Assembly (NCBI GenBank): GCA_001770175.1
Contig: MEQK01000196.1
Location: 1-40,484, forward strand
Direction: 5' to 3'
Source: Bdellovibrionales bacterium RIFOXYD1_FULL_55_31
GTDB lineage: Bacteria; Bdellovibrionota; UBA1018
Length of the DNA stretch: 40,484 nucleotides
A program made the translations under genes and the position numbers. Numbering within the stretch: the stretch's first letter is position 1; each line of letters opens with the position of its first letter. Shown piece after piece: positions 1-40,484 of this stretch. The notes beneath the pieces were generated by a model. It was not told the DNA's origin. It ran no database searches and saw only the letters and a list, made by a program, of their open reading frames with translations.

Positions 1-1
1 A

Positions 2-796
2 GCGCCCATCCAGACTTCCATCAGCTGGCTGATCGACCAGATCACATCGGGTTTTCAAAACTATATCTATCTCTGGAATACGCGCAAGGATAACGCGATA
101 CTTCTCGAGGAAAATCGAAAGCTCCTGAACCTTATCGCAAACCTTCGCGAAACTCAGCAGGAGAACCTCCGTCTGAGAAAGCTGCTTAATTTCGAAGAAA
201 AATTCCATATTGAATCCATTCCCGCCCGCGTGATCGCAAAGGACGTTTCGACGGAGTTCCGCGCGATCCGGATTAACCGCGGCGAACGTTCGGGAGTTCA
301 GAAAAACATGGCCGTGGTGACGAACGAAGGGATAGTCGGCCGCGTGCTCAGAACGACGCCGAATACAGCGGATGTGGTGACGATCCTCGACCTACTCTCC
401 GCGGTTGACGCCATCGATGAACGCTCTCGCGCGCGCGGCGTGGTCGAAGGTCTTACGGACGAAACCTGTCAGCTCCGTTACGTGCTCAGAACCGATGACA
501 TCCAGATCGGCGACGTCCTGATTTCAGGTGCTCTTGGCGGAATTTTCCCGAAAGGTGTCCCGATCGGACTCGTGTCCAAAGTCAATCGAAAGCCCTTTGG
601 GATCTCTCAGGAGGTCGAAGTCCGGCCCAGCGTGGATTTTTCGAAACTCGAAGAGGTGCTTGTCGTCACCAATGCCAGCAGTGAGTTTATTACCGCGGCG
701 AATCCAGGATCCTCCGCGACCTCAACCGCCCCGCTCTCGCCGCAAAAACCCGCGCAAACGACCACCCAAACCTTAAAAGGAGCGACCAGTCAATGA
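2..796 (+). CDS. mreC: MreC, rod shape-determining protein (5' end outside window)
   Basis: The frame is open from base 2 with no start, so the N-terminal part lies outside the window. MreC is a periplasmic protein anchored by one N-terminal membrane segment that links the MreB cytoskeleton to the PBP2/RodA elongation machinery. What is visible is a Leu/Glu/Asn-rich coiled coil (bases 90-200), then the beta-barrel core with the family-typical stretches PARVIAKD, GVQKNMAVVT and GIVGRV. The last ~40 residues are a low-complexity Ser/Thr/Pro/Gln tail, longer than needed for the fold. The stop codon overlaps the mreD start as ATGA, so the two are probably translationally coupled. Family assignment is firm from sequence and neighbours (mreD, mrdA, rodA); mreB is presumably upstream but cannot be seen. 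Confidence 0.93.
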   Translation, partial: APIQTSISWLIDQITSGFQNYIYLWNTRKDNAILLEENRKLLNLIANLRETQQENLRLRKLLNFEEKFHIESIPARVIAKDVSTEFRAIRINRGERSGVQKNMAVVTNEGIVGRVLRTTPNTADVVTILDLLSAVDAIDERSRARGVVEGLTDETCQLRYVLRTDDIQIGDVLISGALGGIFPKGVPIGLVSKVNRKPFGISQEVEVRPSVDFSKLEEVLVVTNASSEFITAANPGSSATSTAPLSPQKPAQTTTQTLKGATSQ

Positions 797-1359
797 CCCG
801 GCTTCTGCTCCGGGCCCTGAACGCCCCCGCACTGATTCTCCTCGTCGCGTTCGGCGTAGCAATCCAGACTTCTCTTTTCGCGTGCTGGCCGCTTTCCTAC
901 TTTCAACCGGACGTCGTGCTGATCGCGGTGATCTGGTGCGCTCTCAGGAGGAACTTCACCGAAGGTGGCATCCTCGTCCTGATTGCGGCCGAGATCGCTG
1001 AAATTCACAGCGCCGCCCCCAGAGGGGTTTTTCACATTACCTACATGCTTCTGTATCTGCTCGTCAGGGGTGCCTCGAAGCTGTTCGTCATTCCCGATCT
1101 CGCGTCCTTCATTATCGTGACTCTCTTCGGCTCCATCTTCTCGAAATTCTCGAATATGACCGTACTTCACTATCTCGCGCCCCACACGAGCCAGTGGAGA
1201 AATACGCTGTTCCTGCTTTTCCCGGGAGCGGCCGTCGAAGGCTTCGCCGCGATCTGGCTCTATCGATGGCTCGAGAAATTCGATGCGCTCACTTTCAAGG
1301 ACAAGCGGACGGAGGAGTCGCTCGAAAACGAGCTACAGCTGCAAGACGAAGGATTTTAG
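793..1359 (+). CDS. mreD: MreD, rod shape-determining membrane protein
   Basis: This 188-residue protein is strongly hydrophobic, with about five membrane segments (for example ILLVAFGVAIQTSLF and VVLIAVIWCAL near the start). It fits the size and polytopic character of MreD, an inner-membrane component of the elongasome that works with MreC. MreD sequences diverge, so the call rests on length, hydrophobicity, the PDVVLIAVIW stretch typical of the family, and position between mreC and mrdA. Its ATG overlaps the mreC stop by four bases, and its TAG stop directly abuts the mrdA ATG with no spacer, as expected in one translationally coupled operon. The C-terminus is charged and presumably cytoplasmic. 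Confidence 0.88.
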   Translation: MTRLLLRALNAPALILLVAFGVAIQTSLFACWPLSYFQPDVVLIAVIWCALRRNFTEGGILVLIAAEIAEIHSAAPRGVFHITYMLLYLLVRGASKLFVIPDLASFIIVTLFGSIFSKFSNMTVLHYLAPHTSQWRNTLFLLFPGAAVEGFAAIWLYRWLEKFDALTFKDKRTEESLENELQLQDEGF

Positions 1360-3480
1360 ATGGCTTTTCTCGGACAGGAAGAACAGATCAGGGAGTTTCA
1401 GGATCGATTCCGGTATCTCTACGCGGCCGTGTTTCTGGTGATCGGCCTCCTCCTTTCGCGGCTCGTCTACCTCCAGATCCTGAACGGCGAGAAAATGCGC
1501 CAGTATTCCGAGGAAAACCGAATCAAGCGGGTCAAAATCGCAGCACCTCGCGGGATGATCTTCGATCGCAACAGGACGCTGCTGATCGACAACCGCCCCG
1601 CCTTCGATCTTGAGATCATTCCTCAATACCTCCGTGAATCGCGGCAGACGGACCAGGTTCTCGGGATGCTTTCCAAACTGATCAAAATGCCCAAGGAAGA
1701 GATCCAGGGTATTTTGGAAAAAGCGCGCGGCCAACCCTCCTTCATGCCCGTCAAAATCAAACCGGATCTGACCCGCGACGAAGTTGCGGCGATCGAAGTC
1801 TGGAAGATCTCCATGCCCGGCGTCGAAGTGAAGGAGGAAATCAAGCGCACGAATATCTACGGAGATATTGCCGCCCACCTTTTGGGGTACATCGGCGAGG
1901 TGAATTCAGCCGAACTGCCGATCCTGAATAAGACCGCTCAGAAATATAAGCTCGGCGACAGCATCGGGAAGTTCGGCCTCGAACAGCGGATGGAAGACAC
2001 CCTTCGGGGAATCGATGGCGAGGAGATCAAGGAAGTCGACGCCCTCGGCCGCGTGAAGCTCGCAAAAGGCAAGGGCCGCGTCCTGGAGAACAACGCGGGG
2101 AAGCCGGCCAAACCGGGCAAGAACCTGATTCTGACGATCGATCAGGATCTGCAGCTCGCGGCAGCCAAGGCCTTTGGCGACAAAATCGGCGCGCTCGTCG
2201 CCGTCGATCCGAGAAATGGCGAGGTTCTCGCCATGATCTCGCGGCCCTCGTTCGACCCGACTGAGTTTTCACGCGGGATTCCCACCGCAATCTGGAACAA
2301 GCTTCTCACGAACGAAAACCACCCGCTTCGCGATAAAACAATTCAGGATCATTATTCGCCCGGTTCGGTGTTCAAGACCGTCACGGCGGTCGCCGGCCTG
2401 GAAGAAGGCGTGATTGACGAAAAGAGCACCTTCCGCTGTACCGGCTCGATTCGGGTCGGTAACCGCGTCTATCACTGCCATCTGAAGAGAGGGCACGGGG
2501 AAATCAACGTGGTCACGGCGCTGACGCAAAGTTGTGACGTATTTTTCTACCGAGTAGCCCAGAAATTAAAGAGCGTCGACGACCTCGCCAAATGGGCAAG
2601 ACATCTCGGAATCGGCAGTAAAACAGGCATCAGCCTGGCGCGAGAAGTCCCCGGCCTGATCCCGACGGAAGAATGGAAGATGAAACGCTTCGGCCAACCC
2701 TGGAACGGCGGCGAAACCGTAAGCGTCGCGATCGGCCAGAGCTTCGTTCTCACGACAGCGATCCAGCTCGCAAACACGTATGCCGCCATCGGGAACGGTG
2801 GAACACATTACCGGCCTTATATCGTGAAATCGATCGAGTCCTACGACGGACGGGTGGTCAAGGAGTTCCAACCTGAAATATTGGGCACCCATGAGCTTTC
2901 CCCGAAGACGGTCGAACTTGTAAAACAAGGCCTCTGGGGCGTTATCAATAGCCCGCACGGGACGGCCTATCACCAGAGGCTGCCGGGCATGGATTTCACC
3001 GGAAAGACCGGAACCGTCCAGATCATGCGCCTTTCGGCGGACAAGATTTACCAGAAATGCGAAAACATGAAATTCAGGGAACGTCACAACGGGGTATTCG
3101 TCGGCTTCGCGCCGCTGAAAGATCCGGTAATCGCGGTCGCCGTTATCGGCGAGCACGTCTGCCATGGCTCGACAGGCGCGGCCCCGGTCGCCCGGGCGGT
3201 GGTCAAAACGTACCTTGAAAAATACTATCCCGATCTCTACAGCGAAAAAGCCGTCGCGGCGCGCCTGAAAGCCCATGGGCAGGCCACTTTCGTCCCGCCA
3301 CCGCCTAAACGAGTCGATCCCGAGGACGAGGATGTCGTCATCAATGACGACAACGTTCCGGCCTCCGATCTCGGCGCGCCGCATGTCCCGCCAGGCCTTC
3401 CGCCGAGCCCCCCCAAACCAACCCGCGATACTTCGCGGGATGCGCTTCCGGATTCTGCCGTGGATAATGAAGATGAATGA
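1360..3480 (+). CDS. mrdA: Penicillin-binding protein 2, elongation transpeptidase
   Basis: This is a class B PBP, the D,D-transpeptidase that cross-links peptidoglycan during side-wall growth with RodA. It has an N-terminal membrane anchor (about residues 21-42, FLVIGLLLSRLVYLQIL), a PBP dimerisation domain beginning with the typical APRGMIFDRN, then the transpeptidase domain. The three active-site motifs are all visible: SVFK (Ser336 nucleophile, Lys339), SCD (Ser391-Asp393, the SxD variant usual in PBP2) and KTGT (Lys549-Thr552). At 706 residues it is longer than typical PBP2 (~630), the extra length being a Pro-rich, acidic C-terminal tail from about residue 640 that would lie in the periplasm. 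It follows mreD without a gap and is 27 bases before rodA, its usual partner. Confidence 0.96.
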   Translation: MAFLGQEEQIREFQDRFRYLYAAVFLVIGLLLSRLVYLQILNGEKMRQYSEENRIKRVKIAAPRGMIFDRNRTLLIDNRPAFDLEIIPQYLRESRQTDQVLGMLSKLIKMPKEEIQGILEKARGQPSFMPVKIKPDLTRDEVAAIEVWKISMPGVEVKEEIKRTNIYGDIAAHLLGYIGEVNSAELPILNKTAQKYKLGDSIGKFGLEQRMEDTLRGIDGEEIKEVDALGRVKLAKGKGRVLENNAGKPAKPGKNLILTIDQDLQLAAAKAFGDKIGALVAVDPRNGEVLAMISRPSFDPTEFSRGIPTAIWNKLLTNENHPLRDKTIQDHYSPGSVFKTVTAVAGLEEGVIDEKSTFRCTGSIRVGNRVYHCHLKRGHGEINVVTALTQSCDVFFYRVAQKLKSVDDLAKWARHLGIGSKTGISLAREVPGLIPTEEWKMKRFGQPWNGGETVSVAIGQSFVLTTAIQLANTYAAIGNGGTHYRPYIVKSIESYDGRVVKEFQPEILGTHELSPKTVELVKQGLWGVINSPHGTAYHQRLPGMDFTGKTGTVQIMRLSADKIYQKCENMKFRERHNGVFVGFAPLKDPVIAVAVIGEHVCHGSTGAAPVARAVVKTYLEKYYPDLYSEKAVAARLKAHGQATFVPPPPKRVDPEDEDVVINDDNVPASDLGAPHVPPGLPPSPPKPTRDTSRDALPDSAVDNEDE

Positions 3481-3507
3481 CGACGAAACCCTGAGAGGTC
3501 GAGGATT

Positions 3508-4665
3508 ATGAATCACTCCTGGATGGAAACCCCCGAAAGCCCCGATCCTTCGAGCACGATGCGGGTCGGTCTGTATGAAGAAGAGTTCAAGAAATTCAAC
3601 TGGAGCCTTTTGATTATCGCACTTACGCTCATCGGAATCGGGATTTTCAACCTGATCAGCGCGACCGGAGTCCAGGACAAGTCACTCGGACTTTATAAGA
3701 ACCAGCTCCTCTGGTGCGGGCTTGGCTTGGCCCTGACCGCATTGATTCTGTTGCCGCATTATTCCGTCTTCTCGCGACTGGCTTACGTCATTTACTTCGC
3801 CAATCTCCTGCTGCTCGTCGGCGTTCTTGTGTTCGGGAAGTCCTCACTGGGCGCCAAGCGCTGGATCGGGATCGGCGCGTTCAGAATTCAGCCCTCCGAG
3901 TTCATGAAGCTCTCGCTCGTGATCTGCCTTGCAAAGTATTTCGAGACGGATCGAACGGTCGGGGGCTACGGTTTCAAGGATCTGCTCCTGCCAGGTCTCC
4001 TGGTGATGATACCCGCCGGCCTCATCATGGTACAACCGGACCTCGGGACCGCTCTGACCATCCTGGCCACGTTCGTGACGATGATGCTTTTCATGAGAGT
4101 CCGGACTCGCACTCTTGTGATTATCGGCATTTGTTGCGCGGTCGCCCTGCCCACCATCTACAAATTCGGGCTGAAACCATACCAGCGGCAACGTATTATT
4201 TCCTTTCTCGACCCGATGGCCGATCCGAAGGGCTCCGGATACAATTCCATTCAATCGATGATCGCGGTCGGGAGCGGCCAGTTACTCGGGAAAGGATATA
4301 AAAAAGGCACCCAGAGTCAGCTCAAGTTCCTGCCGGAACATCACACTGATTTTATTTTTTCCGTCTTTAGCGAGGAACATGGTTTTGTCGGCTGCGCGAT
4401 TGTGCTGGCGCTATATCTCGGTCTTTTGCTGAACGGACTTTCTGTCGCCTACCAGTCGCACGACAAATTCGGCCTGCTGCTCGCGCTTGGAATCGTGACA
4501 GTCTTTTTCTGGCACATCTTTGTAAATATGGGGATGGTCATGGGTCTTCTACCGATTGTCGGAGTTCCACTTCCGTTTCTGAGTTACGGAGGATCGTCGC
4601 TGGTGACCTCCATTCTCGGAATCGCCATCCTTACGAACATCGCAAATAAAAAATTCATGTTCTAA
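3508..4665 (+). CDS. rodA: RodA, SEDS peptidoglycan glycosyltransferase
   Basis: RodA is the SEDS-family enzyme that polymerises lipid II into glycan strands in the elongation complex with PBP2. The 385-residue protein has about ten membrane segments and the family signatures: [21 protein letters not shown] (containing the conserved catalytic-region Asp), [28 protein letters not shown] and the C-terminal [11 protein letters not shown]. The length is normal. The soluble N-terminal extension of about 30 residues (through [15 protein letters not shown]) is longer than in E. coli RodA; a later ATG at Met19 is an alternative start, but the first ATG has a GAGG-containing ribosome site. It is the last clear elongation gene of the operon. 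Confidence 0.96.
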
Positions 4666-4680
4666 CGGGCGTTCTGAAGT

Positions 4681-4697
4681 GTTACCATTCCGGTAAC
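4681..4697. repeat. Short inverted repeat after rodA
   Basis: GTTACC and GGTAAC form a perfect 6-bp stem around a 5-base loop, between the rodA stop and the next ribosome site. No T-run follows, so it is not a convincing terminator. It could be an mRNA-processing hairpin or chance. Confidence 0.3.
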
Positions 4698-4715
4698 GTC
4701 AAAAGGGGGCTCAAA

Positions 4716-5057
4716 ATGAATGAGTTTTCGAGCATTTCGTGCATCAGGTGGATTGCATTTGCCACGGCTGTCGTGGGCATGGGAATCAGCATGCCGAGCT
4801 GCCCGGGACAACAGGCCATGCAACAGCAACTTGAGACGCTCCAAACGAGCAATGCTGACTTGTCAAAACGAGTTCAGTCCCTCGAAGGGACACTGAGAAC
4901 CACGACGAACGAAATGACTCAGATCAAACAACTCCTGACCCAGATCACGGGAGCCATCCAAGCTCAAAAGACGAGCATCGATCAGCTCAATACGACGGTC
5001 GGACATCTGCAGAGTTCAAAAGGGTCGCGAGCGACCCCGACCAAACGAAGACGATAA
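4716..5057 (+). CDS. Small exported coiled-coil protein (possible lipoprotein)
   Basis: This 113-residue protein was not recognised as a named family. It begins with a signal-like hydrophobic stretch (about residues 10-28) ending in MPSC, a weak lipobox with Cys29 as the possible lipidation site. The rest is a heptad-like coiled coil (LETLQTSNADLSKRVQSLEG and onward) rich in Gln, Thr and Leu, with a basic C-terminus RATPTKRRR. The pattern resembles Lpp-like or YbgF-N-terminal-like trimeric coiled coils in the envelope, but this is only a structural analogy. A good ribosome site (AAAAGGGGG) sits eight bases before the ATG. It lies 50 bases after rodA with a small inverted repeat between, so it may be cotranscribed with the rod-shape operon. 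Confidence 0.7.
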   Translation: MNEFSSISCIRWIAFATAVVGMGISMPSCPGQQAMQQQLETLQTSNADLSKRVQSLEGTLRTTTNEMTQIKQLLTQITGAIQAQKTSIDQLNTTVGHLQSSKGSRATPTKRRR

Positions 5058-5154
5058 CTCCACGCCCAAGAGTGCTGAATTCTTATATCTTGTCAAATTT
5101 TAACAATTAAGGATTTTCACACTCAAAACAGATAGTTGCCGCAACATTCTTAAT

Positions 5155-5183
5155 TTTATTTAACTTCGACTCAGTGCTAAAAT
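5155..5183 (+). promoter_or_regulatory. Possible promoter for the giant lipoprotein gene
   Basis: The AT-rich spacer 5058-5242 holds a TAAAAT -10-like hexamer (5178-5183) 17 bases after TTTATT (5155-5160). The -10 matches five of six consensus positions and the -35 is weak. The abrupt AT-richness against GC-rich surroundings is the main support. Confidence 0.3.
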
Positions 5184-5242
5184 AGCCTAAGAGGATCACA
5201 TCTTAAGCGATTTTTGCCGAACGTTATATGAGGCGGAGTTTG

Positions 5243-8200
5243 ATGCTCAGATATTTTCGACCCGAAATCGGGTTTCTAGTTTTGCTTGCGACGCTTGGGG
5301 CCGGGTGCGTCAACCCGGTCAGCCCGCCCGGAGCGCAGTCCCTTGTGGCCACGAAAGGGCCACCGATGCAGCTCCAGTATGCAACTAGCCCGGCGAATTA
5401 CCCTCAAACTATCGAAATCACTCCAAACACCCTGAGCGCCCAAGGTCAGATTGATCGCCTCTCAATTCGCCCAGCAACACTTCCGGACGGACTCACGTTC
5501 GACAGCGCCACCGGAACGATTTCGGGAACTCCCACGCAAATCACGCCAGCAACCGAGTACATTGTCACGGCTTACAACGGCTACGGCTCGAATTTTACCC
5601 GACTCGTGATCGCGATCACCGATATCCCTCCCGTCATGAGTTACGCGGGAGACACTACCCTGGTTTACAACATCGGCGTTCCAATCGCGCCGATAACCCC
5701 CACCCTCAGCGGCGGTCCAGCGACCGATTGCCTGGCGTATCCACCGCTCCCAGAAGGCCTTACCGTCTCCCCGACTTGCGAAATCTCGGGGACCCCGACT
5801 GAAAGCGAAACAGCCGCCAATCATTTCGTTTTCGCGGTCAACTCGGGGGGTTCGTCTTCGATTCTCTTCAACATCACGGTCATCGATAACCCGCCAACGA
5901 TCAGCTATCCAGCGTCGCCGTTCACCTTCTATCGCGGAATCGCACTCACAACGGTCAGCGCCACTGCGGGTGGCGGGGAAATCACGTCTTGTGCGGCCGC
6001 GCCCAGCTTGCCTGCGGGCCTGACGCTCGGAGCCGATTGCGCCATCTCGGGCATACCGAGTAACCTCCTGGCCGCCACTCCACACACGATTACAGCGACA
6101 AACAACGGTGGGTCCGCGAGTGCCGGGATAAGTATCGCGATCCAGGATCTGGTTCCGGACATCAGCTTTTCAGGAACTCCGTTCACGTTTACCAAAGGAA
6201 CAGCGATCGCCGCGCTGATTCCGACCAACGATGGAGGCATCATCGACAGCTGTACTCCGACCCCCGCACTTCCGGCTGGACTGGCGCTTTCCGCGAATTG
6301 TCAGATCACCGGAACACCGACCACCGTCGCGGCAGCGACAAACCATGCGATCAAGGCGACAAACGGGGCTGGCAATTCAACCGCGACCATCAACATCAAA
6401 GTTAATGATATCCCTCCGAAATTCAGATATGCTTCGAGCGCGTTCATTTTCCTGAACAGATCCGCGATCACACCGAAAACAGTGACTTCAACCGGCGGTG
6501 CGATTACGGGGTGTTCCTCCAGCCCGGCGCTTCCAGCGGGACTGAGCCTCTCGAGCGACTGCACCCTTTCAGGCACCCCAAGTCAAAGCGCGCCGGCGAC
6601 AACCTATTTGATCACGGGCACAAACAGCGGAGGTTCCGGAACCACAACCATCAGCATTACCGTGCAGGAAATCCCGCCGGTTCTGTCGTTCGCGGGCAGC
6701 CCTTTCACGTTTAACAAGAACGTCCCGATCACCGCGAAGACTCCCGCCAACTCCGGAGGCACTGTCACCGCGTGCACTTCAACGCCACCGTTACCGACAG
6801 GCCTCGTGCTTTCGTCGACTTGCATTATCTCAGGAACCCCCGCGGTCACGAGCGCTGCCACAGCTTACGCCATTACGGGCACCAATTCGGTCGGAAGCTC
6901 GGCACCGAACATTTCCATTACCGTCAACGACACGCCCCCCAATATCACCTACACTGGCAGCCCCTTCAATTTCACGTTGAATTCCCCGATCACCACCTTG
7001 AGCGCGACCAATACGGGCGGAGCCCCCACCTCGTGCTCGATCGCGCCAGCGCTTCCCGCGGGTCTCGCCATTTCCAATTCCGACTGCTCGATTTCCGGGA
7101 CGCCCACCGCGCTCAGCACCGCCGCCGATTACACCATCACGGCGACAAATACGGGCGGATCTTCGACGGCCACCATCAACATCACGGTCAAGGATTCCGC
7201 TCCCGCGATCTCTTATGCCGGAAACCCGTACAACTTTTTCAAGGACAGCGCGATAACAGCTCTCTCTCCCGCGAACACGGGCGGAGCCATTGTTTCCTGC
7301 GCGATCAGCCCTGCGGTTCCCGCAGGCCTGACGTTCTCGGCGACCGATTGTGCCCTGACCGGCACACCCACCGCCGTGACCGCGAGCACGAGCTACACAG
7401 TAACGGCGACGAATTCGGGCGGATCGTCCGCCACCGTTCTGGTCTTCGAAGTCAAGGACGTCGCGCCCACCCTGAGTTACAGTCCTGCCAGCCATATCCT
7501 TGCCAAAGGGGATGCAGTCTCGATCACCGCGACAACCGGAGGCGGAACGATCACCTCATGCAATTCGAGTCCGGGGTTACCCGCAGGCTTTATCATTTCG
7601 AACACGACGTGCAATGTCACCGGGACGGCAAACGCCGTTTCGCCTGCCGCGAGTTACACCATTACGGCGGCGAATTCTGGCGGATCTGTATCCAGCATTC
7701 TCAACATCACCGTCAACGACCTCCTGCCGAACATCAGCTTCGCGGGGAACCCCTTCGAATACCCTTTAAATGTCGCCATAGCGACCTTAACGCCGACGAA
7801 TACCGGCGGCACCGTTGTTTCGTGCGAATCGAGCCCGACACTTCCGGCCGGACTGACCTTGTCGAACACTTGCGTTCTAACGGGGACACCCACGGTACTC
7901 GCGGCAGCTGCCGATTACACGATCATTGCCACGAACTCCGCGGGATCTGATTCCAAGTCGATCAACATCACAGTCAAAGATACCGCACCCACCATCAGCT
8001 ATATCGGAAGCCCGTATACATACACGAGAGGATCGGCGATTCCATTGCTGACACCGACGACAGGTGGCGGCGCGATCGTCTCCTGCGCTTCGAGCCCTGC
8101 ATTACCGGCGGGCTTGAGCCTCTCCTCGGGGTGCATCCTGAGCGGCACTCCGACTGCCATTGCCGCGGCGGCGGACTACACGATCACCGCCACCAATAGC

Positions 8201-11200
8201 GGCGGTTCGAATTCGGCGACCATCAACATCACGATCAAAGATGTCGCCCCGAACATTTCTTACGCTGGGAGTCCGTTCACGCACACCAAAGACGTGACGA
8301 TCGCGTCTCTCACTCCGGCAAACTCCGGTGGAGCAATCGTCTCTTGCAATTCCGTACCGGCATTGCCGGCCGGATTGAGTCTCTCCTCCGGATGCGTCCT
8401 GAGCGGCACTCCGACTGCCATTACCGCAACCGCCGATTACGTGGTCACCGCCACCAACACGGGCGGCACGAGCAGCGCCACGATCAACATCACCGTGAAC
8501 GATGCGAAGCCGGTCATTTCATATGCGGGAAGTCCGTTCGCCTATATCATCAACGGCGCCATTGCAGCCCTGAACGCCTCGAACTCCGGTGGAACGATCA
8601 CGAGTTGCGTTTCAGCCCCGCTTCTCCCGACAGGTCTGGCGATTTCCGCGACTTGCGCGATCACCGGAACACCGACGGCGTTGACCGCAGCCCAAACCTA
8701 TACGATTACCGCTTCCAATACCGGCGGCTCTTCATCATTTGGGATCAGCATTGCCGTAGTCGACGACGCTCCTCTGATCGATTATCTCCCGACTTCGTAT
8801 AACTTCACCTATACCAAAGGCACGGCGATCGACGCGCTCACGCCCAACAACAGCGGTGGCGCGATCACCTCGTGTTCCGCGAGCCCCGCGTTGCCCACGG
8901 GGCTGAGCCTCTCCTCCACCTGTACCCTGTCGGGAACGCCCTCGGCGATCCGAGCGGCGCAGGATTATGCGATTCAAGCCACGAACAGCGGCGGATCCTC
9001 TTCATCCGTGATCACCATCACGGTGAACGATACGGCCCCTGTAATCGCTTACCCGGGCAGCCCTTTTGTTTACACGCTGAATGCGGCGATCGCGACCGTA
9101 ACTCCGACCAATACTGGCGGCGCCATTCTCTCCTGCGCGTCGATTCCATCGCTGCCGGCCGGCCTGAACCTTTCCTCGACATGCGTGATCACCGGCACGC
9201 CAACCGCGCTTAGTACGCAGGCGGATTACACGATTACCGCCACGAATTCGGGCGGGAACTCCTCGGCCGCCGTTCGAATCACGGTCAATGCCACGGCCCC
9301 CGCGATCAGCTATCTCGGGAGTCCCTTTGTTTACGTTAAGAATTCCGCGATTCCGGGACTGAACCCGGCCAACACAGGTGGAACGATCGTATCCTGTGCA
9401 TCAAACCCCGCGCTCCCGGTCGGTTTGAATCTCTCCTCAGTCTGCGTTCTGACGGGAACACCGGCTACGGTAGCCGCCGCCGCGGATTACACGATCACCG
9501 CCACCAATAGCGGCGGTTCAAGCAGCGCGACGATCAATATCAAAGTGAACGATTTGGCCTCAAACCTCAGCTACGCGGGCAGCCCGTTCACTTACACGAG
9601 AAACGCGGCGATCAGCGCGTTAACACCCTCGAACAGCGGCGGGACGATCGTCTCCTGCAACGCGGCTCCGGCGCTTCCGGCCGGGCTGAGCCTTTCCGCG
9701 ACCTGCGTTCTGAGCGGCACGCCCACCGTTTTGGCGGGCGCCGCGGACTATGTCGTCACCGGGACGAATTCGGGAGGGTCCAGCAATGCCACGATCAATA
9801 TCAGGGTTCTCGAACTCGCTCCCAATATCAGCTACACGCCCGATACCCATGCGTTCGTGCTCCGTGAAGCGATCCCGGCCGTTAACCCCACGAATACCGG
9901 TGGGACGATCACTTCCTGCAGCCCCGCTCCGGCGCTTCCGGCCGGGCTAAGCCTCTCAGCGACTTGCGTGATCACGGGTACTCCGAGCGTGACGAGCGGC
10001 GCCTCAAACTACACGATCACCGCGCAAAATTCGGGTGGAAGCTCGACCGCGACCGTGACAATCCGGGTGAAGAACCAGCCGCTGATTCTTTTTTACGGCA
10101 AGACAGCCTTGGGCGGAGGTTTCAACGGCACCGCACCGCTCTCCGCGAATATCTGGAAAACAACCGCGGATGGCCAAACCCGTTCATCCCTGACCTCAAT
10201 GCCCAACCTCGGACGCGATTCCATTTATCCGTCTTTCTCGGCATCCGGCGCCAAGGTCCTTTACTGCTCAAAACGCGCCCTCGACGGCACGGTAGGCAGC
10301 CCGGCAAACGGGTCGTACGACATCTGGACGGCGACTTCGACCGGAGCCAGCCCGACCGGTATTACCGCGAATACGAATAATAATCGCGACAGCGATGACC
10401 CGCCGGTCTTTTCACCGGATGGTACGAAAGTCGTGTTCGCTTCCAAAACATCCCTGAACGGACTTCCTGACGGAAACCCGGCAAGCCTCTCTTATAACAT
10501 CTGGATCATGGATGCCGACGGATTGAATAAAGCCGCCTTGACCGCAAACAGCGTCGCGGGTCTCGATAGCCGGGCGCCGGTTTTCTCGCCCGATGGGATG
10601 ACGATCTACTTCCACTCGAAAACGGCACTGGACGGCTCGAATAATGGAACGGCCGCGAACTCATTCAATATCTGGAAAATCAATCGCGACGGGACCGGAA
10701 AAACGAAGCTCACTAACGAAACACTGGCGGCAAAAGACTGCACGGAACCGTCCGTTTCACCCGATGGGTTGACACTAATCTATGTATCAAAGGCCGATAT
10801 AGGAATGACGCCGGCAAGCTCCACGAATATATGGAAGATGAACGTTGATGGGACAGAACGTACCGCACTCACGATTAACACCAACGCGGCAATGGACAGC
10901 AAGAACCCGCATTATTCCAGCGACGGCAGCGAGATCGTCTTCGCCTCGAAGATGAACGTGAATGCCGCCGCGGTCAGTTCATTCAATATCTGGAAGATGG
11001 CGTCGACGGGCGCCAGTCAGGTCGCGCTGACCACGAACAACGCTGCCGCGCTCGACAGCGATTCGCCGAACTTCTCCCCTGACGACGCCAGAATCGCCTT
11101 CATTTCGAAAATGAACGTTCTCGGCACAGCCGCGAGTTCGACGAATCTATGGGTCATGAACTCCGATGGCACCGGACAGACGGCCATCACGCAGAATACG

Positions 11201-11257
11201 AACGCCGGCCTCGACAGCTATCTCTCACCGCATTCGATCTGGTTTCAGGAACAGTGA
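5243..11257 (+). CDS. Giant Ig-repeat and beta-propeller surface lipoprotein
   Basis: This is a predicted 2004-residue exported protein. The ATG at 5243 is preferred over 5228 because AGGCGGAG lies just before it; it gives MLRYFRPEIGF, a hydrophobic segment and AGC at Cys22, a near-lipobox (Leu at -4). Residues 46-1613 are 18 tandem putative-Ig (He_PIG-like) repeats of about 87 residues, each with a PALPAGLSLS-type core, SGTPT and TNSGGSS...ITV. Repeats 2-18 each hold two Cys about 20 residues apart, probably a disulfide; repeat 1 lacks them. Residues 1614-2004 are seven TolB/PD40-type repeats (NIW...DG...FSPDG...SK), likely one propeller. The protein probably reaches from the cell surface as a stalk with the propeller at the tip. 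Ligand unknown; a role in adhesion is inference. Confidence 0.9.
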   Translation: MLRYFRPEIGFLVLLATLGAGCVNPVSPPGAQSLVATKGPPMQLQYATSPANYPQTIEITPNTLSAQGQIDRLSIRPATLPDGLTFDSATGTISGTPTQITPATEYIVTAYNGYGSNFTRLVIAITDIPPVMSYAGDTTLVYNIGVPIAPITPTLSGGPATDCLAYPPLPEGLTVSPTCEISGTPTESETAANHFVFAVNSGGSSSILFNITVIDNPPTISYPASPFTFYRGIALTTVSATAGGGEITSCAAAPSLPAGLTLGADCAISGIPSNLLAATPHTITATNNGGSASAGISIAIQDLVPDISFSGTPFTFTKGTAIAALIPTNDGGIIDSCTPTPALPAGLALSANCQITGTPTTVAAATNHAIKATNGAGNSTATINIKVNDIPPKFRYASSAFIFLNRSAITPKTVTSTGGAITGCSSSPALPAGLSLSSDCTLSGTPSQSAPATTYLITGTNSGGSGTTTISITVQEIPPVLSFAGSPFTFNKNVPITAKTPANSGGTVTACTSTPPLPTGLVLSSTCIISGTPAVTSAATAYAITGTNSVGSSAPNISITVNDTPPNITYTGSPFNFTLNSPITTLSATNTGGAPTSCSIAPALPAGLAISNSDCSISGTPTALSTAADYTITATNTGGSSTATINITVKDSAPAISYAGNPYNFFKDSAITALSPANTGGAIVSCAISPAVPAGLTFSATDCALTGTPTAVTASTSYTVTATNSGGSSATVLVFEVKDVAPTLSYSPASHILAKGDAVSITATTGGGTITSCNSSPGLPAGFIISNTTCNVTGTANAVSPAASYTITAANSGGSVSSILNITVNDLLPNISFAGNPFEYPLNVAIATLTPTNTGGTVVSCESSPTLPAGLTLSNTCVLTGTPTVLAAAADYTIIATNSAGSDSKSINITVKDTAPTISYIGSPYTYTRGSAIPLLTPTTGGGAIVSCASSPALPAGLSLSSGCILSGTPTAIAAAADYTITATNSGGSNSATINITIKDVAPNISYAGSPFTHTKDVTIASLTPANSGGAIVSCNSVPALPAGLSLSSGCVLSGTPTAITATADYVVTATNTGGTSSATINITVNDAKPVISYAGSPFAYIINGAIAALNASNSGGTITSCVSAPLLPTGLAISATCAITGTPTALTAAQTYTITASNTGGSSSFGISIAVVDDAPLIDYLPTSYNFTYTKGTAIDALTPNNSGGAITSCSASPALPTGLSLSSTCTLSGTPSAIRAAQDYAIQATNSGGSSSSVITITVNDTAPVIAYPGSPFVYTLNAAIATVTPTNTGGAILSCASIPSLPAGLNLSSTCVITGTPTALSTQADYTITATNSGGNSSAAVRITVNATAPAISYLGSPFVYVKNSAIPGLNPANTGGTIVSCASNPALPVGLNLSSVCVLTGTPATVAAAADYTITATNSGGSSSATINIKVNDLASNLSYAGSPFTYTRNAAISALTPSNSGGTIVSCNAAPALPAGLSLSATCVLSGTPTVLAGAADYVVTGTNSGGSSNATINIRVLELAPNISYTPDTHAFVLREAIPAVNPTNTGGTITSCSPAPALPAGLSLSATCVITGTPSVTSGASNYTITAQNSGGSSTATVTIRVKNQPLILFYGKTALGGGFNGTAPLSANIWKTTADGQTRSSLTSMPNLGRDSIYPSFSASGAKVLYCSKRALDGTVGSPANGSYDIWTATSTGASPTGITANTNNNRDSDDPPVFSPDGTKVVFASKTSLNGLPDGNPASLSYNIWIMDADGLNKAALTANSVAGLDSRAPVFSPDGMTIYFHSKTALDGSNNGTAANSFNIWKINRDGTGKTKLTNETLAAKDCTEPSVSPDGLTLIYVSKADIGMTPASSTNIWKMNVDGTERTALTINTNAAMDSKNPHYSSDGSEIVFASKMNVNAAAVSSFNIWKMASTGASQVALTTNNAAALDSDSPNFSPDDARIAFISKMNVLGTAASSTNLWVMNSDGTGQTAITQNTNAGLDSYLSPHSIWFQEQ
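5378..10081 (+). repeat. 18 tandem Ig-like repeats, ~261 bp each
   Basis: There are eighteen in-frame units of about 261 bp. The first (to 5632) is divergent and cysteine-free; the next 17 share a conserved Cys pair (typically SC then TC/GC/DC). Later units are more alike than early ones: 8177-8208 and 9488-9519 are identical over 32 bases. This suggests expansion by unequal recombination. Confidence 0.9.
10082..11254 (+). repeat. Seven TolB/PD40-like propeller repeats
   Basis: Seven units of roughly 55-65 residues carry NIW (or DIW/NLW), then xxDG, a Thr-rich strand, D-S and FSPDG followed by xxxFxSK. The first strand (LILFYGKTAL) and the final PHSIWF could close a seven-bladed ring. Confidence 0.75.
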
Positions 11258-11279
11258 TGACCTGATAGGATCATGTCGA

Positions 11280-12212
11280 ATGGAGCACTACTTCCCTTAC
11301 AGCCGATATCTAAAGAACATTTTCGGCGGGAAAACCTACAAAATCGTCGTTACTAGCGGGCTCTCCTGCCCAACGCGCGACAATTCCATCGCAAGCGGCG
11401 GTTGTGCGTTCTGTGACGTTCGGGCTTCGAGTTCATTTTTTGGTTTTGGCTTCGGTCAAAAAAATCCTGCGCGGACTGTCGCAGAGCAGATCAAATCGGG
11501 CATGCCGGCGATGCGTGAACGCTTCGGAGCCAAAAAGTTCCTCGCCTATTTTCAAAGCTACACGAACACGTATGCTGACGCGGCGTTTTTGCGCGAATTG
11601 TACCAGGCAGCCCTGAATCAACCCGGGATTGAAGGACTTTGCATTTCAACCCGCCCTGACTGCCTTCCTGACCCGGTTCTCGAGCTGCTCGAGGAACTCG
11701 CGAATCGTGCTTACCTTTCACTGGAACTCGGCGTCCAATCCTTCGAAGACGAAACCTTGCAATGGCTCGGGCGCGGACACGACAGTGAATGCGCTAAGAG
11801 AGCCTTGGAGCGCCTACGACTTCGCGCCCCGCACGTTCATGTCTGCGTTCATCTGATACTCGGAGCGCCGACCGATTCACCAGATGCGGCAACAAAGGCC
11901 GCGCGACTGATCAATAGTTCCGGTGCCCGCGGCGCCAAGCTCCATCAACTCATGGTCCTCGAGGGAACTGAACTCGCCCGACGATGGCGTGAAAACCCGT
12001 TCCCGACCCTCTCCATCGATCAATATGCTGACGCAGTTATTGAATTCATTGAAACGCTCTCCCCGGGAATTTACATTGAGCGACTCTGCGCCACCGCCAC
12101 TCGCGCCGAAGAGTGCCTCGCGCCAGACTGGAGCCGAACGAGGTGGACACCTCATAATCGTTTACGGGAAATCCTCGCAGCGAGATCGTGCCGACAGGGC
12201 ACAAAAGCTTAA
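11280..12212 (+). CDS. Radical SAM protein, YhcC family (TIGR01212)
   Basis: This 310-residue protein carries the radical SAM cluster motif in the YhcC arrangement: Cys30, Cys42 and Cys45 (CPTRDN...GGCAFC, a wide CX11CX2C). It also has the family stretches YFQSYTNTYA, CISTRPDC, YLSLELGVQS and VHLILGAPTD. The family resembles the Elp3 radical SAM domain; its substrate is not established to my knowledge. The start at 11280 (MEHYFPYSRYLKNIFGG) is chosen because family members begin at this point, it has an AGGA ribosome site, and the longer in-frame start would run into the upstream gene. The stop overlaps the rlmN stop on the other strand by four bases (TTAA), a tail-to-tail arrangement. Confidence 0.88.
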   Translation: MEHYFPYSRYLKNIFGGKTYKIVVTSGLSCPTRDNSIASGGCAFCDVRASSSFFGFGFGQKNPARTVAEQIKSGMPAMRERFGAKKFLAYFQSYTNTYADAAFLRELYQAALNQPGIEGLCISTRPDCLPDPVLELLEELANRAYLSLELGVQSFEDETLQWLGRGHDSECAKRALERLRLRAPHVHVCVHLILGAPTDSPDAATKAARLINSSGARGAKLHQLMVLEGTELARRWRENPFPTLSIDQYADAVIEFIETLSPGIYIERLCATATRAEECLAPDWSRTRWTPHNRLREILAARSCRQGTKA

Positions 12213-13363
12213 ACGGACTGCAGCTTAAGAAGGCTGCGCAGCTGACCGCATGCGGCCAGAATCTCAGCGCCCCGAGAGACCCGAATCAGTGCAGTCAAAC
12301 CGTGATCAACCAGGTATTTTTGGAAAGCAGTGACCCGCTGTTCTGAGGGCTGTCGATACACGGAGCCCTCATGCTCGTTGAAGGGAATGAGATTGATCTT
12401 GCACGGAATCCCGCGAATCCAGTCCGTCAGGCGGGCGGCGTCTTCCAGCGAATCGTTGAAGCCACCAAGAAGAACATATTCGAACGTGATCCGTCGATGG
12501 CTCCCCAGCGGAAACTTTCTGCAAGCCGCCATGAGCGCTTCGATATTCCACTTCTTGTTGACGGGCATGATCTCGGTCCGCTGCTCATCCGTGGTCGCAT
12601 TCAACGAGATCGCGAGCGAGATATCGATCCTTCGGCCCAGTTCCTCGATTGCGGGCACAAGCCCGCTTGTGCTCACGGTCACCTTGCGTTTCGAGAAATT
12701 CAAGCCATCCTGATCCAGGAGTATCTGAGAGGCTTTGATCACGTTTTCAAGATTATGAAGGGGCTCTCCCATTCCCATGAAAACAATATTCGTCAGGGGG
12801 GCGAGGACCCGCATTTCGAGGACTTGAGCGATGATTTCGTGAACCTCAAGATTGCGGTCGAGTCCCTGGATGCCCGTCAGACAGAATTTGCAGCCCATCG
12901 CGCAACCAACCTGGCTCGAAATGCAGGCTGTGAGCCGGCTCCATTCCGCGTCGCCTTGGAATCGCGGTTGGGTTTCCGGCTGTGTTTCCGAGTCCAGTTC
13001 GAGTTCGCGGGCGGCGACGGGAATGATCACACTCTCAACAGTCTTGCTGTCTGTCAGCTCCCAAACAAACTTCACCGTCCCATCGTCCGCCTGACGACGT
13101 TCAAGGACCGGAGGGCGATAGAGTTCAATATTCACCTTGAGCCACTCTCGAAGTTCCTTTGAAAGATCGGTCATCAGATCCCAGTCGAACGTAAATCGCT
13201 GATAAACCCAGTGGAAAATCTGCTTTGCGCGGTAGCGCGCACGTTGTGCAATCTTTTTCTCCGCGTCCTCCGGAGAAACCGCCTGCCGCTCGATTTTGGC
13301 GCGGCCGATCGGCCTAAGCAGATCCGCGAGTTCAGATTGGGTCAAGGATTGAAAATAGATCAT
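12209..13363 (-). CDS. rlmN: RlmN, 23S rRNA/tRNA adenine C2-methyltransferase
   Basis: RlmN is a radical SAM enzyme that methylates A2503 of 23S rRNA and A37 of some tRNAs at C2. The 384-residue product has the cluster motif CAMGCKFC (Cys154, Cys158, Cys161), the conserved TAC before it (Cys147) and the C-terminal AACGQL with Cys372, matching the methyl-carrying cysteine of E. coli RlmN. NIVFMGMGEPL, VTVSTSGLVPAI and VLLGGFND are also typical. An insertion of about 20 residues rich in Gln/Pro/Glu (around residues 119-140) separates the VESVIIP strand from the TACISSQ motif, where most homologues have only a few residues. The gene converges on the YhcC-type gene, and its start is 72 bases beyond the stop of the minus-strand gene upstream. 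Confidence 0.96.
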   Translation of the reverse strand: MIYFQSLTQSELADLLRPIGRAKIERQAVSPEDAEKKIAQRARYRAKQIFHWVYQRFTFDWDLMTDLSKELREWLKVNIELYRPPVLERRQADDGTVKFVWELTDSKTVESVIIPVAARELELDSETQPETQPRFQGDAEWSRLTACISSQVGCAMGCKFCLTGIQGLDRNLEVHEIIAQVLEMRVLAPLTNIVFMGMGEPLHNLENVIKASQILLDQDGLNFSKRKVTVSTSGLVPAIEELGRRIDISLAISLNATTDEQRTEIMPVNKKWNIEALMAACRKFPLGSHRRITFEYVLLGGFNDSLEDAARLTDWIRGIPCKINLIPFNEHEGSVYRQPSEQRVTAFQKYLVDHGLTALIRVSRGAEILAACGQLRSLLKLQSV

Positions 13364-13435
13364 TGCGCTCGGTTTTTAGCGGTTTCAATGCCCGAATTCA
13401 AGGAAAGTTCCGCGGCAAAGCCGGAATATCAACAT

Positions 13436-14239
13436 TCAGAGTCCGAAAACTCCGCGTAACGTCATCAGGCCAAGAAAGTCCCAGCGGAGCGGCACCAGCT
13501 TCACTCGATCGGTCTGCAGCCCCGAGGCGATCTTGCCCCATGGATTCGGCGAATCAGACCAGTCGAGCCAATCCCGGGCCGCGACGAATACGCCCTGAAC
13601 AGGGACCATGTGCTTTTCAGAAAGATACTTCACGACGTCCTCAGGCTGCCGACAACGCTCGGCACCCATGGAGGAGAGATCGGATTTATGAAAAAGCTCA
13701 AGCCGGCCTCTCCGTACGAGAATAAACAGATCTTCCGAGGGCTGCCCTTCCAACCGAATAAAAATGCCATAAGCGGAAGGGAGAACTTTTTTCCACCACC
13801 CCTGGATCGCCGAAAGAAGAAAATGCGGACGGTAGAGAGGATCGCGGCCATTGCTCACGGCATGAACATCCGTCCGAGCCATCGTGCCAGCGGGCGCATT
13901 CGGGCCGCGTTTCGAGGCAAGCGCCTCTTCCGCCTTGGACCGCAGAAACTCCATCTGATCCTGAAAATGCGGAAGCCCCAGCATATCGACCATCCATTCG
14001 TCGACGTCCGCGCGCGCGAACGAAACGAGCTCCCGATGAGAAAGTTCGGCGGCCATCTCCTCAAACCGGGCTCCGATCCAATCCGAAAGGTCTTCCGATT
14101 CCGCGAAAGCGGAAATGATCACGTCTTCTTCCCGGATCACCAGGACCGGTCCTGCCGGCTCGGCGCTTTGCCTGACTAGCGAGCGGCGCCTTGGATAAAA
14201 CATCGACTGGAAACTGCGCCAATCATACGTCAGTTCCAT
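13436..14239 (-). CDS. Conserved-looking hypothetical protein
   Basis: I do not recognise this 267-residue protein. It has no signal peptide or membrane segment and contains several Trp-rich patches (WRSFQSMFYPRRR, IQGWWKKVLPSAYGIFIRLEG, ARDWLDWSDSPNPWGKIASG). The segment after residue ~150 looks like mixed alpha/beta with strands LFILVRRGRLELF and PVQGVFVAARDW. I chose Met at 14239 because GGGGAGG precedes it; an in-frame ATG at 14251 has no clear ribosome site. It overlaps the end of the upstream gene (14223) by 17 bases, so the two are almost certainly cotranscribed and perhaps act together. Confidence 0.75.
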   Translation of the reverse strand: MELTYDWRSFQSMFYPRRRSLVRQSAEPAGPVLVIREEDVIISAFAESEDLSDWIGARFEEMAAELSHRELVSFARADVDEWMVDMLGLPHFQDQMEFLRSKAEEALASKRGPNAPAGTMARTDVHAVSNGRDPLYRPHFLLSAIQGWWKKVLPSAYGIFIRLEGQPSEDLFILVRRGRLELFHKSDLSSMGAERCRQPEDVVKYLSEKHMVPVQGVFVAARDWLDWSDSPNPWGKIASGLQTDRVKLVPLRWDFLGLMTLRGVFGL

Positions 14240-16283
14240 GAGCCTCCCCATGCGTTATCACCGATTGCTCAAGTCGGGGAGCACCCCGCGCAACGCCCGC
14301 TTCGGGCTGAACGCGCTTTGCATTCCGATCCGTATTCACCGCAAGAGACAACACGCCACAAGGTGCCGCCTCCAACGAAAACCGATTCGCCACGACCGGG
14401 TCCGTTTCAGCGGCGCCGACTGCCGCATCGGCCGAAAACCACCCCGCGAAATCCGAAACAGCGACTGCATTTGGAAAAATGATATCGGCGGCAACATGAC
14501 GCCGCGTTTCGTTCAGAATAAAAATACCGAGTTGGGCATCCGGCTTTTCCAGCGGAATCACGTTAAGCCGGCTATCGCTCATTCGACAGTACCCTTCGAC
14601 CTCGCCCAGCGCGAGCATGGAGCCGACAAAGGCGCCCCACGGAGCGGGCGTCTTATCAGGAACTTCGAACAGAACTAGCTTCCCTTCCCCAAACGAGTGA
14701 AGGTGGTACGGGATCCCGAGGTCAACGTCGATCCGCTTTGTCGAGCCGGTCACGGCTTCGAGTTCTCGTCGTGCGGCTTCGGTATAAAGTGTTGTCCGGG
14801 GCAGCGCCACGATCCGCCCGGCTCGCGCAAGCGCGGACAACTTAAACACGAGTTCCCGCGTGAGAATGGTCGCCGGATCGACAATGACCACGCCCGCGCT
14901 CCCGTCGCGGATCGCGAGCTCCACGGAAGCTGAAATCCGCGCGCTTGATCCGGCGTGCTTGAAAATTTCGTCCCAGATCACGCCACCGCTCGACCAAACA
15001 TGGGGCGTCAGATAAATCGCCTTGGTGCGCAGTTTCAGCTGCCCGGCTGCAATCAGCTTCCCGATCGCGTCAGTTCGGCTTCTGAACGCGTGAGAAAGCG
15101 AAAACCAGTCGCTCTCATCCAGGAGAATCCCGCCGCCCTGGCCACCCATGAGGAGCAGCGACTTCAAAATCAGGAACTGCTTCTCAGGATCGGAAAGGTT
15201 CCTGAAGCCGCCGAGCGAACTCCAGTGCATGAAGGGAGCGGCAACACTGGTTGAACCGTACGTCGCACGGGAGGCCGCTTGATCGATAATCGCTGATAGC
15301 CTCGAAATATCGGCGTTGCCCCCGGACAGCGTGTGCAGGAAATGGGAATAGCAGAATCCCGGATCAGCTTCGGGCGTATACAGCTCGATCTCGCGAGCTT
15401 TGAGAAAATTAGCCTTTTTACGCACGAGCTGGAAAGTACGATTCCGGAATACATCCTCGGAATGCTGGTAAAACCAGCGCCGGTTCACCTCATCAAAATG
15501 TCGCGATTTCCAGCGATTCGCGGCCAGCGGATTTGGATCCAGGAACTCGCGTTGACCGTAGAACTGCTCAAGACGTTGCCTGAACGCGATCGCCGCGCTT
15601 CCGCAGTAGTCGCCCGCAACGCCGCCGAAGGCATTGCGGGAAGAGAGCTGTTGTGAGCGGTAGTACTTCCAGAAGCTTCCCGAGAGCGAAACCGTGAGGC
15701 GCGCGACGGTGTTGGGCTGATTTCGTCCAAGGTCCGCCAGGAGCGCGTCCATTCGGGAAAGAAAGCTATAATAACGTTTGTTGAATTCGGGCGCGAACAG
15801 GGATGGAAGACTGAAGGCGTTAGGCGGCAGATTAACGGAAATTCTCGCGGGTGTACCCGCGCTGTTTCCATCCTGCTTTCGTGAAGACTCGAGCATTTTT
15901 CCGGGAAAAGGCTGCGCCATATCGTCTTTGCGGAGCATCACGTCCTTTGGAATTCCTGAATTCAAAAAATGAATCCCGACTTCGGGAGTGATGATCAGGG
16001 AAACAGACATATCGCGCTCAGCGGTAGCCTGAAGAAAGCGCGTCAGCATGTGAGAAATATCCGACTCGATCGCCTGCCAAGGAACAAAGCTCGCGATGTT
16101 CCTCACCCCGCTTCGAACGAGCTGATCCAAACGCTCCGTTAGCGCTGAATTCTTACGAGACAGTCCAGCCGAACCTCCGACCGTTGGACAGAGTTCCCAA
16201 TAGTTGACCAGCAGCTGAACCGGAAACGGATTTCCCCCCCCTGACATGTCATGGAGTATGACACGGCAGATTTCAGGAGTCAC
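14223..16283 (-). CDS. Large unrecognised protein, possible TIM-barrel glycosidase-like fold
   Basis: This 686-residue protein begins with GTG at 16283, with an in-frame ATG at 16247 as alternative. No signal peptide is visible. The N-terminal region (LTERLDQLVRSGVRNIASFV, PWQAIESD, then MSVSLIITPEVGIHF) reads like the first strands of a beta-galactosidase-type (GH42/GH35-like) barrel, and GGQGGGILLDESDWFSLSHAF and GVVIVDPATILT suggest later barrel and Rossmann-like parts, followed by beta-rich C-terminal domains. I cannot identify the catalytic pair, so enzymatic function is only a suggestion. A run of eight G (coding strand) lies just after the ATG at 16247, where slippage would break the frame. 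It is divergent from pgi and overlaps the downstream hypothetical gene. Confidence 0.75.
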   Translation of the reverse strand: MTPEICRVILHDMSGGGNPFPVQLLVNYWELCPTVGGSAGLSRKNSALTERLDQLVRSGVRNIASFVPWQAIESDISHMLTRFLQATAERDMSVSLIITPEVGIHFLNSGIPKDVMLRKDDMAQPFPGKMLESSRKQDGNSAGTPARISVNLPPNAFSLPSLFAPEFNKRYYSFLSRMDALLADLGRNQPNTVARLTVSLSGSFWKYYRSQQLSSRNAFGGVAGDYCGSAAIAFRQRLEQFYGQREFLDPNPLAANRWKSRHFDEVNRRWFYQHSEDVFRNRTFQLVRKKANFLKAREIELYTPEADPGFCYSHFLHTLSGGNADISRLSAIIDQAASRATYGSTSVAAPFMHWSSLGGFRNLSDPEKQFLILKSLLLMGGQGGGILLDESDWFSLSHAFRSRTDAIGKLIAAGQLKLRTKAIYLTPHVWSSGGVIWDEIFKHAGSSARISASVELAIRDGSAGVVIVDPATILTRELVFKLSALARAGRIVALPRTTLYTEAARRELEAVTGSTKRIDVDLGIPYHLHSFGEGKLVLFEVPDKTPAPWGAFVGSMLALGEVEGYCRMSDSRLNVIPLEKPDAQLGIFILNETRRHVAADIIFPNAVAVSDFAGWFSADAAVGAAETDPVVANRFSLEAAPCGVLSLAVNTDRNAKRVQPEAGVARGAPRLEQSVITHGEAHGTDV
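16234..16241 (-). repeat. G8 homopolymer near the 5' end of the 686-aa gene
   Basis: Eight C on the plus strand are eight G in the coding strand, covering codons 15-17 counted from GTG 16283 (the SGGGN segment). Such tracts near a start are typical of slippage-prone contingency sites, but one strain cannot show variation. Confidence 0.6.
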
Positions 16284-16455
16284 CCCAATGTAATATTTTT
16301 CTGAACAAGACTTACGGTTTACCAGCCCATCTGAACACCCGTCCTTGCCGAACGCCGTTCTAGAATCCGTCCGGTGAACTCAACAATGTCACACAAAATG
16401 ACGCTGCTCGAACGCCATGGTTCAATATTGCGGCGAGTCATCGCGCCGAATTCGC

Positions 16456-16485
16456 ATGACAAAACCGAAAATCAAGCATTAGAAT
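16456..16485 (+). promoter_or_regulatory. Likely pgi promoter
   Basis: ATGACA (16456-16461, five of six to TTGACA) is followed after 18 bases by TAGAAT (16480-16485). It lies 22 bases before the pgi ATG, with GAGAGG (16496-16501) as ribosome site. The rest of 16284-16507 is the divergent spacer; I see no other clear site in it. Confidence 0.45.
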
Positions 16486-16507
16486 CGCAAATTCTGAGAG
16501 GTTATCT

Positions 16508-17836
16508 ATGACAGTCACCGCATCGCGTCTTGGCAGTTCTCCCATCATGTTGGACTGGTCCAATCTGGTCCGTGTATCCACTGGAACCGGCTTTAAAACT
16601 GAACTGGCTACCCATTCGAAAGAATGGGCGGACGCCTGGGGCAAGCTCAAAGCCCGTTTCGAAACGAACGAAATCGGCTTTTACAACGCCCCCATCGCAC
16701 CAGAACTCTCCCAAGTCCGCGAAACCGAAGCGATGGTCCAGGAACTACTCAAGCGCAATCAGTTCACGGATTGCCTGTTTCTCGGAATAGGCGGCAGCGC
16801 TCTCGGTCCAATCAGCCTCCTCTCGTCGCTCCAGGAGAAATGTGGCCCGAAAATCCGATTCCACTTCACTGAAAATCCCGATCCCGTGGAATGGCGCGCG
16901 ACGATCAGCCGCCTGAGCCCGGACCGTACGCTCGTTTGCGCTGTTACAAAATCCGGCACCACGTTCGAGACGGTCGCACAGATGCTTGCCGCTCTGGAAT
17001 GGCTGGGTAAAACGCGTTACCAATCCCACTTCCTCGCCATCACGGATCCTTCCCGCGGCGACTTGAAAGCCTTCGCAAACAAAGAGGGGATCCCAACCCT
17101 TCATATCGCGCCGTCGATAGGCGGACGGTTCAGTATTTTTTCGCCCGTGGGCCTCTTCCCCGCTGCGTTTGCAGGACTCTCGGTTTCCGACTTCCTGGCA
17201 GGAGCGAAACAAGTCCGAGACTTCGTGGAAAAAACACCGATTGAGAAGAACCCTCTGTTCATCCTCGGCGATGAACTGATTCAACAGGGCTCACGTCGTA
17301 CGGTTCACGTCTGCATGCCTTATTCGACCAGACTGCGTCTCATCGGAGACTGGTTTGTTCAGCTCTGGGGCGAAAGTCTCGGAAAGGACGGAAAAGGCTT
17401 TACGCCGGTAGCCGCAGTGGGAGCAACCGACCAGCATAGCATCCTCCAACTTTTGCGAGATGGTCCGGACGATAAGGTCACGCTTTTCATGGTCGTTGAC
17501 CAGGTAGAGGACGAGGTAAAAATTCCGCGGATCAACTTCGGCCCGGGACATCCCAGTTATGCGTCTTTCAAGCTTCTTGAGGGACACACCCTGCATGAGC
17601 TCCTTCAAACGGAATATCGTGCCACGTCCCAGGTCCTCACCAAGAAAGGCAGACCGAACGCGACCATGCGGTTGGACCGACTCGACGAAAGGGCCATGGG
17701 AGCTCTCTACTTCGCCTTTTCAGTTTTGACGGCCTTTACAGGGACGTTGATGCGGATTAATCCGTTCGATCAGCCGGGAGTTGAAGAAGGAAAAATATAT
17801 ACACGGGAAGCTTTGAGTTCCGGATCACGGGAATAA
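16508..17836 (+). CDS. pgi: Glucose-6-phosphate isomerase
   Basis: Pgi interconverts glucose-6-phosphate and fructose-6-phosphate in the cytoplasm for glycolysis and gluconeogenesis. The 442-residue protein belongs to the shorter form of the family (about 450 residues, against about 550 in E. coli). Motifs visible in order are FLGIGGSALGP (residues 91-101), VTKSGTTFET (phosphate-binding), the signature GGRFSIFSPVGLFP, WGESLGKDGKG with the catalytic-region Glu, QHSILQLLRDGP and the C-terminal NPFDQPGVEEGK with the active-site Lys. It is a monocistronic-looking gene with its own promoter, 90 bases before the diguanylate cyclase, and divergent from the 686-residue barrel-like gene. Confidence 0.96.
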   Translation: MTVTASRLGSSPIMLDWSNLVRVSTGTGFKTELATHSKEWADAWGKLKARFETNEIGFYNAPIAPELSQVRETEAMVQELLKRNQFTDCLFLGIGGSALGPISLLSSLQEKCGPKIRFHFTENPDPVEWRATISRLSPDRTLVCAVTKSGTTFETVAQMLAALEWLGKTRYQSHFLAITDPSRGDLKAFANKEGIPTLHIAPSIGGRFSIFSPVGLFPAAFAGLSVSDFLAGAKQVRDFVEKTPIEKNPLFILGDELIQQGSRRTVHVCMPYSTRLRLIGDWFVQLWGESLGKDGKGFTPVAAVGATDQHSILQLLRDGPDDKVTLFMVVDQVEDEVKIPRINFGPGHPSYASFKLLEGHTLHELLQTEYRATSQVLTKKGRPNATMRLDRLDERAMGALYFAFSVLTAFTGTLMRINPFDQPGVEEGKIYTREALSSGSRE

Positions 17837-17890
17837 TGTACGCGGGTTTTCCGACCAAAAAGGTTCAAGACAAAAACAAATATTAACTGT

Positions 17891-17919
17891 TTGACGCGCA
17901 AAACTCGCCCGACTACTCT
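17891..17919 (+). promoter_or_regulatory. Possible promoter of the diguanylate cyclase gene
   Basis: TTGACG (17891-17896) is followed after exactly 17 bases by TACTCT (17914-17919), only seven bases before the ATG at 17927. If real, the mRNA would start at or next to the ATG (leaderless), consistent with the absence of a Shine-Dalgarno sequence. The -10 is weak. Confidence 0.3.
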
Positions 17920-17926
17920 GAAATCT

Positions 17927-18880
17927 ATGGTTTGCCCTCCAATTCCAACGAAGAAAAACAACCCAAGCGATGATCGGGGCGAAAAAACCGCGGTACTCCA
18001 GGGCGATCAGGAAACCCTCAAGAAAGAACTTCAGAAAGCCAAAGAGCAAGAAGCGTGTCTCATCATCATTCGAGGCACGCCGCAAGGCCATCGGTTTTTC
18101 TTGACTCAAAACGAGATGACGATTGGGCGCGATCCGGCAGCCGATATCACCGTTGCGGATCAGAGCATTTCCCGAACACACGCGAAGCTAACAAAAGAGG
18201 GATCGCAAGTTCGCCTGACCGATCTCGGCTCCTCCAACGGCACTCACGTCAATGACAAAAAGGTGAATCCCGGCGATTCAGTGCTTCTGGAGAAAGAAGA
18301 TATGATCAGGATCGGAAGTTCGATCCTGAAATTTCTCCCGGCCGGAGAGCTCGAAATCCTTTTTTACGGTAATCTCGGTTCCGCCGCGCATCAGGATCCG
18401 CTGACCAAAATTTACAACAAAGGGTATCTGCTCGAAGCCTTGGACGCCGAGTTCAAACGCGCAAAAGCTTTGCATACGGATTTTTCAGTTTTGTTCTTCG
18501 ATCTCGATCATTTCAAGAAGGTCAACGATACCTACGGTCATGAAGCGGGAGATTACGTCCTGATCGAGATCACGAATCTCATAAGAACGGGATATCTCCG
18601 TCCTAAAGACATTTTTTCGCGCTATGGCGGCGAGGAATTCGTGATTCTTCTGGCCAGGACGAACGCGCAGGCCGCGGGAGAATTGGCGGAATCCATCCGA
18701 TCGGCAGTCGAAGCACATGCCTTCATCTACGAGGGAAAAAGACTGAACGTTACAACGAGTATCGGGGTCGCGGAGCTGAGGACGGGAATTGAATCGCCTC
18801 AAACCTTGCTAAAGGCCGCGGACAAAGCGCTCTATTCCGCAAAAACGTCGGGGCGCAATAGAGTAGTCGCGGCGTCCTAA
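17927..18880 (+). CDS. FHA-GGDEF diguanylate cyclase (DgcB-like)
   Basis: This 317-residue cytoplasmic protein should make c-di-GMP from two GTP. An N-terminal tail with Thr21 (EKTAVL) and a short helix precede an FHA domain (about 45-137) with GRD (67-69), SISRTHAKL and GSSNGT, the phosphothreonine-binding residues. The GGDEF domain (about 155-317) has FFDLDHFKKVND, an active-site GGEEF (234-238) and an intact RPKD inhibitory I-site (225-228). All key residues are present, so it is predicted to be active and product-inhibited. The order FHA then GGDEF is that of Bdellovibrio DgcB, where the FHA reads a phosphorylated N-terminal tail; equivalence here is inference. ATG 17927 is preferred to the in-frame TTG at 17891, which looks like a -35 element. 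Confidence 0.92.
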   Translation: MVCPPIPTKKNNPSDDRGEKTAVLQGDQETLKKELQKAKEQEACLIIIRGTPQGHRFFLTQNEMTIGRDPAADITVADQSISRTHAKLTKEGSQVRLTDLGSSNGTHVNDKKVNPGDSVLLEKEDMIRIGSSILKFLPAGELEILFYGNLGSAAHQDPLTKIYNKGYLLEALDAEFKRAKALHTDFSVLFFDLDHFKKVNDTYGHEAGDYVLIEITNLIRTGYLRPKDIFSRYGGEEFVILLARTNAQAAGELAESIRSAVEAHAFIYEGKRLNVTTSIGVAELRTGIESPQTLLKAADKALYSAKTSGRNRVVAAS

Positions 18881-18894
18881 TCTGATACCGCACT

Positions 18895-18930
18895 CGCTTG
18901 TGACGCTTGTGACGCTTGTGACGCTTGTGA
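18895..18930 (+). repeat. Four perfect 9-bp tandem repeats (CGCTTGTGA)
   Basis: CGCTTGTGA occurs four times without a mismatch at 18895, 18904, 18913 and 18922, starting 15 bases after the diguanylate cyclase stop. The last copy forms the left arm of the following hairpin, and the right arm is its inverse. The copy number could vary by slippage. Confidence 0.9.
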
Positions 18931-18969
18931 CAGCGAGGCCGGCGGGCCGAGCGTTGTCACAAGCCTTTT
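18923..18969 (+). terminator. Hairpin, probable terminator after the diguanylate cyclase
   Basis: GCTTGTGACA (18923-18932) and TGTCACAAGC (18955-18964) pair perfectly over 10 bp, extendable to 13 with one G-U pair. Two GGCC blocks inside the loop can pair as a second stem. A C and four T follow, then AAATAG. The stem is strong but the T-run short, so this is a probable rather than certain intrinsic terminator. Confidence 0.6.
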
Positions 18970-18991
18970 AAATAGTTTACAGCGAGGCCGG
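18930..18991 (+). repeat. 13-bp direct repeat flanking the hairpin's right arm
   Basis: ACAGCGAGGCCGG occurs at 18930-18942 and again at 18979-18991. The first copy overlaps the hairpin and the second lies just past the T-run, which suggests a duplicated or dispersed element at this junction. Confidence 0.7.
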
Positions 18992-19142
18992 TTGGGCGAA
19001 ACCAGTTCTTCCAGTACCCGGTGCCCTGGAACATGGGATTCGGTCGGATTATTACTGATTGATAACCTTTGCTCATCGTGCTGAATGCAACTCAGTCGGA
19101 AGTCTACTATTTCAATTGACAGCCTTATTCCTACTTCATATG

Positions 19143-19162
19143 CGAGGCTTTAAATAGCCTCG
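19143..19162 (+). repeat. Inverted repeat, 7-bp stem, at the presumed transcription start
   Basis: CGAGGCT and AGCCTCG pair perfectly around TTAAAT. It overlaps the end of the candidate -10, so it could be an operator or the first leader hairpin. Confidence 0.55.
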
Positions 19163-19182
19163 GCATTTCAACCATGTCACCC

Positions 19183-19197
19183 GAGGCACATTGCCTC
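19183..19197 (+). repeat. Inverted repeat, 6-bp stem, in the prepilin leader
   Basis: GAGGCA and TGCCTC pair perfectly around CAT. The arms share GAGGC/GCCTC with the hairpin 20 bases upstream, so alternative pairing between the two is possible. Confidence 0.5.
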
Positions 19198-19276
19198 ACG
19201 AAGCAAGAGAGATTAACATTATTATTGAACCTCAAAATTTTGACACCAAGACGACTTGAATTGTAAGGAACGTTGC

Positions 19277-22168
19277 ATGCGTATTTTCGGTTTTCTTTTA
19301 CGCCAGCCTCTTGCGGACTCTTCTGGAATGAGTCTGCTTGAAACCGTCGTCGCAAGTGGAATGCTCTCAATCGTTCTGCTGACCTCAACTTCGATGATGA
19401 CCAGTATTAATTCCAACCGGACCAAGCAGCAGATCAGCTACTCCCGAGATCAGATCATCGGGAGAATCCGATCGACGGTTTTAACTGTCCCCGCGCTGAA
19501 GAACTCGGCGGCATTGACCACGAGTTTGGGGAACTCGGGAGTGCCACTTACGGGCGGCACTGTGCTTTTCCCGCATTACCAGACACTCTCGCTTTGCCAT
19601 CCTGATGACACCAGCCAGAGCGGCTGCGACCGCAGCACGCTTGACGTGTCACAGGGCAATTACTTTTATCTCACGACCGCGCAGGGTACGAATCCGGCGT
19701 CCGCACCGATCATCGCGGGAGAAAACATCTATTACACGGGCCTTGGACAACTCTGTAGCCAGACTGAGGCCCTCGACCCGAACAAATGCCCGCTGTTCGC
19801 ACGAATATGGTTCGAGCCGTTTTGCCTTCAGGACGGAACGACGATCACAAACACCTGCAACAAAGCCCTTTCGATGACCGTGCGCTACGCCGTGGGGACC
19901 CGCCAGGGCTACACGCGAGGGCCCGGCGTTTCGACCCTGGAAGGTGAAATTTATGTTCCCCTTCAAAAGGGAATTCAAGTCACTCGCCTCCTCGACCAAA
20001 GCGGAATCGAACTCCCTTTCTCGAACGGAATGTACCGGCTCCCGAAAGATGTAGACGGAACGAGCGCAGTGCTGGGAATTCGCATAGAAAGTCTCATCAC
20101 CAATCCAGTGAACCTCACTAACTTCACGGTCCAGGTACGCTCGGTTACCGGAACGACGGCCTATAACCTTCAGGACCAGCAGGCTCGTACGGCACTTGCG
20201 GCAGCATCGTGGAACGCCGTTACATCGTTTCCGACGATTTCTTCCTTGGGTGCCCTGCAAAATCAGAACATCATCTTTGGGTCTTTTAACGGAACAAATA
20301 CGATGTGGCCGATCACCGGGAAATGGACTTTGGCGGGCGGTGTCCCTGTCGCCCCCACTTTCAAATCCGGCTTCTACCAGTTCAGAGTCGTGGCAACCGA
20401 TCAGAGCGGCGCGACGTTCGCATCGACGAATTTTCTGACCGCTCGAATCCTTCCAGTTCCCGAAGTGCTCCTCGTGCAGGAGATTCCCGCCGTGAACGAG
20501 CGGGACTGTCATGGAGATGCCAAGTTCCATCACAAATACTTCGCCGTCGATGATGAAGGTTTAACCCAAGTGAAAACCGCGGTTACCGGTCCAACACATC
20601 CGAATTTTACTCCTACTTTGCGCACGGAAGACCTTTCGGAGCATCCAACGATCTACCCCGCTCCAACCTCGGCGGGCAATATTAAGATTGAACTCAAATG
20701 GCCTGCCTCGGCCGACTATTCCGTCTCGATAACAGCTACAAACGCCCAGACCACCGTCACGACGGTCGCGCGAGCTTTCGCCCTGCAGGACGTTCCTCGT
20801 AGCTTCGCGATCGAGGAAGACCCGGCCACGATTCGCATCAACAGCTCCGATACGGTACGAGCCACTTTCACGGCAGGAACTTGTTGTGAGGCACTTTCAG
20901 GCGGAGTGACCTGGACCTTCCCCGCCGTCCCGATTCTGGAAAGTGCAACACCGGCCCCGACGTTCACCGGGGAGTCCCTGCAGTCGTTCGGTAATCGCAC
21001 TCGAGTTGACAACCAGCACCGCTGGACCAGCAGCCTGACCGTAAATGCCACGAAGACGAACGCCAATATGGCTCCGAATATTTCAGCGGAGATTTCGGCC
21101 CAATTGGAGCCTGCTTGCGCCTTGTCCGCGGTGAGCGCCACCAGGAATATCAAGGTACTCGGTGTCCCGACGATCACGTTTCGCACGATGGATTCGATCT
21201 GGATGTCGCTCCCGACCGCGGAACAATTAAGCGGAAATCCAAAAGCCTTCAGCGAAACATTGCTGATCAAGTCTGACTTTCCCCCGCTCGAACCGGTGTC
21301 AGTCAAAGTCACGCGCGAAGGCAGCGAAGCGGCACTCTGTTCAGTGACCTTTGCCGCGGGAGTCGGCAATGATCCTGTTTACGAACCCTGTACCGTTCCG
21401 TCCGGAACACACGGGGCGCTGACCCTCAAACCCGTCGGCGCGAACGTTGCTCTCACGATTTCGAACGTGACCGCGACTCATCGGGCGGCTTTGGGCACCA
21501 GCACCAATCATTATGCATGCTGGGCCAACCTCACCTCCTCCGCGAACTATCCGGCGACTTATACAGTCCCAAGCACACGGGCCATGACGTTGAGCCCGTG
21601 GAATAGTCTCGTCGCGGGAGCGAATGACGACGAAGGCAACTGGAACACGGGTAATCAGAAAAAATATCGCTGCTACGATCATTGGACCGGATCAAATCTC
21701 CCCGATAACGAGGGGCCTGCACCGACTTATTCGAACCAGCAGGACAATTTCAACTCAGTCGACCTCCACAACGCGGTCCACCCGGCGGCCCCGGTCTATC
21801 TTGAAAGAAAAGGTTTCCATGCCCTATTTAGATTCTTTTCCGAAGCGGGCACGGCGAACTGGAGTGAAGCCAACATCCCGACACTCTTCATTGTCGCGCG
21901 CGGCCCAGCTGAGGGGCATTTCACCCTCGAAATCACGAACATCATGCAGACAAACGATGCCCCCTTGGACGACATTACGAGCACGTTCTGCCCGAATACG
22001 CTCACTTCAAGACTGTACTCAAAGCGCCTCAGAGGAAGCGACGACCCGGTAAGCTCGTTTTTCGAAATAAACCAATTCCAGATGCGAGCCTCTCAACTTG
22101 GATATATCTTCATGTGCACCTACGGGCATTGGAATCCATACGGAAAGGCGAGTTCCCCCAATGAGTGA
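19277..22168 (+). CDS. Giant prepilin-like protein 1
   Basis: This 963-residue protein has a type IV prepilin leader: SSG17 then MSLLE with Glu at +5 of the mature protein, followed by a hydrophobic helix (SGMLSIVLLTSTSMM). It should be cleaved by a PilD-type peptidase and enter a pilus or pseudopilus. After the helix comes a Cys-rich module of about 230 residues (LCHPDD...SGCD, GQLCSQ, KCPLFARIWFEPFC), then an extension of about 730 residues with FAVDDEGL, FALQDVPRSF, a vicinal GTCCEA, AMTLSPW, ANDDEGNW and a C-terminal TYGHWNPYGKASSPNE. The extension looks beta-rich and adhesin-like. The start is ATG 19277 with AAGGA eight bases before. A paralogue follows with overlap. Pilins are usually about 150 residues, so the size is exceptional. 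Confidence 0.88.
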   Translation: MRIFGFLLRQPLADSSGMSLLETVVASGMLSIVLLTSTSMMTSINSNRTKQQISYSRDQIIGRIRSTVLTVPALKNSAALTTSLGNSGVPLTGGTVLFPHYQTLSLCHPDDTSQSGCDRSTLDVSQGNYFYLTTAQGTNPASAPIIAGENIYYTGLGQLCSQTEALDPNKCPLFARIWFEPFCLQDGTTITNTCNKALSMTVRYAVGTRQGYTRGPGVSTLEGEIYVPLQKGIQVTRLLDQSGIELPFSNGMYRLPKDVDGTSAVLGIRIESLITNPVNLTNFTVQVRSVTGTTAYNLQDQQARTALAAASWNAVTSFPTISSLGALQNQNIIFGSFNGTNTMWPITGKWTLAGGVPVAPTFKSGFYQFRVVATDQSGATFASTNFLTARILPVPEVLLVQEIPAVNERDCHGDAKFHHKYFAVDDEGLTQVKTAVTGPTHPNFTPTLRTEDLSEHPTIYPAPTSAGNIKIELKWPASADYSVSITATNAQTTVTTVARAFALQDVPRSFAIEEDPATIRINSSDTVRATFTAGTCCEALSGGVTWTFPAVPILESATPAPTFTGESLQSFGNRTRVDNQHRWTSSLTVNATKTNANMAPNISAEISAQLEPACALSAVSATRNIKVLGVPTITFRTMDSIWMSLPTAEQLSGNPKAFSETLLIKSDFPPLEPVSVKVTREGSEAALCSVTFAAGVGNDPVYEPCTVPSGTHGALTLKPVGANVALTISNVTATHRAALGTSTNHYACWANLTSSANYPATYTVPSTRAMTLSPWNSLVAGANDDEGNWNTGNQKKYRCYDHWTGSNLPDNEGPAPTYSNQQDNFNSVDLHNAVHPAAPVYLERKGFHALFRFFSEAGTANWSEANIPTLFIVARGPAEGHFTLEITNIMQTNDAPLDDITSTFCPNTLTSRLYSKRLRGSDDPVSSFFEINQFQMRASQLGYIFMCTYGHWNPYGKASSPNE

Positions 22169-25091
22169 GCCACGCGACATGCATCGCGAAAGCGGAATGA
22201 CGCTCCTTGAAACCGTCCTCGCGATGGGAATGATGAGCATCGTGCTCTACACCTCCCTGATGATGCTCAATAACATCAACCTGACGCAAACCACCCGTCA
22301 GCTCGGTTTTTCCCGCAATAACATTGTTTCGTTAATACGAATGAGCGCCCTCACCCAACCGGGAATCAGTAATTCCGCAGCGCTGACCTCCTATAAAGGC
22401 ACGGGTGGCTTTCCTGATCCATCCGGAGCCGCGACAAACTACCCTCGTTTCAACACGCTGTCCCTCTGCATTCCGGAGGACAGCAGCCAGAGCGGTTGCG
22501 ACAAGAGCGCTATGGATACGGCTCGCGGGAACTTTTTCTATTTGACGACTCCTCAAGCGACAAGTGCTGCCGCGGCGAATCCTGTGGCCGGTGAAAACAT
22601 TTTTTACAACGCCTCAGGTCAGCGCTGCGGCCTCAGCGAGTCCGCGAATGCGAACATCTGCCCGATTTTCGCGAAGGTCTGGTTCGAACCTTTTTGCAAG
22701 GATTTGAGCGCGAATTGCAGCAAGGCCGCGTATCTGATGGTTCGCTATTCAGTCGGCATCCGGGACGGTTACACTCGTACCAATGTCATTCCGCCCGTCG
22801 AGGGAGAAATCTACATTTCGCTTCAAAAAGGGATACAGATTTCGCGCCTTTTGGACCAGAATGGCTCTGAACTCACCAGCTCGGACGGAATGTATCGAAT
22901 ACCGAAAGCGCTTTCCGCAACAGCCACGGTAAAAGGCATCAGAATCGAAGCGCTCGTGAGCAGTCCCACGGGGCTGACGAATTACCGAGTACAAGTGAGA
23001 TCGGTTTCCGGTACAGAAGCTTTCGGTAAAACCGATGCGACCGCCCTGACCGCCTTGACCGCCAAGGCCTGGAGCGACGTTTCGGCCTTCAATACCATTC
23101 CAGCACTGGGCAGCACCCAGCAGAACCAAAGCATCGTGTTCGGTACCTACAATGGTACAAACCAGTCTTGGCCTGTTTTGGGTCCGTGGACGATTTCGGG
23201 TGGCGTTCCGGCTGCTCCGACTTTCAAGTCCGGCTACTATCAGTTTCGCGTGCTCGCGACCGCTCCTGGCGGAGGCGACCTCCCTTCTACGAATTTCGCA
23301 ACTATTCGGATTCTCCAAACACCTCAAATACTGATTGTGGATCCGCCGCTTGGGTCCAGCTATGACCGCGATTGCAGGCAGGGAGTGACTGCGATTTCCA
23401 AATTTTTTGCCGTCGATGACGAAGGCCTTCTCGAGATCCGGACCTCGCTAATCGGTACGGCAGCCGGTTTTACGCCGCCCCCCGAGCAGATCGACGATCA
23501 GAGCAGTACACACCCCACGATTTATCCTGATGCGACGACTCCGCGCTCTGTCGACGTCGGCCTTAGTTATCCGGCGCACGCTGCCTATCAGCTTCGGATT
23601 GTCGCGAAAGCGTCTCCCGATCGGGCGGTGACCAAGGATCAGACGTTCGCCCTTCAGGATGTCGCCCGCACCTGGGCTATCGAATCCGTCCCGGCAAAGA
23701 TCCGCTACATGAATACAGATACGATTACCGCGACCTACACGGCGGGAAGCTGCTGTGCAGTAAATCCGGGTTCGACCGTGAACTGGTTTTATCCCGAGGT
23801 TCCGGTTCGTGACAGCACAGTCGCAAAGCCCGCCTTAAGCGGGTCGGCAACGACCGGATTCAACTGTTCCACCACCGGGAACCAAAAACGCTGCACGGCG
23901 ACAGTAAACGCGCAGGGGATCAACGTGGGACCGCTGAATGAGGCGAACGACATTATCGCTGAGGCGCAGTTCCCAACCGAGGCCGCCTGTTCTTTTCCGG
24001 ATAACAGAACAAACAAGAGCATTGAAGTCACGGCCGTCCCGAAAATCGCCTTCTTGACGCGAGACTCCCTCTGGATGGACTTGCCCAGCGCGGAACAGTT
24101 TTCGAATATGCCGCAAGGCTTTACCCGGACCATTCGCCTGAGAATCGATTTTTCGCCCCAGGAAGGGGTCAGGGTGAAGGTCACCCGGGTTGGACTTGAA
24201 GCGCCCCTTTGCGAGGTCGACTTTGAAGCGGGAACCGGGTCCACTCCGGTGGACAAACCTTGCAATCTCGGGGGAGCGATGACAGGGGATCTCGTCATTA
24301 AACCGGTCAGCTCGAACGTCGCAAGCGCACCGGATCTGATCACCGCGTCTCATCGTGCCGCGATCGCGGCGAGTACGATCCACTCTACCTGTTCGACAGC
24401 TCTGACCGCAGATCCGGAGTATCCGGCGGTTCATACGATTCCCGAAACCAAAGCCATGACCCAGAGTCCCTGGGGCAGCACCACGCTCGGCGATAACGAT
24501 GACGAAGGCAACTGGATCGCGGGGAGGACGAAAAAACTTCGTTGTTACGACAGAACCCCTTATCACGGCTGTGAAGGATGCTGGGGACTTCCAGAGAATT
24601 ACGGCCCGACACCCAATTATTCCAACTGGCAGGACAACTATTATTCCGTTGATATTCACAACGAACAGCATCCGCTCGAACCGGTTTACAGAAAGCTTTA
24701 CGTCGACTTCTCCACGTTTCTCGCCTGGCGAACAGGGCCGGGTACCGCTGATTTCACAGTCAAAAACGTTCCCAGTCTTTTCGTGATCGCGCGGGCGAGC
24801 ACAAATGTCGTGGGACGCTTTACTTTCTGGAGCGCTACGGCAGGGTTCGTTCAAACCGAGCCAGTTCCTTACGAGGATATTACCAACCGCTACTGCCCCG
24901 CTTTGCCCGAGACTCGCCTCTACAGATTGAAATTTCAGGCTCCGACGGCCGGTACTGCGACGATGGTCGGGGTGAACGGGGTCAGGAACGAATGGAATAC
25001 CCCAGGCTTCGCGCAAGTGGGTTATGCGTTTTTCTGCACCTACGGCCACTGGAATACGATGGGAAAGGAAAATTCTCCCAATGAACTCTGA
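22161..25091 (+). CDS. Giant prepilin-like protein 2 (paralogue)
   Basis: This 976-residue protein is colinear with giant prepilin 1 over its whole length. The leader ends at Gly12, followed by MTLLE with Glu at +5 and a hydrophobic helix (AMGMMSIVLYTSLMML). Shared landmarks are SLCIPEDSSQSGCDKS, RCGLSE, CPIFAKVWFEPFC, EGEIYISLQKGIQISRLLD, FAVDDEGL, FALQDVARTW, GSCCAV, AMTQSPW, NDDEGNW, the SVDIHN..HP block and TYGHWNTMGKENSPNE at the end. The start overlaps the previous stop by eight bases; the SD-like GGAAAGG lies inside the end of the first gene. The two seem to be an old tandem duplication, now well diverged. The start at 22161 is chosen for the short leader; a longer in-frame start lies inside the upstream gene. 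Confidence 0.88.
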   Translation: MSEPRDMHRESGMTLLETVLAMGMMSIVLYTSLMMLNNINLTQTTRQLGFSRNNIVSLIRMSALTQPGISNSAALTSYKGTGGFPDPSGAATNYPRFNTLSLCIPEDSSQSGCDKSAMDTARGNFFYLTTPQATSAAAANPVAGENIFYNASGQRCGLSESANANICPIFAKVWFEPFCKDLSANCSKAAYLMVRYSVGIRDGYTRTNVIPPVEGEIYISLQKGIQISRLLDQNGSELTSSDGMYRIPKALSATATVKGIRIEALVSSPTGLTNYRVQVRSVSGTEAFGKTDATALTALTAKAWSDVSAFNTIPALGSTQQNQSIVFGTYNGTNQSWPVLGPWTISGGVPAAPTFKSGYYQFRVLATAPGGGDLPSTNFATIRILQTPQILIVDPPLGSSYDRDCRQGVTAISKFFAVDDEGLLEIRTSLIGTAAGFTPPPEQIDDQSSTHPTIYPDATTPRSVDVGLSYPAHAAYQLRIVAKASPDRAVTKDQTFALQDVARTWAIESVPAKIRYMNTDTITATYTAGSCCAVNPGSTVNWFYPEVPVRDSTVAKPALSGSATTGFNCSTTGNQKRCTATVNAQGINVGPLNEANDIIAEAQFPTEAACSFPDNRTNKSIEVTAVPKIAFLTRDSLWMDLPSAEQFSNMPQGFTRTIRLRIDFSPQEGVRVKVTRVGLEAPLCEVDFEAGTGSTPVDKPCNLGGAMTGDLVIKPVSSNVASAPDLITASHRAAIAASTIHSTCSTALTADPEYPAVHTIPETKAMTQSPWGSTTLGDNDDEGNWIAGRTKKLRCYDRTPYHGCEGCWGLPENYGPTPNYSNWQDNYYSVDIHNEQHPLEPVYRKLYVDFSTFLAWRTGPGTADFTVKNVPSLFVIARASTNVVGRFTFWSATAGFVQTEPVPYEDITNRYCPALPETRLYRLKFQAPTAGTATMVGVNGVRNEWNTPGFAQVGYAFFCTYGHWNTMGKENSPNEL

Positions 25092-25782
25092 CCCTCGTCA
25101 TTCCGAGGAAGGCTCCATCGTCCTTTCGTTCGTCTGCGTATTCAGCTTGATCGCGCTCCTCTCTCTCCAATACCTCATGGGAATGGATATGATCGGCAGA
25201 AGAGCCCAGGTCACCTCAAATATCCAGGAAGGCAAAACCTACCTTCTTGAGCAACTTTACGAGTTGGTTTCAAACGACTACGCCTTGAAAAACTCGCGTT
25301 TCTCGATCAATGCGATCCTGTCCGATTGTTTGAAAGCCCCCGCGGACCGGACTTACGGTTGCGACGAAACGCAGATCTATAACCTCGTGACCTTTGCGCC
25401 GACTCCGATCATGGCCTTCGATGGCTCCTGGCCGGCGGCCCCCGCCTCACTCCCGCGCCTGACAGGCGCCAAAGAGGCGGACTCGACGGGACTTACCCCC
25501 GTTTACGTGTTTTATACTTCATCCGGGGGACGCTGTGCCGCGGATCTGACGAACGAAAACAATCTCTGCCCCTTACACGCGTACACACAATTCACGCCTT
25601 TATGCGGCGGAACCTTGGCCAGCCCGGCAGCCTCGGCCGCGCCCGGTCCCTGTGCCGGGCCGGCAAACGGGTTCAAAATCTTTCTCGGCGTCATTTCGAA
25701 CATCACGGGGATTGCCCACTTGAGTGACGTTGGTTTGAAGCGCAAAGAGTTCACTATCAGCGCCCAGGTTTTCTTCAACTGA
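25081..25782 (+). CDS. Pilin-like protein sharing the module of the giants
   Basis: This 233-residue protein starts at ATG 25081, overlapping the previous stop by 11 bases behind an embedded GGAAAGG. A short charged leader (NSDPRHSEEG) precedes a hydrophobic helix (SIVLSFVCVFSLIALL) but position +5 is Ser rather than Glu, as in some PilX/GspK-type minor pilins. The rest matches the N-terminal module of the two giants: SDC..TYGCDET, VYVFYTSSGGRC, LCPLHAYTQFTPLC, FKIFLGVIS and a final beta strand (KEFTISAQVFF). It therefore looks like the module alone, without the large extension. It may cap or prime a pseudopilus tip with the giants; that is inference. Confidence 0.78.
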   Translation: MNSDPRHSEEGSIVLSFVCVFSLIALLSLQYLMGMDMIGRRAQVTSNIQEGKTYLLEQLYELVSNDYALKNSRFSINAILSDCLKAPADRTYGCDETQIYNLVTFAPTPIMAFDGSWPAAPASLPRLTGAKEADSTGLTPVYVFYTSSGGRCAADLTNENNLCPLHAYTQFTPLCGGTLASPAASAAPGPCAGPANGFKIFLGVISNITGIAHLSDVGLKRKEFTISAQVFFN

Positions 25783-25797
25783 ATAGGAGTGGGACTC

Positions 25798-26265
25798 ATG
25801 ACCGGGTTATCAGCCAGAAACGAAAAAACGCCAAGACCACGATTTTATCAGCGCAAGTACGTCGTGGATCGCAACCTGCAATTTGGAATCGTCGGTTTCT
25901 TCTTTTCACTCGCTGTGATCACGATCGGCGTTTTCTGTATCGCCTACTTCGTAGTCCTCAGCGACCTTCGCCAAAATATCGGAATCGTGGACGATGCCGC
26001 CAGGCGCTTTCTTGAACTCGGGATTGCGAACCTCAACGACAGAGTCGTCCTTCACCTGGTCGGGTTCAGCCTTTCGATCCTCGCCTATTTCGTGGTCGGA
26101 GGAATCCTGCTTTCGCACCGAATTGCCGGTCCTGTTCACCGCATCCGGACCCATTTAAGAGCCGTTGCGGATAAAAAGAACCCTCCAGCTCTGAAATTTC
26201 GCCGCCACGATTATCTCAAAGATTTGGCCGAGGACATCAATCGGGTGACTGACAAGAAGAGCTGA
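25798..26265 (+). CDS. Small two-TM membrane protein with HAMP-like stub, copy 1
   Basis: This 155-residue protein has two membrane helices (about residues 29-52 and 83-105) separated by a short periplasmic loop with VDDAARRFLE, then a cytoplasmic tail SHRIAGPVHRIRTHLR that resembles the start of a HAMP linker. No kinase, MCP or cyclase domain follows. ATG 25798 is chosen because TAGGAG lies eight bases before it; the in-frame GTG at 25789 overlaps that site. It begins 15 bases after the third pilin-like gene and is clearly cotranscribed. A paralogue follows. A role in anchoring or signalling for the pilin-like set is inference from context. Confidence 0.8.
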   Translation: MTGLSARNEKTPRPRFYQRKYVVDRNLQFGIVGFFFSLAVITIGVFCIAYFVVLSDLRQNIGIVDDAARRFLELGIANLNDRVVLHLVGFSLSILAYFVVGGILLSHRIAGPVHRIRTHLRAVADKKNPPALKFRRHDYLKDLAEDINRVTDKKS

Positions 26266-26348
26266 ACAAATGGCCGGTCGCCGCGAATTCATTCTTGTCG
26301 GCCCAAGGTACAGACCGTAAACTATCAAGATATGAAGGCGCTATTCTG

Positions 26349-26810
26349 ATGAGTCATTTGCCAGAAGCTGAAAACTCGCGACCCCTTTTTTTTAAGCGCC
26401 GATACATTCTCGACCAGCCTCTGCAATTCGGGATCGTCGGTTTTTTTATCAGTCTGGCGGTAATTACCATCGGGATCTTTTGCCTCGCTTACTACGTGCT
26501 TTTCAAGAGTCTCGCTGAGAACATCAGCCTTTTGGACGAGTCTTCAAGGAATTTCCTGCAGACGACCCTGACCCGGCTCAATCAGGACATGATTTTCAAT
26601 CTCGTCGTGTTCACGGTCGGAATTCTCCTCTACTTCCTGGTCGGCGGAATTCTTGTCTCCCATAGGATCGCGGGGCCGATTCACCGCATTCGGATGCATC
26701 TGAGAGCGCACCTGAACCATGAGAATCCGCCCCCCTTGAAATTCCGGCAGCAGGACTTTCTCAAGGACCTGGCTGAAGACATCAATAAAATCACAAACAA
26801 CCGGCCGTAA
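26349..26810 (+). CDS. Small two-TM membrane protein with HAMP-like stub, copy 2
   Basis: This 153-residue paralogue of the preceding gene is nearly identical in layout: a basic N-terminus (KRRYILDQPLQFGIVGFF), two membrane helices, a short loop with LLDESSRNFLQ, SHRIAGPIHRIRMHLRAH and a tail ending DFLKDLAEDINKIT. The LKDLAEDIN block is conserved in both copies, suggesting a binding or dimerisation helix. ATG 26349 is preferred to the in-frame TTG at 26295, which would add an unconserved N-terminus. It starts 83 bases after copy 1. A weak GGCCG/CGGCC hairpin spans its stop codon (26803-26816). Confidence 0.8.
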   Translation: MSHLPEAENSRPLFFKRRYILDQPLQFGIVGFFISLAVITIGIFCLAYYVLFKSLAENISLLDESSRNFLQTTLTRLNQDMIFNLVVFTVGILLYFLVGGILVSHRIAGPIHRIRMHLRAHLNHENPPPLKFRQQDFLKDLAEDINKITNNRP

Positions 26811-26878
26811 GCGGCCTTCAGTCTTCCCTTGGCCCTTGGGTCTTGCGTTGACGCGATATCCATGTGATGGAGGTTGAA

Positions 26879-28708
26879 ATGAACACCTTCCCCCGTATCA
26901 AAATCCTCAATGCCGCGGTCGCGGAACGCATTGCTGCAGGAGAAGTCATCGAGCGTCCGGCAAGCGTGGTTAAGGAATTGGTTGAGAACTCTTTGGACGC
27001 GGGCGCCAGCGAAATCGCCGTCTTTCTTGAAGACGGCGGAAAAGGCTTGATCGAAGTTCTGGACAATGGCCATGGGATGACCCGTGAGGACCTGTCGCTC
27101 TGTATCGAAAGACACGCAACGAGCAAACTGAGTTCTTTGGCCGATCTGGAAAATCTGACAACCCTCGGATTCAGGGGCGAGGCGCTCCCGAGTATTGCCG
27201 CCGTATCTGATCTGAGTATTCTTTCCCGGAGCTCCGGCGAGGGGGATTCCGGAACAGCCTATGAACTGCTTCCACGACCCATCGGAGAAGCGCAGCACTC
27301 GTTAAGACCCGTTACGTTCGGTCATTTCTTAAACTCTCCTCAGGGAACGCGAATTCGCGTCCAAAGTTTGTTTTCGCAGGTTCCCGCCAGATTGAAATTC
27401 CTGAAATCACAGGCCTCCGAAGTTTCGCAAGTTCGCGAATGGGTCGAGCGCCTGGCCATCGCTCATCCTGGATCCGGGTTTCGCCTGACGAGCGACGGCA
27501 GGACGATCCTGAACCTCCGCCCGGCTGAGGAACCGGCCCGCACTCGAGGCATTCTCGCGGATGACGAATCGTTTCCCGTCGTCAGTGCCGATTCAGAGCT
27601 TCCCGGCCTTCGCGCGCGGGCGCATTGGATCCAGGGACTCAGCTCCCAGCAGACCCGCCGAATCGTTCAAGTCGTCAATGGGCGCGCCGTTCGGGACAGA
27701 TTGCTCCAACAAGCGATCCTTACGGCTTTCCGCCAGGCCCTCCTTCCCGGACAATTCCCGGCAATTGCCCTCTTTCTCGAAATTGATCCTGGCCAACTGG
27801 ACGTGAACGTCCACCCCACTAAAACCGAGATCCGGTTCCTGAATTCGCGTCAGGTGTTTCATTGCGTGGAATCGTTGATCGGGATGATGATCCATCGTTC
27901 CGGCGCTCCCGCGCACGCGGGACGAATCGAGACCGGTTCCGGTGCCTCTGAGTTTCAACCCGAAACCGAGCCTTTTCAGACGAGCCAATCACCGGCCATG
28001 ACGTGGCGGGCTTCCGAACCGACGAGACAGGAGTCTCTCGACTTCACGAGCCCGAGTACATCCGAACCGATCGACATGGGCCCACTTTCGTCAGGTCGGT
28101 TTGCCGGAATTCTCTTCAACACCTACCTTGTTTATGACCTCGGGGACGAACTCGCACTAGTCGACCAGCATGCGGCCGACGAACGAATCAGATTCGAGGC
28201 GCTCCGTAACCGGGTTTTTCAAAACGAACAGACGAATTCGAAGGAACCTCGCGCAAGCCAGTCCCTGCTTATTCCGGAAGCCGTCCATTTTCCTGTCGAA
28301 CGCCGCCTCGAGCTTGAAACGCGGCTCCGGTGGCTTGAGACCCTCGGGTTTGAAGTGGAGCTCTTCGGGGAAAGTACGTTGGTATTCAGGGCTATTCCGC
28401 CTGAGTGGACGTCGGACGCGCTTCGTCCACGCCTGAAGAATCTGGTTGACCGGGTACTCTCGTATTCTGATCGAGCGGATCGTGAATCACCCGACGTCTT
28501 GATGGACGAAACTCTGTTCGAAACCCTCGCGAGCGAAGCCTGTCACTCCGCAGTCCGAGCGGGTGATCGGGTTGAACCGGTTGAAGCACAATCCATCGTT
28601 CGTCAGCTCTTTCAATGCGATCATCCCTGGAATTGTCCGCACGGCCGGCCCACGGTCGTTCGGATCCCTCGTTCCCGGATTGAAGAATGGTTCCAGCGGC
28701 GCGTATGA
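26879..28708 (+). CDS. mutL: MutL, DNA mismatch repair protein with endonuclease motif
   Basis: MutL couples MutS mismatch recognition to strand nicking. The 609-residue protein has the GHKL ATPase domain: KELVENSLDAGA (Glu33 catalytic, Asn37 Mg-binding), LDNGHGM, ATSKL and GFRGEAL, followed by VNVHPTKTEIRF. The C-terminal domain carries DQHAADERIRFE at 429-440, a full match to the DQHAx2Ex4E nicking motif, plus ACHSAVRAGD, CPHGRP (586-591) and FQRR near the end. It is thus the endonuclease form found in bacteria without MutH. The start at 26879 has GGAGG five bases before it; GTG 26864 and ATG 26867 lie before or within that site. It is followed by miaA with ATGA overlap, a common pairing. 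Confidence 0.96.
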   Translation: MNTFPRIKILNAAVAERIAAGEVIERPASVVKELVENSLDAGASEIAVFLEDGGKGLIEVLDNGHGMTREDLSLCIERHATSKLSSLADLENLTTLGFRGEALPSIAAVSDLSILSRSSGEGDSGTAYELLPRPIGEAQHSLRPVTFGHFLNSPQGTRIRVQSLFSQVPARLKFLKSQASEVSQVREWVERLAIAHPGSGFRLTSDGRTILNLRPAEEPARTRGILADDESFPVVSADSELPGLRARAHWIQGLSSQQTRRIVQVVNGRAVRDRLLQQAILTAFRQALLPGQFPAIALFLEIDPGQLDVNVHPTKTEIRFLNSRQVFHCVESLIGMMIHRSGAPAHAGRIETGSGASEFQPETEPFQTSQSPAMTWRASEPTRQESLDFTSPSTSEPIDMGPLSSGRFAGILFNTYLVYDLGDELALVDQHAADERIRFEALRNRVFQNEQTNSKEPRASQSLLIPEAVHFPVERRLELETRLRWLETLGFEVELFGESTLVFRAIPPEWTSDALRPRLKNLVDRVLSYSDRADRESPDVLMDETLFETLASEACHSAVRAGDRVEPVEAQSIVRQLFQCDHPWNCPHGRPTVVRIPRSRIEEWFQRRV

Positions 28709-29649
28709 ACTCCAATGGCAAGGTAGCCATCCTGACCGGACCAACGGCTACAGGGAAAACCTCGCTTGCGCTCGAGCTTGCCCGAAACGCCCCGGTCGAA
28801 ATCGTCAATGCCGATAGCATGCTCGTTTACCGGGAGATGAACATCGGAACCGCGAAGCCTTCCATTCGAGAACGCGAAGCGATTCCGCATCATTTGATCG
28901 ATATCCGCGATCCTGACGAACCGTTCACGGCGGGAGATTTCGTCAGGTCCGCCCACGCGGCGATAGACGAAATCCAGTCCCGCGGAAAGCGTCCCCTGAT
29001 TGTCGGAGGCACCGGGTTTTATCTGAAAGCCCTGCTTTATGGTCTTTGGGATGCTCCTCGCGCCAATTCCGAGATTCGCGGTCGTCTCGAGTCCCTGACC
29101 GACCAAGCGCTTTTTGAGCGACTCTCGACGATCTCGGCCAATTCCGCCAGTCGCATTGGGAAAAAGGATCGTTACCGCCTGATCCGAGCCATCGAGATTT
29201 TTGAACTCACCGGGAAAACGCCCGAGGCGCTCCAGGCTCAAGCGAGCCCCGCTCCCGATCCGCGCTTCGAACTTTGGGTTCTCGATCGTCCGCAGGAAGA
29301 GCTGATGAAGCGGATTCACTTGCGGACGCGTCAAATGATGGAGCATGGACTCGTCGATGAGGTTGAATCGATCCAACGCGAGTTCCCCACGTGCCGCGCG
29401 CTCAAAGCTGTCGGCTACGCGCAAATCGTGGATTACCTCGCCGGGACCCTTCCCAAGGGAAGAAAAATTCCTCCAGGACTGAACGGAGTCATCAGCGAAA
29501 TAGAACTCGCCACGCGCCAGCTCGTGAAACGCCAGCGGACCTGGTTCAAGGGTCGTCCCGAGGCAAGGTGGTTTCTTTTGGATCGAGACCAGGAAGCACT
29601 CAAAAAAGCCTTTGCAGCTGTCTATCTTGCCCCGTCTTACCCGACCTAA
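28705..29649 (+). CDS. miaA: MiaA, tRNA dimethylallyltransferase
   Basis: MiaA transfers a dimethylallyl group to N6 of A37 in tRNAs reading UNN codons. The 314-residue protein has the P-loop GPTATGKT (12-19), NADSMLVYREMNIGTAKP with the catalytic-region Asp, HHLIDIRDP, VGGTGFYLKALL, RYRLIRAIEI and AVGYAQIVDYL (the family usually has Arg or Lys where this has Ala), then a C-terminal RQLVKRQRTWFK. The length is normal. The start at 28705 overlaps the mutL stop as ATGA; an in-frame ATG at 28687 would add six residues, and neither has a clear ribosome site. Coupling to mutL is the expected arrangement. Confidence 0.95.
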   Translation: MNSNGKVAILTGPTATGKTSLALELARNAPVEIVNADSMLVYREMNIGTAKPSIREREAIPHHLIDIRDPDEPFTAGDFVRSAHAAIDEIQSRGKRPLIVGGTGFYLKALLYGLWDAPRANSEIRGRLESLTDQALFERLSTISANSASRIGKKDRYRLIRAIEIFELTGKTPEALQAQASPAPDPRFELWVLDRPQEELMKRIHLRTRQMMEHGLVDEVESIQREFPTCRALKAVGYAQIVDYLAGTLPKGRKIPPGLNGVISEIELATRQLVKRQRTWFKGRPEARWFLLDRDQEALKKAFAAVYLAPSYPT

Positions 29650-29653
29650 TCGA

Positions 29654-29659
29654 TATAAT
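29654..29659 (+). promoter_or_regulatory. Perfect -10 hexamer upstream of the PSRP gene
   Basis: TATAAT lies 64 bases before the ATG, in the 74-base gap after miaA. No good -35 stands at the right distance (CCCGTC at 17 bases), so this is weak support for a separate promoter. Confidence 0.3.
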
Positions 29660-29723
29660 AGCCTCGGTACACAGGGATTTTGAGTGGCAAAGGACCTCGG
29701 AACGCAGTAAATAGAACGAATCC

Positions 29724-30698
29724 ATGGCACATCATTCCGAACATCGGATCATCCTCGTTTCAGACGGCACGGGCGAAACCGCCGCTCAGATGACTCGCGC
29801 CGCGATGGTCCAATTCAGCGATCGTCATGTGTTCTTCACCCGTTATAAAAATGTCCGCACTGCAGATCAAATCGAAGCGATTTGCGAGGACGCCGCTACC
29901 CACAAAGATCTCGTTGTTTACACCCTGGTCTCTCCCGAGCTCAGAGCCTACCTCGCGAATCTGGCTCGCGAAAAAGCGATACCCAATATTGACCTCCTTG
30001 GTCCCCTGCTCGTGCGCTTGGCCAGCTATTTCGGATACGAGCCGAAATCCATCGCGGGACTTCTCCACGACGTAAACGAAAGATATTTCGAGCGGATCGA
30101 CGCGATGGAATACACGATCGCTCATGACGACGGACGCGATCTCAGCGGACTCGATAAGGCTGACCTCGTCATTTTGGGAATCTCGCGAACTTCGAAGACC
30201 CCCCTTTCCATGTACCTTTCACACCACGGTTGGAAGGTCGCGAACATCCCGCTGATCCAGGGTTACCAGATTCCAAAAGAGGTTTTCGAAGCGGATCAAA
30301 GGAAGGTCGTCGGCCTGACAATCGACCCCGAAAACCTGGCCACCATTCGCCGCGCCCGCCTTGAGCGCCTCGGTCACGACCAAGGCGCGGACTATGCCGA
30401 TCCCGAGAACGTGAATCAGGAGATCGAGTACGCGAACGAGATTTTCGCGCGAAACCGCCGCTGGCCCGTTTTCAATGTCACAGGAAAAGCTCTCGAAGAG
30501 ACTTCCGCCGAGATCATGAAACTCATGGAATCGCGCCGACTCGCGCCGGGGCAGTCCCCCGAAGGCGCCGCGCCTGGTCCAAGTGGCTCGTGCGTTCCAA
30601 AATCCAATATGCTTCCGGCAAACGGCGCTTCGGCACCGACAAAAAAAACAAGATCCGGGAAAAAGAAGAAACCCGGATCAAAATCGAAGAAACGATAA
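29724..30698 (+). CDS. PEP synthase/PPDK regulatory kinase-pyrophosphorylase (PSRP)
   Basis: This DUF299-family protein is a bifunctional regulator that inactivates PEP synthase or pyruvate phosphate dikinase by ADP-dependent Thr phosphorylation and reactivates it by Pi-dependent dephosphorylation. The 324-residue product has the N-terminal VSDGTGETA, the P-loop GISRTSKT (152-159), VANIPLIQGYQIP and VVGLTIDPENL, all family signatures. After residue ~270 it carries a low-complexity tail rich in Pro/Gly/Ser then Lys (KKTRSGKKKKPGSKSKKR), absent from most homologues. Neither ppsA nor ppdK is in the window, so which target it controls is unknown. No strong ribosome site is seen. ilvE follows after nine bases. 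Confidence 0.93.
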   Translation: MAHHSEHRIILVSDGTGETAAQMTRAAMVQFSDRHVFFTRYKNVRTADQIEAICEDAATHKDLVVYTLVSPELRAYLANLAREKAIPNIDLLGPLLVRLASYFGYEPKSIAGLLHDVNERYFERIDAMEYTIAHDDGRDLSGLDKADLVILGISRTSKTPLSMYLSHHGWKVANIPLIQGYQIPKEVFEADQRKVVGLTIDPENLATIRRARLERLGHDQGADYADPENVNQEIEYANEIFARNRRWPVFNVTGKALEETSAEIMKLMESRRLAPGQSPEGAAPGPSGSCVPKSNMLPANGASAPTKKTRSGKKKKPGSKSKKR

Positions 30699-30707
30699 GG
30701 GGTACCC

Positions 30708-31643
30708 ATGGCTCGTGGCACGCAATGTTGGCTTAACGGTAAGATCCTTCCGGTCGAAAACGCGAAGATCAGTCTCTTCACCCACGGACTCCATTACGGC
30801 CTGGGTGCTTTCGAAGGGATCCGCGCATATAAGCAAAAAAAGGGCGGAGGTGCGGTCTTCCGCCTGGCCGAGCACCTGCAACGGCTCTATGACAGCTGCA
30901 AGATTCTCGATTTGAAAATTCCATATACGATGGACGAGCTGATGAAAGCCACGATCGCAACATGCAAAGCAAACGGATTCGAGGAGTGCTACATTCGTCC
31001 AATCGCGTATACCGCCGATGGCCCGCTCGGCGTTCATCCCGGAGCTAATCCGGCTTTGGACATCGCCATTTTGAATTGGGAATGGGGCAGCTACCTCGGT
31101 GACAAAGGAATAAACGAAGGAGCTCGCCTTAAAGTCTCGAGCTTCATCCGTCCCCATGTCGCTTCTTCCATGACCAAGGGAAAGATCACCGGCCAATACG
31201 TCAACGGCGTGATGGCCAAGCGGGAAGCCGTCGCGGCCGGTTACGACGAAGCGCTCATGCTCGACACGGAAGGCTTTTTGACAGAAGGCACTGGCGAGAA
31301 TCTCTTTATGGTGAAAGACGGCGTTATCAAGACGACTCCGCTGACTTCTATTCTAAACGGGATCACACGCCAGACCGTTATGGAATACCTGAAGAACAAA
31401 GGCTACACGATCACCGAAACACGCTTCACACGTGATGAACTCTGGTGCGCTGACGAAGTATTTTTGACCGGAACGGCCGCCGAAGTCACCCCCGTCCGCG
31501 AAATCGACAGCCGCCTGATTGGCAATGGACCGACGGCCGGCAAACCCGGCCCGATTACAGCCAGGGTCCAGAAGGATTACGCGGCTATCGTCCGCGGTGA
31601 CCTCCCCGAATACGGAAGAAACTGGCTTACGCCGATCGTCTGA
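30708..31643 (+). CDS. ilvE: Branched-chain amino acid aminotransferase
   Basis: IlvE is a class IV PLP enzyme that makes valine, leucine and isoleucine from their keto acids with glutamate. The 311-residue protein shows HGLHYGLGAFEGIRAY, YIRPIAYTADGPLGV, the PLP-lysine region GKITGQYVN with Lys159, YDEALMLDTEGFLTEGTGENLF and FLTGTAAEVTPVREID, which fit IlvE better than D-amino acid aminotransferase or PabC. AAGGGG stands before the start. The stop overlaps the next gene's ATG by one base (TGATG). Regulation is not visible. Confidence 0.95.
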   Translation: MARGTQCWLNGKILPVENAKISLFTHGLHYGLGAFEGIRAYKQKKGGGAVFRLAEHLQRLYDSCKILDLKIPYTMDELMKATIATCKANGFEECYIRPIAYTADGPLGVHPGANPALDIAILNWEWGSYLGDKGINEGARLKVSSFIRPHVASSMTKGKITGQYVNGVMAKREAVAAGYDEALMLDTEGFLTEGTGENLFMVKDGVIKTTPLTSILNGITRQTVMEYLKNKGYTITETRFTRDELWCADEVFLTGTAAEVTPVREIDSRLIGNGPTAGKPGPITARVQKDYAAIVRGDLPEYGRNWLTPIV

Positions 31644-31948
31644 TGCTGGTTGCCGTAGGACGTATCGTCCTGGATTTTTACAATAATGACAATATCCCGC
31701 TCAAGCGACGACAGCTTGAGGCGCTTTGCGAGGATCTGCGACGAAAGTACAACGTTTCAGCCCTGGAAGTCGCTGATTTTGACGACCCTGAGCGTTGTGT
31801 CATCGGCTTCTCGGCCGTGATCCCGGAGAATTGGAAAACCCAGAGCGCCCGGAGCCTGATGCAGAAGATCTGCGATACGATCGATCAGACCGCCTTCGCA
31901 AGAGTCACGATCGAGGATTGCGATCTACTGAGTCACGGCGAGGCGTAA
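31643..31948 (+). CDS. DUF503 (YlxP-like) protein
   Basis: This 101-residue protein fits the DUF503 family: an N-terminal strand MLVAVGRIVLDF, the PLKRRQLEALCEDLRRKYNV helix (family pattern SLKdKR...v..l..rl..kfnvs), SALEVADFDD and a final strand pair. Members such as YlxP often sit near rbfA/infB, where a link to ribosome maturation has been suggested, but the function is unproven. Here it is coupled to ilvE by a TGATG overlap instead. It converges on the heptose kinase gene nine bases away, with no obvious terminator in the gap. Confidence 0.78.
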   Translation: MLVAVGRIVLDFYNNDNIPLKRRQLEALCEDLRRKYNVSALEVADFDDPERCVIGFSAVIPENWKTQSARSLMQKICDTIDQTAFARVTIEDCDLLSHGEA

Positions 31949-31957
31949 ACAGCTGGT

Positions 31958-33010
31958 TCAAACCGGGATCGCTCCGAAAAACTCCAGCGCAACGAGCACC
32001 TCGTCCGGAGTCACGGTCGCTGTTCCACGTTTTCCGACTTCAACTCCGGCCGCGAGATTTCCCAGAATCGAAGCTTCCTCGATCGTCGCACCCGCTGCTT
32101 GCGCCAGCGCGAGAACAGAGATGACGGTGTCACCGGCTCCCGAGACGTCGTAAACTTCCCGAACGTAAGTGGGAATCAGCTTCGCCGAGGTCGTTCCGGA
32201 CGAGAAAATCGCCATCCCTTCCTTGCCTCGGGTTATGACGACGTGACGTGCCGCCGTTTTTTTGAGGATTTCACGTCCCGCGCGCGTCAGCGATGCTTCA
32301 TCGGCGATCGGGATACCGGAAAGCCGTTCGGCCTCCCGCGTATTGGGCGTCAGCACGTACGCTCCCCGATAAAAATGGACGGGCGTTTTAGCATTCGGGT
32401 CGACTGCGACGGCTTTTCCGGCGGCCTTCGCGATCGAAAAAATTGATTTCGCCAGCCCTTCGCTCAGCATCCCTTTCGCGTAATCCTGAAGAATCAGAAC
32501 GTCCGCTTGCGAAATCGACTCGCGAACTTTTTTCAGAATCGCTGACTCGATCTCCTTCGCAATCGGATGAACACTCTCGTAGTCGACACGCAGAAGCTGC
32601 TGCCTCTCGCTGACAATCCGCTCCTTCACGACAGTTCTTCTCGTCGGATCCGTGATGAGATAAGAAGCCGCGATCTTCTGGTTCTTAAGCAGTGCCCGGA
32701 AATCCTGAGCGCTCCGGTCCCGCCCAACAACCCCGACGAGACAAGGACGTCCGCCTAACGCACGAATATTATCAGCAACGTTCGCCGCAAGTCCCAGTTT
32801 GAGCTGTTCATCCTCAACGGAAACGACCGGAACCGGTGCTTCGGGCGATATGCGTTCGACGGTGCCGAGAGTGTAACGATCAACTCCGACGTCACCCACG
32901 ACAAGGATCGTCTTTCCGGCACAAGCATGCAGGATTTCCCGCATCCGGTGCTTGTTCCAGGTTGGCCTCGGCATTACTGGGGTCTTCTGTTTTGTCTCAG
33001 ACATAAGCAT
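31958..33010 (-). CDS. D-glycero-beta-D-manno-heptose 7-phosphate kinase (RfaE domain I)
   Basis: This PfkB-family sugar kinase phosphorylates heptose-7-phosphate at C1 on the way to ADP-L-glycero-D-manno-heptose for the LPS inner core. The 350-residue protein has GDVGVDRYTLGTVERISPEAPVPV, GLAANVADNIRALGG (substrate site), LILQDYAKGML, VDPNAKT, VLTPNTREAERL and the C-terminal anion hole and catalytic base DVSGAGDT. It contains only the kinase half; the nucleotidyltransferase half of HldE is absent, so a separate adenylyltransferase gene should exist elsewhere. An ATG at 33004 is equally possible as start. It is the last gene of the minus-strand cluster and follows the heptosyltransferase-like gene by 18 bases, a coherent LPS pair. 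Confidence 0.92.
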   Translation of the reverse strand: MLMSETKQKTPVMPRPTWNKHRMREILHACAGKTILVVGDVGVDRYTLGTVERISPEAPVPVVSVEDEQLKLGLAANVADNIRALGGRPCLVGVVGRDRSAQDFRALLKNQKIAASYLITDPTRRTVVKERIVSERQQLLRVDYESVHPIAKEIESAILKKVRESISQADVLILQDYAKGMLSEGLAKSIFSIAKAAGKAVAVDPNAKTPVHFYRGAYVLTPNTREAERLSGIPIADEASLTRAGREILKKTAARHVVITRGKEGMAIFSSGTTSAKLIPTYVREVYDVSGAGDTVISVLALAQAAGATIEEASILGNLAAGVEVGKRGTATVTPDEVLVALEFFGAIPV

Positions 33011-33028
33011 CTCGCAAAGGGGTCATCA

Positions 33029-34261
33029 TCAATTCAGCTCCGGTTTTGATTCCTGCTTTTCAAAAGCCTGTCTCTCAACAGAAGGAACCCTCGATGAAAT
33101 CACCGGCACGGCGCTGCTCGCATGAACTGTACTGCTCGTCTCCTCGTTAACCGCAGCTTGCAGGTGCCGTCGCACCTGCTCAAGGGCTTGCGGCACCGTG
33201 AGACTCTTCATGCATGGAAAATAGTTGCAGAGCTGTTTCCGACATTCAAAATCCTGGCCGCAATAAGCCTCAGGAACGAAAATAGCCGCCCTTGATTCGT
33301 CCGACAAATAGGGTCCCCAACGGATCGCGCTCTGAACTCGGATTGGCGGAAAAAACGTGACAACCCGCTTTCCAAGAGCCACCGCCAGATGGAGTGGCCC
33401 AGTGCTTGGCGCGACGACCAGCGAACACCAGCTGAATAGACCACCAAGGAAATCAATCGGCCGAGCCCCGCGGTAGAAGATCGCCTTCTCGTTCAAGGTT
33501 CCGAGGGCATCCCGAATTCGCTCCAAAAGCGCCGCTTCGGCGAGCCCGCCGGTGATCAGGACGGTCGTCCCTTCTTTCAAAACTGCGCGGATCAACTCGA
33601 TGTAATGCGTTTCAGGCCAATTCAGGGCGGAGCCTCCCATCCCCGGATGAACCGCGATGAGGGGTTCCCCGTTCCACCCCTGCTGCTGCAACCAGACTCG
33701 GGCATCCTCGCGAACTTGATTCGGGATATGAACCCGGGTCCGGATGTTTCGTGCTCCAACCCGAATGCCAACTCTCCTGAGAAGCTGCAGATTATAATCA
33801 GCCTCATGCATTTCAACGAGGGACCTGTGCTGCCTCAGTCCACGATTATAAAAAAGAAAAGAATGAATCTTGCTGAACGGACCGATCCGATACCGGATCC
33901 TGGCGAGGTAGAGAGCCAACGCGATCCTGCGTTCGCTTTGCAGGATGACTGCGATCCGAAATCCGCCTTGACGAAGATCCGAAAGCAGCCTGAAAAATCC
34001 TTTGAATCCTGAATGGCGGGATTCTTTGTCCTCAGGATCATAGATGAGCACGTCATCGATAAAAGGAATTCCACGGATCACAGGCGCCACGGCCTCCCTG
34101 ACCATGACCGTGAGCCGGGATCTCGGATAATGCCTTTTGATCACCTCAAAAACGGGAGTCGAAACAATGACATCACCAAGCCGGTCCGGCCGCACAATGA
34201 GAATCGAAAGACGGGAATTGCTTACGGGAACGTTCAGTTTGGCAGATTCCATGCTCGTCAT
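33029..34261 (-). CDS. Family 9 glycosyltransferase, ADP-heptose:LPS heptosyltransferase-like
   Basis: This GT9 (GT-B fold) enzyme probably adds heptose to the LPS core on the inner face of the membrane. The 410-residue protein shows ILIVRPDRLGDVIVSTPV (conserved acceptor-side Asp), IAVHPGMGGSALNWP, VLITGGLAEAAL and the nucleotide-sugar motif APSTGPLHLAVALGKRVVTFFP. A Cys-containing segment AYCGQDFECRKQLCNYFPCM near residue 330 is seen in several GT9 proteins. The C-terminal ~45 residues (after VRRHLQAAV) are low-complexity. It lies between cmk and the heptose-7-phosphate kinase in one co-oriented run, with 18-base gaps, which supports heptose as donor; the exact acceptor is unknown. Confidence 0.9.
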   Translation of the reverse strand: MTSMESAKLNVPVSNSRLSILIVRPDRLGDVIVSTPVFEVIKRHYPRSRLTVMVREAVAPVIRGIPFIDDVLIYDPEDKESRHSGFKGFFRLLSDLRQGGFRIAVILQSERRIALALYLARIRYRIGPFSKIHSFLFYNRGLRQHRSLVEMHEADYNLQLLRRVGIRVGARNIRTRVHIPNQVREDARVWLQQQGWNGEPLIAVHPGMGGSALNWPETHYIELIRAVLKEGTTVLITGGLAEAALLERIRDALGTLNEKAIFYRGARPIDFLGGLFSWCSLVVAPSTGPLHLAVALGKRVVTFFPPIRVQSAIRWGPYLSDESRAAIFVPEAYCGQDFECRKQLCNYFPCMKSLTVPQALEQVRRHLQAAVNEETSSTVHASSAVPVISSRVPSVERQAFEKQESKPELN

Positions 34262-34279
34262 TTATGACTCATTATCGCA

Positions 34280-35002
34280 TCACTTCTTCAAGGCGGCCAC
34301 GCCAGACTGAGGCAGGCCGTCCAGGCACCCGCGTACTTTTTCGAGCATCCGCTGAACCACTTGATCCAAGGTGAGAGGACCAGTATCGATCTCGATGGCG
34401 TCCTCCGCTTTGCTGAGGGGGGCAACCGCCCGACTTGAATCTCCGCGATCACGCTCGATCATCTGAGACTTGAGTTCATCAAACGAAGGGATAACCCCTC
34501 CCGACCCCTGCAATTCCAACAGGCGGCGTTTCACGCGAACGTCAATGCTCGCCGTCAGAAAGAATTTCACGTCTGCGTCGGGAAAAATCACCGTCCCGAT
34601 ATCCCGTCCTTCAAGAATCGAGTTGCCGGCGCAACCGAGCCTACGTTGAAGAGAAAGCAAGGCCAACCGGACAGCCGGTATAGCCGATACCCTTGAGGCA
34701 GCCATGCTGATTTCGGGCGTACGAATCTGATCCGTCACATCCCGGCCATTTACAAAAATCCGATTGGCCGGATTCTTACCCTCGATTCGCCTGAATTCAA
34801 GGTGTGCAGAACGAGCGATTTCGCTGACCTGATCGCCTTCAGCCCTGCCTTCCAAAGCCAGTAAACCAATCGCACGATAAAGAGCGCCGGTATCGACATG
34901 CACAAACCCAAGCCTCTCAGCCAGCCGCCTGGTCGCCGAACTTTTCCCGGTCCCCGCTGGACCGTCAATCGCGATAACATGCCCCTGTTTGGGAATGACC
35001 AT
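34280..35002 (-). CDS. cmk: Cytidylate kinase
   Basis: Cmk phosphorylates CMP and dCMP to the diphosphates. The 240-residue protein has the P-loop IDGPAGTGKSS (12-22), HVDTGALYRAIGLLA, DVTDQIRTPEISMAASRVSAIPAVR (CMP-binding insert), ILEGRDIGTVIFPDADVKFFLTAS and the lid region RDRGDSSRAVAPLSKAEDAIEIDT. Length is slightly above the usual ~225. The start at 35002 (MVIPKQGHVIAIDG) is preferred to 35026 because GCGGA stands before it and the extra residues ARESGNS are unlike the family. It follows DUF366 by about 30 bases. Confidence 0.94.
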   Translation of the reverse strand: MVIPKQGHVIAIDGPAGTGKSSATRRLAERLGFVHVDTGALYRAIGLLALEGRAEGDQVSEIARSAHLEFRRIEGKNPANRIFVNGRDVTDQIRTPEISMAASRVSAIPAVRLALLSLQRRLGCAGNSILEGRDIGTVIFPDADVKFFLTASIDVRVKRRLLELQGSGGVIPSFDELKSQMIERDRGDSSRAVAPLSKAEDAIEIDTGPLTLDQVVQRMLEKVRGCLDGLPQSGVAALKK

Positions 35003-35033
35003 GCTGTTTCCGCTCTCGCGCGCCATGGGCGAA

Positions 35034-35585
35034 CTACATCACGGGACGAACTTTGGCGCAAGCCCAGTCCATGCTGCTCCACTCACACGAAAATCGTTCC
35101 AAAACAGCAGGAACCCATTCTTCCGGCGTGATTCCGAGCTCCCTCAAGCCGATTGCGGGAACAGGCGCTCCAGTCGGATCAATATTGATACCGGCGTGCA
35201 GAAGCAGAGAAACCGGAGAAGCCGTCACAATGGAGACTGAAAGTTTTCGTTCCTGCAAAAAAAGATCATCTCCCCTCCGCTGCGCTCCGGGGATCATTTC
35301 CCCCATAGTCGCCATCAAGAGCCTCTGAACGAGCACTCCCTCGCGAAGGGACATCCCGAAGAACTCACCAATAAAGTGCACCATCCAGCGTGCCTCAATC
35401 CGATCCTGGGCCAGCCGGTCCTCCCAATCGACCAGATGTTCGGTCGCCACATGGCACGCCCCGATGAAAGCCCCTAAAGAGGACCCCCGAAGCCCGAGTT
35501 CGGTCAGAAGAAAATGCGGCCGGAGTTCCACCCCTGTATAGGGGCGTTCCACTTTTGAAAACAATACCTGCAATGTTGAACTCAC
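35034..35585 (-). CDS. DUF366 family protein
   Basis: This 183-residue protein matches DUF366 as I recall it: an N-terminal YTGVELRPHFLL, GSSLGAFIGAC, EHLVDWEDRLAQDRIEARWMVHFIGEFF, RRGDDLFLQERKLSVSIVTASPVSLLLHAGINI and a final CAKVRPV. Its function is not known to me. The conserved GDDLF...KLSVSI core with an aromatic, His-containing helix suggests a ligand-binding or catalytic fold. The GTG at 35585 is chosen as start: it overlaps the queC stop as GTGA and has AAGGAAG eight bases before it; the ATG at 35627 lies inside queC. Coupling to queC and queD makes a role in deazapurine or tRNA modification a reasonable guess. Confidence 0.78.
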   Translation of the reverse strand: MSSTLQVLFSKVERPYTGVELRPHFLLTELGLRGSSLGAFIGACHVATEHLVDWEDRLAQDRIEARWMVHFIGEFFGMSLREGVLVQRLLMATMGEMIPGAQRRGDDLFLQERKLSVSIVTASPVSLLLHAGINIDPTGAPVPAIGLRELGITPEEWVPAVLERFSCEWSSMDWACAKVRPVM

Positions 35586-36268
35586 TCCGTCTTCCTTTCT
35601 TCCATGGCTCGCCTGAAACGTTGGCACGATTCACATTCCCCGCACGGCTGATCCCCTCCGAGATAGCAACTCCAGAGCTGCCCGAACGGAAACGCCCTGC
35701 TTAGCTTCTTGAGTTCCGAAACGATTTTTCGCTTATCCCACGCCACCGTATAAGAGTGGACCTTCACAGCCGTAGCCGTTGACAGCTCCAGTGCTCTGTT
35801 GAGGCGGGTCAGATACTCCACGGAATTGTCCGGGAATGTGGCCGCCTCCTCAGCGTTAAAACCGACAACGACTCGCTCTAATCGAGAGGACTCGGCAAAA
35901 GCAGCCGCAATATGGGTGAAAAGCCCGTTTCGGTTCGGGACCCATACGGCCCGCGCTGTCTGCTCGGTCAGCTCGGGTGAAGCAAGCTGATCTTTCTTCA
36001 GAATCGGAACCGATCGGCTGGGGTCGGTCAAAGAACTCTCGCCCAGTCGCGCCATCCAGGGCAAATCGATGACCTGATGTGGCACATGATAGTCCCGACT
36101 CAAGCAGCGCGCCGCACGGATCTCACGCTCAGCCGCGCGCTGTCCGTAATTCATAGTGACCGCAAGTACCGGCTCATCCCATTCTCGACAAAACGCCAAG
36201 TTCGCTGCCGAGTCCAAACCGCCCGAGAGCAGAATGACCGAACGCTTCCGGCTGGCAGCCTGGGACAT
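35582..36268 (-). CDS. queC: QueC, 7-cyano-7-deazaguanine synthase
   Basis: QueC converts 7-carboxy-7-deazaguanine to preQ0 with ATP and ammonia, on the path to queuosine. The 228-residue protein has the PP-loop LLSGGLDSA (13-21), VTMNYGQRAAEREIRAA, WVPNRNGLFTHIAAAFAES, GFNAEEAATFPDNS and the C-terminal zinc cluster WSCYLGGDQPCGECESC. The start at 36268 is preferred: the AGAAGG ribosome site is nine bases before it and it lies two bases after queD, while 36319 would add 17 unlike residues and overlap queD. queD upstream and DUF366 downstream are coupled; queE and queF are not in the window. Confidence 0.95.
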   Translation of the reverse strand: MSQAASRKRSVILLSGGLDSAANLAFCREWDEPVLAVTMNYGQRAAEREIRAARCLSRDYHVPHQVIDLPWMARLGESSLTDPSRSVPILKKDQLASPELTEQTARAVWVPNRNGLFTHIAAAFAESSRLERVVVGFNAEEAATFPDNSVEYLTRLNRALELSTATAVKVHSYTVAWDKRKIVSELKKLSRAFPFGQLWSCYLGGDQPCGECESCQRFRRAMEERKTE

Positions 36269-36270
36269 GG

Positions 36271-36675
36271 TCACTGACCTTCTCTGAAGTAAGTGGCTGA
36301 AGCGTGAGGATTTTCCCAAACCGTTACACGATCAATCCAGCCGGCTCCATTTCCAATCTTCTGAACGGCGACGCTCAAGCGTTCGAAAGCCAGCCGGGCA
36401 ATGTTTTCAGCAGTAGGATTGAAGTCCTTGAAATCCGGATGTTCATTCAAATTCTCATGATCCCAGGAGGCCGCGAGCGCTTTTACCGCACTCTTCAAAG
36501 CCCTGAAATCGATAGCCATTCCGACGGAATCCAGCTGTCTGGAACGCGCAAAAACTTCCAAAACCCAATTATGTCCGTGCATCCGAGAGCAATCTCCCGG
36601 ATATCCGGGCAGGTGGTGTCCTGCAGGAAATTCGACTTCGACACGTAGTTCGAACAAGTTTACCCCTTGGAACAA
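36271..36675 (-). CDS. queD: QueD, 6-carboxy-tetrahydropterin synthase
   Basis: QueD makes 6-carboxy-5,6,7,8-tetrahydropterin from dihydroneopterin triphosphate, an early queuosine step. The 134-residue protein has the zinc histidines and catalytic Cys in order: FPAGHHLPGYPGDCSRMHGHNW (His20/21, Cys29, His33, His35), then MAIDFRALKSAVK, WDHENLNE and VWENPHASA with the pterin-anchoring Glu. The CxxxHGH form fits QueD rather than mammalian PTPS. It precedes queC by two bases; 35 bases separate its start from the stop of the lytic transglycosylase gene. Confidence 0.93.
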   Translation of the reverse strand: MFQGVNLFELRVEVEFPAGHHLPGYPGDCSRMHGHNWVLEVFARSRQLDSVGMAIDFRALKSAVKALAASWDHENLNEHPDFKDFNPTAENIARLAFERLSVAVQKIGNGAGWIDRVTVWENPHASATYFREGQ

Positions 36676-36710
36676 AGGAGCCTAGCAAAGGATCTCCGGT
36701 TGAAGGCTCG

Positions 36711-37400
36711 CTATACCCCAGCGAAGCTCCGGCTGCCACTCCTTAATGCACGCTGCTCCCGCTGATAAAAACGCATATTCGGCACATGGCGACGGATGTT
36801 TTCAAAATATTTTTTCGTAATAACAGGTTTAAAATCCCGACGAAAGAGAATCCCGTCTATTTTACCGGGACCGGCGTTATAGGCAGCGACCAGGTAGTAG
36901 TTGGAATGATCGCGATAACGATCCCTCAACCAGGCGAGGTATGCGATCCCAATCGATATATTCGTGAAAGGGTCGAAAAGCGCCCGTTCATTAAAAGATG
37001 CGACACCCCATTCTCGGACGACTGAAGCGGCGGTCGCTGGCATGATCTGCATCAAACCCAATGCTCCGACCGGCGACACAGCCTTGATGCGAAAACTACT
37101 TTCGACTTCGATTAGCGACAAAATGAAAACGGGATCAAACCGATATCGTTGACATAGACCAATCAAATGCCTCGCCAACTTTGGAACCTGAGACTTTGGA
37201 AAAAGCTCGAGACGATCTCTTAAAATTTCTGCGACTCTCGCTTCAGGCATGAGCTTGTAGACATCCGTTTCGGGAGGATGAGCCAGGGAGAAGCTAAAGT
37301 CATCTGTAGGATCCGCTTGAATCAGGCTGGCGGTACTTAAAACGACTCCCAAGCCAGCAACGCCGATCCACGTCAAAATTGTACTAAAATACTTCATCAT
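36711..37400 (-). CDS. Exported lytic transglycosylase (SLT family)
   Basis: This 229-residue protein has a signal peptide (TWIGVAGLGVVLSTASLIQA) and an SLT domain from about residue 76: ESSF with Glu100 as the catalytic acid, SPVGALGLMQIMPATA and AYNAGPGKID. It should cleave the MurNAc-GlcNAc bond of peptidoglycan in the periplasm to give 1,6-anhydro ends, probably for wall remodelling or insertion of envelope machines. The size is close to small Slt/EmtA-type enzymes. GAAGGA lies nine bases before the ATG at 37400. Its 197-base upstream gap (37401-37597) is AT-rich in part and probably holds a promoter for this gene and the que genes downstream, but I cannot place it with confidence. Confidence 0.92.
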   Translation of the reverse strand: MMKYFSTILTWIGVAGLGVVLSTASLIQADPTDDFSFSLAHPPETDVYKLMPEARVAEILRDRLELFPKSQVPKLARHLIGLCQRYRFDPVFILSLIEVESSFRIKAVSPVGALGLMQIMPATAASVVREWGVASFNERALFDPFTNISIGIAYLAWLRDRYRDHSNYYLVAAYNAGPGKIDGILFRRDFKPVITKKYFENIRRHVPNMRFYQREQRALRSGSRSFAGV

Positions 37401-37597
37401 TTGCGGAGGTCCTTCTATCGAGCTTGGTGTGATCTGTAAAGTGCAAGTTTCGACCCACGTCTACAACATCAAAAGTCACAACAACCATATGTTTTTATTT
37501 ATGTTTTTAGAAAAATAACAAAGGCACAGTCCTGCAGAAACTGTCCAACCTTTAACCAATTGTCACGAAAGCCCCGTCCACAGAGGGTCAGCAGAAC

Positions 37598-38071
37598 TTA
37601 GAAGCGAATCCCATTTTCTTCGAGATTGAGTTCCATTTGGTACGCGTCCTCACCATTGGAATAGAAACTTTTCCGAACGTGACTGATGGCAAAGCCGAGG
37701 CCTTGATAAAGCTGAACCGCAGCAAGATTGGATTTACGGACTTCAAGGACGATTTTATGAACGCCGTCCCTCAGACTGGCGGAAAGCGCCTGATTCATCA
37801 TCTTCTTGGCGAGTCCAAGTCCGCGATATGGCAAGTCAACTACGACATTCAAAATCTGGCAATCTTTCAGCATGATCCAATAGACAATGTAACCGGCGAT
37901 CTTCGAATCGGTTTCATCATCCGTCATCACGAGGAACTTCGAATAAGGCTTCCCCAACTCCGAGCGAAAGCTTTCTTCCGACCAAGGAGCGACATGAACT
38001 TTCCTTTCAATTTCACAAACATAGGCAATATCGTCTTCGGTTGCCGGCCTGAGAGAAAAGAAGTTTTCCAT
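37598..38071 (-). CDS. RimI-like N-acetyltransferase (GNAT)
   Basis: RimI acetylates the N-terminus of ribosomal protein S18, and many genomes have several similar GNATs. The 157-residue product has LRPATEDDIAYVCEIERKVH, PWSEESFRSELGKPYSKFLV, ILNVVVDLPYRGLGLAKKMM (acetyl-CoA loop, PxRGxGxAxxL-type) and LEVRKSNLAAVQLYQGLGF, which match RimI well. Met at 38071 (MENFFSLRPATED) is chosen since a GAGAGAAGA stretch lies upstream; the longer start at 38110 would add 13 residues and approach the lipoprotein gene's stop. It follows that gene by about 57 bases and may be cotranscribed. Confidence 0.87.
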   Translation of the reverse strand: MENFFSLRPATEDDIAYVCEIERKVHVAPWSEESFRSELGKPYSKFLVMTDDETDSKIAGYIVYWIMLKDCQILNVVVDLPYRGLGLAKKMMNQALSASLRDGVHKIVLEVRKSNLAAVQLYQGLGFAISHVRKSFYSNGEDAYQMELNLEENGIRF

Positions 38072-38128
38072 GGTACGATTCTTCTCTCGCAATTCGGAGA
38101 GGGCGTCCATTCAAAAGAATCGACCAAG

Positions 38129-39442
38129 TCAGCTGCCTTGCGCAGCGAAAGTGAAGGAATCCGAGGCGATCTCCCTGGTACGAGCAAAATCAACGCGACG
38201 GGGATTTGCGAAATCGGGCTCCTCAACGCCAACTCTGATATCGCGCGAAAAGCCACCCTCAAACTGAGTACTCGTAACAGACCACGTTTCAGCAGCCGAA
38301 TAGGACCGATTTTCTGGGACGACTGGAGAAAAGAAATCCTTCCATATCGCGACGGTCCAAACGAGCTGCCGTTGAACAGGAGGTGGCAAATCAACGGGAG
38401 CCCCATCCGGTTCGGCAATCCATTGCAACCGCATCGTTGCCAGAGCCGGTATTTTGATCGATACCCATTGGCCGGAAGAGCTAGCGAACTGTTCCTTTTT
38501 CACACCTTCTCCGATTTTCAATCCAACGCGCATCTGAGCTTCCAAATGTCCATTCTCGGTTCGACGATAGACCGGATCCACGTCAGCAAAGCAGGTATAG
38601 GTGTCGACAAGCAAACTGCAACTCGGTTTTCCATCGAGGTAATAGCGGGTCACTTCAAGATTGCTCGTAAGATGGAACGGACCTGTTTGAACGGCCTTGA
38701 CCCAGTAATGAAGGGTCCGCCGTGTCGGGTTGCTTAAACTTTCCTCATGCAGAACCAACTCGGAACGGGCATTTTGAAACATTTCGGTACTGGTCAGTTT
38801 CCCCAGATTGTTCACCAATCCCCTGCTGCCTAGGTGCTCGATAGGGGGAACAGGACCAAGTGCTCTAAATCGGACCTGCAATTCCACTCGGGAATGATCC
38901 GCCAGCAACAAATCCAGCCTGAGATGCTGTTTTTCAGATGGATCGACATCAAATTCACGCCGTCCGAAGAGACTTTCAAACGGAATAAACCAACGTCGCG
39001 TCTCAGGATCGAATGAAACCGGCTCGCGGGTCGCCGCACGCCTTTTCTCATTGTAAACACTTTCGATGCGGTATTCATAATGCGCCTCTCGAATCGGTGA
39101 TCCCAAAACATCCTCGTGCCAGACGAGGAAAAGCGGTCTGTCGCGCGGGTTCTCGGGATCGGGCAAACTGATCACTTTTTTGAATTCAACTTCATTTCCT
39201 CGATAGAGGACCTGGTCCATTGTCGTCGAATCGGCAGGATTAATCTCGCTGTCAGGGTAAGCCGAATCATGTCCGGCTGGAATGATCCTTAACTGAATCG
39301 CCTTCGCCGGCTCGATTTCAGGAGAGACCTCCTGAGGCATTGACCGTTGCGCTTTCGCACAGCCGATCAGCAGCGAACTCGTGAACGACATAACGATCAG
39401 GAATCGAACTACAGAACGAACGATAAAATACCTTTGACTCAT
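38129..39442 (-). CDS. Unrecognised lipoprotein, 437 aa
   Basis: I do not recognise this family. The N-terminus is a signal peptide (VVRFLIVMSFTSSLL) with a good lipobox LIGC at Cys28, so it should be an outer- or inner-membrane lipoprotein. The mature part is beta-rich and Pro/Glu/Arg-rich, with repeated strand-like segments (AIQLRIIPAG, HYEYRIESVY, LRLDLLLADHSRVELQVRF, LEAQMRVGLKIGEG), and could comprise two or three Ig-like or lipocalin-like domains; one Cys pair (around residue 275, SCSLLVDTYTC) is visible. A strong ribosome site AAAGGAG lies six bases before the ATG. It is divergent from thrS and precedes the rimI-like gene. Confidence 0.82.
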   Translation of the reverse strand: MSQRYFIVRSVVRFLIVMSFTSSLLIGCAKAQRSMPQEVSPEIEPAKAIQLRIIPAGHDSAYPDSEINPADSTTMDQVLYRGNEVEFKKVISLPDPENPRDRPLFLVWHEDVLGSPIREAHYEYRIESVYNEKRRAATREPVSFDPETRRWFIPFESLFGRREFDVDPSEKQHLRLDLLLADHSRVELQVRFRALGPVPPIEHLGSRGLVNNLGKLTSTEMFQNARSELVLHEESLSNPTRRTLHYWVKAVQTGPFHLTSNLEVTRYYLDGKPSCSLLVDTYTCFADVDPVYRRTENGHLEAQMRVGLKIGEGVKKEQFASSSGQWVSIKIPALATMRLQWIAEPDGAPVDLPPPVQRQLVWTVAIWKDFFSPVVPENRSYSAAETWSVTSTQFEGGFSRDIRVGVEEPDFANPRRVDFARTREIASDSFTFAAQGS

Positions 39443-39454
39443 ACCGAACTCCTT

Positions 39455-39482
39455 TGTCCGGAGCCGAAGAGCAATGTCCGGA
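39455..39482. repeat. Direct repeat TGTCCGGA, 20-bp period
   Basis: TGTCCGGA occurs at 39455 and 39475, two helical turns apart, just upstream of the lipoprotein gene on the minus strand; the first copy adjoins the ribosome site. It could be a regulator site. The rest of 39443-39718, the divergent spacer to thrS, shows nothing else I can name. Confidence 0.35.
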
Positions 39483-39718
39483 CCACGTGCTGCACCAGAA
39501 CAACAGCGACCCCAAATAAATTTTCTTTAATTTCGACGAGTTATGCAACATCGCGACGAAGCCGATGAGATCAACCCAACTTCCTGGTTCGAAGCTGAAC
39601 CGATCGGTTCCCGCTCGGCACAAGGAGGAGTTTTGGCGTTCTCGGCAGGAGCTGCTCCAAGAACGTCCTCATTTGAATTTTTCCCGACTTCAAATTCATG
39701 CTAAGTTCCAAGTTTGCT

Positions 39719-40484
39719 ATGGAAAAAACATTACTTGAAGGCATTCAGGAACCGGAAATCCACAATGAACTCGAGACGCTCCGCCATTCGTGTGCGCACA
39801 TCATGGCCCATGCGATTCAGAAACTTTGGCCGCAGGCCAAATTCGGAATCGGGCCGACCGTCGAAAACGGCTTTTATTATGATGTTGATCTCGATGTGAA
39901 ATTGTCGCCGGAAGATCTCCCTAAGATCGAAGCAGAGATGACGAAACTGATCCGCGCGGATCAGCCGTTTGTTCGCCGGGAACACTCCATTCCAGAAGCG
40001 CTCGAGGTTTTCGGAAAACTCGACCAACCGTTCAAGATCGAAATTATCGAAACCCTGAAAAATACGGGCGTTCAATCAGTGACGTCCTATCAGGAAAACG
40101 ATTTCGTCGATCTTTGCCGCGGACCACACATCGCTAAGACGGGCCAGGTGAAAGCGTTCAAGCTACTTTCGGTAGCGGGCGCATATTGGCGCGGGGATGA
40201 AAAGAACCCGCAACTTCAGCGCATTTACGGAACCGCCTTCGCGAGCAAAGCCGAACTTGACGACTACCTCCACATGCTCGAGGAAGCGAAAAAGCGCGAC
40301 CATCGAAAACTCGGCAAAGAACTTGACCTGTTCAGCTTCCATCCCGAAGCTCCGGCGAGTCCTTTCTTCCACCCGAAAGGCACGGTCGTTTATAACCGCC
40401 TGGTCCAGCTCATGCGGGATCTCTACGGTCCCTATGAATATGATGAAGTGATCACGCCCCAAATTTTGGATGTCGCGCTTTGGC
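39719..40484 (+). CDS. thrS: Threonyl-tRNA synthetase, N-terminal part (runs off window), apparently lacking TGS
   Basis: ThrRS charges tRNA-Thr. The visible 255 residues start directly in the editing domain: HSCAHIMAHA with His23 and His27 of the HxxxH site, GIGPTVENGFYYD, DLCRGPHIAKTG, AGAYWRGDEKNPQLQRIYGTAF, then DHRKLGKELDLFSF and PASPFFHPKGTVVYNRL of the catalytic core, continuing past the window end. Usual bacterial ThrRS has a TGS domain of ~60 residues before this; here only about 17 residues precede the editing domain. An in-frame ATG at 39698 would add seven residues, and a TGA at 39674 closes the frame above that, so the TGS domain is truly missing from this reading frame. Confidence 0.95.
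   Translation, partial: MEKTLLEGIQEPEIHNELETLRHSCAHIMAHAIQKLWPQAKFGIGPTVENGFYYDVDLDVKLSPEDLPKIEAEMTKLIRADQPFVRREHSIPEALEVFGKLDQPFKIEIIETLKNTGVQSVTSYQENDFVDLCRGPHIAKTGQVKAFKLLSVAGAYWRGDEKNPQLQRIYGTAFASKAELDDYLHMLEEAKKRDHRKLGKELDLFSFHPEAPASPFFHPKGTVVYNRLVQLMRDLYGPYEYDEVITPQILDVALW

Follow-up and report, generated by a model that had tools for sequence, protein, structure and literature searches.

A six-cysteine pilin head common to two giant prepilins and a small partner in Bdellovibrionota

Three consecutive prepilin genes of a Bdellovibrionota genome encode a common pilin head built on six cysteines, for which neither Pfam nor the PDB holds a match. Two of the products are giants and the third consists of the head alone. 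The genes lie in a window of 40,484 bases, which is one entire contig of a 3.69-Mb draft genome whose relatives belong to the Bdellovibrionota. The three proteins look like modular minor pilins, a known kind, for an existing filament machine, and not like a new machine. We lean, with moderate confidence, towards placing them together in one tip complex on a type IV filament whose machinery is encoded elsewhere, most likely a T4a pilus. Across the phylum, the same head is found fused to other display domains, which makes the giants of the trio one instance of a broader design, with a single pilin base for many display domains.

Gene layout and the shared head

The three genes overlap one another (Table 1), an arrangement that suggests translational coupling. 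The two giants are 46% identical end to end and form sisters with a support of 0.98 in a tree where long-branch relatives are uncertainly placed. This grouping and identity suggest that the pair arose by tandem duplication within the lineage; only a single giant is present in a relative of the same family. Promoter and terminator scans at the locus gave results at or below chance, and no plasmid relatives of the trio were found.

Table 1. Features of the trio locus, with positions in the window.
Feature	Position	Strand	Remarks
Giant prepilin 1	19277..22168	+	963 aa; leader, then Gly and Glu5-bearing helix (SSG^MSLLETVVASGMLSIV)
Giant 1, alpha1 helix and six-Cys head module	19277..19996	+	Cys 107, 117, 160, 171, 183, 194
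Giant 1, extension	19997..22165	+	Predicted tandem beta-sandwich (Ig-like) rod and Cys-rich C-terminal domain, from alignment to giant 2 and the giant 2 fold
Giant prepilin 2	22161..25091	+	976 aa; ESG^MTLLETVLAMGMMSIV; start overlaps giant 1 stop by 8 bases
Giant 2, alpha1 helix and six-Cys head module	22161..22856	+	Cys 103, 113, 156, 167, 179, 186
Giant 2, extension	22857..25088	+	Predicted tandem Ig-like domains, then a conserved C-terminal domain rich in Cys and aromatic residues (residues 730-976, approximately)
Small Cys-head pilin	25081..25782	+	233 aa; no Glu5 (SEEG^SIVLSFVCVFSLIALL); 11-base overlap with giant 2; Cys 83, 94, 152, 163, 175, 191
Two-TM HAMP-like membrane protein, copy 1	25789..26265	+	No output domain; HAMP match at E = 0.069, short of the cut-off
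Two-TM HAMP-like membrane protein, copy 2	26349..26810	+	55% identity to copy 1

The original prediction held that the three proteins share four motifs (C..GCD, Y..xG..C, CP[LI].A and F.P[FL]C), the small protein being the module alone and the giants the module plus an extension. All four motifs were recovered in each of the three proteins, the first reading LCHPDDTSQSGCD in giant 1, LCIPEDSSQSGCD in giant 2 and DCLKAPADRTYGCD in the small protein. The six invariant cysteines found within the first 190 residues of the giants match the six of the small family one to one, and the fourth and fifth lie exactly 12 residues apart in almost all the proteins examined. The C-x11-C motif is present in 98 of 101 head-bearing proteins. 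BLASTP aligned the small protein with giant 2 at E = 3e-6, while profile-profile comparison related the small family to the close giant family (96%, E = 3.5e-9) and to the distant giants (E = 1.5e-12). A profile built from small proteins only found the module inside giants, both in giant 2 (22539-22700, E = 7e-6) and in those of G133, G326 and G295. Together, the profile-profile matches and this search bear out the reading of a module with and without an extension. With a head-only profile, the giant 1 head was matched at E = 1.5e-36, giant 1 itself being among the members of that profile. Once the N-terminal helix was removed, the heads scored 40.2 over an aligned core of 33 columns, whereas none of 40 column shuffles exceeded 19.2, and masking of the cysteines lowered this score to 20.3. 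In view of this drop, the evidence for homology comes mainly from the six-cysteine framework, together with the intermediates.

Pfam and NCBIfam searches of the three proteins returned sub-threshold matches only, and the head profile gave no convincing match among PDB sequences. In the model of the small protein (pLDDT 81), a helix spanning residues 5-63 is followed by strands in a pilin-like fold. The model of giant 2, of moderate confidence (pLDDT 68.8, pTM 0.41), features a helix at residues 15-63, strands at 169-178, 191-200 and 213-220 and, further on, many beta domains in succession. Predicted secondary structure agrees between the proteins, with a long alpha1 helix and strands flanking C4-C5 and C6. 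In these predictions, this is the type IV pilin fold, in which a long alpha1 helix is joined to an antiparallel beta-sheet head, and three disulfides probably brace this head. A fold search of the small protein against the PDB returned nothing significant, which indicates that this head differs from the pilin heads known so far, and no description of a six-cysteine pilin head in Bdellovibrionota was found in open-access papers. The six cysteines and the C-x11-C spacing thus offer a signature for a family of pilins that went unrecognised in the Pfam, NCBIfam and PDB profile searches made here.

Beyond the head, Foldseek related giant 2 to multi-Ig chains (mastigonemes, cadherins, S-layers and alpha-2-macroglobulins) with E-values down to 2.5e-10 and TM-scores of 0.1-0.2, low values that are expected where domain orientations differ. 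In this model, the extension of about 730 residues resembles a rod of beta-sandwich (Ig-like) domains. The last 245 residues or so of the giants form a domain that is conserved in the alignment and rich in cysteines and aromatic residues, with no sequence relatives in the PDB. Pfam reported no domain in the extensions, and no binding domain of known function was recognisable in them.

Glu5 pattern, pairing and distribution of the head

In the alignment of the nine close giants, Gly12 and Glu17 (equivalent to Glu5) are invariant. An N_methyl match was obtained in 11 of 12 giants at E <= 0.1 (best 1.6e-5), that of giant 2 (E = 0.016) falling short of the Pfam cut-off, and the sequence matches in the PDB were type IV pilin N-termini. 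The giants fit the description of a class III signal peptide, with a hydrophilic leader ending in glycine, about 20 hydrophobic residues and Glu5, whereas the small protein does so without Glu5. This difference is general: the leader glycine is invariant in the small family, and Glu5 is absent from every small partner in the trio loci and present in all giants. The prepilin motifs of the trio are T4a/T2SS-like (G^[MFIY]xL-E). The initial view of a three-pilin set with one shared module stands as regards the sharing, with two amendments: Glu5 is missing from the third protein, and the module extends across the phylum.

The asymmetry extends beyond the trio. Among 34 loci encoding at least two Cys-heads, trio loci included, exactly one Glu5-less member and at least one Glu5 member were found in 27, compared with a mean of 16.1 after shuffling (p = 1e-4), and in 19 of 26 when trio loci were excluded (p = 0.006), for loci picked from the stronger and larger matches and leader sites called by a script.

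Close full-length giants are present in 8 of 369 Bdellovibrionota genomes (two in G000 and one each in G002, G133, G172, G191, G310, G326 and G327). The neighbourhood survey across the phylum confirmed their pairing, the small gene being adjacent to a giant in all eight. Distant giants with adjacent small relatives were found at a second locus of G327 and in G295, and a giant fragment lies at a contig end in G123, near pilB-T-C-like genes. Divergence of the giants follows that of the small proteins (r = 0.986, 45 pairs), as expected for co-inherited partners, though simple vertical descent gives the same result. When contigs were scanned with one giant as query, nothing was found, while the alignment as query revealed four loci. 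Searching the phylum with complete giants gave matches in 171 of 369 genomes, a figure not taken as a prevalence because these matches are mostly to the generic N-terminal helix. The head-only profile, used instead, detected the module in 67 of 369 genomes, in 51 of the 235 of high quality and in 43 of 182 genera.

Head-bearing proteins from selected loci (n = 101) range in length from 180 to 1034 aa. Among the 82 of these submitted to Pfam, the grafted domains were Peptidase_S74 (6), an endosialidase-type chaperone, collagen-IV C4/NC1 (6), RCC1 (2), collagen repeats (2), and Laminin_G_3, TSP1, TIG, Big_9 and Cadherin_5 (1 each), counts that are not frequencies, since strong and large matches were favoured in choosing the sample. 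Some of these domains are best known from animals. Inspection by eye had suggested a vWA domain in L116:6980-9037, but Pfam gave no such match at E <= 0.01. The whole looks like a modular dressing of pilus tips rather than a one-off. As to size, prepilins of about 970 residues encoded head to tail had been considered exceptional. Such a tandem does rank among the largest prepilins described, but proteins bearing this head range from 180 to over 1000 aa in length, and modular pilins of up to 860 aa had already been listed (PMC8179133).

The head family as a whole is more interesting than the trio itself. It is conceivable, though we put it forward tentatively, that Bdellovibrionota possess a kit of interchangeable pilus tips on this undescribed six-cysteine head, serving in recognition of prey, host or matrix. 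The trio would be one such tip, with a Glu5-less cap and Glu5-bearing partners whose display domains are species-specific (rods of about 730 residues made of Ig-like domains, S74-matured fibres, RCC1 propellers, TSP1, laminin-G or collagen-IV NC1). To our knowledge, the surface-recognition molecules of the predators in this predator-rich phylum are largely unknown. Two-gene sets with the same head, of the kind seen in G144 and G156, occur in culturable Bdellovibrio relatives, in which the combination of a cap and a bearer of varied display domains makes the matching of domain to surface directly testable.

Candidate machinery and the proposed tip complex

A pseudopilus with large adhesin-like heads had been put forward as a plausible new surface system. 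This was not borne out: the window around the trio encodes neither an ATPase nor a platform protein, a secretin or a prepilin peptidase, and T4aP and T2SS gene sets are present elsewhere in the genome. The former comprises pilB/T/C-like genes (contig C170) and pilM-Q-like genes (C165), and the latter gspF to gspN-like genes (C163), with a GspK-like gene separate from the trio in the gsp cluster, and a gspD-like gene (C179). Tad-like genes, namely those for a secretin and T2SSF proteins, were found on C192 and C29. G002 likewise carries a T2SS gene cluster; the reading that G000 and G002 have no T2SS, drawn from a T2SSK-family search that returned no GspK, was dropped because GspK-like genes lie in the gene neighbourhood. 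A search for PilY1 gave no match, and its control searches were silent too.

In the arrangement that we favour, the prepilin peptidase would cut the leader after the conserved glycine and the three alpha1 helices would pack together at the filament tip. The small, head-only pilin would cap the complex, while the giants, which have kept Glu5, would sit just below and hold out their tandem Ig-like rods. This order is suggested mainly by the Glu5 pattern and by the tip complexes known to be capped by a subunit without Glu5 (PMC10191384). The six-cysteine head would act as the common docking base, the one that bears other display domains across Bdellovibrionota, and the Cys-rich domain at the end of the rod may contact a surface, the matrix or another cell, in keeping with a putative adhesive role.

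Alternatively, the trio could be an accessory tip of the T2SS pseudopilus, the giant and small proteins working in the periplasm with GspH-K to recruit or push out a substrate. In G133 (L013), the gspG-H-I-J-K/L-M-N cluster does contain a giant, a small and a HAMP-like gene, co-oriented and placed after gspK and before the gspL-like gene; GspK also lacks Glu5, and the T2SS clusters of the source genome and G002 fit the same scheme. However, this is the only one of eight loci with the trio inside a gsp cluster, gaps of about 300 bp flank the insertion, and the T2SS cluster lies elsewhere, without the trio, in G000, G002, G172 and G326. Moreover, a rod of about 730 residues would be hard to fit in a periplasmic pseudopilus and would better suit a pilus that exits the cell, for which reason we prefer T4aP and regard a T2SS tip as unlikely. 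Decoration of a Tad-type (T4c) pilus, in the manner of the Myxococcus KilLMN tips, seems more improbable still, since tad genes adjoin none of the trio loci examined and the prepilin motifs are of the T4a/T2SS type. In its favour, the secretin and T2SSF genes suggest a Tad-like system in the source genome, and each Kil tip is a heterotrimer in which one short minor pilin joins larger ones and many disulfides are predicted; a tip candidate has also been reported from Bdellovibrio (PMC12075869).

The adjacent HAMP-like gene raises another scenario, in which the giants would be stalks anchored in the inner membrane by a prepilin-like N-terminus, outside filaments, through which the HAMP-like protein would sense strain or a ligand. 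This gene adjoins the trio in six of the genomes with close giants (G000, G002, G133, G172, G191 and G310), as well as one distant giant, in G295. Yet it is not adjacent at the trio loci of G326 and G327, and every one of the 26 genomes tested has HAMP-like paralogues, whether it carries giants or not, which weakens its candidacy as a specific partner of the trio. The invariant prepilin cleavage motif and Glu5 point instead to filament packing, and we consider the stalk scenario the least probable of all.

Comparison with known systems

The favoured T4a tip complex has counterparts in several described systems. Streptococcus sanguinis PilB and PilC also combine a pilin module with a bulky C-terminal graft and are adhesive and presented at the tip (PMC8179133, PMC9934059). 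The giants differ from them by a six-cysteine head without Pfam or PDB match, a rod-like graft of about 730 residues and an adjacent gene for a head-only partner. At 963 and 976 aa, they also exceed in overall length the largest modular type IV pilin listed in a survey of such proteins (860 aa; PMC8179133). Like the trio, the GspH-I-J-K and PilHIJK(+PilY1) sets associate a Glu5-less cap with Glu5-bearing minor pilins encoded together (PMC10191384, PMC7541494). In contrast, the giants are several times larger, and the small protein had no match to the T2SSK family, that of the GspK/PilK/PilX caps, in Pfam or NCBIfam.

By analogy, the trio may work like the tips of the Myxococcus Kil (Tad) pilus, KilL, KilM and KilN, which are likewise encoded by small minor-pilin gene sets, one short and the others with large distal domains, and provide predatory bacteria with Cys-rich, interchangeable tips (PMC12075869). 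As far as descriptions can be compared, the Kil tips are TadE/F/G homologues on a Tad pilus, whereas the trio shows T4a/T2SS-like motifs, no tad neighbours and no Tad-family match in Pfam or NCBIfam. In the same phylum, the mosaic adhesive trimer (MAT) fibres described from Bdellovibrio also set varied tips, including S74 chaperone ends, on a common base (PMC10769870). Published descriptions give those fibres a signal peptide, an N-terminal beta-rich domain (about 130 aa) and a trimeric beta-helix, while the trio has prepilin N-termini and the six-cysteine pilin head, with no S74 domain found by Pfam, and so lies outside the MAT group. The trio thus resembles MAT fibres in principle but not in build.

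Surroundings of the pilin trio

Directly 5' of the pilin genes in the window lies a gene for an FHA-GGDEF protein (diguanylate cyclase), which was not found at the other trio loci that were read. Further upstream, the predicted lipoprotein carries 18 He_PIG Ig-like repeats and ends in a PD40 propeller. The two large ORFs encoded on the reverse strand of the window had no Pfam match at E <= 0.001. The two-TM HAMP-like family was present in all 26 Bdellovibrionota genomes tested, with 1-6 matches per genome. At L013, the trio locus of another Bdellovibrionota genome, the giant, small and HAMP-like genes share one orientation within a gsp cluster, with a gap of ~300 bp on each side.

Features in the window and at related Bdellovibrionota loci (L-numbers)
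Feature	Location	Strand	Evidence
Predicted lipoprotein, 2009 aa	window 5228-11257	+	
Large ORF, 686 aa	window 14223-16283	-	
FHA-GGDEF protein	window 17891-18880	+	
Short HAMP-like proteins with two TM segments, lacking an output domain	window 25789-26810	+	
Large ORF, 437 aa	window 38129-39442	-	
Giant, small and HAMP-like genes within gspG-H-I-J-K / gspL-M-N cluster	L013:4477-16720	+	
Tandem Cys-head pilins with C4	L057:4982-6691, 6693-8555, 8606-10168	+	Pfam, structure match
Tandem Cys-head pilins with C4	L165:2144-7284	-	Pfam, structure match
Pilin operon, probable Bdellovibrio genome	L116:6018-9971	+	
Three pilins, Cys-head-like region then thrombospondin type 1 repeats	L117:6941-8722, 9566-11044, 12427-14010	-, +, -	
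Three tandem pilins, ~640 aa each, six-Cys head and Peptidase_S74	L118:3219-9001	+	
Small head-only pilin and adjoining large pilin	L161:1665-4155; L162:1561-4035		

Other small and large pilin combinations

At L161 and L162, head-only pilins of 180-184 aa adjoin large pilins of ~640 aa, a layout resembling the small-plus-giant arrangement of the trio. The large members bear RCC1-type propeller motifs, and RCC1 models were matched by two members of the scanned set. The L116 operon encodes a Cys-head pilin lacking the prepilin residue Glu5, a 685-aa prepilin and a Cys-head pilin with Glu5. A vWA/MIDAS-like stretch was seen by eye in the 685-aa prepilin, with no confirmation from Pfam.

Domains grafted onto the Cys-head

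In the relative G040, tandem Cys-head pilins bear a collagen-IV NC1 (C4) domain towards the C-terminus (Pfam, E to 2.4e-18) and match the collagen alpha-1(IV) structure (E = 8.9e-11). C4 was matched by 6 of the 82 scanned Cys-head pilins, a count that is not a frequency, the set being chosen towards strong and large hits. No mention of a bacterial NC1 was found in a paper on collagen-IV origin. The thrombospondin-repeat pilins belong to a complete, 2.66-Mb genome. The Peptidase_S74 of the L118 pilins is an endosialidase-type chaperone domain, a maturation domain like that of tail-spikes, here carried on a pilin.
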